Shown one piece after another: positions 1-64,000 of a DNA stretch of 64,000 nt (positions are counted from its first letter, which is position 1; each line of letters begins with the position of its first letter). Source of the stretch: Hydractinia symbiolongicarpus (taxonomy: Eukaryota; Cnidaria; Hydrozoa; Anthoathecata; Hydractiniidae); assembly GCF_029227915.1 (NCBI RefSeq), contig NC_079878.1:35305501-35369500 (forward strand), read 5' to 3'. A program made the position numbers and the translations under genes. Below the pieces are notes generated by a model. The model was not told the origin of the DNA and did not search any database. It saw nothing but the letters and a program-made list of their open reading frames with translations.

Positions 1-2640
1 GTTTAATTAAATCCCACAGTCAATCGCTTCACTGGTAAAAGCAATGCAACCTAGTAATATCAGAAAAGTTGCTCTATATATATATACTGGTACAAATATG
101 TGACACAACCGTTGAAACTCAAACGGACTGATACCGTTAGAAAGGCAATGAAATGTAGTTTTGGAAACTTTCTCTATTGTCTCGGGGCGCACTAACGGCT
201 AGGATTGGTCCCACAGTAAAAAATGACTTATTTATCTAAATTTCTGAATAAAACGCTACCACAGCGCCCAGTGTAATAGCTGAGTTCCAGCATTCAAATC
301 AAATTAAGAAGAATGTTATTTCTCGGAGTACAATTGCCACATTTATCACATTCGTAAGGTCAAAGTCCAGAATCAGTTCAAGTAAGTCCCACAGTCAATC
401 GTTTCACTGGTAAAAGCGATGTAACCTAGTAGTATCAGAAAAGTATCGCTAAATATATGTTGGTACGAATATGTGACACAACCGTTGAAACTCAAACGGG
501 CTGATACCGTTAGAGAGTCAATGAAATGTAGTTTATGTAAGTGTCTCCATTTCCTCGGCGCGCTCTAACGACTAGGATTGGTCCAACAGTAAAAAATGAT
601 TTATTTATCTAAATTTTTGAATGAAACGCTACCACAGCGCCCAGTGTAATCGCTGAGTTCCAGCATTCAAGTCAAATTAAGAAGAATGTTATGTCTTGGA
701 GTGCAATTGCCTCATTTATCACATTCATAAGGTCAAAGTCCAGAATCAGTTCAATTAAGTCCCACAGTCAATCGTTTCACTGGTAAAAGCGATGCAACCT
801 AGTAATAGCAGAAAAATATCGCTAAATACATGTTGGTACGAATATGTGACGCAACCGTTGAAACTAAAACGGACTGATACCGTTAGAAAGTCAATGAAAG
901 TAGTTTTTGAAGCTGTCTCTATTTCTTCACGCGCGCTAACGGCTAGGATTGGTGCCACAGTAAAAAATGACTTGTTTATCTAAATTTTTAAATGAAGTGC
1001 TACTATTTATCTAAATTTTTAATTATAGCGATACCACAGAGACCAGTGTAATCGCAGAGTTCCAGCACTCAAGTCAAATTAAGAAGAATGTTATTTCTTG
1101 AAGTATAATTGCTTCATTTATCACATTCATGAAGTCAAAGTCCAAAATCAGTTCAATTAAATCCCACAGTCAATCGCTTTACTGGTAAAAGCAATGCAGC
1201 CTAGTAATATCAGAAAAGTTTCGCTATATATATACTGGTACGAATATGTGACACAACCGTTGAAACTCAAACGGACTGATACCGTTAGAAAGTCAATGAA
1301 ATGTAGTTTTGGAAGCTGTCTCTATTTTCGCGGGGCGCGCTAACGGCTAGGATTGGTCCCACAGTAAAAAATGACTTATTTATCTAAATTTTTGAATAAA
1401 ACACTACCACAGCGCCCAGTGTAATAGCTAAGTTCCAGCATTCAAGTCAAATTAAGAAGAATGTTATGTTTTGGAGTGCAATTGCCACATTTATCACATT
1501 CGTAAGGTCAAAGTCCAGAATCAGTTCAAGTAAGTCCCACAGTCAATCGTTTCACTGGTAAAAGCGATGTAACCTAGTAGTATCAGAAAAGTATCGCTAA
1601 ATATATGTTGGTACGAATATGTGACACAACCGTTGAAACTCAAACGGGCTGATACCGTTAGAGAGTCAATGAAATGTAGTTTATGTAAGTGTCTCCATTT
1701 CCTCGGCGCGCTCTAACGACTAGGATTGGTCCAACAGTAAAAAATGATTTATTTATCTAAATTTTTGAATGAAACGCTACCACAGCGCCCAGTGTAATCG
1801 CTGAGTTCCAGCATTCAAGTCAAATTAAGAAGAATGTTATGTCTTGGAGTGCAATTGCCTCATTTATCACATTCATAAGGTCAAAGTCCAGAATCAGTTC
1901 AATTAAGTCCCACAGTCAATCGTTTCACTGGTAAAAGCGATGCAACCTAGTAATACCAGAAAAATATCGCTAAATACATGTTGGTACGAATATGTGACGC
2001 AACCGTTGAAACTAAAACGGACTGATACCGTTAGAAAGTCAATGAAAGTAGTTTTTGAAGCTGTCTCTATTTCTTCACGCGCGCTAACGGCTAGGATTGG
2101 TGCCACAGTAAAAAATGACTTGTTTATCTAAATTTTTAAATGAAGTGCTACTATTTATCTAAATTTTTAATTATAGCGATACCACAGAGACCAGTGTAAT
2201 CGCAGAGTTCCAGCACTCAAGTCAAATTAAGAAGAATGTTATTTCTTGAAGTATAATTGCTTCATTTATCACATTCATGAAGTCAAAGTCCAAAATCAGT
2301 TCAATTAAATCCCACAGTCAATCGCTTTACTGGTAAAAGCAATGCAGCCTAGTAATATCAGAAAAGTTTCGCTATATATATACTGGTACGAATATGTGAC
2401 ACAACCGTTGAAACTCAAACGGACTGATACCGTTAGAAAGTCAATGAAATGTAGTTTTGGAAACTGTCTCTATTTTCGCGGGGCGCGCTAACGGCTAGGA
2501 TTGGTCCCACAGTAAAAAATGACTTATTTATCTAAATTTTTGAATAAAACGCTACCACAGCGCCCAGTGTAATAGCTAAGTTCCAGCATTCAAGTCAAAT
2601 TAAAAAGAATGTTATGTCTTGGAGTGCAATTGCCTCATTT
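1..2640 (+). repeat. 3-monomer HOR, 1148-bp period
   Basis: Two nearly identical consecutive units of 1148 bp are followed by a partial third; for instance AGTAAGTCCC recurs at 381 and 1529 and GTTCAATTAA at 1151 and 2299. Each unit contains one longer monomer with a 31-bp internal duplication. The third unit breaks off after about one monomer. Confidence 0.85.
975..1036 (+). repeat. 31-bp internal tandem duplication defining a monomer subtype
   Basis: A 31-bp unit beginning TTTATCTAAATTTTT and containing GAAGTGCTACTA is present twice in a row (starts at 975 and 1006); the second copy is diverged at its end. The same duplication appears near 2123, 3644, 4061, 4451, 5606, 6003, 6778, 7929, 8330, 9108, 9509 and 11072, and not beyond about 11.1 kb. 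It accounts for HOR periods of 1179 rather than 1148 bp. Confidence 0.8.
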
Positions 2641-5040
2641 ATCACATTTACAAGGTCAAAGTCCAGAATCAGTTCAATTAAGTCCCACAGTCAATCGTTT
2701 CACTGGTAAAAGCGATGCAACCTAGAAATACCAGAAAAATATCGCTAAATACATGTTGGTACGAATATGTGACGCAACCGTTGAAACTCAAACGGACTGA
2801 TACCGTTAGAAAGACAATGAAATGTAGTTTTGGAAATTGTCTCTATTTCCTCGGAGGGCGCTAACGGCTAGGATTGGTCCCACAGTAAAAAATGACTTAT
2901 TTATTTAAATTTTCAAATGAAACGCTACCACAGCGCCCAGTGTAATCGCTGAGATACAGCAATCATGTCAAATTAAGAAGAATGTTATTTTTTGCAGTCC
3001 AATTGTGTCATTTATCTCATTGATAAAGTCAAAGTCCAAAATCAGTTCAATTTAGTCTCACAGTCAATCGTTTCACTGTTAAAAGCGATGCAAGCTAGTA
3101 ATGTCAGAAAAATATCGCTAAATACATGTTACTACGAATATGAGACACAAAAGTTGTACCTGAAACGGACTGATACCGTTAGAAAGTCAATGAAATGGAG
3201 TTTATGTAACTGTCTCTATTTCCCCAGCGCGCGTTAACGGCTAGGATTGGTCCCACAGTAAAAAAAAAGACTTGTTTATCTAAGTTTTCAAGTAAAGCGC
3301 CACCATAGCGCCCAGTTTAATCACTGAGTTCCAGCAATCAAGTCAAGTTAAGAATAATGTTATTTCTTGGAGTCCAATTGTGTCATTTATTACATTTATC
3401 AGGTGAAAGTCCAAGATCAGTTCAATCAAGTCCCACAGTCAACCATTTCACTGTAAAAATCAGTGCAACCTAGGAATATGAGAATAGTATCGCTAAATTC
3501 ATGTTGGTTCGAATATGTGACGCAACCGTTGAAACTCAAACGGACTGATACCGTTAGAAAGTCAATGAAAGTAGTTTTTGAAACTGTCTCTATTTCTTCA
3601 CGCGCGCTAACGGCTAGGATTGGTGCTACAGTAAAAAATGACTTATTTATCTAAATTTTTAAATGAAGTGCTACTATTTATCTAAATTTTTCATTATAGC
3701 GCAACCACAGAGACCAGTGTAATCGCAGAGTTCCAGCATTCAAGTCAAATTAAGAAGAATGTTATTTCGTGAAGTATAATTGCTTCATTTATCACATTCA
3801 TGAGGTCAAAGTCCAAAATCAGTTCAATTAAATCCCACAGTCAATCGCTTGACTGGTAAAAGCAATGCAACCTAGTTATATCAGAAAAGTTTCGCTATAT
3901 ATATACTGCTACGAATATGTGACGCAACCGTTGAAACTCAAACGGACTGATACCGTTAGAAAGTCAATGAAATGGAGTTTATGTAACTGTCTCTATTTCC
4001 CCAGCGTGCGTTAACGGCTAGGATTGGTTCCACAGTAAAAAAAGACTTGTTTATCTAAGTTTTTAAATGAAGTGCTACTATTTATCTAAATTTTTTATTA
4101 TAGCGCTACCACGGCGCCCAATTTAATCGCTGAGTTCCAGCAATCAAGTCAGATTAAGAAAAATTTTATGTCTTGGAGTCCAATTGTGTCATTTATCTCA
4201 TTTATAAGGTCAATGTCCAAAAGCAGTTCAATTAAGTCCCACAGTCAATCGTTTCTCGGTTTAAAGCGTTGCAACCTAGTAATGTCAAAAAAATATCGCT
4301 AAATACATGTTGGTACGATTATGTGACGCAGCCGTTGAATATCAAACGGACTGATACAATTAGAAAGTCAATGAAAGTGGTTTTTGAAACTGTCTCTATT
4401 TCTTCACGCGCGCTAACGGCTGGGATTGGTGCCACAGTAAAAAATGACTTATTTATCTAAATTTTTAAATGATGTGCTACTATTTATCTAAGTTTTTAAT
4501 TATAGCGCTACCATAGAGCCCAGTGTAATTGCTGAGTTCCAGCATTCAAGTCAAATTAAGAAGAATGTTATTTCTTGGAGTATAATTGCTTCATTTATCA
4601 CATTCATAAGTTCAAAGTCTAAAATCAGTTCAATTAAGTCCCACAGTCAATCGTTTCACGAACAAAAGCGTTGCAACATAGTAATGTTAGAAAAATATCG
4701 CTAAATACATGTTGGTACGAATATCTGACGCGACTGTTGTTACTTAAGCGGACTGATACCGTTAGAAAGTCCATGAAATATGGTTTTTAAATCTGTCTCT
4801 ATTTTTTCAGCGCGCGCTAACGGCTAGGATTGGTCCCTCAGTACTAATTGACTTAATTATGTAAATCTTTAAACAAAGCGCTGCCACAGCGCCCTGTGTA
4901 ACTGCTGAAGTCAAGCAATTATGTCAATCTAAGAAGAATGTTATTTCTTGGAGTACAATAGCGTGATTTATCACATTCATAAGGTCAAAGTCCAGAATCA
5001 GTTCAATTAAGTCCCACAGTCAATCGCTTCACTGTTAAAA

Positions 5041-8000
5041 GCGATGCAACCTAATAATACCAGAAAAATATCGCTAAATACATGTTGGTACGAATGTGTG
5101 ACGCAACCATTGAAACTCAAACGGACTGATACCGTTAGAAAGACAATGAAATGTAGTTTTGGAAATTCTCTCAATTTCCTCAGAGGGCGCTAACGGCTAG
5201 GATTGGTCCTCCAGTGAAAAATGATTTATTTATCTAAATTTTCAAATGAAACGCTACCACATCGCCCAGTGTAATCGCTGAGATACAGCAATCATGTCAA
5301 ATTAAGAAGAATGTTATTTTTTAGAGTCCAATTGTGTCATTTATCTCATTTATAAAGTCAAAGTCCAAAATCAGTTCAATTAAGTCTCACAGTCAATCGT
5401 TTCACTGTTAAAAGCGATGCAAGCTAGTAATGTCAGAAAAATATCGCTAAATACATGTTGGTACGAATATGAGACAAAATAGTTGTACCTGAAACGGACT
5501 GATACCGTTAGAAAGTCAATGAAATGGAGTTTGTGTAACTTTCTCTATTTCCCCAGCGCGCGTTAACGGCTAGGATTGGTTCCACAGTAAAAAAAGCCTT
5601 GTTTATCTAAGTTTTTAAATGAAGTGCTAGTATTTATCTAAATTTTTAATTATAGCGCTACCACACCGCCCAAATTAACCGCTGAGTTCCAGCAATCAAG
5701 TCAAATTAAGACGAATTTCACTTCTTGGAGTCCAATTGTGTCATTTATCTCATTTATAAGGTCAATGTCCAAAAGCAGTTCAATTAAGTCCCACAGTCAA
5801 TCGTTTCACGGTTTAAAGCGTTGCAACCTAGTAATGTCGAAAAAATATCGCTAAATACATGTTGGTACGAATATGTGACGCAGCCGTTGAATATCAAACG
5901 GACTGATACAGTTAGAAAGTCAATGAAAGTGGTTTTTGAAACCGTCTCTATTTCTTCACGCGCGCTAACGGCTGGGATTGGTGCCACAGTAAAAAATGAC
6001 TTATTTATCTAAATTTTTAAATGAGGTGCTACTATTTATCTAAGTTTTTAATCATAGCGCTACCATAGAGCCCAGTGTAATTGCTGAGTTCCAGCATTCA
6101 AGTCAAATTAAAAAGAATGTTATTTCTTGGAGTATAAATGCTTCATTTATCACATTCATAAGGTCAAAGTCCAGAATCAGTTCAATTAAGTCCCACAGTC
6201 AATCGCTTCACTGTTAAAAGCGATGCAACCTAATAATACCAGAAAAATATCGCTAAATACATGTTGGTACGAATGTGTGACGCAACCATTGAAACTCAAA
6301 CGGACTGATACCGTTAGAAAGACAATGAAATGTAGTTTTGGAAATTCTCTCAATTTCCTCAGAGGGCGCTAACGGCTAGGATTGGTCCCCCAGTGAAAAA
6401 TGATTTATTTATCTAAATTTTCAAATGAAACGCTACCACATCGCCCAGTGTAATCGCTGAGATACAGCAATCATGTCAAATTAAGAAGAATGTTATTTTT
6501 TAGAGTCCAATTGTGTCATTTATCTCATTTATAAAGTCAAAGTCCAAAATCAGTTCAATTAAGTCTCACAGTCAATCGTTTCACTGTTAAAAGCGATGCA
6601 AGCTAGTAATGTCAGAAAAATATCGCTAAATACATGTTGGTACGAATATGAGACAAAATAGTTGTACCTGAAACGGACTGATACAATTAGAAAGTCAATG
6701 AAAGTGGTTTTTGAAACTGTCTCTATTTCTTCACGCGCGCTAACGGCTGGGATTGGTGCCACAGTAAAAAATGACTTATTTATCTAAATTTTTAAATGAG
6801 GTGCTACTATTTATCTAAGTTTTTAATTATAGCGCTACCATAGAGCCCAGTGTAATTGCTGAGTTCCAGCATTCAAGTCAAATTAAGAAGAATGTTATTT
6901 CTTGGAGTATAATTGCTTCATTTATCACATTCATAAGTTCAAAGTCTAAAATCAGTTCAATTAAGTCCCACAGTCAATCGTTTCACGAACAAAAGCGTTG
7001 CAACATAGTAATGTTAGAAAAATATCGCTAAATACATGTTGGTACGAATATCTGACGCGACTGTTGTTACTTAAGCGGACTGATACCGTTAGAAAGTCCA
7101 TGAAATATGGTTTTTAAATCTGTCTCTATTTTTTCAGCGCGCGCTAACGGCTAGGATTGGTCCCTCAGTACTAATTGACTTAATTATGTAAATCTTTAAA
7201 CAAAGCGCTGCCACAGCGCCCTGTGTAACTGCTGAAGTCAAGCAATTATGTCAATCTAAGAAGAATGTTATTTCTTGGAGTACAATAGCGTGATTTATCA
7301 CATTCATAAGGTCAAAGTCCAGAATCAGTTCAATTAAGTCCCACAGTCAATCGCTTCACTGTTAAAAGCGATGCAACCTAATAATACCAGAAAAATATCG
7401 CTAAATACATGTTGGTACGAATGTGTGACGCAACCATTGAAACTCAAACGGACTGATACCGTTAGAAAGACAATGAAATGTAGTTTTGGAAATTCTCTCA
7501 ATTTCCTCAGAGGGCGCTAACGGCTAGGATTGGTCCCCCAGTGAAAAATGATTTATTTATCTAAATTTTCAAATGAAACGCTACCACATCGCCCAGTGTA
7601 ATCGCTGAGATACAGCAATCATGTCAAATTAAGAAGAATGTTATTTTTTAGAGTCCAATTGTGTCATTTATCTCATTTATAAAGTCAAAGTCCAAAATCA
7701 GTTCAATTAAGTCTCACAGTCAATCGTTTCACTTTTAAAAGCGATGCAAGCTAGTAATGTCAGAAAAATATCGCTAAATACATGTTGGTACGAATATGAG
7801 ACAAAATAGTTGTACCTGAAACGGACTGATACCGTTAGAAAGTCAATGAAATGGAGTTTGTGTAACTTTCTCTATTTCCCCAGCGCGCGTTAACGGCTAG
7901 GATTGGTTCCACAGTAAAAAAAGCCTTGTTTATCTAAGTTTTTAAATGAAGTGCTAGTATTTATCTAAATTTTTAATTATAGCGCTACCACACCGCCCAA

Positions 8001-9665
8001 ATTAACCGCTGAGTTCCAGCAATCAAGTCAAATTAAGACGAATTTCACTTCTTGGAGTCCAATTGTGTCATTTATCTCATTTATAAGGTCAATGTCCAAA
8101 AGCAGTTCAATTAAGTCCCACAGTCAATCGTTTCACGGTTTAAAGCGTTGCAACCTAGTAATGTCGAAAAAATATCGCTAAATACATGTTGGTACGAATA
8201 TGTGACGCAGCCGTTGAATATCAAACGGACTGATACAGTTAGAAAGTCAATGAAAGTGGTTTTTGAAACCGTCTCTATTTCTTCACGCGCGCTAACGGCT
8301 GGGATTGGTGCCACAGTAAAAAATGACTTATTTATCTAAATTTTTAAATGAGGTGCTACTATTTATCTAAGTTTTTAATCATAGCGCTACCATAGAGCCC
8401 AGTGTAATTGCTGAGTTCCAGCATTCAAGTCAAATTAAAAAGAATGTTATTTCTTGGAGTATAAATGCTTCATTTATCACATTCATAAGGTCAAAGTCCA
8501 GAATCAGTTCAATTAAGTCCCACAGTCAATCGCTTCACTGTTAAAAGCGATGCAACCTAATAATACCAGAAAAATATCGCTAAATACATGTTGGTACGAA
8601 TGTGTGACGCAACCATTGAAACTCAAACGGACTGATACCGTTAGAAAGACAATGAAATGTAGTTTTGGAAATTCTCTCAATTTCCTCAGAGGGCGCTAAC
8701 GGCTAGGATTGGTCCCCCAGTGAAAAATGATTTATTTATCTAAATTTTCAAATGAAACGCTACCACATCGCCCAGTGTAATCGCTGAGATACAGCAATCA
8801 TGTCAAATTAAGAAGAATGTTATTTTTTAGAGTCCAATTGTGTCATTTATCTCATTTATAAAGTCAAAGTCCAAAATCAGTTCAATTAAGTCTCACAGTC
8901 AATCGTTTCACTGTTAAAAGCGATGCAAGCTAGTAATGTCAGAAAAATATCGCTAAATACATGTTGGTACGAATATGAGACAAAATAGTTGTACCTGAAA
9001 CGGACTGATACCGTTAGAAAGTCAATGAAATGGAGTTTGTGTAACTTTCTCTATTTCCCCAGCGCGCGTTAACGGCTAGGATTGGTTCCACAGTAAAAAA
9101 AGCCTTGTTTATCTAAGTTTTTAAATGAAGTGCTAGTATTTATCTAAATTTTTAATTATAGCGCTACCACACCGCCCAAATTAACCGCTGAGTTCCAGCA
9201 ATCAAGTCAAATTAAGACGAATTTCACTTCTTGGAGTCCAATTGTGTCATTTATCTCATTTGTAAGGTCAATGTCCAAAAGCAGTTCAATTAAGTCCCAC
9301 AGTCAATCGTTTCACGGTTTAAAGCGTTGCAACCTAGTAATGTCGAAAAAATATCGCTAAATACATGTTGGTACGAATATGTGACGCAGCCGTTGAATAT
9401 CAAACGGACTGATACAGTTAGAAAGTCAATGAAAGTGGTTTTTGAAACCGTCTCTATTTCTTCACGCGCGCTAACGGCTGGGATTGGTGCCACAGTAAAA
9501 AATGACTTATTTATCTAAATTTTTAAATGAGGTGCTACTATTTATCTAAGTTTTTAATCATAGTGCTACCATAGAGCCCAGTGTAATTGCTGAGTTCCAG
9601 CATTCAAGTCAAATTAAAAAGAATGTTATTTCTTGGAGTATAAATGCTTCATTTATCACATTCAT
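5041..9665 (+). repeat. 3-monomer HOR block, periods 1179 / 1148 / 1179 bp
   Basis: The landmark GCGATGCAACCTAATAATAC occurs at 5041, 6220, 7368 and 8547, giving successive spacings of 1179, 1148 and 1179 bp. The 6220-7367 unit is a mosaic: it joins two monomer types mid-monomer near 6680 and then contains an extra monomer type otherwise seen near 4650. After about 9665 the sequence switches to a different monomer order. Confidence 0.8.
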
Positions 9666-9975
9666 AAGTTCAAAGTCTAAAATCAGTTCAATTAAGTCCC
9701 ACAGTCAATCGTTTCACGAATAAAAGCGTTGCAACATAGTAATATTAGAAAAATATCGCTAAATACATGTTTGTACGAATATATGACGCGACCGTTGTTA
9801 CTTAAGCGGACTGATACCGTTAGAAAGTCCATGAAATATAGTTTTTAAATCTGTCTCTATTTTTTCAGCGCGCGCTAACGGCTAGGATTGGTCCAACAGT
9901 AAAAAATGATTTATTTATGTAAATTTTTTATTATAGCGCTACCACGGCGCCCAATTTAATCGCTGAGTTCCAGCA

Positions 9976-10037
9976 ATGAGGCTATTGTACTCCAAGAAAT
10001 AACATTCTTCTTAGATTGACATAATTGCTTGACTTCA
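9976..10037 (-). repeat. 62-bp inverted satellite fragment
   Basis: Between CCAGCA and TTTTATGTCTTGG the sequence reads as the reverse complement of the monomer segment that normally runs from TGAAGTCAAGCAATTATGTC to AATAGCCTCAT. Direct-orientation counterparts lie at about 4912-4973 and 10378-10439. It replaces the roughly 18 bp expected at this monomer position. This is the only opposite-orientation piece noticed in the array. Confidence 0.88.
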
Positions 10038-13000
10038 TTTTATGTCTTGGAGTCCAATTGTGTCATTTATCTCATTTATAAGGTCAATGTCCAAAATCAG
10101 TTCAATTAAGTCCCACAGTCAATCGTTTCACGATTAAAAGCGTTGCAACATAGTAATGTCAGAATAATATCGCTAAATACATGTTGGTACGAATATCTGA
10201 TGCGACCGTTGTTACTCAAGCGGACTGATACCGTTAGAAAGTCCATGAAATATAGTTTTTAAATCTGTCTCTATTTTTTCAGCGCGCGCTAACGGCTAGG
10301 ATTGGTCCCACAGTACTAATTGACTTAATTATGTAAATCTTTAAACAAAGCGCTGCCACAGCGCCCTGTGTAACTGCTGAAGTCAAGCAATTATGTCAAT
10401 CTAAGAAGAACGTTGATTCTTGGAGTACACTAGCCTCATTTATCACATTCATAAGGTCAAAGTCCAGAATCAGTTCAATTAAGTCCCACAGTCAATCGCT
10501 TCACTGTTAAGAGCAATGCAACCTAGGTATTATGAGAAAAATACCGCTAAATACATGTTGGTACGAATATGTGACGCAAGAGGTGTAGCTCAAACGGGCT
10601 GATACCGTTAGAGAGTCAATGAAATGTAGTTTATGTAACTGTCTCCATTTCCTCGGCGCGCTCTAACGACTAGGATTGGTCCAACAGTAAAAAATGATTT
10701 ATTTATCTAAATTTTTGAATGAAACGCTACCACAGCGCCCAGTGTAATCGCTGAGTTCCATCATTCAAGTCAAATTAAGAAGAATGTTATGTCTTGGAGT
10801 GCAATTGCCTCATTTAACACATTCGTAAGGTCAAAGTCCAGAATTAGTTCAATTAAGTCCCACAGTCAATTGTTTCACTGGTAAAAGCGATGCAACCTAA
10901 TAATACCAGAAAAATATCGCTAAATACATGTTGGTACGAGTATGTGAAGCAACCGTTGAAACTCAAACGGACTGATACCGTTAGAAAGTCAATGAAAGTA
11001 GTTTTTGAAGCTGTCTCCACTTCTTCACGCGCGCTAACGGCTAGGATTGGTGCCACAGTAAAAAATGACTTGTTTATCTAAATTTTTAAATGAAGTGCTA
11101 CTATTTATCTAAATTTTTAATTATAGCGATACCACAGAGCCCAGTGTAATCCCTGAGTTCCAGCAATCATGTCAAATTAAGAATAATGTTATTTTTTCGA
11201 TTCCAATTGTGTCATTTATCTCATTTATAAAGTCAAAGTCCAAAATCTGTTCAATTAAATCTCACAGTCAATCGTTTCACTCCTAAAAGCGATGCAAGCT
11301 AGTAATGTCAGAAAAATATCGCTAAATACATGTTGGTACGAATATGAGACACAAAAGTGTTACCTGAAATGGACTGATACCGTTAGAAAGTTAATGAAAT
11401 GGAGTTTATGTAACTGTCTCTATTTCCCCAGCGCGAGTTAACTGCTAGGATTCGTCCCACAGTAAAAAATGACTTACTTATCTAAATTTTCAAATGAAAC
11501 GCTACCTCAGCGCCCAGTGTAATCGCTGAGATACGGCAATCATGTCAAATTAAGAAGAATGTTAATTTTTAGAGTCCAATTGTGTCATTTATCTCATTTA
11601 TAAAGTCAAAGTCCCAAATCAGTTCAATTAAATCCCACAGTCAATCGCTTCACTGGTAAAAGCGATGCAACTTAGTAATATCAGAAAAGTATCGCTAAAT
11701 ATATGTTGGTACGAATATGTGACGCAACCTTTGAAACTCAAACGGACTGATACCGTTAGAAAGTCAATGAAATGTAGGTTTGGAAACTGTCTCTATTTTC
11801 TCGGGGCGCCCTAACGGCTAGGGTTGGTCCCACAGTAAAAAATGACTTATTTATCTAAATTTTTAATTATAGCGCTACCACAGAGCCCAGTGTAATCGCT
11901 GAGTTCCAGCATTCAAGTCAATTTAAGAAGAATGATATTTCTTGAAGTATAATTGCTTCATTTATCACATTCATGACGTCAAAGTCCAAAATCAGTTCAA
12001 TTAAATCCCACAGTCAATCGCTCCACTGGTAAAAGCGATGCAACTTAGTAATATCAGAAAAGTATCGCTAAATATATGTTGGTACGAATATGTGACACAA
12101 CCGTTGAAGCTCAAACGGGCTAATACCGTTAGAGAGTCAATGAAATGTAGTTTATGTAACTGTCTCCATTTCCTCGGCGCGCTCTAACGAGTAGGATTGG
12201 TCCAAAAGTAAAAAATGACTTATTTATCTAAATTTTTGAATGAAACGCTACCACAGAGCCCAGTGTAATCGCTGAGTTCCAGCATTCAAGTCAAATTAAG
12301 AAGAATGTTATGTCTTGGTGTGCAATTACCTCATTTATCACATTCGTAAGGTCAAAGTCCAGAATTAGTTCAATTAAGTCCCACAGTCAGTCGTTTCACT
12401 GGTAAAAGCGATGCAACCTAATAATACCAGAAAAATATCGCTAAATACATGTTGGTACGAATATGTGACGCAACCGTTGAAACTCAAACGGACTGATACC
12501 GTTAGAAAGACAATGAAATGTAGTTTTGGAAATTGTCTCTATTTCCTCGGAAGGCGCTAACGGCTAGGATTGGTGCCACAGTACAAATTGACTTAATTAT
12601 GTAAATCTTTAAACAAAGCACTGCCACTGCGCCCTGTGTAACTGCTGAGATCAAGCAGTCATGTTAAACTAAGAAGAATGTTATGTCTTGGAGTACAATA
12701 GCCTCATTTATCACATTCATAAGGTCAAAGTCTAGAATCACTTCAATTAAGTCCCACAGTCAATCATTTCACTGTTAAAAGCTATGGAACCTAGGAATAT
12801 GAGAAAAATACCGCTAAATACATGTTGGTACGAATATGTGACGCAACCGTTGTAGCTTAAACAGACTGATACCGTTAGAAATTCAGTGAAATGTAGTGTA
12901 TGTAACTGTCTCTTTTTCCCCAGCGCGCTAGCGGCTAGGATTGGTCCCACAATAGAAAAAGATTTGTTTATTTAAGTTTTTAAATAAAACCCTACCATAG

Positions 13001-13719
13001 CGCCCAGTGTAATCGCTGAGTTCCAGCAGTCAAGTCAAGTTAAGAATAATGTTATTTCTTTGAGTCCAATTGTGTCATTTATTACATTTATAAGGTGAAA
13101 GCCCAAGATCAGTTCAATTAATCCCACATTCAACCGTTTCACTGTTAAAAGCGATGCAATGCTAGGAATATGAGAAAAATATCGCTAAATACATGTTGGT
13201 ACGAATATGTGACGCAACCGTTGAAACTCAAACGGACTGATACTGTTGGAAAGTCAATAAAATGTAGTTTTGGAAACTGTCTCTATTTTCTCAGCGCGCG
13301 CTAACGGCTAGGATTGGTCCCACAGTAACAAATGACTTATTTATTTAAATTTTTAAATGAAACGCTACCACAGCGCCCAGTGTAATAGATGAGATACAGC
13401 AATCATGTCAAATTAAGAAAAATGTTATTTTTTAGAGTCCAATTGTGTCATTTATCTCATTTATAAAGTCAAAGTCCAAAAACAGTTCAATTTAGTCTCA
13501 CAGTCAATCGTTTCACGGTTAAAAGCGTTGCAACCTAGTAATATCAAAAACATATCGCTAAATACATGTTGGTACCAATATGTGACGCAACCGTTGAAAC
13601 TCAAACGGACTGACACTGTTAGAAAGTCAATAAAATGTAGTTTTGGAAACTGTCTCTATTTTTCAGCGCGCGCTAACGGCTAGGATTGGTCCCACAGTAA
13701 AAAATGACTTATTTATCTA

Positions 13720-14800
13720 AATTTTTAAATAAAGCGCTACCACAGCGCCCAGTGTAATCGCTGAGTTCCAGCAATCAAGTCAAGTTAAGAATAAAGTTAT
13801 TTTTTGGAGTACACTAGCCTTATTTGTTACATGCACAAGGTCAAGTCCAAAATCAGTTCAATTTAGTCTCACAGTCAATCGTTTCACTGTTAGAAGCGGT
13901 GCAGGCTAGTAATGTCAGAAAAATATCGCTAAATACATGTTGGTACAAATATGTGACGCTACCGTTGAAACTCGAACGGACTGATACTGTTAGAAAGTCA
14001 ATAAAATGTAGTTTTGGGAACTGTCTCTATTTTCTCAGCGCGCGCTAACGGCTAGGATTGGTCCCACAGTACAAATTGACTTAATTGTCTAAATTTTTGA
14101 ACAAAGCGCTGCCACAGCGCCCTGTGTAACTGCTGAGGTCAAGCAATCATGTCAAATTAAGAAGAATTTATTTCTTAGAGTCCATTTGTGTCATTTATCT
14201 CATTCATACGGTCAAAGTCCACAACCTTTTCAATTAAGTCCCACAGTCAATCTTTTCACTGTTAAAAGCGATGCAAGCTAGTAATGTCAGAAAAATATCC
14301 CTAAATACATGTTGGTACGAATATGTGACGCAACCGTTGTAGCTTAAACGGACTGATACCGTTAGAAATTGAATGAAATGTAGTTTATGTAACTGTGTCT
14401 TTTTCCCCAGCGCGCTAACGGCTAGGATTCGTCCCACAGTAAAAAATGACTTATTTATCTAAATTTTTAAATAAAGCGCTACCACAGCGCCCAGTGTAAT
14501 CGCTGAGTTCCAGCAATCAAGTCAAGTTAAGAATAAAGTTATTTTTTGGAGTACACTAGCCTTATTTGTTACATGCACAAGGTCAAGTCCAAAATCAGTT
14601 CAATTTAGTCTCACAGTCAATCGTTTCACTGTTAGAAGCGGTGCAGGCTAGTAATGTCAGAAAAATATCGCTAAATACATGTTGGTACGAATATGTGACG
14701 CAACCGTTGAAACTCGAACGGACTGATACTGTTAGAAAGTCAATAAAATGTAGTTTTGGGAACTGTCTCTATTTTCTCAGCGCGCGCTAACGGCTAGGAT
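13720..14800 (+). repeat. 2-monomer repeat, 742-bp offset
   Basis: The segment at about 13720-14050 recurs at about 14462-14792 with very few differences, including the rare GTTAGAAGCGGTGCAGGC variant. The 742-bp spacing equals two monomers. Confidence 0.7.
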
Positions 14801-16529
14801 TGGTCCCACAGTAACAAATGACTTATTTATTTAACTTTTTAAATGAAACGCTACCACAGCGCCCAGTGCAATCGCTGAGATACAGCAATCATGTCAAATT
14901 AAGAAAAATGTTATTTTTTAGAGTCCAATTGTGTCATTTATCTCATTCATACGGTCAAAGTCCACAACCTTTTCAATTAAGTCTCACAGTCAATCGTTTC
15001 ACTGTTAAAAGCGGTGCAGGCTAGTAATGTCAGAAAAATATCGCTAAATACATGTTGGTACGAATATGTGACGAAAGCGTTGTACCTGAAACAGACTGAT
15101 ACCGTGAGAAAGTCAATGAAATTTAGTTTTGTAAACTGTCTCTATTTCTTCAGCGCGCACTCACGGCTAGGATTGATCCCACAGTACAAATTGACTTAAT
15201 TATCTAAATTTTTAAACAAAGCGTTGCCACAGCGCCCTGTGTAACTGCTGAGGTCAAGCAATCATGTCAAATTAAGAAGAATTTATTTCTTAGAGTCAAA
15301 TTGATTAATTTATCTCATTCATAAGGTCAAAGTCCAAAACCTTTTCAATTAAGTCCCACAGTCAATCTTTTCACTGTTAATAGCGATGCAAGCTAGTAAT
15401 GTCAGAAAAATATCCCTAAATACATGTTGGTACGAATATGTGACGCAACCGTTGAAACTCGAACGGACTGATACTGTTAGAAAGTAAATAAAATGTAGTT
15501 TTGGAAACTGTCTCTCTTTCCCCAGCGCGCTAACGGCTAGGATTGGTCTCACAGTAGAAAAAGATTTGTTTATTTAAGTTTTTAAATAAAGCCCTACCAT
15601 AGCGCCCAGTGTAATCGATGAGTTCCAGCAGTCAAGTCAAGTTAAGAATAATGTTATTTCTTGGAGTCCAATTGTGTCATTTATTACATTTATAAGGTGA
15701 AAGCCCAAGATCAGTTCAATTAAGTCCCACATTCAACCGTTTCACTGTTAAAAGCGATGCAATGCTAGGAATATGAGAAAAATATCGCTAAATACATGTT
15801 GGTACGAATATGTGACGCAACCGTTGAAACTCAAACGGACTGATACTGTTAGAATGTCAATAAAATGTAGTTTTGGAAACTGTCTCTATTTTCTCAGCGC
15901 GCGCTAACGGCTAGGATTGGTCCCACAGTAAAAAATGACTTATTTATCTAAATTTTTAAATAGAACGCTACCACAGCGCCCAGTGTAATCGCTGAGTTTC
16001 AGCAATCAAGTCAAGTTAAGAATAAAGTTATTTTTTGGAGTACACTAGCCTCATTCGTTACATTCACAAGGTCAAAGTCCAAAATCAGTTCAATTAAGTC
16101 CCACAGTCAATGGTTTTACTAGTAAAAGGGATGCAACCTAGTAATATCAGAAACATATCGCTAAATACATGTTGGTACCAATATGTGACGCAACCGTTAA
16201 AACTCAAACGGACTGATACTGTTAGAATGTCAATAAAATGTAGTTTTGGAAACTGTCTCTATTTTCTCAGCGCGCGCTAACGGCTAGGATTGGTCCCACA
16301 GTAAAAAATGACTTATTTATCTAAATTTTTAAATAGAACGCTACCACAACGCCCAGTGTAATCGCTGAGTTTCAGCAATCAAGTCAAGTTAAGAATAAAG
16401 CTATTTTTTGGAGTACACTAGCCTTATTTGTTACATGCACAAGGTCAAGTCCAAAATCAGTTCAATTAAGTCCCACAGTCAATGGTTTTACTGGTAAAAG
16501 CGATGCAACCTAGTAATATCAGAAACATA

Positions 16530-19500
16530 TCGCTAAATACATGTTGGTACCAATATGTGACGCAACCGTTGAAACTCAAACGAACTGATACTGTTAGAAA
16601 GTCAGTAAAATTTAGTTTTGGCAGCTGTCTCTATTTTCTCAGCGCACGCTAACGGCCATCATTGGTCCCACAGTAACAAATGACTTATTTATCTAAATTT
16701 TTAAATGAAACGTTACCACAGCGCCCAGTGTAATCGCTGAGATACAGCAATCATGCAAATTAAGAAGAATGTTATTTTTTGGAGTCCAATTGTGTCATTT
16801 ATCTCATTTATAAAGTCAAAGTCCACAATCGGTTCAATTAAGTCTCACAGTGAATCGTTTCACTGTTAAAAGCGATGCAAGCTAGTAATGTCAGAAAAAT
16901 ATCGCTAAATGCATGCTGGTACGAATATGAGACGCAAGCGTTGTACCTGAAACGGACTGATACCGTTAGAAAGTCAATAAAATTTAGTTTTGGAAACTGT
17001 CTCTATTTTCTCAGCGCGCGCTAACCGCTAGGATTGGTCCCACAGTAACAAATGACTTGTTTATCTAAATTTTTAAACAAAGCGCTGCCACAGCGCCCTG
17101 TGTAACTGCTGAGGTCAAGCAATCATGTCAAATTAAGAAGAATTTATTTCTTAGAGTCCAATTGTGTCATTTATCTCATTCATAAGGTCAAAGTCCAAAA
17201 CCTTTTCAATTAAGTCCCACAGTCAATCTTTTCACTGTTAAAAGCGATGCAAGCTAGTAATGTCAGAAAAATATCCCTAAATACATGTTGGTACGAATAT
17301 GTGACGCAACCGTTGTAGCTTAAACGGACTGATACCGTTAGAAATTGAATGAAATCTAGTTTATGTAACTGTGTCTTTTTCCCAGCGCGCGCTAACGGCT
17401 AGGATTGGTCCCACTGTAACAAATGACTTATTTATCTAAATTTTTAAATAAAGCGCTACCACAGCTCACAGTGTAATTGCTGAGTTCCAGCAATCAAGTC
17501 AAGTTAAGAATAAAGTTATTTTTTGGAGTACACTAGCCTCATTTGTTACATTCACAAGGTCAAAGTCCAAAATCAGTTCAATTAAGTCCCACAGTCAATG
17601 GTTTTACTGGTAAAAGGGATGCAACCTAGTAATATCAGAAACATATCGCAAAATACATGTTGGTACCAATATGTGACGCAACCGTTAAAACTCAAACGGA
17701 CTGATACTGTTAGAATGTCAATAAAATGTAGTTTTGGAAACTGTCTCTATTTTCTCAGCGCGCGCTAACGGCTAGGATTGGTCCCACAGTGAAAAATGAC
17801 TTATTTATCTAAATTTTTAAATAGAGCGCTACCACAGCGCCCAGTGTAATCGCTGAGTTTCAGCAATCAAGTCAAGTTAAGAATAAAGCTATTTTTTGGA
17901 GTACACTGGCCTCATTTGTTACATTCACAAGGTCAAAGTCCAAAATCAGTTCAATTAAGTCCCACAGTCAATGGTTTCACTGGTAAAAGCGATGCAACCT
18001 AGTAATATCAGAAACATATCGCTAAATACATGTTGGTACCAATATGTGACGCAACCGTTGAAACTCAAACGAACTGATACTGTTAGAAGGTCAATGAAAT
18101 GTAGTTTAGGAAACCGTCTCTATTTTCGCAGCGCGCTAACAGCTAGGATTGGTCCCACAGTAACAAATGACTTATTTATCTAAATTTTTAAATGAAACGC
18201 TACCACAGCGCCCAGTGTAATCGCTGAGATACAGCAATCATGTCAAATTAAGAAGAATGTTATTTTTTAGAGTCCAATTGTGTCATTTATCTCATTTATA
18301 AAGTCAAACTCCAAAATCAGTTCAATTAAGTTTCACAGTCAATTGTTTCACTGTTAAAAGCGGTGCAAGCTAGTAATGTCAGAAAAACATCGCTAAATAC
18401 ATGTTGGAACGAATATGTGACGCAAGCGTTGTACCTGAAACGGACTGATACCGTTGGAAAGTCAATGAAATGTAGTTTTGGAAACTGTCTCTATTTTTAC
18501 GGGGCGCGCTAACGGCTAGGATTTGTCTCACAATAAGAAATGACTTGTTTATCTAAATTTTTAAATAGAGCGCTACCACAGCGCCCAGTGTAATCGCTGA
18601 GTTTCAGCAATCAAGTCAAGTTAAGAATAAAGCTATTTTTTGGAGTACACTGGCCTCATTTGTTACATTCACAAGGTCAAAGTCCAAAATCAGTTCAATT
18701 AAGTCCCACAGTCAATGGTTTCACTGGTAAAAGCGATGCAACCTAGTAATATCAGAAACATATCTCTAAATACATGTTGGTACCAATATGTGACGCAACC
18801 ATTGAAACTCGAACGGACTGATACCGTTAGAAAGTCAATGAAATGTAGTTTTGGAAACTGTCTCTATTTTATAAGCGAGCGCTAACGGCTAGGATTGGTC
18901 TCACAGTAACAATTAAACAAAGCGCTGCCACAGCGCCCAGTGTAATCGCTGAGATACAGCAATCATGTCAAATTAAGGAGACATTTATTTTTTAGAGTCC
19001 AATTGAGTCATTTATCTCATTTATAAAGTCAAAGTCTAAAATCAGTTCAATTAAGTCTCACAGTCAATCGTTTCACTGTTAAAAGCGGTGCAAGCTAGCA
19101 ATGTCAGAAAAATATCGCTAAATACATGTTGGTACGAATATGTGACGCAAGCGTTGTACCTGAAACGGACTGATACCGTCAGAAAGTCAATAAAATTTAG
19201 TTTTGGAAACTGTCCCTAATTTCTCAGCGCGCGTTAACGGCTAGGATTTCTCTCACAATAAGAAATGACTTGTTTATCTGAATTTTTAAATGAAACGCTA
19301 CCACAGCGCCAAGTGTAATCGCTGAGATACAGCAATCATGTCAAATTAAAAAGAATGTTATTTTTTAGAGTCCAACTGTGTCACTTATCTCATTTATAAA
19401 GTCAAAGTCCAAAATCAGTTCAATTTAGTCCCACAGTCAATGGTTTCACTGTTAAAAGGGATGCAACCTAGTAATATCAGAAACATATCTCTAAATACAT

Positions 19501-22500
19501 GTTGGTACCAATATGTCACGCAACCGTTGAAACTCAAACGGACTGATACCGTTAGAAAGTCAATGAAATGTAGTTTTGGAGACTGTCTCAATTTTCTAAG
19601 CGAGCGCTAACGGCTAGGATTGGTCCCACAGTAACAATTAAACAAAGCGCTGCCACAGCGCCCAGTGTAATCGCTGAGATACAGCAATAATGTCAAATTA
19701 AGGAGACTGTTATTTTTTAGAGTCCAATTGAGTCATTTATCTCATTTATAAAGTCAAAGTCCAAAATCAGTTCAATTAAGTCTCACAGTCAATCGTTTCA
19801 CTGTTAAAAGCGGTGCAAGCTAGCAATGTCAGAAAAATATCGCTAAATACATGTTGGTGCGAATATGAGACGCAAGCGTTGTACCTGAAACGGACTGATA
19901 CCGTTAAAAAGTCAACGAAATGTAGTTTTGGAAACCGTCTCTATTTTCTCAGCGCGCGATAACAGCTAGGATTGGTCCCAAAGTAACAAATGACTTATTT
20001 ATCTAAATTTTTAAATGAAACGCTACCACAGCGCCCAGTGTAATCGCTGAGATACAGCAATCATGTCAAATTAAGAAAAATGTTATTTTTAGAGTCCAAT
20101 TGTGTCATTTATCTCCTTTATAAAGTCAAAGTCCAAAATCAGTTCTATTAAGTCTCACAGTCAATCGTTTCACTGTTAAAAGCGGTGCAAGCTAGCAATG
20201 TCAGAAAAATATCGCTAAATACATGTTGGTACCAATATGTGACGCAACCGTTGAAACTCAAACGAACTGATACTGTTAGAAAGTCAGTAAAATTTAGTTT
20301 TGGAAGCTGTCTCTATTTTCTCAGCGCACGCTAACGGCCATCATTGGTCCCACAGTAACAAATGACTTATTTATCTAAATTTTTAAATGAAACGTTACCA
20401 CAGCGCCCAGTGTAATCGCTGAGATACAGCAATCATGCAAATTAAGAAGAATGTCATTTTTTGGAGTCCAATTGTGTCATTTATCTCATTTATAAAGTCA
20501 AAGTCCACAATCAGTTCAATTAAGTCTCACAGTGAATCGTTTCACTGTTAAAAGCGATGCAAGCTAGTAATGTCAGAAAAATATCGCTAAATGCATGCTG
20601 GTACGAATATGAGACGCAACCGTTGTACCTGAAACGGACTGATACCGTTAGAAAGTCAATAAAATTTAGTTTTGGAAACTGTCTCTATTTTCTCAGCGCG
20701 CGCTAACCGCTAGGATTGGTCCCACAGTAACAAATGACTTGTTTATCTAAATTTTTAAACAAAGCGCTGCCACAGCGCCCTGTGTAACTGCTGAGGTCAA
20801 GCAATCATGTCAAATTAAGAAGAATTTATTTCTTAGAGTCCAATTGTGTCATTTATCTCATTCATAAGGTCAAAGTCCAAAACCTTTTCAATTAAGTCCC
20901 ACAGTCAATCTTTTCACTGTTAAAAGCGATGCAAGCTAGTAATGTCAGAAAAATATCCCTAAATACATGTTGGTACGAATATGTGACGCAACCGTTGTAG
21001 CTTAAACGGACTGATACCGTTAGAAATTGAATGAAATCTAGTTTATGTAACTGTGTCTTTTTCCCAGCGCGCGCTAACGGCTAGGATTGGTCCCACTGTA
21101 ACAAATGACTTATTTATCTAAATTTTTAAATAAAGCGCTACCACAGCTCCCAGTGTAATCGCTGAGTTCCAGCAATCAAGTCAAGTTAAGAATAAAGTTA
21201 TTTTTTGGAGTACACTAGCCTCATTTGTTACATTCACAAGGTCAAAGTCCAAAATCAGTTCAATTAAGTCCCACAGTCAATGGTTTTACTGGTAAAAGGG
21301 ATGCAACCTAGTAATATCAGAAACATATCGCTAAATACATGTTGGTACCAATATGTGACGCAACCGTTAAAACTCAAACGGAGTGATACTGTTAGAATGT
21401 CAATAAAATGTAGTTTTGGAAACTGTCTCTATTTTCTCAGCGCGCGCTAACGACTAGGATTGGTCCCACAGTGAAAAATGACTTATTTATCTAAATTTTT
21501 AAATAGAGCGCTACCACAGCGCCCAGTGTAATCGCTGAGTTTCAGCAATCAAGTCAAGTTAAGAATAAAGCTATTTTTTGGAGTACACTGGCCTCATTTG
21601 TTACATTCACAAGGTCAAAGTCCAAAATCAGTTCAATTAAGTCCCACAGTCAATGGTTTCACTGGTAAAAGCGATGCAACCTAGTAATATCAGAAACATA
21701 TCGCTAAATACATGTTGGTACCAATATGTGACGCAACCGTTGAAACTCAAACGAACTGATACTGTTAGAAGGTCAATGAAATGTAGTTTAGGAAACCGTC
21801 TCTATTTTCTCAGCGCGCTAACAGCTAGGATTGGTCCCACAGTAACAAATGACTTATTTATCTAAATTTTTAAATGAAACGCTACCACAGCGCCCAGTGT
21901 AATCGCTGAGATACAGCAATCATGTCAAATTAAGAAGAATGTTATTTTTTAGAGTCCAATTGTGTCATTTATCTCATTTATAAAGTCAAACTCCAAAATC
22001 AGTTCAATTAAGTTTCACAGTCAATTGTTTCACTGTTAAAAGCGGTGCAAGCTAGTAATGTCAGAAAAACATCGCTAAATTCATGTTGGTACGAATATGT
22101 GACGCAAGCGTTGTACCTGAAACGGACTGATACCGTTGGAAAGTCAATGAAATGTAGTTTTGGAAACTGTCTCTATTTTTACGGGGCGCGCTAACGGCTA
22201 GGATTTGTCTCACAATAAGAAATGACTTGTTTATCTAAATTTTTAAATAAAGCGTTACCACAGCGCCCAGTGTAATCGCTGAGTTCCAGCAATCAAGTCA
22301 AGTTAAGAATAAAGTTATTTCTTGGAGTACACTTGCCTCATTTTTTACATTCACAAGGTCAAAGTCCAAAATCAGTTCAATTAAGTCCCACAGTCAATGG
22401 TTTCACTGGTAAAAGCGATGCAACCTAGTAATATAAGAAACATATCGCTAAATACATGTTAATACCAATATGTGACGCAACCGTTGAAACTCAAACGAAC

Positions 22501-24630
22501 TGATACTGTTAGAAAGTCAGTAAAATTTAGTTTTGGAAGCTGTCTCTATTTTCTCAGCGCACGCTAACGGCCATCATTGGTCCCACAGTAACAAATGACT
22601 TATTTATCTAAATTTTTAAATGAAACGTTACCACAGCGCCCAGTGTAATCGCTGAGATACAGCAATCATGCAAATTAAGAAGAATGTTATTTTTTGGAGT
22701 CCAATTGTGTCATTTATCTCATTTATAAAGTCAAAGTCCACAATCAGTTCAATTAAGTCTCACAGTGAATCGTTTCACTGTTAAAAGCGATGCAAGCTAG
22801 TAATGTCAGAAAAATATCGCTAATTGCATGCTGGTACGAATATGAGACGCAAGCGTTGTACCTGAAACGGACTGATACCGTTAGAAAGTCAATAAAATTT
22901 AGTTTTGGAAACTGTCTCTATTTTCTCAGCGCGCGCTAACCGCTAGGATTGGTCCCACAGTAACAAATGACTTGTTTATCTAAATTTTTAAACAAAGCGC
23001 TGCCACAGCGCCCTGTGTAACTGCTGAGGTCAAGCAATCATGTCAAATTAAGAAGAATTTATTTCTTAGAGTCCAATTGTGTCATTTATCTCATTCATAA
23101 GGTCAAAGTCCAAAACCTTTTCAATTAAGTCCCACAGTCAATCTTTTCACTGTTAAAAGCGATGCAAGCTAGTAATGTCAGAAAAATATCCCTAAATACA
23201 TGTTGGTACGAATATGTGACGCAACCGTTGTAGCTTAAACGGACTGATACCGTTAGAAATTGAATGAAATCTAGTTTATGTAACTGTGTCTTTTTCCCAG
23301 CGCGCGCTAACGGCTAGGATTGGTCCCACTGTAACAAATGACTAATTTATCTAAATTTTTAAATAAAGCGCTACCACAGCTCCCAGTGTAATCGCTGAGT
23401 TCCAGCAATCAAGTCAAGTTAAGAATAAAGTTATTTTTTGGAGTACACTAGCCTCATTTGTTACATTCACAAGGTCAAAGTCCAAAATCAGTTCAATTAA
23501 GTCCCACAGTCAATGGTTTTACTGGTAAAAGGGATGCAACCTAGTAATATCAGAAACATATCGCTAAATACATGTTGGTACCAATATGTGACGCAACCGT
23601 TAAAACTCAAACGGACTGATACTGTTAGAATGTCAATAAAATGTAGTTTTGGAAACTGTCTCTATTTTCTCAGCGCGCGCTAACGGCTAGGATTGGTCCC
23701 ACAGTGAAAAATGACTTATTTATCTAAATTTTTAAATAGAGCGCTACCACAGCGCCCAGTGTAATCGCAGAGTTTCAGCAATCAAGTCAAGTTAAGAATA
23801 AAGCTATTTTTTGGAGTACACTGGCCTCATTTGTTACATTCACAAGGTCAAAGTCCAAAATCAGTTCAATTAAGTCCCACAGTCAATGGTTTCACTGGTA
23901 AAAGCGATGCAACCTAGTAATATCAGAAACATATCGCTAAATACATGTTGGTACCAATATGTGACGCAACCGTTGAAACTCAAACGAACTGATACTGTTA
24001 GAAGGTCAATGAAATGTAGTTTAGGAAACCGTCTCTATTTTCTCAGCGCGCTAACAGCTAGGATTGGTCCCACAGTAACAAATGACTTATTTATCTAAAT
24101 TTTTAAATGAAACGATACCACAGCGCCCAGTGTAATCGCTGAGATACAACAATCATGTCAAATTAAGAAGAATGTGATTTTTTAGAGTCCAATTGTGTCA
24201 TTTATCTCATTTATAAAGTCAAACTCCAAAATCAGTTCAATTAAGTCTCACAGTCAATCGTTTCACTGTTAAAGGCGGTGCAAGCTAGTAATGTCAGAAA
24301 AACATCGCTAAGTACATGTTGGTACGAAAATGTGACGCAAGCGTTGTACCTGAAACGGACTGATACCGTTAGAAAGCCAATGAAATGTAGTTGTGGAAAC
24401 TGTCTCTATTTTCACGGGGCGCGCTAACGGCTAGGATTTGTCTCACAATAAGAAATGACTTGTTTATCTAAATTTTTAAATAAAGCGTTACCACAGCGCC
24501 CAGTGTAATCGCTGAGTTCCAGCAATCAAGTCAAGAAAAGAATAAAGTTATTTCTTGGAGTACACTTGCCTCATTTGTTACATTCACAAGGTCAAAGTCC
24601 AAAATCAGTTCAATTAAGTCCCACAGTCAA
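16530..24630 (+). repeat. HOR block with 3682- and 2233-bp periods
   Basis: The segment at about 16530-18570 recurs at about 20212-22252 (offset 3682), and about 20240-22470 recurs at 22473-24630 (offset 2233, six monomers). The rare variant CTAACGGCCATCATTGG marks the start of each copy, near 16650, 20332 and 22565. The copies look nearly identical by eye, which indicates recent amplification. Confidence 0.8.
18912..18913 (+). repeat. 21-bp deletion subtype junction
   Basis: Here CACAGTAACAA joins directly to TTAAACAAAGCG, lacking 21 bp (ATGACTT...AAATTT) present in other monomers. The same junction recurs near 19637, 24837, 25925, 28886, 29984, 32202, 43942, 45039 and 47256. It usually accompanies the linked variant AAGCGAGCGCTAACGG (AAGCAAGCGC in the 32.2 and 47.2 kb copies), so it is an inherited subtype marker. 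Confidence 0.8.
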
Positions 24631-27600
24631 TCGTTTCACTGTTAAAAGCGATGCAACCTAGTAATATCAGAAACATATCTCTAAATACATGTTGGTACCA
24701 ATATGTGACGCAACCATTGAAACTCGAACGGACTGATACCGTTAGAAAGTCAATGAAATGTAGTTTTGGAAACTGTCTCTATTTTATAAGCGAGCGCTAA
24801 CGGCTAGGATTGGTCTCACAGTAACAATTAAACAAAGCGCTGCCACAGCGCCCAGTGTAATCGCTGAGATACAGCAATCATGTCAAATTAAGGAGACATT
24901 TATTTTTTAGAGTCCAACTGAGTCATTTATCTCATTTATAAAGTCAAAGTCCAAAATCAGTTCAATTAAGTCTCACAGTCAATCGTTTCACTGTTAAAAG
25001 CGGTGCAAGCTAGCAATGTCAGAAAAATATCGCTAAATACATGTTGGTACGAATATGTGACGCAAGCGTTGTACCTGAAACGGACTGATACCGTTAGAAA
25101 GTCAATGAAATTTAGTTTTGGAAACTGTCCCTAATTTCTCAGCGCGCGTTAACGGCTAGGATTTCTCTCACAATAAGAAATGACTTGTTTATCTGAATTT
25201 TTAAATGAAACGCTACCACAGCGCCAAGTGTAATCGCTGAGATACAGCAATCATGTCAAATTAAAAAGAATGTTATTTTTTAGAGTCCAACTGTGTCACT
25301 TATCTCATTTATAAAGTCAAAGTCCAAAATCAGTTCAATTTAGTCCCACAGTCAATGGTTTCACTGTTAAAAGGGATGCAACCTAGTAATATCAGAAACA
25401 TATCTCTAAATACATGTTGGTACTAATATGTGACGCAACCATTGAAACTCGAACGGACTGATACCGTTAGAAAGTCAATGAAATGTAGTTTTGGAAACTG
25501 TCTCTATTTTCTCAGCGCGCGCTAACGGCTAGGATTGGTCCCACAGTAACAAATGACTTATTTATCTAAATTTTTAAATAAAGCGCTACCACAGCGCCCA
25601 GTGAAATTGCTGAGTTCCAGCAATCAAGTCAAGTTAAGAACAAAGTTATTTCTTGGAGTACACTTGCCTCATTTGTTTCATTCACAAGGTCAAAGTCCAA
25701 AATCAGTTCAATTAAGTCCCACTGTCAATGGTTTCACTGGTAAAAGCGATGCAACCTAGTAATATCAGAAACATATCGCTAAATACATGTTGGTACCAAT
25801 ATGTCACGCAACCGTTGAAACTCAAACGGACTGATACCGTTAGAAAGTCAATGAAATGTAGTTTTGGAAACTGTCTCAATTTTCTAAGCGAGCGCTAACG
25901 GCTAGGATTGGTCCCACAGTAACAATTAAACAAAGCGCTGCCACAGCGCCCAGTGTAATCGCTGAGATACAGCAATCATGTCAATTTAAGGAGACTGTTA
26001 TTTTTTAGAGTCCAATTGAGTCATTTATCTCATTTATAAAGTCAAAGTCCAAAATCAGTTCAATTAAGTCTCACAGTCAATCGTTTCACTGTTAAAAGCG
26101 GTGGAAGCTAGCAATGTCAGAAAAATATCGCTAAATACATGTTGGTGCGAATATGAGACGCAAGCGTTGTACCTGAAACGGACTGATACCGTTAAAAAGT
26201 CAACGAAATGTAGTTTTGGAAACTTTCTCTCTTTTCTGAGCGCGCGTTAACGGCTAGGATTGGTCCCACAGTAACAAATGACTTATTTATCTAAATTTTT
26301 ATATGAAACGCTACCACAGCGCCAAGTGTAATCGCTGAGATACAGCAATCATGTCAAATTAAAAAGAATGTTATTTTTTAGAGTCCAACTGTGTCATTTA
26401 TCTCATTTATAAAGTCAAAGTCCAGAATCAGTTCAATTAAGTCTCACAGTCAATCGTTTTACTGTTAAAAGCGACGCAAGCTAGTAATGTCAGAAAAATA
26501 TCGCTAAATACATGTTGGTGCGAATATGAGACGCAAGCGTTGTACCTGAAACGGACTGATACCGTTAAAAAGTCAACGAAATGTAGTTTTGGACACTGTG
26601 TCTATTTTCTCAGCGCGCCCTAACGGCTAGGGTTGGTCCCACAGTAAAAAATGACTTATTTATCTAAAGGTTTAAATAAAGCGCGACCACAGCGCCCAGT
26701 GTAATCGCTTAGTTCCAGCAATCAAGTCAAGTTAAGAATAAAGTTATTTCTTGGAGTACACTTGCCTCATTTGTTACATTCACAAGGTCGAAGTCCAAAA
26801 TCAGTTCAATTAAGTCCCACAGTCAATGGTTTCACTGGTAAAAGCGATGCAACCTAGTAATATCAGAAACATATCGCTAAATACATGTTGGTACCAATAT
26901 GTGACGCAACTGTTGAAACTCAAACGGACTGATACCGTTAGAAAGTCAATGAAATGTAGTTTTGGAAACCGTCTCTATTTTCTCAGCGCGCGATAACAGC
27001 TAGGATTGGTCCCAAAGTACCAAATGACTTATTTATCTAAATTTTTAAATGAAACGCTACCACAGCGCCCAGTGTAATCGCTGAGATACAGCAATCATGT
27101 CAAATTAAGAAGAATGTTATTTTTTAGAGTCCAATTGTGTCATTTATCTCCTTTATAAAGTCAAAGTCCAAAATCAGTTCAATTAAGTCTCACAGTCAAT
27201 CGTTTCACTGTTAAAAGCGGTGCAAGCTAGCAATGTCAGAAAAATATCGCTAAATACATGTTGGTGCGAATATGAGACGCAAGCGTTGTACCTGAAACGG
27301 ACTGATACCGTTAAAAAGTCAACGAAATGTAGTTTTGTAAACTTTCTCTCTTTTCTGAGCGCGCGTTAACGGCTAGGATTGGTCCCACAGTAACAAATGA
27401 CTTATTTATCTAAATTTTTATATGAAACGCTACCACAGCGCCAAGTGTAATCGCTGAGATACAGCAATCATGTCAAATTAAAAAGAATGTTATTTTTTAG
27501 AGTCCAACTGTGTCATTTATCTCATTTATAAAGTCAAAGTCCAGAATCAGTTCAATTAAGTCTCACAGTCAATCGTTTTACTGTTAAAAGCGACGCAAGC

Positions 27601-28022
27601 TAGTAATGTCAGAAAAATATCGCTAAATACATGTTGGTGCGAATATGAGACGCAAGCGTTGTACCTGAAACGGACTGATACCGTTAAAAAGTCAACGAAA
27701 TGTAGTTTTGGACACTGTGTCTATTTTCTCAGCGCGCGCTAACGGCTAGGGTTGGTCCCACAGTAAAAAATGACTTATTTATCTAAAGGTTTAAATAAAG
27801 CGCGACCACAGCGCCCAGTGAAATCGCTGAGTTCCAGCAATCAAGTCAAGTTAAGAATAAAGTTATTTCTTGGAGTACACTTGCCTCATTTGTTACATTC
27901 ACAAGGTCAAAGTCCAAAATCAGTTCAATTAAGTCCCACTGTCAATGGTTTCACTGGTAAAAGCGATGCAACCTAGTAATATCAGAAACATATCGCTAAA
28001 TACATGTTGGTACCAATATGTC
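23964..28022 (+). repeat. 4059-bp HOR, copy 1
   Basis: This eleven-monomer unit is followed immediately by a second copy at 28023-32081. The boundary is visible where 23963 (G in TGTGACGC) differs from 28022 (C in TGTCACGC). Every line compared within the unit looked identical to copy 2, including rare variants such as GCGCCCTAACGGCTAGGG and TTTATATGAAACG. Confidence 0.85.
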
Positions 28023-31000
28023 ACGCAACCGTTGAAACTCAAACGAACTGATACTGTTAGAAGGTCAATGAAATGTAGTTTAGGAAACCGTCTCTATTTT
28101 CTCAGCGCGCTAACAGCTAGGATTGGTCCCACAGTAACAAATGACTTATTTATCTAAATTTTTAAATGAAACGATACCACAGCGCCCAGTGTAATCGCTG
28201 AGATACAACAATCATGTCAAATTAAGAAGAATGTGATTTTTTAGAGTCCAATTGTGTCATTTATCTCATTTATAAAGTCAAACTCCAAAATCAGTTCAAT
28301 TAAGTCTCACAGTCAATCGTTTCACTGTTAAAGGCGGTGCAAGCTAGTAATGTCAGAAAAACATCGCTAAGTACATGTTGGTACGAAAATGTGACGCAAG
28401 CGTTGTACCTGAAACGGACTGATACCGTTAGAAAGCCAATGAAATGTAGTTGTGGAAACTGTCTCTATTTTCACGGGGCGCGCTAACGGCTAGGATTTGT
28501 CTCACAATAAGAAATGACTTGTTTATCTAAATTTTTAAATAAAGCGTTACCACAGCGCCCAGTGTAATCGCTGAGTTCCAGCAATCAAGTCAAGAAAAGA
28601 ATAAAGTTATTTCTTGGAGTACACTTGCCTCATTTGTTACATTCACAAGGTCAAAGTCCAAAATCAGTTCAATTAAGTCCCACAGTCAATCGTTTCACTG
28701 TTAAAAGCGATGCAACCTAGTAATATCAGAAACATATCTCTAAATACATGTTGGTACCAATATGTGACGCAACCATTGAAACTCGAACGGACTGATACCG
28801 TTAGAAAGTCAATGAAATGTAGTTTTGGAAACTGTCTCTATTTTATAAGCGAGCGCTAACGGCTAGGATTGGTCTCACAGTAACAATTAAACAAAGCGCT
28901 GCCACAGCGCCCAGTGTAATCGCTGAGATACAGCAATCATGTCAAATTAAGGAGACATTTATTTTTTAGAGTCCAACTGAGTCATTTATCTCATTTATAA
29001 AGTCAAAGTCCAAAATCAGTTCAATTAAGTCTCACAGTCAATCGTTTCACTGTTAAAAGCGGTGCAAGCTAGCAATGTCAGAAAAATATCGCTAAATACA
29101 TGTTGGTACGAATATGTGACGCAAGCGTTGTACCTGAAACGGACTGATACCGTTAGAAAGTCAATGAAATTTAGTTTTGGAAACTGTCCCTAATTTCTCA
29201 GCGCGCGTTAACGGCTAGGATTTCTCTCACAATAAGAAATGACTTGTTTATCTGAATTTTTAAATGAAACGCTACCACAGCGCCAAGTGTAATCGCTGAG
29301 ATACAGCAATCATGTCAAATTAAAAAGAATGTTATTTTTTAGAGTCCAACTGTGTCACTTATCTCATTTATAAAGTCAAAGTCCAAAATCAGTTCAATTT
29401 AGTCCCACAGTCAATGGTTTCACTGTTAAAAGGGATGCAACCTAGTAATATCAGAAACATATCTCTAAATACATGTTGGTACTAATATGTGACGCAACCA
29501 TTGAAACTCGAACGGACTGATACCGTTAGAAAGTCAATGAAATGTAGTTTTGGAAACTGTCTCTATTTTCTCAGCGCGCGCTAACGGCTAGGATTGGTCC
29601 CACAGTAACAAATGACTTATTTATCTAAATTTTTAAATAAAGCGCTACCACAGCGCCCAGTGAAATTGCTGAGTTCCAGCAATCAAGTCAAGTTAAGAAC
29701 AAAGTTATTTCTTGGAGTACACTTGCCTCATTTGTTTCATTCACAAGGTCAAAGTCCAAAATCAGTTCAATTAAGTCCCACTGTCAATGGTTTCACTGGT
29801 AAAAGCGATGCAACCTAGTAATATCAGAAACATATCGCTAAATACATGTTGGTACCAATATGTCACGCAACCGTTGAAACTCAAACGGACTGATACCGTT
29901 AGAAAGTCAATGAAATGTAGTTTTGGAAACTGTCTCAATTTTCTAAGCGAGCGCTAACGGCTAGGATTGGTCCCACAGTAACAATTAAACAAAGCGCTGC
30001 CACAGCGCCCAGTGTAATCGCTGAGATACAGCAATCATGTCAATTTAAGGAGACTGTTATTTTTTAGAGTCCAATTGAGTCATTTATCTCATTTATAAAG
30101 TCAAAGTCCAAAATCAGTTCAATTAAGTCTCACAGTCAATCGTTTCACTGTTAAAAGCGGTGGAAGCTAGCAATGTCAGAAAAATATCGCTAAATACATG
30201 TTGGTGCGAATATGAGACGCAAGCGTTGTACCTGAAACGGACTGATACCGTTAAAAAGTCAACGAAATGTAGTTTTGGAAACTTTCTCTCTTTTCTGAGC
30301 GCGCGTTAACGGCTAGGATTGGTCCCACAGTAACAAATGACTTATTTATCTAAATTTTTATATGAAACGCTACCACAGCGCCAAGTGTAATCGCTGAGAT
30401 ACAGCAATCATGTCAAATTAAAAAGAATGTTATTTTTTAGAGTCCAACTGTGTCATTTATCTCATTTATAAAGTCAAAGTCCAGAATCAGTTCAATTAAG
30501 TCTCACAGTCAATCGTTTTACTGTTAAAAGCGACGCAAGCTAGTAATGTCAGAAAAATATCGCTAAATACATGTTGGTGCGAATATGAGACGCAAGCGTT
30601 GTACCTGAAACGGACTGATACCGTTAAAAAGTCAACGAAATGTAGTTTTGGACACTGTGTCTATTTTCTCAGCGCGCCCTAACGGCTAGGGTTGGTCCCA
30701 CAGTAAAAAATGACTTATTTATCTAAAGGTTTAAATAAAGCGCGACCACAGCGCCCAGTGTAATCGCTTAGTTCCAGCAATCAAGTCAAGTTAAGAATAA
30801 AGTTATTTCTTGGAGTACACTTGCCTCATTTGTTACATTCACAAGGTCGAAGTCCAAAATCAGTTCAATTAAGTCCCACAGTCAATGGTTTCACTGGTAA
30901 AAGCGATGCAACCTAGTAATATCAGAAACATATCGCTAAATACATGTTGGTACCAATATGTGACGCAACTGTTGAAACTCAAACGGACTGATACCGTTAG

Positions 31001-32081
31001 AAAGTCAATGAAATGTAGTTTTGGAAACCGTCTCTATTTTCTCAGCGCGCGATAACAGCTAGGATTGGTCCCAAAGTACCAAATGACTTATTTATCTAAA
31101 TTTTTAAATGAAACGCTACCACAGCGCCCAGTGTAATCGCTGAGATACAGCAATCATGTCAAATTAAGAAGAATGTTATTTTTTAGAGTCCAATTGTGTC
31201 ATTTATCTCCTTTATAAAGTCAAAGTCCAAAATCAGTTCAATTAAGTCTCACAGTCAATCGTTTCACTGTTAAAAGCGGTGCAAGCTAGCAATGTCAGAA
31301 AAATATCGCTAAATACATGTTGGTGCGAATATGAGACGCAAGCGTTGTACCTGAAACGGACTGATACCGTTAAAAAGTCAACGAAATGTAGTTTTGTAAA
31401 CTTTCTCTCTTTTCTGAGCGCGCGTTAACGGCTAGGATTGGTCCCACAGTAACAAATGACTTATTTATCTAAATTTTTATATGAAACGCTACCACAGCGC
31501 CAAGTGTAATCGCTGAGATACAGCAATCATGTCAAATTAAAAAGAATGTTATTTTTTAGAGTCCAACTGTGTCATTTATCTCATTTATAAAGTCAAAGTC
31601 CAGAATCAGTTCAATTAAGTCTCACAGTCAATCGTTTTACTGTTAAAAGCGACGCAAGCTAGTAATGTCAGAAAAATATCGCTAAATACATGTTGGTGCG
31701 AATATGAGACGCAAGCGTTGTACCTGAAACGGACTGATACCGTTAAAAAGTCAACGAAATGTAGTTTTGGACACTGTGTCTATTTTCTCAGCGCGCGCTA
31801 ACGGCTAGGGTTGGTCCCACAGTAAAAAATGACTTATTTATCTAAAGGTTTAAATAAAGCGCGACCACAGCGCCCAGTGAAATCGCTGAGTTCCAGCAAT
31901 CAAGTCAAGTTAAGAATAAAGTTATTTCTTGGAGTACACTTGCCTCATTTGTTACATTCACAAGGTCAAAGTCCAAAATCAGTTCAATTAAGTCCCACTG
32001 TCAATGGTTTCACTGGTAAAAGCGATGCAACCTAGTAATATCAGAAACATATCGCTAAATACATGTTGGTACCAATATGTC
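28023..32081 (+). repeat. 4059-bp HOR, copy 2
   Basis: Second tandem copy of the preceding unit, apparently identical over its length. The following unit begins in the same way but diverges at once (CGCAACAGTTG instead of CGCAACCGTTG at 32089). Near-perfect identity over 4 kb means either a very recent duplication or an assembly artefact. Confidence 0.85.
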
Positions 32082-32223
32082 ACGCAACAGTTGAAACTCA
32101 AACGGACTGATACCGTTAGAAAGTCAATGAAATGTAGTTTTGGAAACTGTCTCTATTTTCTAAGCAAGCGCTAACGGCTAGGATTGGTCCCACAGTAACA
32201 ATTAAACAAAGCGCTGCCACAGC

Positions 32224-32420
32224 GCCCAGTGTAATCGCTGAGATACAGCAATCATGTCAAATTAAAAAGAATTTTATTTTTTAGAGTCCAACTGTGTCAT
32301 GCGATGCAAGCTAGTATATCAAAAAAATATCGCTAAATTCATGTTGGTACGAATATGAGACGCAAGCGTTGTACCTGAAACGGACTGATACCGTTAGAAA
32401 GTCAATGAAATTTAGTTTTG
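32224..32420 (+). repeat. Truncated monomer (73-bp internal deletion)
   Basis: At 32300/32301 GTGTCAT joins GCGATGCAAGC directly; the 73 bp normally between them, which contain the CACAGTCAATCG landmark, are missing. An identical junction sits at 47355/47356, exactly 15055 bp downstream, showing that the lesion predates duplication of the block. Confidence 0.85.
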
Positions 32421-33099
32421 GAAACTGTCTCTATTTTCTCACCGCGCGCTAACGGCTAGGATTGGTCCCACAGTAACAAATGACTTATTTATCTAAATTT
32501 TTTAATGAAACTCTACCACAGCGCCCAGTGTAATCGCGGAGATACAGCAATCATGTCAAATTAAGTAGAATGTTATTTCTTAGAGTCCAATTGTGTCATT
32601 TATCTCATTTATAAAGTCAAACTCCAAAATCAGTTCAATTAAGTCTCACAGTCAATCGTTTCACTGTTAAAAGCAGTGCAAGCTAGTAATGTCAGAAAAA
32701 CATCGCTAAATACATGTTGGTACGAATATGTGGCGCAAGCGTTGTACCTGAAACGGACTAATACCGTTAGAAAGTCAATGAAATGTAGTTTTAGAAACTG
32801 TCTCTATTTTCACGGGGCGCGCTAACGGCTAGGATTTGTCTCACAATAAGAAATGACTTATTTATCTAAATTTTTAAATAAAGCGTTACCACAGCGCCCA
32901 GTGTAATCGCTGAGTTCCAGCGACCAAGTGAAGTTAAGAATAAAGTTATTTCTTGGAGTACACTTGCCTCATTTGTTACATTCACAAGGTCAAAGTCTGA
33001 AATCAGTTCAATTAAGTCCCACAGTCAATGGTTTCACTGGTAAAAGCGATGCAACCTAGTAATATCAGAAACATATCGCTAAATACATGTTGGTACGAA

Positions 33100-34340
33100 T
33101 ATGAGACGCAAGCGTTGTACCTGAAACGGACTGATACCGTTAGAAAGTCAATGAAATGTAGTTTTGGAAACTGTTTCTATTTTCTCACCGCGCGCTAACG
33201 GCTAGGATTGGTCCCACAGTAACAAATGACTTATTTATCTAAATTTTTTAATGAAACTCTACCACAGCGCCCAGTGTAATCGCGGAGATACAGCAATCAT
33301 GTCAAATTAAGAAGAAAGTTATTTTTTAGAGTCCAATTGTGTCATTTATCTCATTTATAAAGTCAAACTCCAAAATCAGTTCAATTAAGTCTCACAGTCA
33401 ATCGTTTCACTGTTAAAAGCGGTGCAAGCTAGCAATGTCAGAAAAACATCGCTAAATACATGTTGGTACGAATATGTGGCGCAAGCGTTGTACCTGAAAC
33501 GGACTGATACCGTTAGAAAGTCAATAAAATGTAGTTTTGGAAACTGTCTCTATTTTCTCACCGCGCGCTAACGGCTAGGATTGGTCCCACAGTAACAAAT
33601 GACTTATTTATCTAAATTTTTTAATGAAACTCTACCACAACGCCCAGTGTAATCGCGGAGATACAGCAATCATGTCAAATTCAGAAGAATGTTATTTTTT
33701 AGAGTCCAATTGTGTCATTTATCTCATTTATAAAGTCAAACTCCAAAATCAGTTCAATTAAGTCTCACAGTCAATCGTTTCACTGTTAAAATCGGTGCAA
33801 GCTAGCAATGTCAGAAAAACATCGCTAAATACATGTTGGTACGAATATGTGGCGCAAGAGTTGTACCTGAAGCGGACTGATACCGTTAGAAAGTCAATGA
33901 AATGTAGTTTTGGAAACTGTCTCTATTTTCTCACCGCGCGCTAACGCGTAGGATTGGTCCCACAGTAACAAATGACTTATTTATCTAAATTTTTTAATGA
34001 AACTCTACCACAGCGCCCAGTGTAATCGCGGAGATACAGCAATCATGTCAAATTAAGAAGAATGTTATTTTTTAGGGTCCAATTGTGTCATTTATCTCAT
34101 TTATAAAGTCAAACTCCAAAATCACTTCAATTAAGTCTCACAGTCAATCGTTTCACTGTTAAAAGCGGTGCAAGCTAGTAATGTCAGAAAAACATCGCTA
34201 AATACATGTTGGTACGAATATGTGGCGCAAGCGTTGTACCTGAAACGGACTGATACCGTTAGAAAGTCAATGAAATGTAGTTTTGGAAACTGTCTCTATT
34301 TTCTCAGCGCGCGCTAACGGCTAGGATTGGTCCCACAGTA
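33100..34340 (+). repeat. Run of homogenised single monomers (373-bp period)
   Basis: Successive monomers here share CTCACCGCGCGCTAACG, GAAACTCTACCACA and ATCGCGGAGATACAG variants, so the repeat period falls to a single monomer. The same subtype forms runs at about 48.2-49.3 and 50.1-51.0 kb, where CTCACCG recurs at 50104, 50477 and 50850 (373-bp steps). Confidence 0.75.
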
Positions 34341-34957
34341 ACAAATGACTTATTTTTTTAAATTTTTAAATAAAGCGCTACCACAGCTCCCAGTGTAATC
34401 GCTGAGTTCCAGCAATCAAGTCAAGTTAAGAATAAAGTTATTTTTTGGAGTACACTAGCCTCATTTGTTACATTCACAAGGTCAAAGTCCAAAATCAGTT
34501 CAATTAAGTCCCACAGTCAATGGTTTTACTGGTAAAAGGGATGCAACCTAGTAATATCAGAAACATATCGCTAAATACATGTTGGTACCAATATGTGACG
34601 CAACCGTTAAAACTCAAACGGACTGATACTGTTAGAATGTCAATAAAATGTAGTTTTGGAAACTGTCTCTATTTTCTCAGCGCGCGCTAACGGCTAGGAT
34701 TGGTCCCACAGTGAAAAATGACTTATTTATCTAAATTTTTAAATAGAGCGCTACCACAGCGCCCAGTGTAATCGCTGAGTTTCAGCAATCAAGTCAAGTT
34801 AAGAATAAAGCTATTTTTTGGAGTACACTGGCCTCATTTGTTACATTCACAAGGTCAAAGTCCAAAATCAGTTCAATTAAGTCCCACAGTCAATGGTTTC
34901 ACTGGTAAAAGCGATGCAACCTAGTAATATCAGAAACATATCGCTAAATACATGTTG

Positions 34958-34961
34958 GTAC
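34958..34961. other. Left target-site duplication (TA or GTAC)
   Basis: The uninterrupted satellite reads GGTACC at this position. The observed GGTAC-TCGGG...CCCGA-GTACC fits either a 2-bp TA duplication with element ends CTCGGG, or a 4-bp GTAC duplication with ends TCGGG. The palindromic target makes the two indistinguishable. Confidence 0.8.
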
Positions 34962-34987
34962 TCGGGCAACTTACGGACAGTCTCCAA
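34961..34987 (+). repeat. Left terminal inverted repeat (27 bp)
   Basis: It starts CTCGGGCAACTTACGGACAG and continues to TCTCCAA. It is the perfect reverse complement of 42293-42319; identity ends after CTCCAA, with ATTATT on the left and AACGTG on the right. It lies on the 3' side of the transposase gene. Confidence 0.95.
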
Positions 34988-34996
34988 TTATTTCGG

Positions 34997-35044
34997 GTAA
35001 AACACGGGTATACCGCGTTTTATCATAATCGTCTACCGCGTTTT
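34997..35044 (+). repeat. Left subterminal repeat cluster
   Basis: GTAAAACACG at 34997-35006 has an inverted counterpart at 41993-42002 near the other end. TACCGCGTTTT occurs twice, at about 35011 and 35033. Short subterminal repeats near the ends are typical transposase-binding sites in many DNA transposons; that role is inferred here. Confidence 0.5.
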
Positions 35045-35924
35045 GCTATCTGACGTGCTTTTTGTCGTTTCAAGTTTGTGAAGAAGACAAGAAGGTGCCG
35101 CCATTTTTGTGTTTTTGTGTTGACAGAAATGGTTGGTTGTACCATACATTTGGCTGTTAAGGTATTTGTGATCACGCAGTAAAAACAAGGTTTGTAATAT
35201 TATTTATTCTATATATTTGAAATTTTCTATATTCTATTTGCCTATAGCTACCTGTCAAAATTATATATATAGTAGCTATAGCAAAAGCTAGCTATATATT
35301 TCTGGAAGTGTTTACCTAAACTTTGTAACTGTCAGAGCTATACATAGCCTTTCTGGCTGTTATATACATAGATATATACATAGATAGATATATACAATAT
35401 AAAAACAGTTAGTCAAGAAATTAAACTGTTTATGTAGTTCTTAGATCACTGCAGATTACTTAGCTAAATAGTTGTGGGTGCAAATCCTACCTCTGTACGA
35501 AAGAGTAGCTTAATTAGAAAAGCAGTTTAGCTAGTATTCTCTTGATTTAGGGTGCAGATATATAACCCACATAATGGATTGTAAAAATGGACCTTTTTAA
35601 GACTGTTAGCTAGCTAGCTATTTCTTCTAAGTTTTGCACAATACAAGATTATTGCGTATTAAGCCCGTCAAAGCAACAACAAATACTTTGATATCTTTTT
35701 AAAGGTATTAATTTCCTTCTCGTGTTGTTCTTGTTTTTTCGTTTGTGCAAAATGATGATCCACAATAATATAAAAATACATTTCCCATACGAAACGTATC
35801 AGAAAAAAAGTTTTGTATATATATATATATATCAAATGTTTTTATTTTAGCTAGCTCTGGCTAATTTGTTGAAAAATATGCTTCTTAAAATTTAAAAGCG
35901 CATATTGATCCTTTTGCTGAAAAA
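35045..35924 (-). other. Non-coding 3' region of the transposon
   Basis: AT-rich sequence without a credible open frame on either strand. It holds several TAGCTAGCTA-type and TATA-type simple repeats (for example about 35365-35400, 35607-35620 and 35816-35832). A GCCGCCATTTTT motif at 35097-35108 resembles a YY1 site on the plus strand, and a 17-codon open frame follows at 35129; neither shows that a second gene exists. Confidence 0.6.
35841..35846 (-). terminator. Polyadenylation signal of the transposase gene
   Basis: The plus strand reads TTTATT, so the minus strand has the canonical AATAAA about 80 bp downstream of the stop codon at 35925. It is the first canonical signal after the stop. 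Placement is by sequence only. Confidence 0.5.
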
Positions 35925-36587
35925 CTAAATATTTGTCCATTGTTCAAGAATTTTTTTGGCGTGGTAATTTAATTTATATTTCTCCATGTAAATTTTATTT
36001 GATTTAAGCTCTTCTGTATTCGGCATCTTAAAATTTTTTGCTATGAAGTCTTTTTCCCAATCTTTCGTAGCTTTTTCTGCTTCATGCTGAACAGCCATCA
36101 CTTTTTCACGAAAATGAATGATAAATGCTCTACATTTTTTTCTTGAATGTTCACTTTTAGTCAGCTTATATGACATATGATGACGGTCGAAGTCCTTCAA
36201 TTTATCTGAATAGCCAAGAACATACATTATGTTCTTGCATACACCTGATTCAAGAATTGGGTTTTGGTCAGCTTTCGTCTGTCTGTCTCTACAGATCTTT
36301 TCCAACTTACTATTTTCTGCAGTTTTTTTAGGATTAGTAACTGAGTCAGCTATGCAAGGTTGTTGTTCCAATGTAATTGTGTTTGATGTTTCTTTCTCAA
36401 AATGAACAGCTTGGTCAACTTCTAAATCCAATAAGGAAGGTTGCTGTTCTAATGTGATATCTATCTCCATTTCTATCTCTTCATTATTATCATGTGATAT
36501 ATACGCATTATCATATTCTGCATTATCATCATCAGCCATCAGTTTGATATTACTTGTTATGTTTGCTTTTGGATTTGTAACGTCAGT
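35925..36587 (-). CDS. Transposase exon 10 (residues 1045-1264, stop)
   Basis: The acceptor is CTTACTCTCAG at 36588; the frame is open from there through 16 codons before the first internal ATG. The first part is acidic and low in complexity (Asp/Glu/Asn-rich, with LEQQPS and LEQQPC repeats). The second part is a lysine-rich helical domain beginning near YVLGYSDKL and ending ILEQWTNI. I infer a structural or protein-interaction tail rather than a catalytic role. Confidence 0.85.
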   Translation of the reverse strand, partial: TDVTNPKANITSNIKLMADDDNAEYDNAYISHDNNEEIEMEIDITLEQQPSLLDLEVDQAVHFEKETSNTITLEQQPCIADSVTNPKKTAENSKLEKICRDRQTKADQNPILESGVCKNIMYVLGYSDKLKDFDRHHMSYKLTKSEHSRKKCRAFIIHFREKVMAVQHEAEKATKDWEKDFIAKNFKMPNTEELKSNKIYMEKYKLNYHAKKILEQWTNI

Positions 36588-39500
36588 CTGAGAGTAAGAA
36601 AGAGTTCATATGAGCTAAGAAGCAGGCTAGGTATCTGTAGAATTAAAGATAGATGTTGTCCAGATATAAGTAGATTAAGTTGGTTAGGACACTTGCAAGA
36701 ATGAAGGAGGATAATTGGGTAAGAAAGTGTAGAGATAGACTTGATACAGAGGAATTTGAGTTGGGGGCTATTAATATACCCATCCTACAGACAGTAAGCC
36801 AAGAATGACGTATTACTTACTTCTTCAAGTGCCTTGCATTCTATTAAATCTCCATTTTCGTCGAAAGTATTTATCTTTGTGATTGGCAATTCAATACCAC
36901 GATCAACGCATTTCTTCCAACAAGCTTCTACATCTTTTGCTACTGATTGCAGGTTGTCTTGTTTGAAATTTGTCATCAAAGGCCCTTCAACTCTGAAATC
37001 ATCATCCTCTTTTCCATCATGAAATATGATAATATCATTTTCTCTATGCCACCAAACACCATTACCATAGAGCAAAAAATCTGCAATTCTTTCCAAGTGT
37101 GCCTGATATTTCCGTAGAGGTAAGTTAATGTTAAAACAACTTCTTTTCTCATCTGAAAATTCAAAAAAGTTTATTTCGAAACAAAATGACAATCATACAC
37201 TTTTTATCACATGTTAAAATTTTAAACAAAATTAGAAAGATTAATGTTTGAATATCAAACCAGACTTTTTATTAAGTCAAGCACTTCAAAATATATTTAA
37301 TTATCATATAGAACAGCCTTTCTGTTTCAGTTTATTCCATGACGACAGAACATTGCCTACGTAAAATGACATTTTCCTGTTTTGCGTTGGCAAACTCGTG
37401 TTCGACATTTGCAATTTATATTTGTTTTGCGGCCAAATGCTGCAGTACACAAATAACAGTTAAATATTTGCCAATGTGAATTGAAAACTTTTGTTTTCAT
37501 GTGGACATTCGTCTCAGCAATTTCTGAATGCCAACATGAATTAGAAAGCCAGTAGAAACAGATATTTTAGACTTACCAAGTACACTCTCTGAAAATTTCG
37601 ATATTTTAGATGTGTTAGTTGATTTTCTAGAACATTCTTTGGCAATAAATTTCTGTTCAGCTTGAATACGGATGATGCTATTATCACGTATGGATTCTAA
37701 GGATCTGGCTGATGTTCTCAAACTTATTTGATTAATTTTGCTGAATAGCTGTTCTTCATTCTCTGTGTGTAAGGAGCTTGGTGAGATAATTCTCGATACT
37801 TCTGCTAAATGTGTTGTCAAGCCATGATAATAAATGCCATAAAGCTTTTGTGTAGACATTGACTTTAAATTATGCCCAAACAGATCTTGGCACAACATGG
37901 CATGCTGGAAACTAATATTATGTAATCGTAGAATAATTCGTGGGGACCTTTTTTGGGATTTAAGATATGATAACCGAACTAGCTCCATCAATGTGTACAA
38001 CAACTCTTTGATTTCCTTTCTGCAAGTGCTTTGCATTGATTGGTAAACAACTATTGATGACAGCCGATAGTCAGATCCTCTCACCTTGTCCTTCGAACCA
38101 TATGTGGCATCTAGGGACTGTTGAAAAATTTTATTCTCTTGAGGTGTCAACACTTCATGCAAAACATCCCACAAATTCTTGATATGTCCTTTACAATCAT
38201 GCAGTGGTTCAATCGGCATCACTTCATAATTAGCAAGATTCAAGGACTCCATTGTACTATGTTCATTTCCAAAGCAAAGAGCTGGAACACGGATAATTCC
38301 TTTAAAAAAAATTGTTGACTGAATTTATAAATTTTAATGAGTGTAATTTTGAAAATAAAATCAGAATTGTTTTTATGCTTTTCAATTTTCCTCAACATAT
38401 CTGATTTTCTTTTGCTTTATTTGTAGAAAAATTTTCAGACAAATATCAACTAACATCAACTTATATAAAACTTTTGCGAAAAAGGCCAAAATTTGCAAAA
38501 GTTATTTTAGTTTATCAAAAATAAAATAGCCCTAACCTGTCAAATGATTTTTTAGTAGCTGTTCAAGGTCCTTTTTGTGCAACTTTTGATGAACTGGTAA
38601 GTCACGGTCAAGGTTTCTGTAATTTACTTCAAGACCCAGTTTCTCCACATTGAGTTGTTGAAATGGAGACACAGCTTTTTGTTGTTGTCCTGCTGGGCCT
38701 GATATTACCTAAAATAATCAAAAATAGTTAGTTAAAAATAGTTAATGTTATGTAATAGAAATCTATAAATTTGTCATTCATATTTTGTTTCATTTACCTG
38801 GAATAAATAATTTTCTATACTTTTTGTCAAAATTACAAATAACGAACAACTTATTTTGAAATTTATGTACCTTCTTCCTTCTTTGTTCCAAGGACACTAT
38901 TTTGTTACTGTAGACATGGGCTATATCTGTAAATCTTGATTTTTTGCATCCACAAAGACAGGGAAAGTTTCCACCATGAGAGTTACCACTCTCGTATTGT
39001 ATTTCAGGATGGTCACCTAAAATATAAATGAATTCCTGTTATCCTTTTTTAAATAAATTGTTGCATTATGCAGATTAAACTTGTGTGAATTGAATTCCAT
39101 CAACATACCATGAAAAAACCTTATCACATCAACCACTTTCTTATCATTGACAATTAATGGGTCAGACAATTTTCTAATGTCATTAAGTCTGGTTTCGACA
39201 TATGAAAGCTTCTCTGCAATGCTATCCTGGGCAAAACCAATAATATAAACGGATGGACGCTCCACAAGTTCTTGAACATCATGACAAATTCCTAAAATTT
39301 AATTTAGCGAACATTATTAAGTGGCATTTAATGTCTACTATCAAAGTAAAAAAAGTAAATATTTTTGATTTTAGATATCTAGAATTTTGGTGATCAATAA
39401 CAATACTTCTAAATGACATACCTGTTTTTGCATACATTTCCTCATCTGTATAAAATAACTTGTCATCGTAAACAACTTTGACAGTCAATAGTAAATGGCC

Positions 39501-41812
39501 AGCACTCAAAAGTGATGCATGATCAGACCATAGTATGAAGTATCTTGTCAAAGCACCTTTTGGATTTCTCATAATCCCCAAACTTTGATGTTCTTCAAAA
39601 ATCTTTCTGCGAATGTCACTCAGTGGTATACAACGACCAGATACTGTGAATTCTTCATTGAAAATCACTCCATTCTTTATCACAGCTTTTTTATATTTTT
39701 TTGGCTCAACCAAAGATCCTAATAGAATATCTCCAGATTCAATCTTCTTCAGTATCTCCTCTTTTATTTTTTCAAATGTAGGGGGCATAGGAACCGACAC
39801 TCCACTTCCATCTGTAAAAAATGAAATGTTCTCAATATCTCTCTTTCTGAACAAGGAATGTTAAGTTGATTGTACAAACGCTACGATATATACATCCTCT
39901 TTTTGTATAATACATATTTCTAAAAGTATTGTGAAGATGCAATGTGTTTTAGGTAAACATTGTTCTACACACAGAAATCTACTGTAACACTTGAAAGAAT
40001 TTAAGAATCTTTTGCTATAAATTATACAGATTTGATGACAAGACACAATGTTGGAAGCGTACATTATATATCAATTCTTCTTTTTTTTAGGTACTCACCT
40101 GGAAACTTTTCATATTTTCGACGATATTTGCATGGGTTAACAAAATTGTTTGCAAATTTTGATAAATCAACACCGTTATCTTCGAGAAATTCCTTAACAA
40201 CTGTATTTCCAGTAGTTCCAGGTATATGATATTTTCGGGCCAAGTCAGAGTAATTTATCTGCAAGAGGAAATAAATCCATGTGTCACACAAGTTATTTTT
40301 TTGTTCAAAATTGGACAATGATATAAATGGCAATGTGTTCAACACAAATGTTAACAGATACATGAAGATATACCTTACTACCAACATCCATTCCTAACAC
40401 TTCTTCAAGTAGAGCATGACGATCGAAATTTAATTTGTTTGGATCTGGACTATGTCGTTTTTTCTTGATTGGTGTGTCATCTACGTCTTGATTTTGTTGT
40501 AATTTTGTCCGCCCTATGGTTAGAAACAACTCCTTAATATATTTTGTTTAAAATAATTTTTACAGTTTTTAGTTTAGTCAATAATGATTTGCGAGACTGA
40601 ATTCTACGAACCTAAGGTTTTATTTATTTTTGCTATTTTTTTTGCATTTATTCACACAGCAACTTATTTTCATAACATAGTTTTAATTATTTCTGCGTGT
40701 TAATTTCGTGGGGTTATATACTTCATCATGATATATGTTGATTGCTTATTTTTTCATTTTAATATTTGTTTATATATATATATATGCGTGTATATAATTA
40801 TTTATAAATTTATATTCAAAAAATGCAACAATAAAATAATACCATTCAAGAAAAACCAGTGCCTGTAGGTGAATGGAGATACAGTACAGGTGAAAGATTA
40901 AAATTAAAAAATATATATAGCTATACCTATCATTCTTTTAATTGAATTTTCTTTACTTTCAAAGTATTGAATCGATCTTGATTTTTTGTAGGAAGCTTTT
41001 GATTGTCTGATGCCAAAGATTGTGTCTGTTGCTTTATTTTCACCAAAACATTTTTTTTCCAAGGATTTTTTTATTATTTTATTCCGTTCTCTAAGCTCTT
41101 TCTTTTTATCAGACTTGGACTTCACTTGAGCAATATTAGCTGATTTGACCTTTGTGAGAACCTTTGTGAATGGAGTGTCATATATACTGTCCCATTTTGA
41201 GTTGATACTATTAAGTACAGATTCTGCCGTTGTTTTCATATATGACATGTCAGTCTTTGTTTGAGGAATTGTCAAATTTATGGTGATTGGATGAACTGGT
41301 GTTGTGTTGATACTGTTTGGAGTAGTAATCGTTGATATGTTGTTATATGTTACATTTACAGGTGTGGACGTATTATTTGTTGTAGTTGGAGTTTTATTAT
41401 TCGTACTATTTACAGTGTTTGATATATCTGTTAATGGTTTTTTAACATTGTTGATTTTTTTTGTTCTGTGTGATGTTGAAACAGGAAATGTATTTTTATT
41501 TTTTTCTAATAAACTGCATGCTTGACATGCATGTATAGTATGCCTAATCTTCTCATTATCTTTGAGTTTCTTCCAATTGTCTTGAGAAAAATCATCTAGG
41601 TATTTTTCCCTTACTTTACCGTTCCACTTTTTTTTTCTCACAAACGCAGTAAGTTCCTTGGACTTTCTGTCAAAATGATTTTTCGTTATGGATACATCAG
41701 GAAACATCGCCATAAAATTTGAAAAACGCAAGTCACAGTGATGATGACTTATATTTTTCATCCCATTCAATACTTCAGCACGCATAAAAGCGCATTCAAA
41801 AACGTTTGCCAT
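35925..41812 (-). CDS. Putative transposase, ten exons, 1264 residues
   Basis: Manual splicing gives exons 41812-40927, 40513-40374, 40258-40099, 39811-39422, 39291-39109, 39016-38871, 38708-38537, 38299-37577, 37152-36821 and 36587-35925. All nine introns are GT-AG, every junction keeps phase, and the total is 3795 nt including the stop. The start has a good context (A at -3, G at +4). In order, the protein shows an N-terminal region with His23-Cys26 and His91/His94/Cys96/Cys99, an Asn/Thr-rich linker (about 131-180), basic stretches (231-254 and 310-318), a helix-turn-helix-like segment (343-375), a central region with Asp492 and Asp588 as candidate catalytic acids, a Cys cluster (606, 608, 610), a SAP-like segment (about 649-692), a conserved-looking EPLHD-type motif (723-727), a GNGVWW motif (963-968) and a charged helical C-terminus. 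From memory it matches uncharacterised transposon proteins of invertebrates. Transposase function is inferred from its position between inverted repeats; the superfamily is unknown to me. Confidence 0.88.
36590..36770 (+). pseudogene. LINE reverse transcriptase C-terminal tail remnant
   Basis: On the plus strand, inside intron 9 of the antisense transposase gene, one frame reads ELRSRLGICRIKD...RLSWLGHLQ; a one-base shift near 36700 then continues RMKEDNWVRKCRDRL. From general knowledge, the pattern RLGI...L.W.GH..RM..D.WV.KCR is the conserved tail after the reverse transcriptase domain of many non-LTR retrotransposons. Only this short, frameshifted piece remains; no upstream reverse transcriptase motifs are present. 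Its reverse complement supplies the polypyrimidine tract for exon 10. Confidence 0.55.
36821..37152 (-). CDS. Transposase exon 9 (residues 934-1044)
   Basis: The acceptor is TTTTCAG (phase 1) and the donor is GAAGAA/GTAAGT (phase 0). It encodes a compact region with RKYQAHLERIADFLLYGNG followed by VWW (residues 947-968), an acidic turn (HDGKEDDDF) and a predicted helix containing CWKKCVDRG. The GNGVWW block looks like a family hallmark, recalled but not checked against a database. Confidence 0.85.
37153..37576 (-). other. Intron 8 of the transposase gene (424 bp)
   Basis: Bounded by CTTG/GTAAGTC and TTTTCAG/ATGAG. It contains AT-rich sequence with no open frame or recognisable element. An in-frame reading through the donor would reach a stop at 37497, so the intron must be removed. 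Confidence 0.75.
37577..38299 (-). CDS. Transposase exon 8 (residues 693-933)
   Basis: The largest central exon. It starts 47 nt upstream of the first internal ATG and reads RVPALCFGNEH before NLANYEVMPIEPLHDCKGH (713-731). Later motifs are RSPRIILRLHN (810-820), CQDLFGHNLK (829-838), KLYGIYYHGLTTH (844-856) and ENEEQLF (872-878). Asp727, His731, Glu872 and Glu875 are plausible active-site or structural acidic/His positions; assigning a third catalytic acid from a single sequence is guesswork. Confidence 0.88.
38537..38708 (-). CDS. Transposase exon 7 (residues 636-692), SAP-like segment
   Basis: The acceptor is TTTTAG/GTAATA (phase 0) and the donor is ACAG/GTTAGG (phase 1). The reading ISGPAGQQQ... 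is followed by a helix-rich stretch ending LHKKDLEQLLKNHLT. The spacing of leucines and lysines resembles a SAP-type DNA-binding helix-extension-helix. There is no ATG in this exon; it was found by following splice phases between neighbouring exons. Confidence 0.82.
38871..39016 (-). CDS. Transposase exon 6 (residues 588-635), Cys cluster
   Basis: Spliced to the preceding RFFHG, it gives FFHGD followed by HPEIQYESGNSHGGN and then CLCGCKK. Asp588 is a good candidate for the second catalytic aspartate. Cys606, Cys608 and Cys610, together with nearby histidines, could bind zinc. The exon ends QRRKK at the donor GTACAT. Confidence 0.83.
39109..39291 (-). CDS. Transposase exon 5 (residues 526-587)
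   Basis: The acceptor is TTTTAG/GAATTTG and the donor is CATG/GTATGT. It encodes ICHDVQELVERPSVYIIGFA, a hydrophobic strand, then a helical stretch and DVIRFFHG. The internal ATG at 39265 is not the start: the open frame continues upstream to the splice acceptor. Confidence 0.85.
39422..39811 (-). CDS. Transposase exon 4 (residues 396-526)
   Basis: The acceptor is TTTTTACAG/ATGG and the donor is AACAG/GTATGT. It carries GSGVSVPMPPTFEKI, RCIPLSDIRRKIFEEH, then YFILWSDHASLLSAGHLLL, which places Asp492 on a hydrophobic strand as expected of a first catalytic aspartate in an RNase H-fold transposase. It ends TDEEMYAKT. The catalytic call is an inference from local pattern only. Confidence 0.86.
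40099..40258 (-). CDS. Transposase exon 3 (residues 343-396), HTH-like
   Basis: The acceptor is TCTTGCAG (phase 0) and the donor is CCAG/GTGAGT (phase 1). INYSDLARKYHIPGTTGNTV followed by VKEFLEDNGVDL has the helix-turn-helix spacing of DNA-binding domains (small-residue turn, then a recognition-like helix). It is followed by a basic CKYRRKYEKFP linker. Confidence 0.84.
40374..40513 (-). CDS. Transposase exon 2 (residues 296-342), basic stretch
   Basis: The acceptor is ACCATAG/GGCGG (phase 1) and the donor is AGTAAG/GTATAT (phase 0). It contains PIKKKRHSP (310-318), a classical nuclear-localisation-like run, and RHALLEEVLGMDVG leading into the helix-turn-helix-like exon 3. Confidence 0.84.
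40514..40926 (-). other. Intron 1 of the transposase gene (413 bp)
   Basis: Runs from ATAG/GTATAGC to ACCATAG. Very AT-rich, with a TATATATATATATG run near 40769-40784 and no open frame of interest. Either of two neighbouring GT positions could be argued, but only this donor restores phase with exon 2. Confidence 0.75.
40927..41812 (-). CDS. Transposase exon 1 (residues 1-296), start codon
   Basis: The longest exon, beginning MANVFECAFMRAEV. The N-terminal 100 residues look like a folded His/Cys module (HHHC at 23-26; HTIHACQAC at 91-99), possibly zinc-binding. Residues 131-180 are Asn/Thr-rich and probably disordered. Residues 231-254 are strongly basic (KSKSDKKKELRERNKIIKKS and on). The start at 41812 is the first ATG after upstream stops and sits in ATCATGG context. 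Confidence 0.88.
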
Positions 41813-42292
41813 GATATTCGTTATTCGTTCTTACTTTATTCCACAAAAAAAATTTCCCGCTGAAGCTACCATATTTATGTTTTTCTTTTCCCGCAGTTTT
41901 TGCGCGTCTTTTAATATAACGGGAAAAAAATCCGACACCGTAGTAAAAATGACGTCAAAGTACTGAAAATGACGAAAAATCAAAGAAAACGTCGTGTTTT
42001 ACAGTTCGCACCACTTAGGGGTATGTGGCGTCATCGGATATTTTTTTAATCCACAGATAATATGTCGACGACTTAAAAAAAAGCCGTTTATAGTTGATCG
42101 CGTATTTATTTATATGGGTTTTACCGAATTAAAAAGGTGAATAAAATCACGAAAGCGAGGCTATATCGACTTAAATACAACTAAAAAATTTTAAACAGCT
42201 TTTTTTCAAAAATCGATCCTTCACCTGAACGAATAAAAAAAACCAGGATGTTTTATTATCAGTCAGGTTGGTGCGCTTAGTAAAACCACGTT
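41813..42292 (-). promoter_or_regulatory. 5' non-coding region and presumed promoter of the transposase gene
   Basis: About 480 bp between the start codon and the right inverted repeat, without an open frame. The minus strand contains TATAAATA (plus-strand TATTTATA at 42107-42114), about 295 bp upstream of the ATG, which could be a TATA box. The region also holds several GACGTC/GACGAAAA motifs near 41950-41995. Promoter function is inferred from position. Confidence 0.45.
41993..42002 (-). repeat. Right subterminal inverted copy of GTAAAACACG
   Basis: Reads CGTGTTTTAC on the plus strand, the reverse complement of 34997-35006. A similar TAAAACCACG lies at 42281-42290, in the same orientation as the left copy. 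Possible transposase-binding sites. Confidence 0.4.
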
Positions 42293-42319
42293 TTGGAGAC
42301 TGTCCGTAAGTTGCCCGAG
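42293..42319 (-). repeat. Right terminal inverted repeat (27 bp)
   Basis: Perfect reverse complement of the left end, reading TTGGAGACTG and then TCCGTAAGTTGCCCGAG on the plus strand. It lies on the 5' side of the transposase gene. Confidence 0.95.
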
Positions 42320-42322
42320 TAC
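42319..42322. other. Right target-site duplication (TA or GTAC)
   Basis: GTAC here repeats GTAC at 34958-34961. After removing the element and one copy, the satellite reads TTGGTACCAATATGTG, as in many intact monomers of the array. Confidence 0.8.
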
Positions 42323-43299
42323 CAATATGTGACGCAACCGTTGAAACTCAAACGAACTGATACTGTTAGAAGGTCAATGAAATGTAGTTTAGGAAACCGT
42401 CTCTATTTTCTCAGCGCGCTAACAGCTAGGAATGGTCCCACAGTAACAAATGACTTATTTATCTAAATTTTTAAATGAAACGCTACCACAGCGCCCAGTG
42501 TAATCGCTGAGATACAGCAATCATGTCAAATTAAGAAGAATGTTATTTTTTAGAGTCCAATTGTGTCATTTATCTCATTTATAAAGTCAAACTCCAAAAT
42601 CAGTTCAATTAAGTTTCACAGTCAATTGTTTCACTGTTAAAAGCGGTGCAAGCTAGTAATGTCAGAAAAACATCGCTAAATACATGTTGGTACGAATATG
42701 TGACGCAAGCGTTGTACCTGAAAAGGACTGATACCGTTGGAAAGTCAATGAAATGTAGTTTTGGAAACTGTCTCTATTTTTACGGGGCGCGCTAACGGCT
42801 AGGATTTGTCTCACAATAAGAAATGACTTGTTTATCTAAATTTTTAAATAAAGCGTTACCACAGCGCCCAGTGTAATCGCTGAGTTCCAGCAATCAAGTC
42901 AAGTTAAGAATAAAGTTATTTCTTGGAGTACACTTGCCTCATTTTTTACATTCACAAGGTCAAAGTCCAAAATCAGTTCAATTAAGTCCCACAGTCAATG
43001 GTTTCACTGGTAAAAGCGATGCAACCTAGTAATATAAGAAACATATCGCTAAATACATGTTGGTACCAATATGTGACACAACCATTGAAACTCAAACGGA
43101 CTGATACCGTTAGAAAGTCAATGAAATGTAGTTTTGGAAACTGTCTCTTTTTTTTTATCGTGCGCTAACGGCTAGGATTGGTCCCACAGTAACAAATGAC
43201 TTATTTATCTAAATTTTTTAATGAAACTCTACCACAGCGCCCAGTGTAATCCCTGAGATACAGCAATCATGTCAAATTAAGAAGAATGTTATTTTTTAG

Positions 43300-46200
43300 A
43301 GTCCAATTGTGTCATTTATCTCATTTATAAAGTCAAACTCCAAAATCAGTTCAATTAAGTCTCACAGTCAATCGTTTCACTGTTAAAGGCGGTGCAAGCT
43401 AGTAATGTCAGAAAAACATCGCTAAGTACATGTTGGTACGAAAATGTGACGCAAGCGTTGTTCCTGAAACGGACTGATACCGTTAGAAAGTCAATGAAAT
43501 GTAGTTGTGGAAACTGTCTCTATTTTCACGGGGCGCGCTAACGGCTAGGATTTGTCTCACAATAAGAAATGACTTGTTTATCTAAATTTTTAAATAAAGC
43601 GTTACCACAGCGCCCAGTGTAATCGCTGAGTTCCAGCAATCAAGTCAAGAAAAGAATAAAGTTATTTCTTGGAGTACACTTGCCTCATTTGTTACATTCA
43701 CAAGGTCAAAGTCCAAAATCAGTTCAATTAAGTCCCACAGTCAATCGTTTCACTGTTAAAAGCGATGCAACCTAGTAATATCAGAAACATATCTCTAAAT
43801 ACATGTTGGTACCAATATGTGACGCAACCATTGAAACTCGAACGGACTGATACCGTTAGAAAGTCAATGAAATGTAGTTTTGGAAACTGTCTCTATTTTA
43901 TAAGCGAGCGCTAACGGCTAGGATTGGTCTCACAGTAACAATTAAACAAAGCGCTGCCACAGCGCCCAGTGTAATCGCTGAGATACAGCAATCATGTCAA
44001 ATTAAGGAGACATTTATTTTTTAGAGTCCAATTGAGTCATTTATCTCATTTATAAAGTCAAAGTCCAAAATCAGTTCAATTAAGTCTCACAGTCAATCGT
44101 TTCACTGTTAAAAGCGGTGCAAGCTAGCAATGTCAGAAAAATATCGCTAAATACATGTTGGTACGAATATGTGACGCAAGCGTTGTACCTGAAACGGACT
44201 GATACCGTTAGAAAGTCAATGAAATTTAGTTTTGGAAACTGTCCCTAATTTCTCAGCGCGCGTTAACGGCTAGGATTTCTCTCACAATAAGAAATGACTT
44301 GTTTATCTGAATTTTTAAATGAAACGCTACCACAGCGCCAAGTGTAATCGCTGAGATACAGCAATCATGTCAAATTAAAAAGAATGTTATTTTTTAGAGT
44401 CCAACTGTGTCACTTATCTCATTTATAAAGTCAAAGTCCAAAATCAGTTCAATTTAGTCCCACAGTCAATGGTTTCACTGTTAAAAGGGATGCAACATAG
44501 TAATATCAGAAACATATCTCTAAATACATGTTGGTACCAATATGTGACGCAACCATTGAAACTCGAACGGACTGATACCGTTAGAAAGTCAATGAAATGT
44601 AGTTTTGGAAACTGTCTCTATTTTCTCAGCGCGCGCTAACGGCTAGGATTGGTCCCACAGTAACAAATGACTTATTTATCTAAATTTTTAAATAAAGCGC
44701 TACCACAGCGCCCAGTGAAATTGCTGAGTTCCAGCAATCAAGTCAAGTTAAGAACAAAGTTATTTCTTGGAGTACACTTGCCTCATTTGTTACATTCACA
44801 AGGTCAAAGTCCAAAATCAGTTCAATTAAGTCCCACTGTCAATGGTTTCACTGGTAAAAGCGATGCAACCTAGTAATATCAGAAACATATCGCTAAATAC
44901 ATGTTGGTACCAATATGTCACGCAACCGTTGAAACTCAAACGGACTGATACCGTTAGAAAGTCAATGAAATGTAGTTTTGGAAACTGTCTCAATTTTCTA
45001 AGCGAGCGCTAACGGCTAGGATTGGTCCCACAGTAACAATTAAACAAAGCGCTGCCACAGCGCCCAGTGTAATCGCTGAGATACAGCAATCATGTCAAAT
45101 TAAGGAGACTGTTATTTTTTAGAGTCCAATTGAGTCATTTATCTCATTTATAAAGTCAAAGTCCAAAATCAGTTCAATTAAGTCTCACAGTCAATCGTTT
45201 CACTGTTAAAAGCGGTGCAAGCTAGCAATGTCAGAAAAATATCGCTAAATACATGTTGGTGCGAATATGAGACGCAAGCGTTGTACCTGAAACGGACTGA
45301 TACCGTTAAAAAGTCAACGAAATGTAGTTTTGGAAACTTTCTCTCTTTTCTGAGCGCGCGTTAACGGCTAGGATTGGTCCCACAGTAACAAATGACTTAT
45401 TTATCTAAATTTTTATATGAAACGCTACCACAGCGCCAAGTGTAATCGCTGAGATACAGCAATCATGTCAAATTAAAAAGAATGTTATTTTTTAGAGTCC
45501 AACTGTGTCATTTATCTCATTTATAAAGTCAAAGTCCAGAATCAGTTCAATTAAGTCTCACAGTCAATCGTTTTACTGTTAAAAGCGACGCAAGCTAGTA
45601 ATGTCAGAAAAATATCGCTAAATACATGTTGGTGCGAATATGAGACGCAAGCGTTGTACCTGAAACGGACTGATACCGTTAAAAAGTCAACGAAATGTAG
45701 TTTTGGACACTGTGTCTATTTTCTCAGCGCGCCCTAACGGCTAGGGTTGGTCCCACAGTAAAAAATGACTTATTTATCTAAAGGTTTAAATAAAGCGCGA
45801 CCACAGCGCCCAGTGTAATCGCTTAGTTCCAGCAATCAAGTCAAGTTAAGAATAAAGTCATTTCTTGGAGTGCACTTGCCTCATTTGTTACATTCACAAG
45901 GTCGAAGTCCAAAATCAGTTCAATTAAGTCCCACAGTCAATGGTTTCACTGGTAAAAGCGATGCAACCTAGTAATATCAGAAACATATCGCTAAATACAT
46001 GTTGGTACCAATATGTGACGCAACTGTTGAAACTCAAACGGACTGATACCGTTAGAAAGTCAATGAAATGTAGTTTTGGAAACCGTCTCTATTTTCTCAG
46101 CGCGCGATACCAGCTAGGATTGGTCCCAAAGTAACAAATGACTTATTTATCTAAATTTTTAAATGAAACGCTACCACAGCGCCCAGTGTAATCGCTGAGA

Positions 46201-49200
46201 TACAGCAATCATGTCAAATTAAGAAGAATGTTATTTTTTAGAGTCCAATTGTGTCATTTATCTCCTTTATAAAGTCAAAGTCCAAAATCAGTTCAATTAA
46301 GTCTCACAGTCAATCGTTTCACTGTTAAAAGCGGTGCAAGCTAGCAATGTCAGAAAAATATCGCTAAATACATGTTGGTGCGAATATGAGACGCAAGCGT
46401 TGTACTTGAAACGGACTGATACCGTTAAAAAATCAACGAAATGTAGTTTTGGAAACTTTCTCTCTTTTCTGAGCGCGCGTTAACGGCTAGGATTGGTCCC
46501 ACAGTAACAAATGACTTATTTATCTAAATTTTTATATGAAACGCTGCCACAGCGCCAAGTGTAATCGCTGAGATACAGCAATCATGTCAAATTAAAAAGA
46601 ATGTTATTTTTTAGAGTCCAACTGTGTCATTTATCTCATTTATAAAGTCAAAGTCCAGAATCAGTTCAATTAAGTCTCACAGTCAATCGTTTTACTGTTA
46701 AAAGCGACGCAAGCTAGTAATGTCAGAAAAATATCGCTAAATACATGTTGGTGCGAATATGAGACGCAAGCGTTGTACCTGAAACGGACTGATACCGTTA
46801 AAAAGTCAACGAAATGTAGTTTTGGACACTGTGTCTATTTTCTCAGCGCGCGCTAACGGCTAGGGTTGGTCCCACAGTAAAAAATGACTTATTTATCTAA
46901 AGGTTTAAATAAAGCGCGACCACAGCGCCCAGTGAAATGGCTGAGTTCCAGCAATCAAGTCAAGTTAAGAATAAAGTTATTTCTTGGAGTACACTTGCCT
47001 CATTTGTTACATTCACAAGATCAAAGTCCAAAATCAGTTCAATTAAGTCCCACTGTCAATGGTTTCACTGGTAAAAGCGATGCAACCTAGTAATATCAGA
47101 AACATATCGCTAAATACATGTTGGTACCAATATGTCACGCAACAGTTGAAACTCAAACGGACTGATACCGTTAGAAAGTCAATGAAATGTAGTTTTGGAA
47201 ACTGTCTCTATTTTCTAAGCAAGCGCTAACGGCTAGGATTGGTCCCACAGTAACAATTAAACAAAGCGCTGCCACAGCGCCCAGTGGAATTCGTGAGATA
47301 CAGCAATCATGTCAAATTAAAAAGAATGTTATTTTTTAGAGTCCAACTGTGTCATGCGATGCAAGCTAGTATATCAGAAAAATATCGCTAAATTCATGTT
47401 GGTACGAATATGAGACGCAAGCGTTATACCTGAAACGGACTGATACCGTTAGAAAGTCAATGAAATGTAGTTTTGGAAACTGTCTCTATTTTCTCACCGC
47501 GCGCTAACGGCTAGGATTGGTCCCACAGTAACAAATGACTTATTTATCTAAATTTTTTAATGAAACTCTACCACAGCGCCCAGTGTAATTGCGGAGATAC
47601 AGCAATCATGTCAAATTAAGAAGAATGTTATTTCTTAGAGTCCAATTGTGTCATTTATCTCATTTATAAAGTCAAACTCCAAAATCAGTTCAATTAAGTC
47701 TCACAGTCAATCGTTTCACTGTTAAAAGCGGTGCAAGCTAGTAATGTCAGAAAAACATCGCTAAATACATGTTGGTACGAATATGTGGCGCAAGCGTTGT
47801 ACCTGAAACGGACTAATACCGTTAGAAAGTCAATGAAATGTAGTTTTAGAAACTGTCTCTATTTTCACGGGGCGCGCTAACGGCTAGGATTTGTCTCACA
47901 ATAAGAAATGACTTATTTATCTAAATTTTTAAATAAAGCGTTACCACAGCGCCCAGTGTAATCGCTGAGTTCCAGCGACCAAGTGAAGTTAAGAATAAAG
48001 TTATTTCTTGGAGTACACTTGCCTCATTTGTTACATTCACAAGGTCGAAGTCTGAAATCAGTTCAATTAAGTCCCACAGTCAATGGTTTCACTGGTAAAA
48101 GCGATGCAACCTAGTAATATCAGAAACATATCGCTAAATACATGTTGGTACGAATATGAGACGCAAGCGTTGTACCTGAAACGGACTGATACCGTTAGAA
48201 AGTCAATGAAATGTAGTTTTGGAAACTGTTTCTATTTTCTCACCGCGCGCTAACGGCTAGGATTGGTCCCACAGTAACAAATGACTTATTTATCTAATTT
48301 TTTTAATGAAACTCTACCACAGCGCCCAGTGTAATCGCGGAGATACAGCAATCATGTCAAATTAAGAAGAATGTTATTTTTTAGAGTCCAATTGTGTCAT
48401 TTATCTCATTTATAAAGTCAAACTCCAAAATCAGTTCAATTAAGTCTCACAGTCAATCGTTTCACTGTTAAAAGCGGTGCAAGCTAGCAATGTCAGAAAA
48501 ACATCGTTAAATACATGTTGGTACGAATATGTGGCGCAAGCGTTGTACCTGAAACGGACTGATACCGTTAGAAAGTCAATGAAATGTAGTTTTGGAAACT
48601 GTCTCTATTTTCTCACCGCGCGCTAACGGCTAGGATTGGTCCCACAGTAACAAATGACTTATTTATCTAAATTTTTTAATGAAACTCTACCACAGCGCCC
48701 AGTGTAATCGCAGAGATACAGCAATCATGTCAAATTAAGAAGAATGTTATTTTTTAGAGTCCAATTGTGTCATTTATCTCATTTATAAAGTCAAACTCCA
48801 AAATCAGTTCAATTAAGTCTCACAGTCAATCGTTTCACTGTTAAATTCGGTGCAAGCTAGCAATGTCAGAAAAACATCGCTAAATACATGTTGGTACGAA
48901 TATGTGGCGCAAGCGTTGTACCTGAAACGGACTGATACCGTTAGAAAGTCAATGAAATGTAGTTTTGGAAACTGTCTCTATTTTCTCACCGCGCGCTAAC
49001 GGCTAGGATTGGTCCCACAGTAACAAATGACTTATTTATCTAAATTTTTTAATGAAACTCTACCACAGCGCCCAGTGTAATCGCGGAGATACAGCAATCA
49101 TGTCAAATTAAGAAGAATGTTATTTTTTAGAGTCCAATTGTGTCATTTATCTCATTTATAAAGTCAAACTCCAAAATCAGTTCAATTAAGTCTCACAGTC

Positions 49201-49410
49201 AATCGTTTCACTGTTAAAAGCGGTGCAAGCTAGTAATGTCAGAAAAACATCGCTAAATACATGTTGGTACGAATATGTGGCGCAAGTGTTGTACCTGAAA
49301 CGGACTGATACCGTTAGAAAGTCAATGAAATGTAGTTTTGGAAACTGTCTCTATTTTCTCAGCGCGCGCTAACGGCTAGGATTGGTCCCACAGTAACAAA
49401 TGACTTATTT
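43300..49410 (+). repeat. Copy of the 28.25-34.35 kb block (offset 15055 bp)
   Basis: Landmarks correspond at a constant offset of 15055 bp: the TTAAAGGCGGTGC variant (28328 and 43383), the 73-bp deletion junction (32300 and 47355) and the TTATTTTTTTAAAT variant near 34350 and 49405. A few point differences exist, for example CCCAGTGGAATTCGTGAG at 47281-47298. Without the transposon the offset is 7694 bp, about 21 monomers. Confidence 0.82.
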
Positions 49411-49469
49411 TTTTAAATCTTTAAATAAAGCGCTACCACAGCGCCCAGTGTAATCGCTGAGTTCCAGCA

Positions 49470-51050
49470 ATCAAGTGAAGTTAAGAATAAAGTTATTTCT
49501 TGGAGTACACTTGCCTCATTTGTTACATTCACAAGGTCAAAGTCCAAAATCAGTTCAATTAAGTCCCACAGTCAATGGTTTCACTGGTAAAAGCGATGCA
49601 ACCTAGTAATATCAGAAACATATCGCAAAATACATGTTGGTACGAATATGAGACGCAAGCGTTGTACCTGAAACGGACTGATACCGTTAGAAAGTCAATG
49701 AAATGTAGTTTTGGAAAATGTCTCTATTTTCTCAGCGCGCGCTAACGGCTAGGATTGGTCCCACAGTAACAAATGACTTATTTATCTAAATTTTTTAATG
49801 AAACTCTACCACAGCGCCCAGTGTAATCGCTGAGATACAGCAATCATGTCAAATTAAGAAGAATGTTATTTTTTAGAGTCCAATTGTGTCATTTATCTCA
49901 TTTATAAAGTCAAACTCCAAAATCAGTTCAATTAAGTCTCACAGTCAATCGTTTCACTGTTAAAAGCGGTGCAAGCTAGTAATGTCAGAAAAATATCGCT
50001 AAATACATGTTGGTACGAATATGTGACGCAAGCGTTGTACCTGAAACGGACTGATACCGTTAGAAAGTCAATGAAATGTAGTTTTGGAAACTGTTTCTAT
50101 TTTCTCACCGCGCGCTAACGGCTAGGATTGGTCCCACAGTAACAAATGACTTATTTATCTAAATTTTTTAATGAAACTCTACCACAGCGCCCAGTGTAAT
50201 CGCGGAGATACAGCAATCATGTCAAATTAAGAAGAATGTTATTTTTTAGAGTCCAATTGTGTCATTTATCTCATTTATAAAGTCAAACTTCAAAATCAGT
50301 TCAATTAAGTCTCACAGTCAATCGTTTCACTGTTAAAAGCGGTGCAAGCTAGCAATGTCAGAAAAACATCGCTAAATACTTGTTGGTACGAATATGTGGC
50401 GCAAGCGTTGTACCTGAAACGGACTGATACCGTTAGAAAGTCAATGAAATGTAGTTTTGGAAACTGTCTCTATTTTCTCACCGCGCGCTAACGGCTAGGA
50501 TTGGTCCCACAGTAACAAATGACTTATTTATCTAAATTTTTTAATGAAACTCTACCACAGCGCCCAGTGTAATCGCGGAGATACAGCAATCATGTCAAAT
50601 TAAGAAGAATGTTATTTTTTAGAGTCCAATTGTGTCATTTATCTCATTTATAAAGTCAAACTCCAAAATCAGTTCAATTAAGTCTCACAGTCAATCGTTT
50701 CACTGTTAAAAGCGGTGCAAGCTAGCAATGTCAGAAAAACATCGCTAAATACATGTTGGTACGAATATGTGGCGCAAGCGTTGTACCTGAAACGGACTGA
50801 TACCGTTAGAAAGTCAATGAAATGTAGTTTTGGAAACTGTCTCTATTTTCTCACCGCGCGCTAACGGCTAGGATTGGTCCCACAGTAACAAATGACTTAT
50901 TTATCTAAATTTTTTAATGAAACTCTACCACAGCGCCCAGTGTAATCGCGGAGATACAGCAATCATGTCAAATTAAGAAGAATGTTATTTTTTAGAGTCC
51001 AATTGTGTCATTTATCTCATTTATAAAGTCAAACTCCAAAATCAGTTCAT
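49470..51050 (+). repeat. Satellite with single-monomer homogenisation
   Basis: Contains one monomer of the 34.4 kb type, then several 373-bp monomers of the CTCACCGCGCGC subtype that are almost identical to each other. It ends at a switch near 51050 (TCATTTAAGTCCAACAGTC) to the 51-60 kb repeat type. Confidence 0.7.
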
Positions 51051-54000
51051 TTAAGTCCAACAGTCAATCTCTTCACTGTTAAAAGCGATGCAAGCTAGTA
51101 ATGTCAGAAAAATATCGCTAAATACATGTTGGTACGAATGTGTGACGCAACCATTGTAGCTTAAAGGGACTGATGCAGTTAGAAATTCAATGAAATGTAG
51201 TTTATGCAACTGTGTATTTTTCCCCAGCGCGCGCTAACGGCTAGGATTGGTCCCACAGTAAAAAATGGCTTATTTATCTAAATTTTTATTTAAAGCGCTA
51301 CCACAGCACCCTGTGTAATCGCTGAGTTCCAGCAATCAAGTCAAGTTAAGAATAAAGTTATTTCTTGGAGTACACTTGCCTCATTTGTTACATTCACAAG
51401 GTCAAAGTCCAAAAGCAGTTCAAGTAAGTCCTGCAGTCAATGGTTTCACTGGTAAAAGCGATGCAACCTAGTAATATCAGAAACATATCGCTAAATACAT
51501 GTTGGTACCAATATGTGACGGAACCGCTGAAACTCAAACGGAGTGATACCGTTAGAAAGTCAATGAAATGTAGTTTTGGAAACTGTCTCTATTTTCTCAG
51601 CGCGCTAACAGCTAGGGTTGGTCCCACAGTAACAAATGACTTATTTATCTAAATTTTTTAATGAAACTCTACCACAGCGGCCAGTGTAATCGCTGAAATA
51701 CAGCAATCATGTCAAATTAAGAAGAATGTTATTTTTTAGAGTCCAATTGTGTCATTTATCTCATTTATAAAGTCAAACTCCAAAATCAGTTCAATTAAGT
51801 CTCACAGTCAATCGTTTCACTGTTAAAAGCGGTGCAAGCTAGTAATGTCAGAAAAACATCGCTAAATACATGTTGGTACGAATATGTGGCGCAGGCGCTG
51901 TACCTGAAACGGACTGTTACCGTTAGAAAGTCAATGAAATGTAGTTTTGGAAACTGTCTCTATTTTCACGGGACGCACTAACGGCTAGGATTTGTCTCAC
52001 AACAAGAAATGACTTATTTATCTCAATTTTTAAATAAAGCGTTACCACAGCGCCCAGTGTAATCGCTGAGTTCCAGCAATCAAGTGAAGTTAAGAATAAA
52101 GTTATTTCTTGGAGTACACTTGCCTCATTTGTTACATTCACAAGGTCAAAGTCCAAAATCAATTCAATTAAGTCCCACAGTCAATGGTTTCACTGGTAAA
52201 AGCGATGCAACCTAGTAATATCAGAAACATATCGCTAAATACATGTTGGTACCAATATGTGACGCAACCATTGAAACTCAAACGGACTGATACCGTTAGA
52301 AAGTCAATGAACTGTAGTTTTGGAAACTGTCTCTATTTTCTAAGCGCGCGCTAACGGCTAGGATTGGTCCCACTGTAACAAATGACTTATTTATCTAAAT
52401 TGTTAAACAAAGCGCTGCCACAGCGCCCAGTGTAATTGCTGAGATACAGCAATCATGTCAAATTAAGAAGAATGTTATTTTTTAGAGTCCAATTGTGTCA
52501 TTTATCTCATTTATAAAGTCAAAGTCCAAAATGAGTTCAATTAAGTCTCACAATCAATCGTTTCACTGTTAAAAGCGGTGCAAGCTAGTAATGTCCGAAA
52601 AATATCGCTTAATACATGTTGGTACGAATATGTGACGCAAGCGTTGTACCTGAAACGGACTGATACGGTTAGAAAGTCAATGAAATGTAGTTTTGGAAAC
52701 TGTCTCTATTTTCTCAGCGCTCGCTAACGGCTAGGATTGGTCCCACAGTAACAAATGACTTATTTATCTAACTTTTTAAATGAAACGCTACCACAGCGCC
52801 CAGTGTAATCGCTGAGATACAGCAATCATGTCAAAATAAGAAGAATATTATTTTTCAGAGTCCAATTGTGTTATTTATCTCATTTATAAAGTCAAAGTCC
52901 AAAATCAGTTCAATTAAGTCTCACAGTCAATCGTTTCACTGTTAAAAGCGGTGCAAGCTACTAATGTCAGAAAAATATCGCTAAATACATGTTGGTACGA
53001 ATATGTGACGCAGCCGTTTTAACTCAAACGGATTGATACCGATAGGAATTTATGGAAATGTAATTTTTGAAACAGTCTCTATTTCTTTACGCGCGCTAAG
53101 GGCTAGGATTGGTCCCACGGTAAAAAATGGCTTATTTATCTAAATTTTTATTTAAGGCGCTACCACAGCGCCTAGTGTAATCGCTGAGTTCCAGCAATCA
53201 AGTCAAGTTAAGAATAAAGTTATTTCTTGGAGTACACTTGCCTCATTTGTTACATTCACAAGGTCAAAGTCCAAAACCAGTTCAATAAAGTCCCACAGTC
53301 AATGGTTTCACTGGTAAAAACGATGCCACCTAGTAATGTCAAAAGAATATCGCTAAACACATGTTGGTACGAATATGAAACGCAAGCATTGTACCTGAAA
53401 CGGACTAATACCGTGAGAAAGTCAATGAAATGTAGTTTTGGAAACTGTCTCTCTTCTCTGGGCGCGCGCTAACGGCTTGGATTGGTCCCACAGTAACAAA
53501 TGACTTATTTATATAAATTTTTTAATGAAACGCTACCACAGCGCCCAGTGTAATCGCTGAGATACAGCAATCATGTTAATTTAAGAAGAATGTTACTTTT
53601 TAGAGTCCAATTGTGTCATTTATCTCATTTATAAAGTCAAAGTCCACAATCAGTTCAATTAACTCTCACAGTCAATCGTTTCACTGTTAAAAGCGATGCA
53701 AGCTAGTAATGTCAGAAAAATATCGCTAAATCCATGTTGGTACAAATATGAGACGCAAGCGTTGTACCTGAAACGGAATGATACCGTTAGAAAGTCAATG
53801 AAATTTAGTTTTGGAAACTGTCTCCATTTTCTCAGCGCGCTCTAACGGCTAGGATTGGTCCCACAATAACAAATGAATTATTTATGTAAATTTTTTAATG
53901 AAACTCTACCACAGCGCCCAGTGTAATCGCGGAGATACAGCAATCATGTCAAATTAAGAAGAATGTTATTTTTTAGAGTCCAATTGTGTCATTTATCTCA

Positions 54001-57000
54001 TTTATAAAGTCAAACTCCAAAATCAGTTCAATTAAGTCTCACAGTCAATCGTTTCACTGTTAAAAGCGGTGCAAGCTAGCAATGTCAGAAAAACATCGCT
54101 AAATACATGTTGGTACGAATATGTGGCGCAAGCGTTATACCTGAAACGGACTGATACCGTTAGAAAGTCAATGAAATGTAGTTTTGGAAACTGTCTCTAT
54201 TTTCTCACCGCGCGCTAACGGCTAGGATTGGTCCCACAGTAACAAATGACTTATTTATCTAAATTTTTTAATGAAACTCTACCACAGCGCCCAGTGTAAT
54301 CGCGGAGATACAGCAATCATGTCAAATTAAGAAGAATGTTATTTTTTAGAGTCCAATTGTGTCATTTATCTCATTTATAAAGTCAATGTGCAAAATCAGT
54401 TCATTTAAGTCCAACAGTCAATCTCTTCACTGTTAAAAGCGATGCAAGCTAGTAATGTCAGAAAAATATCGCTAAATACATGTTGGTACGAATATGTGAC
54501 GCAACCATTGTAGCTTAAAGGGACTGATGCAGTTAGAAATTCAATGAAATGTAGTTTATGCAACTGTGTATTTTTCCCCAGCGCGCGCTAACGGCTAGGA
54601 TTGGTCCCACAGTAAAAAATGGCTTATTTATCTAAATTTTTATTTAAAGCGCTACCACAGCACCCTGTGTAATCGCTGAGTTCCAGCAATCAAGTCAAGT
54701 TAAGAATAAAGTTATTTCTTGGAGTACACTTGCCTCATTTGTTACATTCACAAGGTCAAAGTCCAAAAGCAGTTCAATTAAGTCCTGCAGTCAATGGTTT
54801 CACTGGTAAAAGCGATGCAACCTAGTAATATCAGAAACATATCGCTAAATACATGTTGGTACCAATATGTGACAGAACCGCTGAAACTCAAACGGAGTGA
54901 TACCGTTAGAAAGTCAATGAAATGTAGTTTTGGAAACTGTCTCTATTTTCTCAGCGCGCTAACAGCTAGGGTTGGTCCCACAGTAACAAATGACTTATTT
55001 ATCTAAATTTTTTAATGAAACTCTACCACAGCGGCCAGTGTAATCGCTGAGATACAGCAATCATGTCAAATTAAGAAGAATGTTATTTTTTAGAGTCCAA
55101 TTGTGTCATTTATCTCATTTATAAAGTCAAACTCCAAAATCAGTTCAATTAAGTCTCACAGTCAATCGTTTCACTGTTAAAAGCGATGCAACCTAGTAAT
55201 ATCAGAAACATATCGCTAAATACATGTTGGTACCAATATGTGACGCAACCATTGAAACTCAAACGGACTGATACCGTTAGAAAGTCAATGAACTGTAGTT
55301 TTGGAAACTGTCTCTATTTTCTAAGCGCGCGCTAACGGCTAGGATTGGTCCCACTGTAACAAATGACTTATTTATCTAAATTGTTAAACAAAGCGCTGCC
55401 ACAGCGCCCAGTGTAATTGCTGAGATACAGCAATCATGTCAAATTAAGAAGAATGTTATTTTTTAGAGTCCAATTGTGTCATTTATCTCATTTATAAAGT
55501 CAAAGTCCAAAATGAGTTCAATTAAGTCTCACAATCAATCGTTTCACTGTTAAAAGCGGTGCAAGCTAGTAATGTCCGAAAAATATCGCTTAATACATGT
55601 TGGTACGAATATGTGACGCAAGCGTTGTACCTGAAACGGACTGATACGGTTAGAAAGTCAATGAAATGTAGTTTTGGAAACTGTCTCTATTTTCTCAGCG
55701 CTCGCTAACGGCTAGGATTGGTCCCACAGTAACAAATGACTTATTTATCTAACTTTTTAAATGAAACGCTACCACAGCGCCCAGTGTAATCGCTGAGATA
55801 CAGCAATCATGTCAAAATAAGAAGAATATTATTTTTCAGAGTCCAATTGTGTTATTTATCTCATTTATAAAGTCAAAGTCCAAAATCAGTTCAATTAAGT
55901 CTCACAGTCAATCGTTTCACTGTTAAAAGCGGTGCAAGCTACTAATGTCAGAAAAATATCGCTAAATACATGTTGGTACGAATATGTGACGCAGCCGTTT
56001 TAACTCAAACGGATTGATACCGATAGGAATTTATGGAAATGTAATTTTTGAAACAGTCTCTATTTCTTTACGCGCGCTAAGGGCTAGGATTGGTCCCACG
56101 GTAAAAAATGGCTTATTTATCTAAATTTTTATTTAAGGCGCTACCACAGCGCCTAGTGTAATCGCTGAGTTCCAGCAATCAAGTCAAGTTAAGAATAAAG
56201 TTATTTCTTGGAGTACACTTGCCTCATTTGTTACATTCACAAGGTCAAAGTCCAAAACCAGTTCAATAAAGTCCCACAGTCAATGGTTTCACTGGTAAAA
56301 ACGATGCCACCTAGTAATGTCAAAAGAATATCGCTAAACACATGTTGGTACGAATATGAAACGCAAGCATTGTACCTGAAACGGACTAATACCGTGAGAA
56401 AGTCAATGAAATGTAGTTTTGGAAACTGTCTCTCTTCTCTGGGCGCGCGCTAACGGCTTGGATTGGTCCCACAATAACAAATGAATTATTTATGTAAATT
56501 TTTTAATGAAACTCTACCACAGCGCCCAGTGTAATCGCGGAGATACAGCAATCATGTCAAATTAAGAAGAATGTTATTTTTTAGAGTCCAATTGTGTCAT
56601 TTATCTCATTTATAAAGTCAAACTCCAAAATCAGTTCAATTAAGTCTCACAGTCAATCGTTTCACTGTTAAAAGCGGTGCAAGCTAGCAATGTCAGAAAA
56701 ACATCGCTAAATACATGTTGGTACGAATATGTGGCGCAAGCGTTATACCTGAAACGGACTGATACCGTTAGAAAGTCAATGAAATGTAGTTTTGGAAACT
56801 GTCTCTATTTTCTCACCGCGCGCTAACGGCTAGGATTGGTCCCACAGTAACAAATGACTTATTTATCTAAATTTTTTAATGAAACTCTACCACAGCGCCC
56901 AGTGTAATCGCGGAGATACAGCAATCATGTCAAATTAAGAAGAATGTTATTTTTTAGAGTCCAATTGTGTCATTTATCTCATTTATAAAGTCAATGTGCA

Positions 57001-59830
57001 AAATCAGTTCATTTAAGTCCAACAGTCAATCTCTTCACTGTTAAAAGCGATGCAAGCTAGTAATGTCAGAAAAATATCGCTAAATACATGTTGGTACGAA
57101 TATGTGACGCAACCATTGTAGCTTAAAGGGACTGATGCAGTTAGAAATTCAATGAAATGTAGTTTATGCAACTGTGTATTTTTCCCCAGCGCGCGCTAAC
57201 GGCTAGGATTGGTCCCACAGTAAAAAATGGCTTATTTATCTAAATTTTTATTTAAAGCGCTACCACAGCACCCTGTGTAATCGCTGAGTTCCAGCAATCA
57301 AGTCAAGTTAAGAATAAAGTTATTTCTTGGAGTACACTTGCCTCATTTGTTACATTCACAAGGTCAAAGTCCAAAAGCAGTTCAATTAAGTCCTGCAGTC
57401 AATGGTTTCACTGGTAAAAGCGATGCAACCTAGTAATATCAGAAACATATCGCTAAATACATGTTGGTACCAATATGTGACAGAACCGCTGAAACTCAAA
57501 CGGAGTGATACCGTTAGAAAGTCAATGAAATGTAGTTTTGGAAACTGTCTCTATTTTCTCAGCGCGCTAACAGCTAGGGTTGGTCCCACAGTAACAAATG
57601 ACTTATTTATCTAAATTTTTTAATGAAACTCTACCACAGCGGCCAGTGTAATCGCTGAGATACAGCAATCATGTCAAATTAAGAAGAATGTTATTTTTTA
57701 GAGTCCAATTGTGTCATTTATCTCATTTATAAAGTCAAACTCCAAAATCAGTTCAATTAAGTCTCACAGTCAATCGTTTCACTGTTAAAAGCGGTGCAAG
57801 CTAGTAATGTCAGAAAAACATCGCTAAATACATGTTGGTACGAATATGTGGCGCAGGCGCTGTACCTGAAACGGACTGTTACCGTTAGAAAGTCAATGAA
57901 ATGTAGTTTTGGAAACTGTCTCTATTTTCACGGGACGCGCTAACGGCTAGGATTTGTCTCACAACAAGAAATGACTTATTTATCTCAATTTTTAAATAAA
58001 GCGTTACCACAGCGCCCAGTGTAATCGCTGAGTTCCAGCAATCAAGTGAAGTTAAGAATAAAGTTATTTCTTGGAGTACACTTGCCTCATTTGTTACATT
58101 CACAAGGTCAAAGTCCAAAATCAATTCAATTAAGTCCCACAGTCAATGGTTTCACTGGTAAAAGCGATGCAACCTAGTAATATCAGAAACATATCGCTAA
58201 ATACATGTTGGTACCAATATGTGACGCAACCATTGAAACTCAAACGGACTGATACCGTTAGAAAGTCAATGAACTGTAGTTTTGGAAACTGTCTCTATTT
58301 TCTAAGCGCGCGCTAACGGCTAGGATTGGTCCCACTGTAACAAATGACTTATTTATCTAAATTGTTAAACAAAGCGCTGCCACAGCGCCCAGTGTAATTG
58401 CTGAGATACAGCAATCATGTCAAATTAAGAAGAATGTTATTTTTTAGAGTCCAATTGTGTCATTTATCTCATTTATAAAGTCAAAGTCCAAAATGAGTTC
58501 AATTAAGTCTCACAATCAATCGTTTCACTGTTAAAAGCGGTGCAAGCTAGTAATGTCCGAAAAATATCGCTTAATACATGTTGGTACGAATATGTGACGC
58601 AAGCGTTGTACCTGAAACGGACTGATACGGTTAGAAAGTCAATGAAATGTAGTTTTGGAAACTGTCTCTATTTTCTCAGCGCTCGCTAACGGCTAGGATT
58701 GGTCCCACAGTAACAAATGACTTATTTATCTAACTTTTTAAATGAAACGCTACCACAGCGCCCAGTGTAATCGCTGAGATACAGCAATCATGTCAAAATA
58801 AGAAGAATATTATTTTTCAGAGTCCAATTGTGTTATTTATCTCATTTATAAAGTCAAAGTCCAAAATCAGTTCAATTAAGTCTCACAGTCAATCGTTTCA
58901 CTGTTAAAAGCGGTGCAAGCTACTAATGTCAGAAAAATATCGCTAAATACATGTTGGTACGAATATGTGACGCAGCTGTTTTAACTCAAACGGATTGATA
59001 CCGATAGGAATTTATGGAAATGTAATTTTTGAAACAGTCTCTATTTCTTTACGCGCGCTAAGGGCTAGGATTGGTCCCACAGTAAAAAATGGCTTATTTA
59101 TCTAAATTTTTATTTAAGGCGCTACCACAGCGCCTAGTGTAATCGCTGAGTTCCAGCAATCAAGTCAAGTTAAGAATAAAGTTATTTCTTGGAGTACACT
59201 TGCCTCATTTGTTACATTCACAAGGTCAAAGTCCAAAACCAGTTCAATAAAGTCCCACAGTCAATGGTTTCACTGGTAAAAACGATGCCACCTAGTAATG
59301 TCAAAAGAATATCGCTAAACACATGTTGGTACGAATATGAAACGCAAGCATTGTACCTGAAACGGACTAATACCGTGAGAAAGTCAATGAAATGTAGTTT
59401 TGGAAACTGTCTCTCTTCTCTGGGCGCGCGCTAACGGCTTGGATTGGTCCCACAGTAACAAATGACTTATTTATATAAATTTTTTAATGAAACGCTACCA
59501 CAGCGCCCAGTGTAATCGCTGAGATACAGCAATCATGTTAATTTAAGAAGAATGCTACTTTTTAGAGTCCAATTGTGTCATTTATCTCATTTATAAAGTC
59601 AAAGTCCACAATCAGTTCAATTAACTCTCACAGTCAATCGTTTCACTGTTAAAAGCGATGCAAGCTAGTAATGTCAGAAAAATATCGCTAAATCCATGTT
59701 GGTACAAATATGAGACGCAAGCGTTGTACCTGAAACGGAATGATACCGTTAGAAAGTCAATGAAATGTAGTTTTGGAAACTGTCTCCATTTTCTCATCGC
59801 GCGCTAACGGCTAGGATTGGTCCCACAATA
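51050..59830 (+). repeat. HOR block with 9-mer and 7-mer units (average 2981 bp)
   Basis: The segment starting TCAATGGTTTCACTGG after TCCTGCAG recurs at 51440, 54794 and 57402 (spacings 3354 and 2608 bp, nine and seven monomers). A second landmark recurs at 53227, 56208 and 59189 (2981 bp each). The second unit lacks one monomer at about 55185 and another at about 56470 relative to the first unit. Confidence 0.82.
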
Positions 59831-60099
59831 ACAAATGAATTATTTATGTAAATTTTTAAATTAAACTCTGCCACAGCGCCCAGTGTAATCGCTGAGATAC
59901 AGCAATCATGTCAAATTAAGAAGAATGTTATTTTTTAGAGTCCAATTGTGTCATTTATCTCATTTATGAAGTCAAACTCCAAAATCAGTTTAATTAAGTC
60001 TCACAGTCAATTGTTTCACTGTTAAAAGCGGTGCAAGCTAGTAATGTCAGAATAATATCGCTAAATACATGTTGGTACGAATATGTGACGCAACCGTGG

Positions 60100-62200
60100 T
60101 TACTCAAACGGACTGATACCGTTAGAAAGTCCATGAAATGTAGTTTTTAAATCTGTCTCTATTTCTTCAGCGGGCGCTAACGGCTAGGATTGGTCCCACA
60201 GTACAAATTGACTTTATTATCTAAATTTTTAAACAAAGCGCTGCCACAGCGCCCTGTGTAACTGCTAAGTTCCAGTAATCAAGTCATATTAGGAAGAATG
60301 TTATTTCTTGGAGTCCAATTGTGTCATTTATCTCATTTATAAAGTCAATGTGCAAAAACAGTTCAATTAAGTCCCACGGTCAAAATCTTCACTGTTAAAA
60401 GCGATGCAAGCTAGTAATATCAGAAAATATCGCTAAATACATGTTGGTACAAATATGTGACGCAACCGTTGTAGCTTAAAAGCACTGATACTGTTAGGAA
60501 TTCAATGAAATGTAGTTTATGTAACTGTGTCTTTTTCCCCAGCGCGCGCTGACGGCTAGGATTGGTCCCACAGAAAAAAATGACTTATTTATCTAAACTT
60601 TTAAATAAAGCGCTATTACAGCGCCCAGTGTAATCGCTGAGTTCCAGCAATCAAGTCAAGTTAAGAATAAAGTTATTTCTTGGAGTACACTAATCAAGTC
60701 AAATTAGGAAGAATGTTATTTCTTGGAGTCCAATTGTGTCATTTATCTCATTTATAAGGTCAATGTGCAAAAACAGTTCAATTAAGTCCCACAGTCAAAA
60801 TCTTCACTGTTAAAAGCGATGCAAGCTAGTAATGTCAGAAAATATCGCTAAATACATGTTGGTACGAATATGTGACGCAACCGTTGTAGCTTAAAAGCAC
60901 TGATACTGTTAGGAATTCAATGAAATGTAGTTTATGTAACTGTGTCTTTTTCCCCAGCGCGCTGACGGCTAGGATTGGTCCCACAGAAAAAAATGACTTA
61001 TTTATCTAAACTTTTAAATAAAGCGCTATTACAGCGCCCAGTGTAATCGCTGAGTTCCTGCAATCAAGTCAAGTTAAGAATAAAGTTATTTCTTGGAGTA
61101 CACTTGCCGCATTTGTTACATTCACAAGGTCGAAGTCCAAAATCAGCTCAATTAAGTCTCACAGCCAATCGTTTCACTGTTAAAAGCGATGCAAGCTAGT
61201 AATGTCAGAAAAACATCGCTAAATACATGTTGGTACAAATATGAGACGCAAGCGTTGTACCTGAAACGGAATGATGCCGTTAGAAAGTCAATGAAATGTA
61301 GTTTTGGAAACTGTCTCCATTTTTTCAGCGCGCGCTAACGGCTAGGATTGGTCCCACAATAACAAATGACTTATTTATGTAAATTTTTAAATTAAACTCT
61401 GCCACAGCGCCCAGTGTAATCGCTGAGATACAGCAAACATATCAAAAAAAGAAGAATGTTATTTTTCAGGGTCCAATTGTGTCATTTATCTCATTTATGA
61501 AGTCAAACTCCAAAATCAGTTTAATTAAGTCTCACAGTCAATCGTTTCACTGTTAAAAGCGGTGCAAGCTAGTAATGTCAGAAAAATATCGCTAAATACA
61601 TGTTGGTACGAATATGTGACGCAACCGTGGTTACTCAAACGGACTGATACCGTTAGAAAGTCCATGAAATGTAGCTTTTAAATCTGTCTCTATTTCTTCA
61701 GCGGGCGCTAACGGCTAGGATTGGTCCCACAGTACAAATTGACTTAATTATCTAAATTTTTAAACAAAGCGCTGCCACAGCGCCCTGTGTAACTGCTAAG
61801 TTCCAGTAATCAAGTCAAATTAGGAAGAATGTTATTTCTTGGAGTCCAATTGTGTCATTTATCTCATTTATAAAGTCAATGTGCAAAAACAGTTCAATTA
61901 AGTCCCACAGTCAAAATCTTTACTGTTAAAAGCGATGCAAGCTAGTAATGTCAGAAAATATCGCTAAATACATGTTGGTACGAATATGTGACGCAACCGT
62001 TGTAGCTTAAAAGCACTGATACTGTTAGGAATTCAATGAAATGTAGTTTATGTAACTGTGTCTTTTTCCCCAGCGCGCGCTGACGGCTAGGATTGGTCCC
62101 AAAGAAAAAAATGACTTATTTATCTAAACTTTTAAATAAAGCGCTATTACAGCGCCCAGTGTAATCGCTGAGTTCCAGCAATCAAGTCAAGTTAAGAATA
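60100..62200 (+). repeat. Partial 4-monomer repeat (1531-bp offset)
   Basis: The variant CAGCGGGCGCTAACGG occurs at 60168 and 61699, and the following monomers with GTCAAAATCTT and GCGCTATTACAGCGCC correspond in order. The offset is not an exact multiple of the monomer because the first unit contains a 43-bp duplication near 60690. Confidence 0.7.
60649..60734 (+). repeat. 43-bp out-of-register duplication
   Basis: AATCAAGTC at 60649 is followed by TTATTTCTTGGAGTACACT; at 60692 AATCAAGTC starts again and runs through TTATTTCTTGGAGTCCAATT. The two halves come from different monomer subtypes (AAGTTAAGAATAAAG and AAATTAGGAAGAATG), so this is a junction between two monomers rather than a simple slippage. 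Confidence 0.8.
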
Positions 62201-62779
62201 AAGTTATTTCTTGGAGTACCCTTGCCGCATTTGTTACATTCACAAGGTCAAAGTCCAAAATCAGCTCAATTAAGTCTCACAGTCAATCGTTTCACTGTTA
62301 AAAGCGATGCAAGCTAGTAATGTCAGAAAAACATCGCTAAATACATGTTGGTACGAATATGAGACGCAAGCGTTGTACCTAAAACGGACTGATACCGTTA
62401 GAAAGTTAATGAAATGTAGTTTTGGAAACTGTCTCTATTTTCTCTGCACGCGCTAACGGCTAGGATTGGTCCAACAGTACAAATTGACTCATTTATCTAA
62501 ATTTTCAAATCAAACGCTGCCACAGCGCCCAGTGTAATCGCTGAGATACAGCAATCATGTCACATTAAGAAGAATGTTTTTTTTAGAGTCCAATTGTGTC
62601 ATTTATCTTATTTATAAAGTCAAAGTCCAAAATCAGTTCAATTAAGTCTCACAGTCAATCGTTTCACTGTTAAAAGCGATGCAAGCTAGTAATGTCTGAA
62701 AAATATCGCTAAATACATGTTGGTACGAATATGAGACGCAAGCGTTGTACCTGAAACGAACTGATACCGTTAGAAAGTC

Positions 62780-64000
62780 AATGAACTGTAGTTTTGGAAA
62801 CTGTCTCTATTTTCTAAGCGCGCGCTAACGGCTAGGATTGGTCCCACTGTAACAAATGACTTATTTATCTAAATTGTTAAACAAAGCGCTGCCACAGCGC
62901 CCAGTGTAATTGCTGAGATACAGCAATCATGTCAAATTAAGAAGAATGTTATTTTTTAGAGTCCAATTGTGTCATTTATCTCATTTATAAAGTCAAAGTC
63001 CAAAATGAGTTCAATTAAGTCTCACAATCAATCGTTTCACTGTTAAAAGCGGTGCAAGCTAGTAATGTCCGAAAAATATCGCTTAATACATGTTGGTACG
63101 AATATGTGACGCAAGCGTTGTACCTGAAACGGACTGATACGGTTAGAAAGTCAATGAAATGTAGTTTTGGAAACTGTCTCTATTTTCTCAGCGCTCGCTA
63201 ACGGCTAGGATTGGTCCCACAGTAACAAATGACTTATTTATCTAACTTTTTAAATGAAACGCTACCACAGCGCCCAGTGTAATCGCTGAGATACAGCAAT
63301 CATGTCAAAATAAGAAGAATATTATTTTTCAGAGTCCAATTGTGTTATTTATCTCATTTATAAAGTCAAAGTCCAAAATCAGTTCAATTAAGTCTCACAG
63401 TCAATCGTTTCACTGTTAAAAGCGGTGCAAGCTACTAATGTCAGAAAAATATCGCTAAATACATGTTGGTACGAATATGTGACGCAGCTGTTTTAACTCA
63501 AACGGATTGATACCGATAGGAATTTATGGAAATGTAATTTTTGAAACAGTCTCTATTTCTTTACGCGCGCTAAGGGCTAGGATTGGTCCCACAGTAAAAA
63601 ATGGCTTATTTATCTAAATTTTTATTTAAGGCGCTACCACAGCGCCTAGTGTAATCGCTGAGTTCCAGCAATCAAGTCAAGTTAAGAATAAAGTTATTTC
63701 TTGGAGTACACTTGCCTCATTTGTTACATTCACAAGGTCAAAGTCCAAAACCAGTTCAATAAAGTCCCACAGTCAATGGTTTCACTGGTAAAAACGATGC
63801 CACCTAGTAATGTCAAAAGAATATCGCTAAACACATGTTGGTACGAATATGAAACGCAAGCATTGTACCTGAAACGGACTAATACCGTGAGAAAGTCAAT
63901 GAAATGTAGTTTTGGAAACTGTCTCTCTTCTCTGGGCGCGCGCTAACGGCTTGGATTGGTCCCACAGTAACAAATGACTTATTTATATAAATTTTTTAAT
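62780..64000 (+). repeat. Copy of the 58.27-59.49 kb segment (offset 4512 bp)
   Basis: From the variant GAACTGTAGTTTTGG onward the sequence follows 58270-59490 almost exactly, including the AAACACATGTTGG and GGCGCGCGCTAACGGCTTGG variants, and runs off the window end. Confidence 0.8.

Follow-up and report, generated by a model that had tools for sequence, protein, structure and literature searches.

The window, a 64,000-nucleotide stretch of the Hydractinia symbiolongicarpus genome, holds a 7.4-kb DNA transposon of the cut-and-paste type (7359 bp; Table 1), and raises the question of whether this element is intact and mobile and to which group of transposons it belongs. A sequence-only reading had described it as an unassigned transposon in a satellite array that could be autonomous and recently active. 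Our analysis indicates that it is very probably a complete, very recently mobile cut-and-paste transposon encoding a spliced, 1264-aa DDE transposase of the RAG1/Transib/CACTA kind (the CACTA-Mirage-Chapaev-Transib/RAG1, or CMCT, clade). Comparison with RAG1 and EnSpm, the CMCT members covered here, gave no significant sequence similarity, and the placement is drawn from the predicted fold and the residue pattern.

The terminal inverted repeats of the element are 27 bp long and perfectly identical. The repeat finder gave longer arms (38 bp, 97%), a consequence of the almost palindromic target ACATGTTGGTACCAATATGT. The 19-bp end core was present at only two places in the window (three mismatches or fewer) and at none in 100 shuffles. 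The ends of the element are CTC..GAG (CT..AG). Taken by itself, the window copy fits target duplications of TA, TAC/GTA and GTAC equally. However, the duplication was 2 bp in all 21 copies compared, which rules out the longer candidates and makes TA the duplication at the window copy. Both the perfect ends and the clean target-site duplication of the sequence-only reading were thus borne out. Ten dinucleotides were duplicated among the 21 copies: TT in six, AT and CA in three each, TA and AA in two each, and AC, AG, GG, GT and TG once each. Copy L020 has AA rather than CT as the first two bases of its left end; its target duplication is also AA and its frame is intact. In the left subterminal region of the window copy, TACCGCGTTTT occurs twice (window 35011-35044, from element bases 51 and 74 onward) and is a possible candidate for an extra transposase-binding repeat; no exact 9-mers of TACCGCGTTTT were present within 260 bp of the right end.

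Satellite units of 373 bp flanked the element on both sides, in line with the satellite array of the sequence-only reading. When the flanks were joined and one TA removed, the reconstructed empty site (400 bp) was 99.75% identical, without gaps, to window positions 21521-21920, and the element therefore inserted into a pre-existing array. The join of the empty site was spanned by 149 of 273 matching pieces (83-99.75%). The flanks of the other copies were checked with two probes, the window satellite and a second satellite (L045). Six of the 21 copies were satellite-flanked, with flanks matching one of the two probes (the window copy, L010, L011, L021, L025, and L027), and the flanks of the other 15 matched neither. 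As judged with these two probes, the 15 copies speak against satellite-specific insertion, and the location of the window copy in an array is probably incidental. Tandem repeats comprise 15.7% of the Hydractinia genome according to one paper (PMC11067881). The rest of the window (1-34960 and 42320-64000) is 373-bp satellite apart from small gaps between arrays, with repeat rows matching at 79-91%; 402-bp periods also occurred inside window 3275-10345.

An independent reconstruction of the gene gave the same exon count as the sequence-only reading and the same stop-free frame. Ten exons on the minus strand are separated by nine introns, all GT..AG with consistent phases, and the coding length is 3795 nt (1264 aa and a TAG stop), with no internal stop. 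No second long frame was seen within the element. The NCBI model LOC130645997 (P0001, 861 aa, H. symbiolongicarpus) covers exons 4-10 and agrees with the reconstruction at all six junctions between them (of nine in the gene); it bears L554V and G602E, the two changes of copy L018 (contig C5). The three 5' junctions are predicted from relatives. Where relatives extend as far as junctions 2 and 3, they aligned there with at most a few gaps; the alignment at junction 1 was weak, with many gaps.

Table 1. Features of the element and its immediate surroundings, in window positions.
Feature	Position	Strand	Basis
Left 373-bp satellite array (host DNA outside the element)	32301..34961	.	Tandem-repeat rows
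Left target-duplication copy, TA	34959..34960	.	2-bp duplication in 21/21 copies
Element, 7359 bp	34961..42319		
Left terminal inverted repeat, 27 bp, begins CTCGGGCAACTTACGGACAG (CTCGGG)	34961..34987	+	Repeat finder, end-core search, copy comparison
Exon 10, to TAG stop; low-confidence part, then helical C-terminal region	35925..36587	-	Reconstruction and predicted structure
Exon 9; conserved YQAHLERIADFLL and GVWWH motifs	36821..37152	-	Reconstruction and alignment A1
Exon 8; H726 of the LH motif, H851 and H856 of the H(4)H pair, and E872 (or E875) as putative catalytic Glu	37577..38299	-	Reconstruction and RAG1 comparison
Exon 7; region aligning to the SAP domain of relatives, without a Pfam match in the window protein	38537..38708	-	Reconstruction and alignment
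Exon 6; putative second Asp D588 (GDHP), Cys pair C606, C608	38871..39016	-	Reconstruction and residue alignment
Exon 5	39109..39291	-	Exon reconstruction
Exon 4; putative first catalytic Asp D492 (WSDH)	39422..39811	-	Reconstruction and residue alignment
Exon 3	40099..40258	-	Exon reconstruction
Exon 2	40374..40513	-	Exon reconstruction
Exon 1, from ATG; N-terminal region, aa 1-295	40927..41812	-	Exon reconstruction
Right terminal inverted repeat, 27 bp, finishes ...CCCGAG	42293..42319	-	Repeat finder, end-core search, copy comparison
Right target-duplication copy, TA	42320..42321	.	Copy comparison
Right 373-bp satellite array (host DNA outside the element)	42319..47355	.	Tandem-repeat rows

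The number and identity of copies in the genome were determined by searching with a 25-bp end pattern (three mismatches or fewer), which was found at 73 places; the backwards control was found at none. Twenty-five two-ended elements were paired by eye and 21 sequences were compared (the window copy and L009-L028), leaving out two 7357-bp copies on contig C14 and two longer ones, each about 13.8 kb, from C4 and C14. Twelve of the 20 other copies were 7356-7359 bp long, and at one position the window copy carries two bases that all 20 lack. Identity of these copies to the window copy was 99.86-99.97% of aligned bases, and the mean pairwise divergence among the 21 copies was 0.064%. Among columns with at least 15 copies, 43 were variable, of which 41 varied in a single copy. 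Three copies (L013, L023, and L024) had zero substitutions among them over 7357 bp, and private changes numbered 0-6 per copy, with no clock applied. The differing flanks of the copies argue against assembly duplicates.

The full 1264-codon frame was kept in 14 of the 21 copies, which encode eight distinct proteins, one of them common to seven copies. The window protein differs from the majority by G1046D and K1108E, the latter also present in three other copies. The count and alignment of copies that the sequence-only reading had called for thus recovered near-identical elements with matching ends, and the copy identity, the three substitution-free copies and the retained frames support its view of the element. 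The family was mobile very recently. The element is probably intact and autonomous, as judged from its sequence, and we infer that the window copy itself is active.

Internal deletions were present in seven of the 21 copies (L009, L012, L014, L015, L016, L026, and L028); that of L026 is in frame and leaves 1135 aa. Breakpoint overlaps were 0-5 bases in the six deletions checked, and the exact junction was found in five of the six (not L015). Interrupted gap repair is able to leave short breakpoint overlaps, and the deletions can be compatible with such repair, the overlaps being too short to serve as proof.

Assignment to a class began with sequence profiles. By hmmscan, the window protein matched no Pfam-A entry at E ≤ 10, including PF02992 (Transposase_21) and PF12940 (RAG1), so that the profile check suggested by the sequence-only reading gave no confident match to a characterized superfamily. 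A sequence search of the PDB gave no match for the protein core, and other PDB sequence searches gave SAP-type or chance matches only. NCBIfam returned one chance match (E 0.19) and Rfam nothing over the window. A search of the genome with PF12940 had no matches, though control genomes were equally silent. Comparison by hhalign with RAG1 pieces and EnSpm exons gave no significant similarity. VIA-align listed no CACTA, Mirage or Chapaev structure, an absence that proves nothing. A viral origin was rejected, BFVD giving no match at E ≤ 0.001. No description of the lineage was present among titles and abstract openings in the open-licence literature searched.

The predicted fold, in contrast, matched RAG1 residues about 459-1008, with about 10% identity in the structural alignment. 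The best matches were RAG1, the amphioxus RAG-like protein and Transib (structures 6cg0, 6xnx, 6pqx, and 6b40). Candidate residues, in window numbering (P0001 number plus 403), are D492 (WSDH), D588 (GDHP), C606, C608, H726 (EPLHD), H851 and H856 (YYHGLTTH), and E872 and E875 (TENEEQLF). In alignment A1, the columns of C608, H726, H851, H856, E872, and E875 were invariant and those of D492 and D588 were at least 90% conserved. The Cys pair is spaced as C(2)C in many relatives and as CxC in the window protein and those closest to it; the first Cys is lost in P0004. Mouse RAG1 has the same motif order (CTLCD, IDALHCDIGN, YFHKTLAH, and SEGNESGNKLF), its catalytic Asp residues being D600 and D708. 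A profile comparison, which was not significant (E 0.053, probability 1%), set YYHGLTTH...TENEEQLF in register with YFHKTLAH...NESGNKLF of mouse RAG1 and placed E872 on the second E of SEGNE, presumably the known E962; the other RAG1 piece aligned in the wrong register. We infer that D492, D588, and E872 (or E875) are the putative catalytic residues.

Members of the CMCT clade are described by three acidic residues, two Cys and three His, with an RNase H-like DDE fold, a C(2)C pair between the second D and the E, an H(3-4)H pair before the last E and a target duplication of 2-5 bp; CA..TG ends occur in most cases and are not strictly defining (PMC12730594). The predicted RAG1-like fold and the conserved D492, D588, and E872/E875 of the window protein agree with this description, as do H851 and H856, four residues apart and, with H726, invariant in A1. 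The 2-bp duplication of all 21 copies also lies within the range, and the CT..AG ends depart from the usual CA..TG. The protein likely belongs to the CMCT clade in the broad sense, and the prediction that it works as a CMCT-type cut-and-paste transposase is well supported by its fold and its anatomy. The earlier label of unassigned therefore held with regard to Pfam-A and, for the core, the PDB, and gave way at the level of the clade, to which the fold and residue pattern point.

Related sequences were numerous in the genome. A search with exon 8 gave at least 152 matches, in which a single exon may count as several pieces; 21 rows were at 100%, a group was mostly at 66-76% and others were at 26-59%. 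At one end, a sister family is identical to the element over the first 22 bases and then continues differently. Its 31-bp end was found at 16 places (three mismatches or fewer), and by position several of these are separated by about 4 kb from an exon 8 match in the 69-73% group. For the window copy against two sister copies, dN was 0.164 and 0.180 and dS was 3.2 and 2.3; dS is saturated, and the comparison therefore shows strong past constraint and nothing more. The dN/dS of the two sister copies against each other was 0.51, and in the remaining four comparisons that involve the window copy dS was not estimable. Protein searches gave 29, 7, and 43 rows, the second, made with alignment A1, including five new proteins (P0030-P0034) among its seven rows. 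The relatives from named organisms were four, all cnidarian (Hydractinia, Oculina, Nematostella, and Clytia). By these sequence matches, the lineage is diverse and present in cnidarians.

Several exon 8 relatives at 34-37% had long uninterrupted frames of up to 987 aa. Those at G000 C12:340544, C7:30919874, and C9:19014988, among others, have 35-37% identity and uninterrupted frames of 641-987 aa, in contrast to the nine introns of the window gene, and are apparently intronless.

The mechanism class is a known one, and the lineage appears to be unnamed in the databases and literature searched. The element appears to fall in no named superfamily among those compared. A tentative reading, somewhat short of an even chance, is that it represents a new superfamily, as an active founding example within the RAG1/CACTA clade that occurs in cnidarians and has diverse members in this hydroid genome, with a RAG1-like core that contains a SAP DNA-binding insertion, 2-bp insertion independent of target sequence, and CTC..GAG ends.

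An unlikely, though serious, account is that the element is an ordinary animal EnSpm/CACTA transposon (like TRC of Schistosoma and insects) that has diverged beyond profile recognition, relatives of which Repbase may hold under EnSpm. EnSpm/CACTA is the nearest named group by behavior. Animal TRC/CACTA elements also make 2-bp duplications (7 of 14 SmTRC1 copies), and one has 27-bp ends (PMC1636069); the duplications of the group as a whole are 2-3 bp, fungal EnSpm making 3 bp (PMC12730594). By eye, two features resemble EnSpm motifs: a D-x-P(-A) stretch ahead of the Cys pair, and LH-x-x-K. However, the window protein had no PF02992 match at E ≤ 10, whereas the same Transposase_21 profile, as a positive control, found 15 EnSpm places in the genome (up to 65 bits), none inside the copies compared, and the protein had no profile similarity to those EnSpm exons. 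The ends of the element begin with CTC (CTCGGG) rather than CAC or CCC. Ten of the fifteen Transposase_21 places (L029-L043) are stop-free inside the match, against zero En-Spm in the published RepeatMasker table, part of an annotation in which about 48% of the genome is unclassified repeats (PMC10411563).

It is rather improbable that a known CMCT lineage (Mirage, Lanisha, Plavaka) or a family such as KDZ or Academ, for which we know of no solved structure, includes the element. Mirage makes 2-bp target duplications, which fits the element. The lack of any Pfam-A match at E ≤ 10 argues against these placements, and the 8-bp duplications of Zisupton and 7-bp duplications of Kyakuja differ from the 2 bp observed here (PMC12730594). 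The fungal ESTA and Plavaka share the motif set of two Cys and three His, and both ESTA and PlavakaA make 2-bp duplications (PMC12730594). By description, however, these lineages appear to be set apart: the ends are TGT..ACA in PlavakaA and CATCA..TGATG in PlavakaB, and ESTA inserts at TA (PMC12730594), compared with CTC..GAG ends and ten target dinucleotides, TA in two of 21 copies, in this study. Chapaev belongs to the same assemblage by motif type (PMC12730594) but has 3-4-bp duplications and CAC..GTG ends (PMC4079192).

The least probable account, a divergent Transib/RAG-like transposon nearer to RAG1 than to CACTA, draws on the top fold matches and the register of the H(4)H-to-E stretch with mouse RAG1 (not significant), but faces the 5-bp duplications and RSS-heptamer-like CAC ends of that group (PMC7204232) against 2 bp and CTC here, and the lack of a PF12940 match in the protein. 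The window protein shares with the RAG1 core the succession of the Cys pair, LH, H(4)H and E, and differs from it by a SAP-like region that follows the Cys pair and precedes LH, and by extra N- and C-terminal regions. RAG1, RAG-like and Transib proteins were the only CMCT members with solved structures among the fold matches, and they may therefore rank top for any CMCT member.

For a transposase of the CMCT kind, the movement of the element can be proposed as follows. The protein would bind both 27-bp ends, and its RNase H-like core would cut them through the D492-D588-E872 (or E875) active site. The free ends would then be joined to two target phosphates 2 bp apart, and gap filling would yield a 2-bp duplication of almost any dinucleotide. 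Excision may proceed via a hairpin, as in RAG. Direct observation covers the ends, the 2-bp duplications, the empty site, the copy identity, the open frame, the conserved residues and the predicted fold.

RAG1, the enzyme that cuts antibody genes, descended from CMCT-clade transposons. A young, apparently intact relative with a different target spacing, living in a laboratory hydroid, would open two questions to testing: what fixes the spacing of the two insertion points in the clade, and which features of the RAG1 core go back to its ancestor. If the new-superfamily reading is true, the element would provide a living comparison for a change of target spacing between 2 and 5 bp in the RAG clade. 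The element might also be of use as a gene-transfer tool. Families such as this one may account for part of the unclassified 48% of the Hydractinia genome; DNA transposons comprise 11% of the genome in another Hydractinia genome paper (PMC11067881).

Two of the copies contained additional DNA. L016 has lost about 3.6 kb and, about 180 bp from the end on the 3' side of the gene, holds about 3.1 kb of DNA that has no long match to the element; at the join, 6 bases are common to both element pieces, as if another element had inserted. L025, a copy about 0.1% diverged, carries a 305-bp insertion near element base 1534 (gene orientation) with the tRNA-like boxes GTGGTAGAGCG and GGGTTCAAACCCC. ARAGORN detected no tRNA gene in this insertion, which by its sequence looks like a recently active tRNA-derived SINE.
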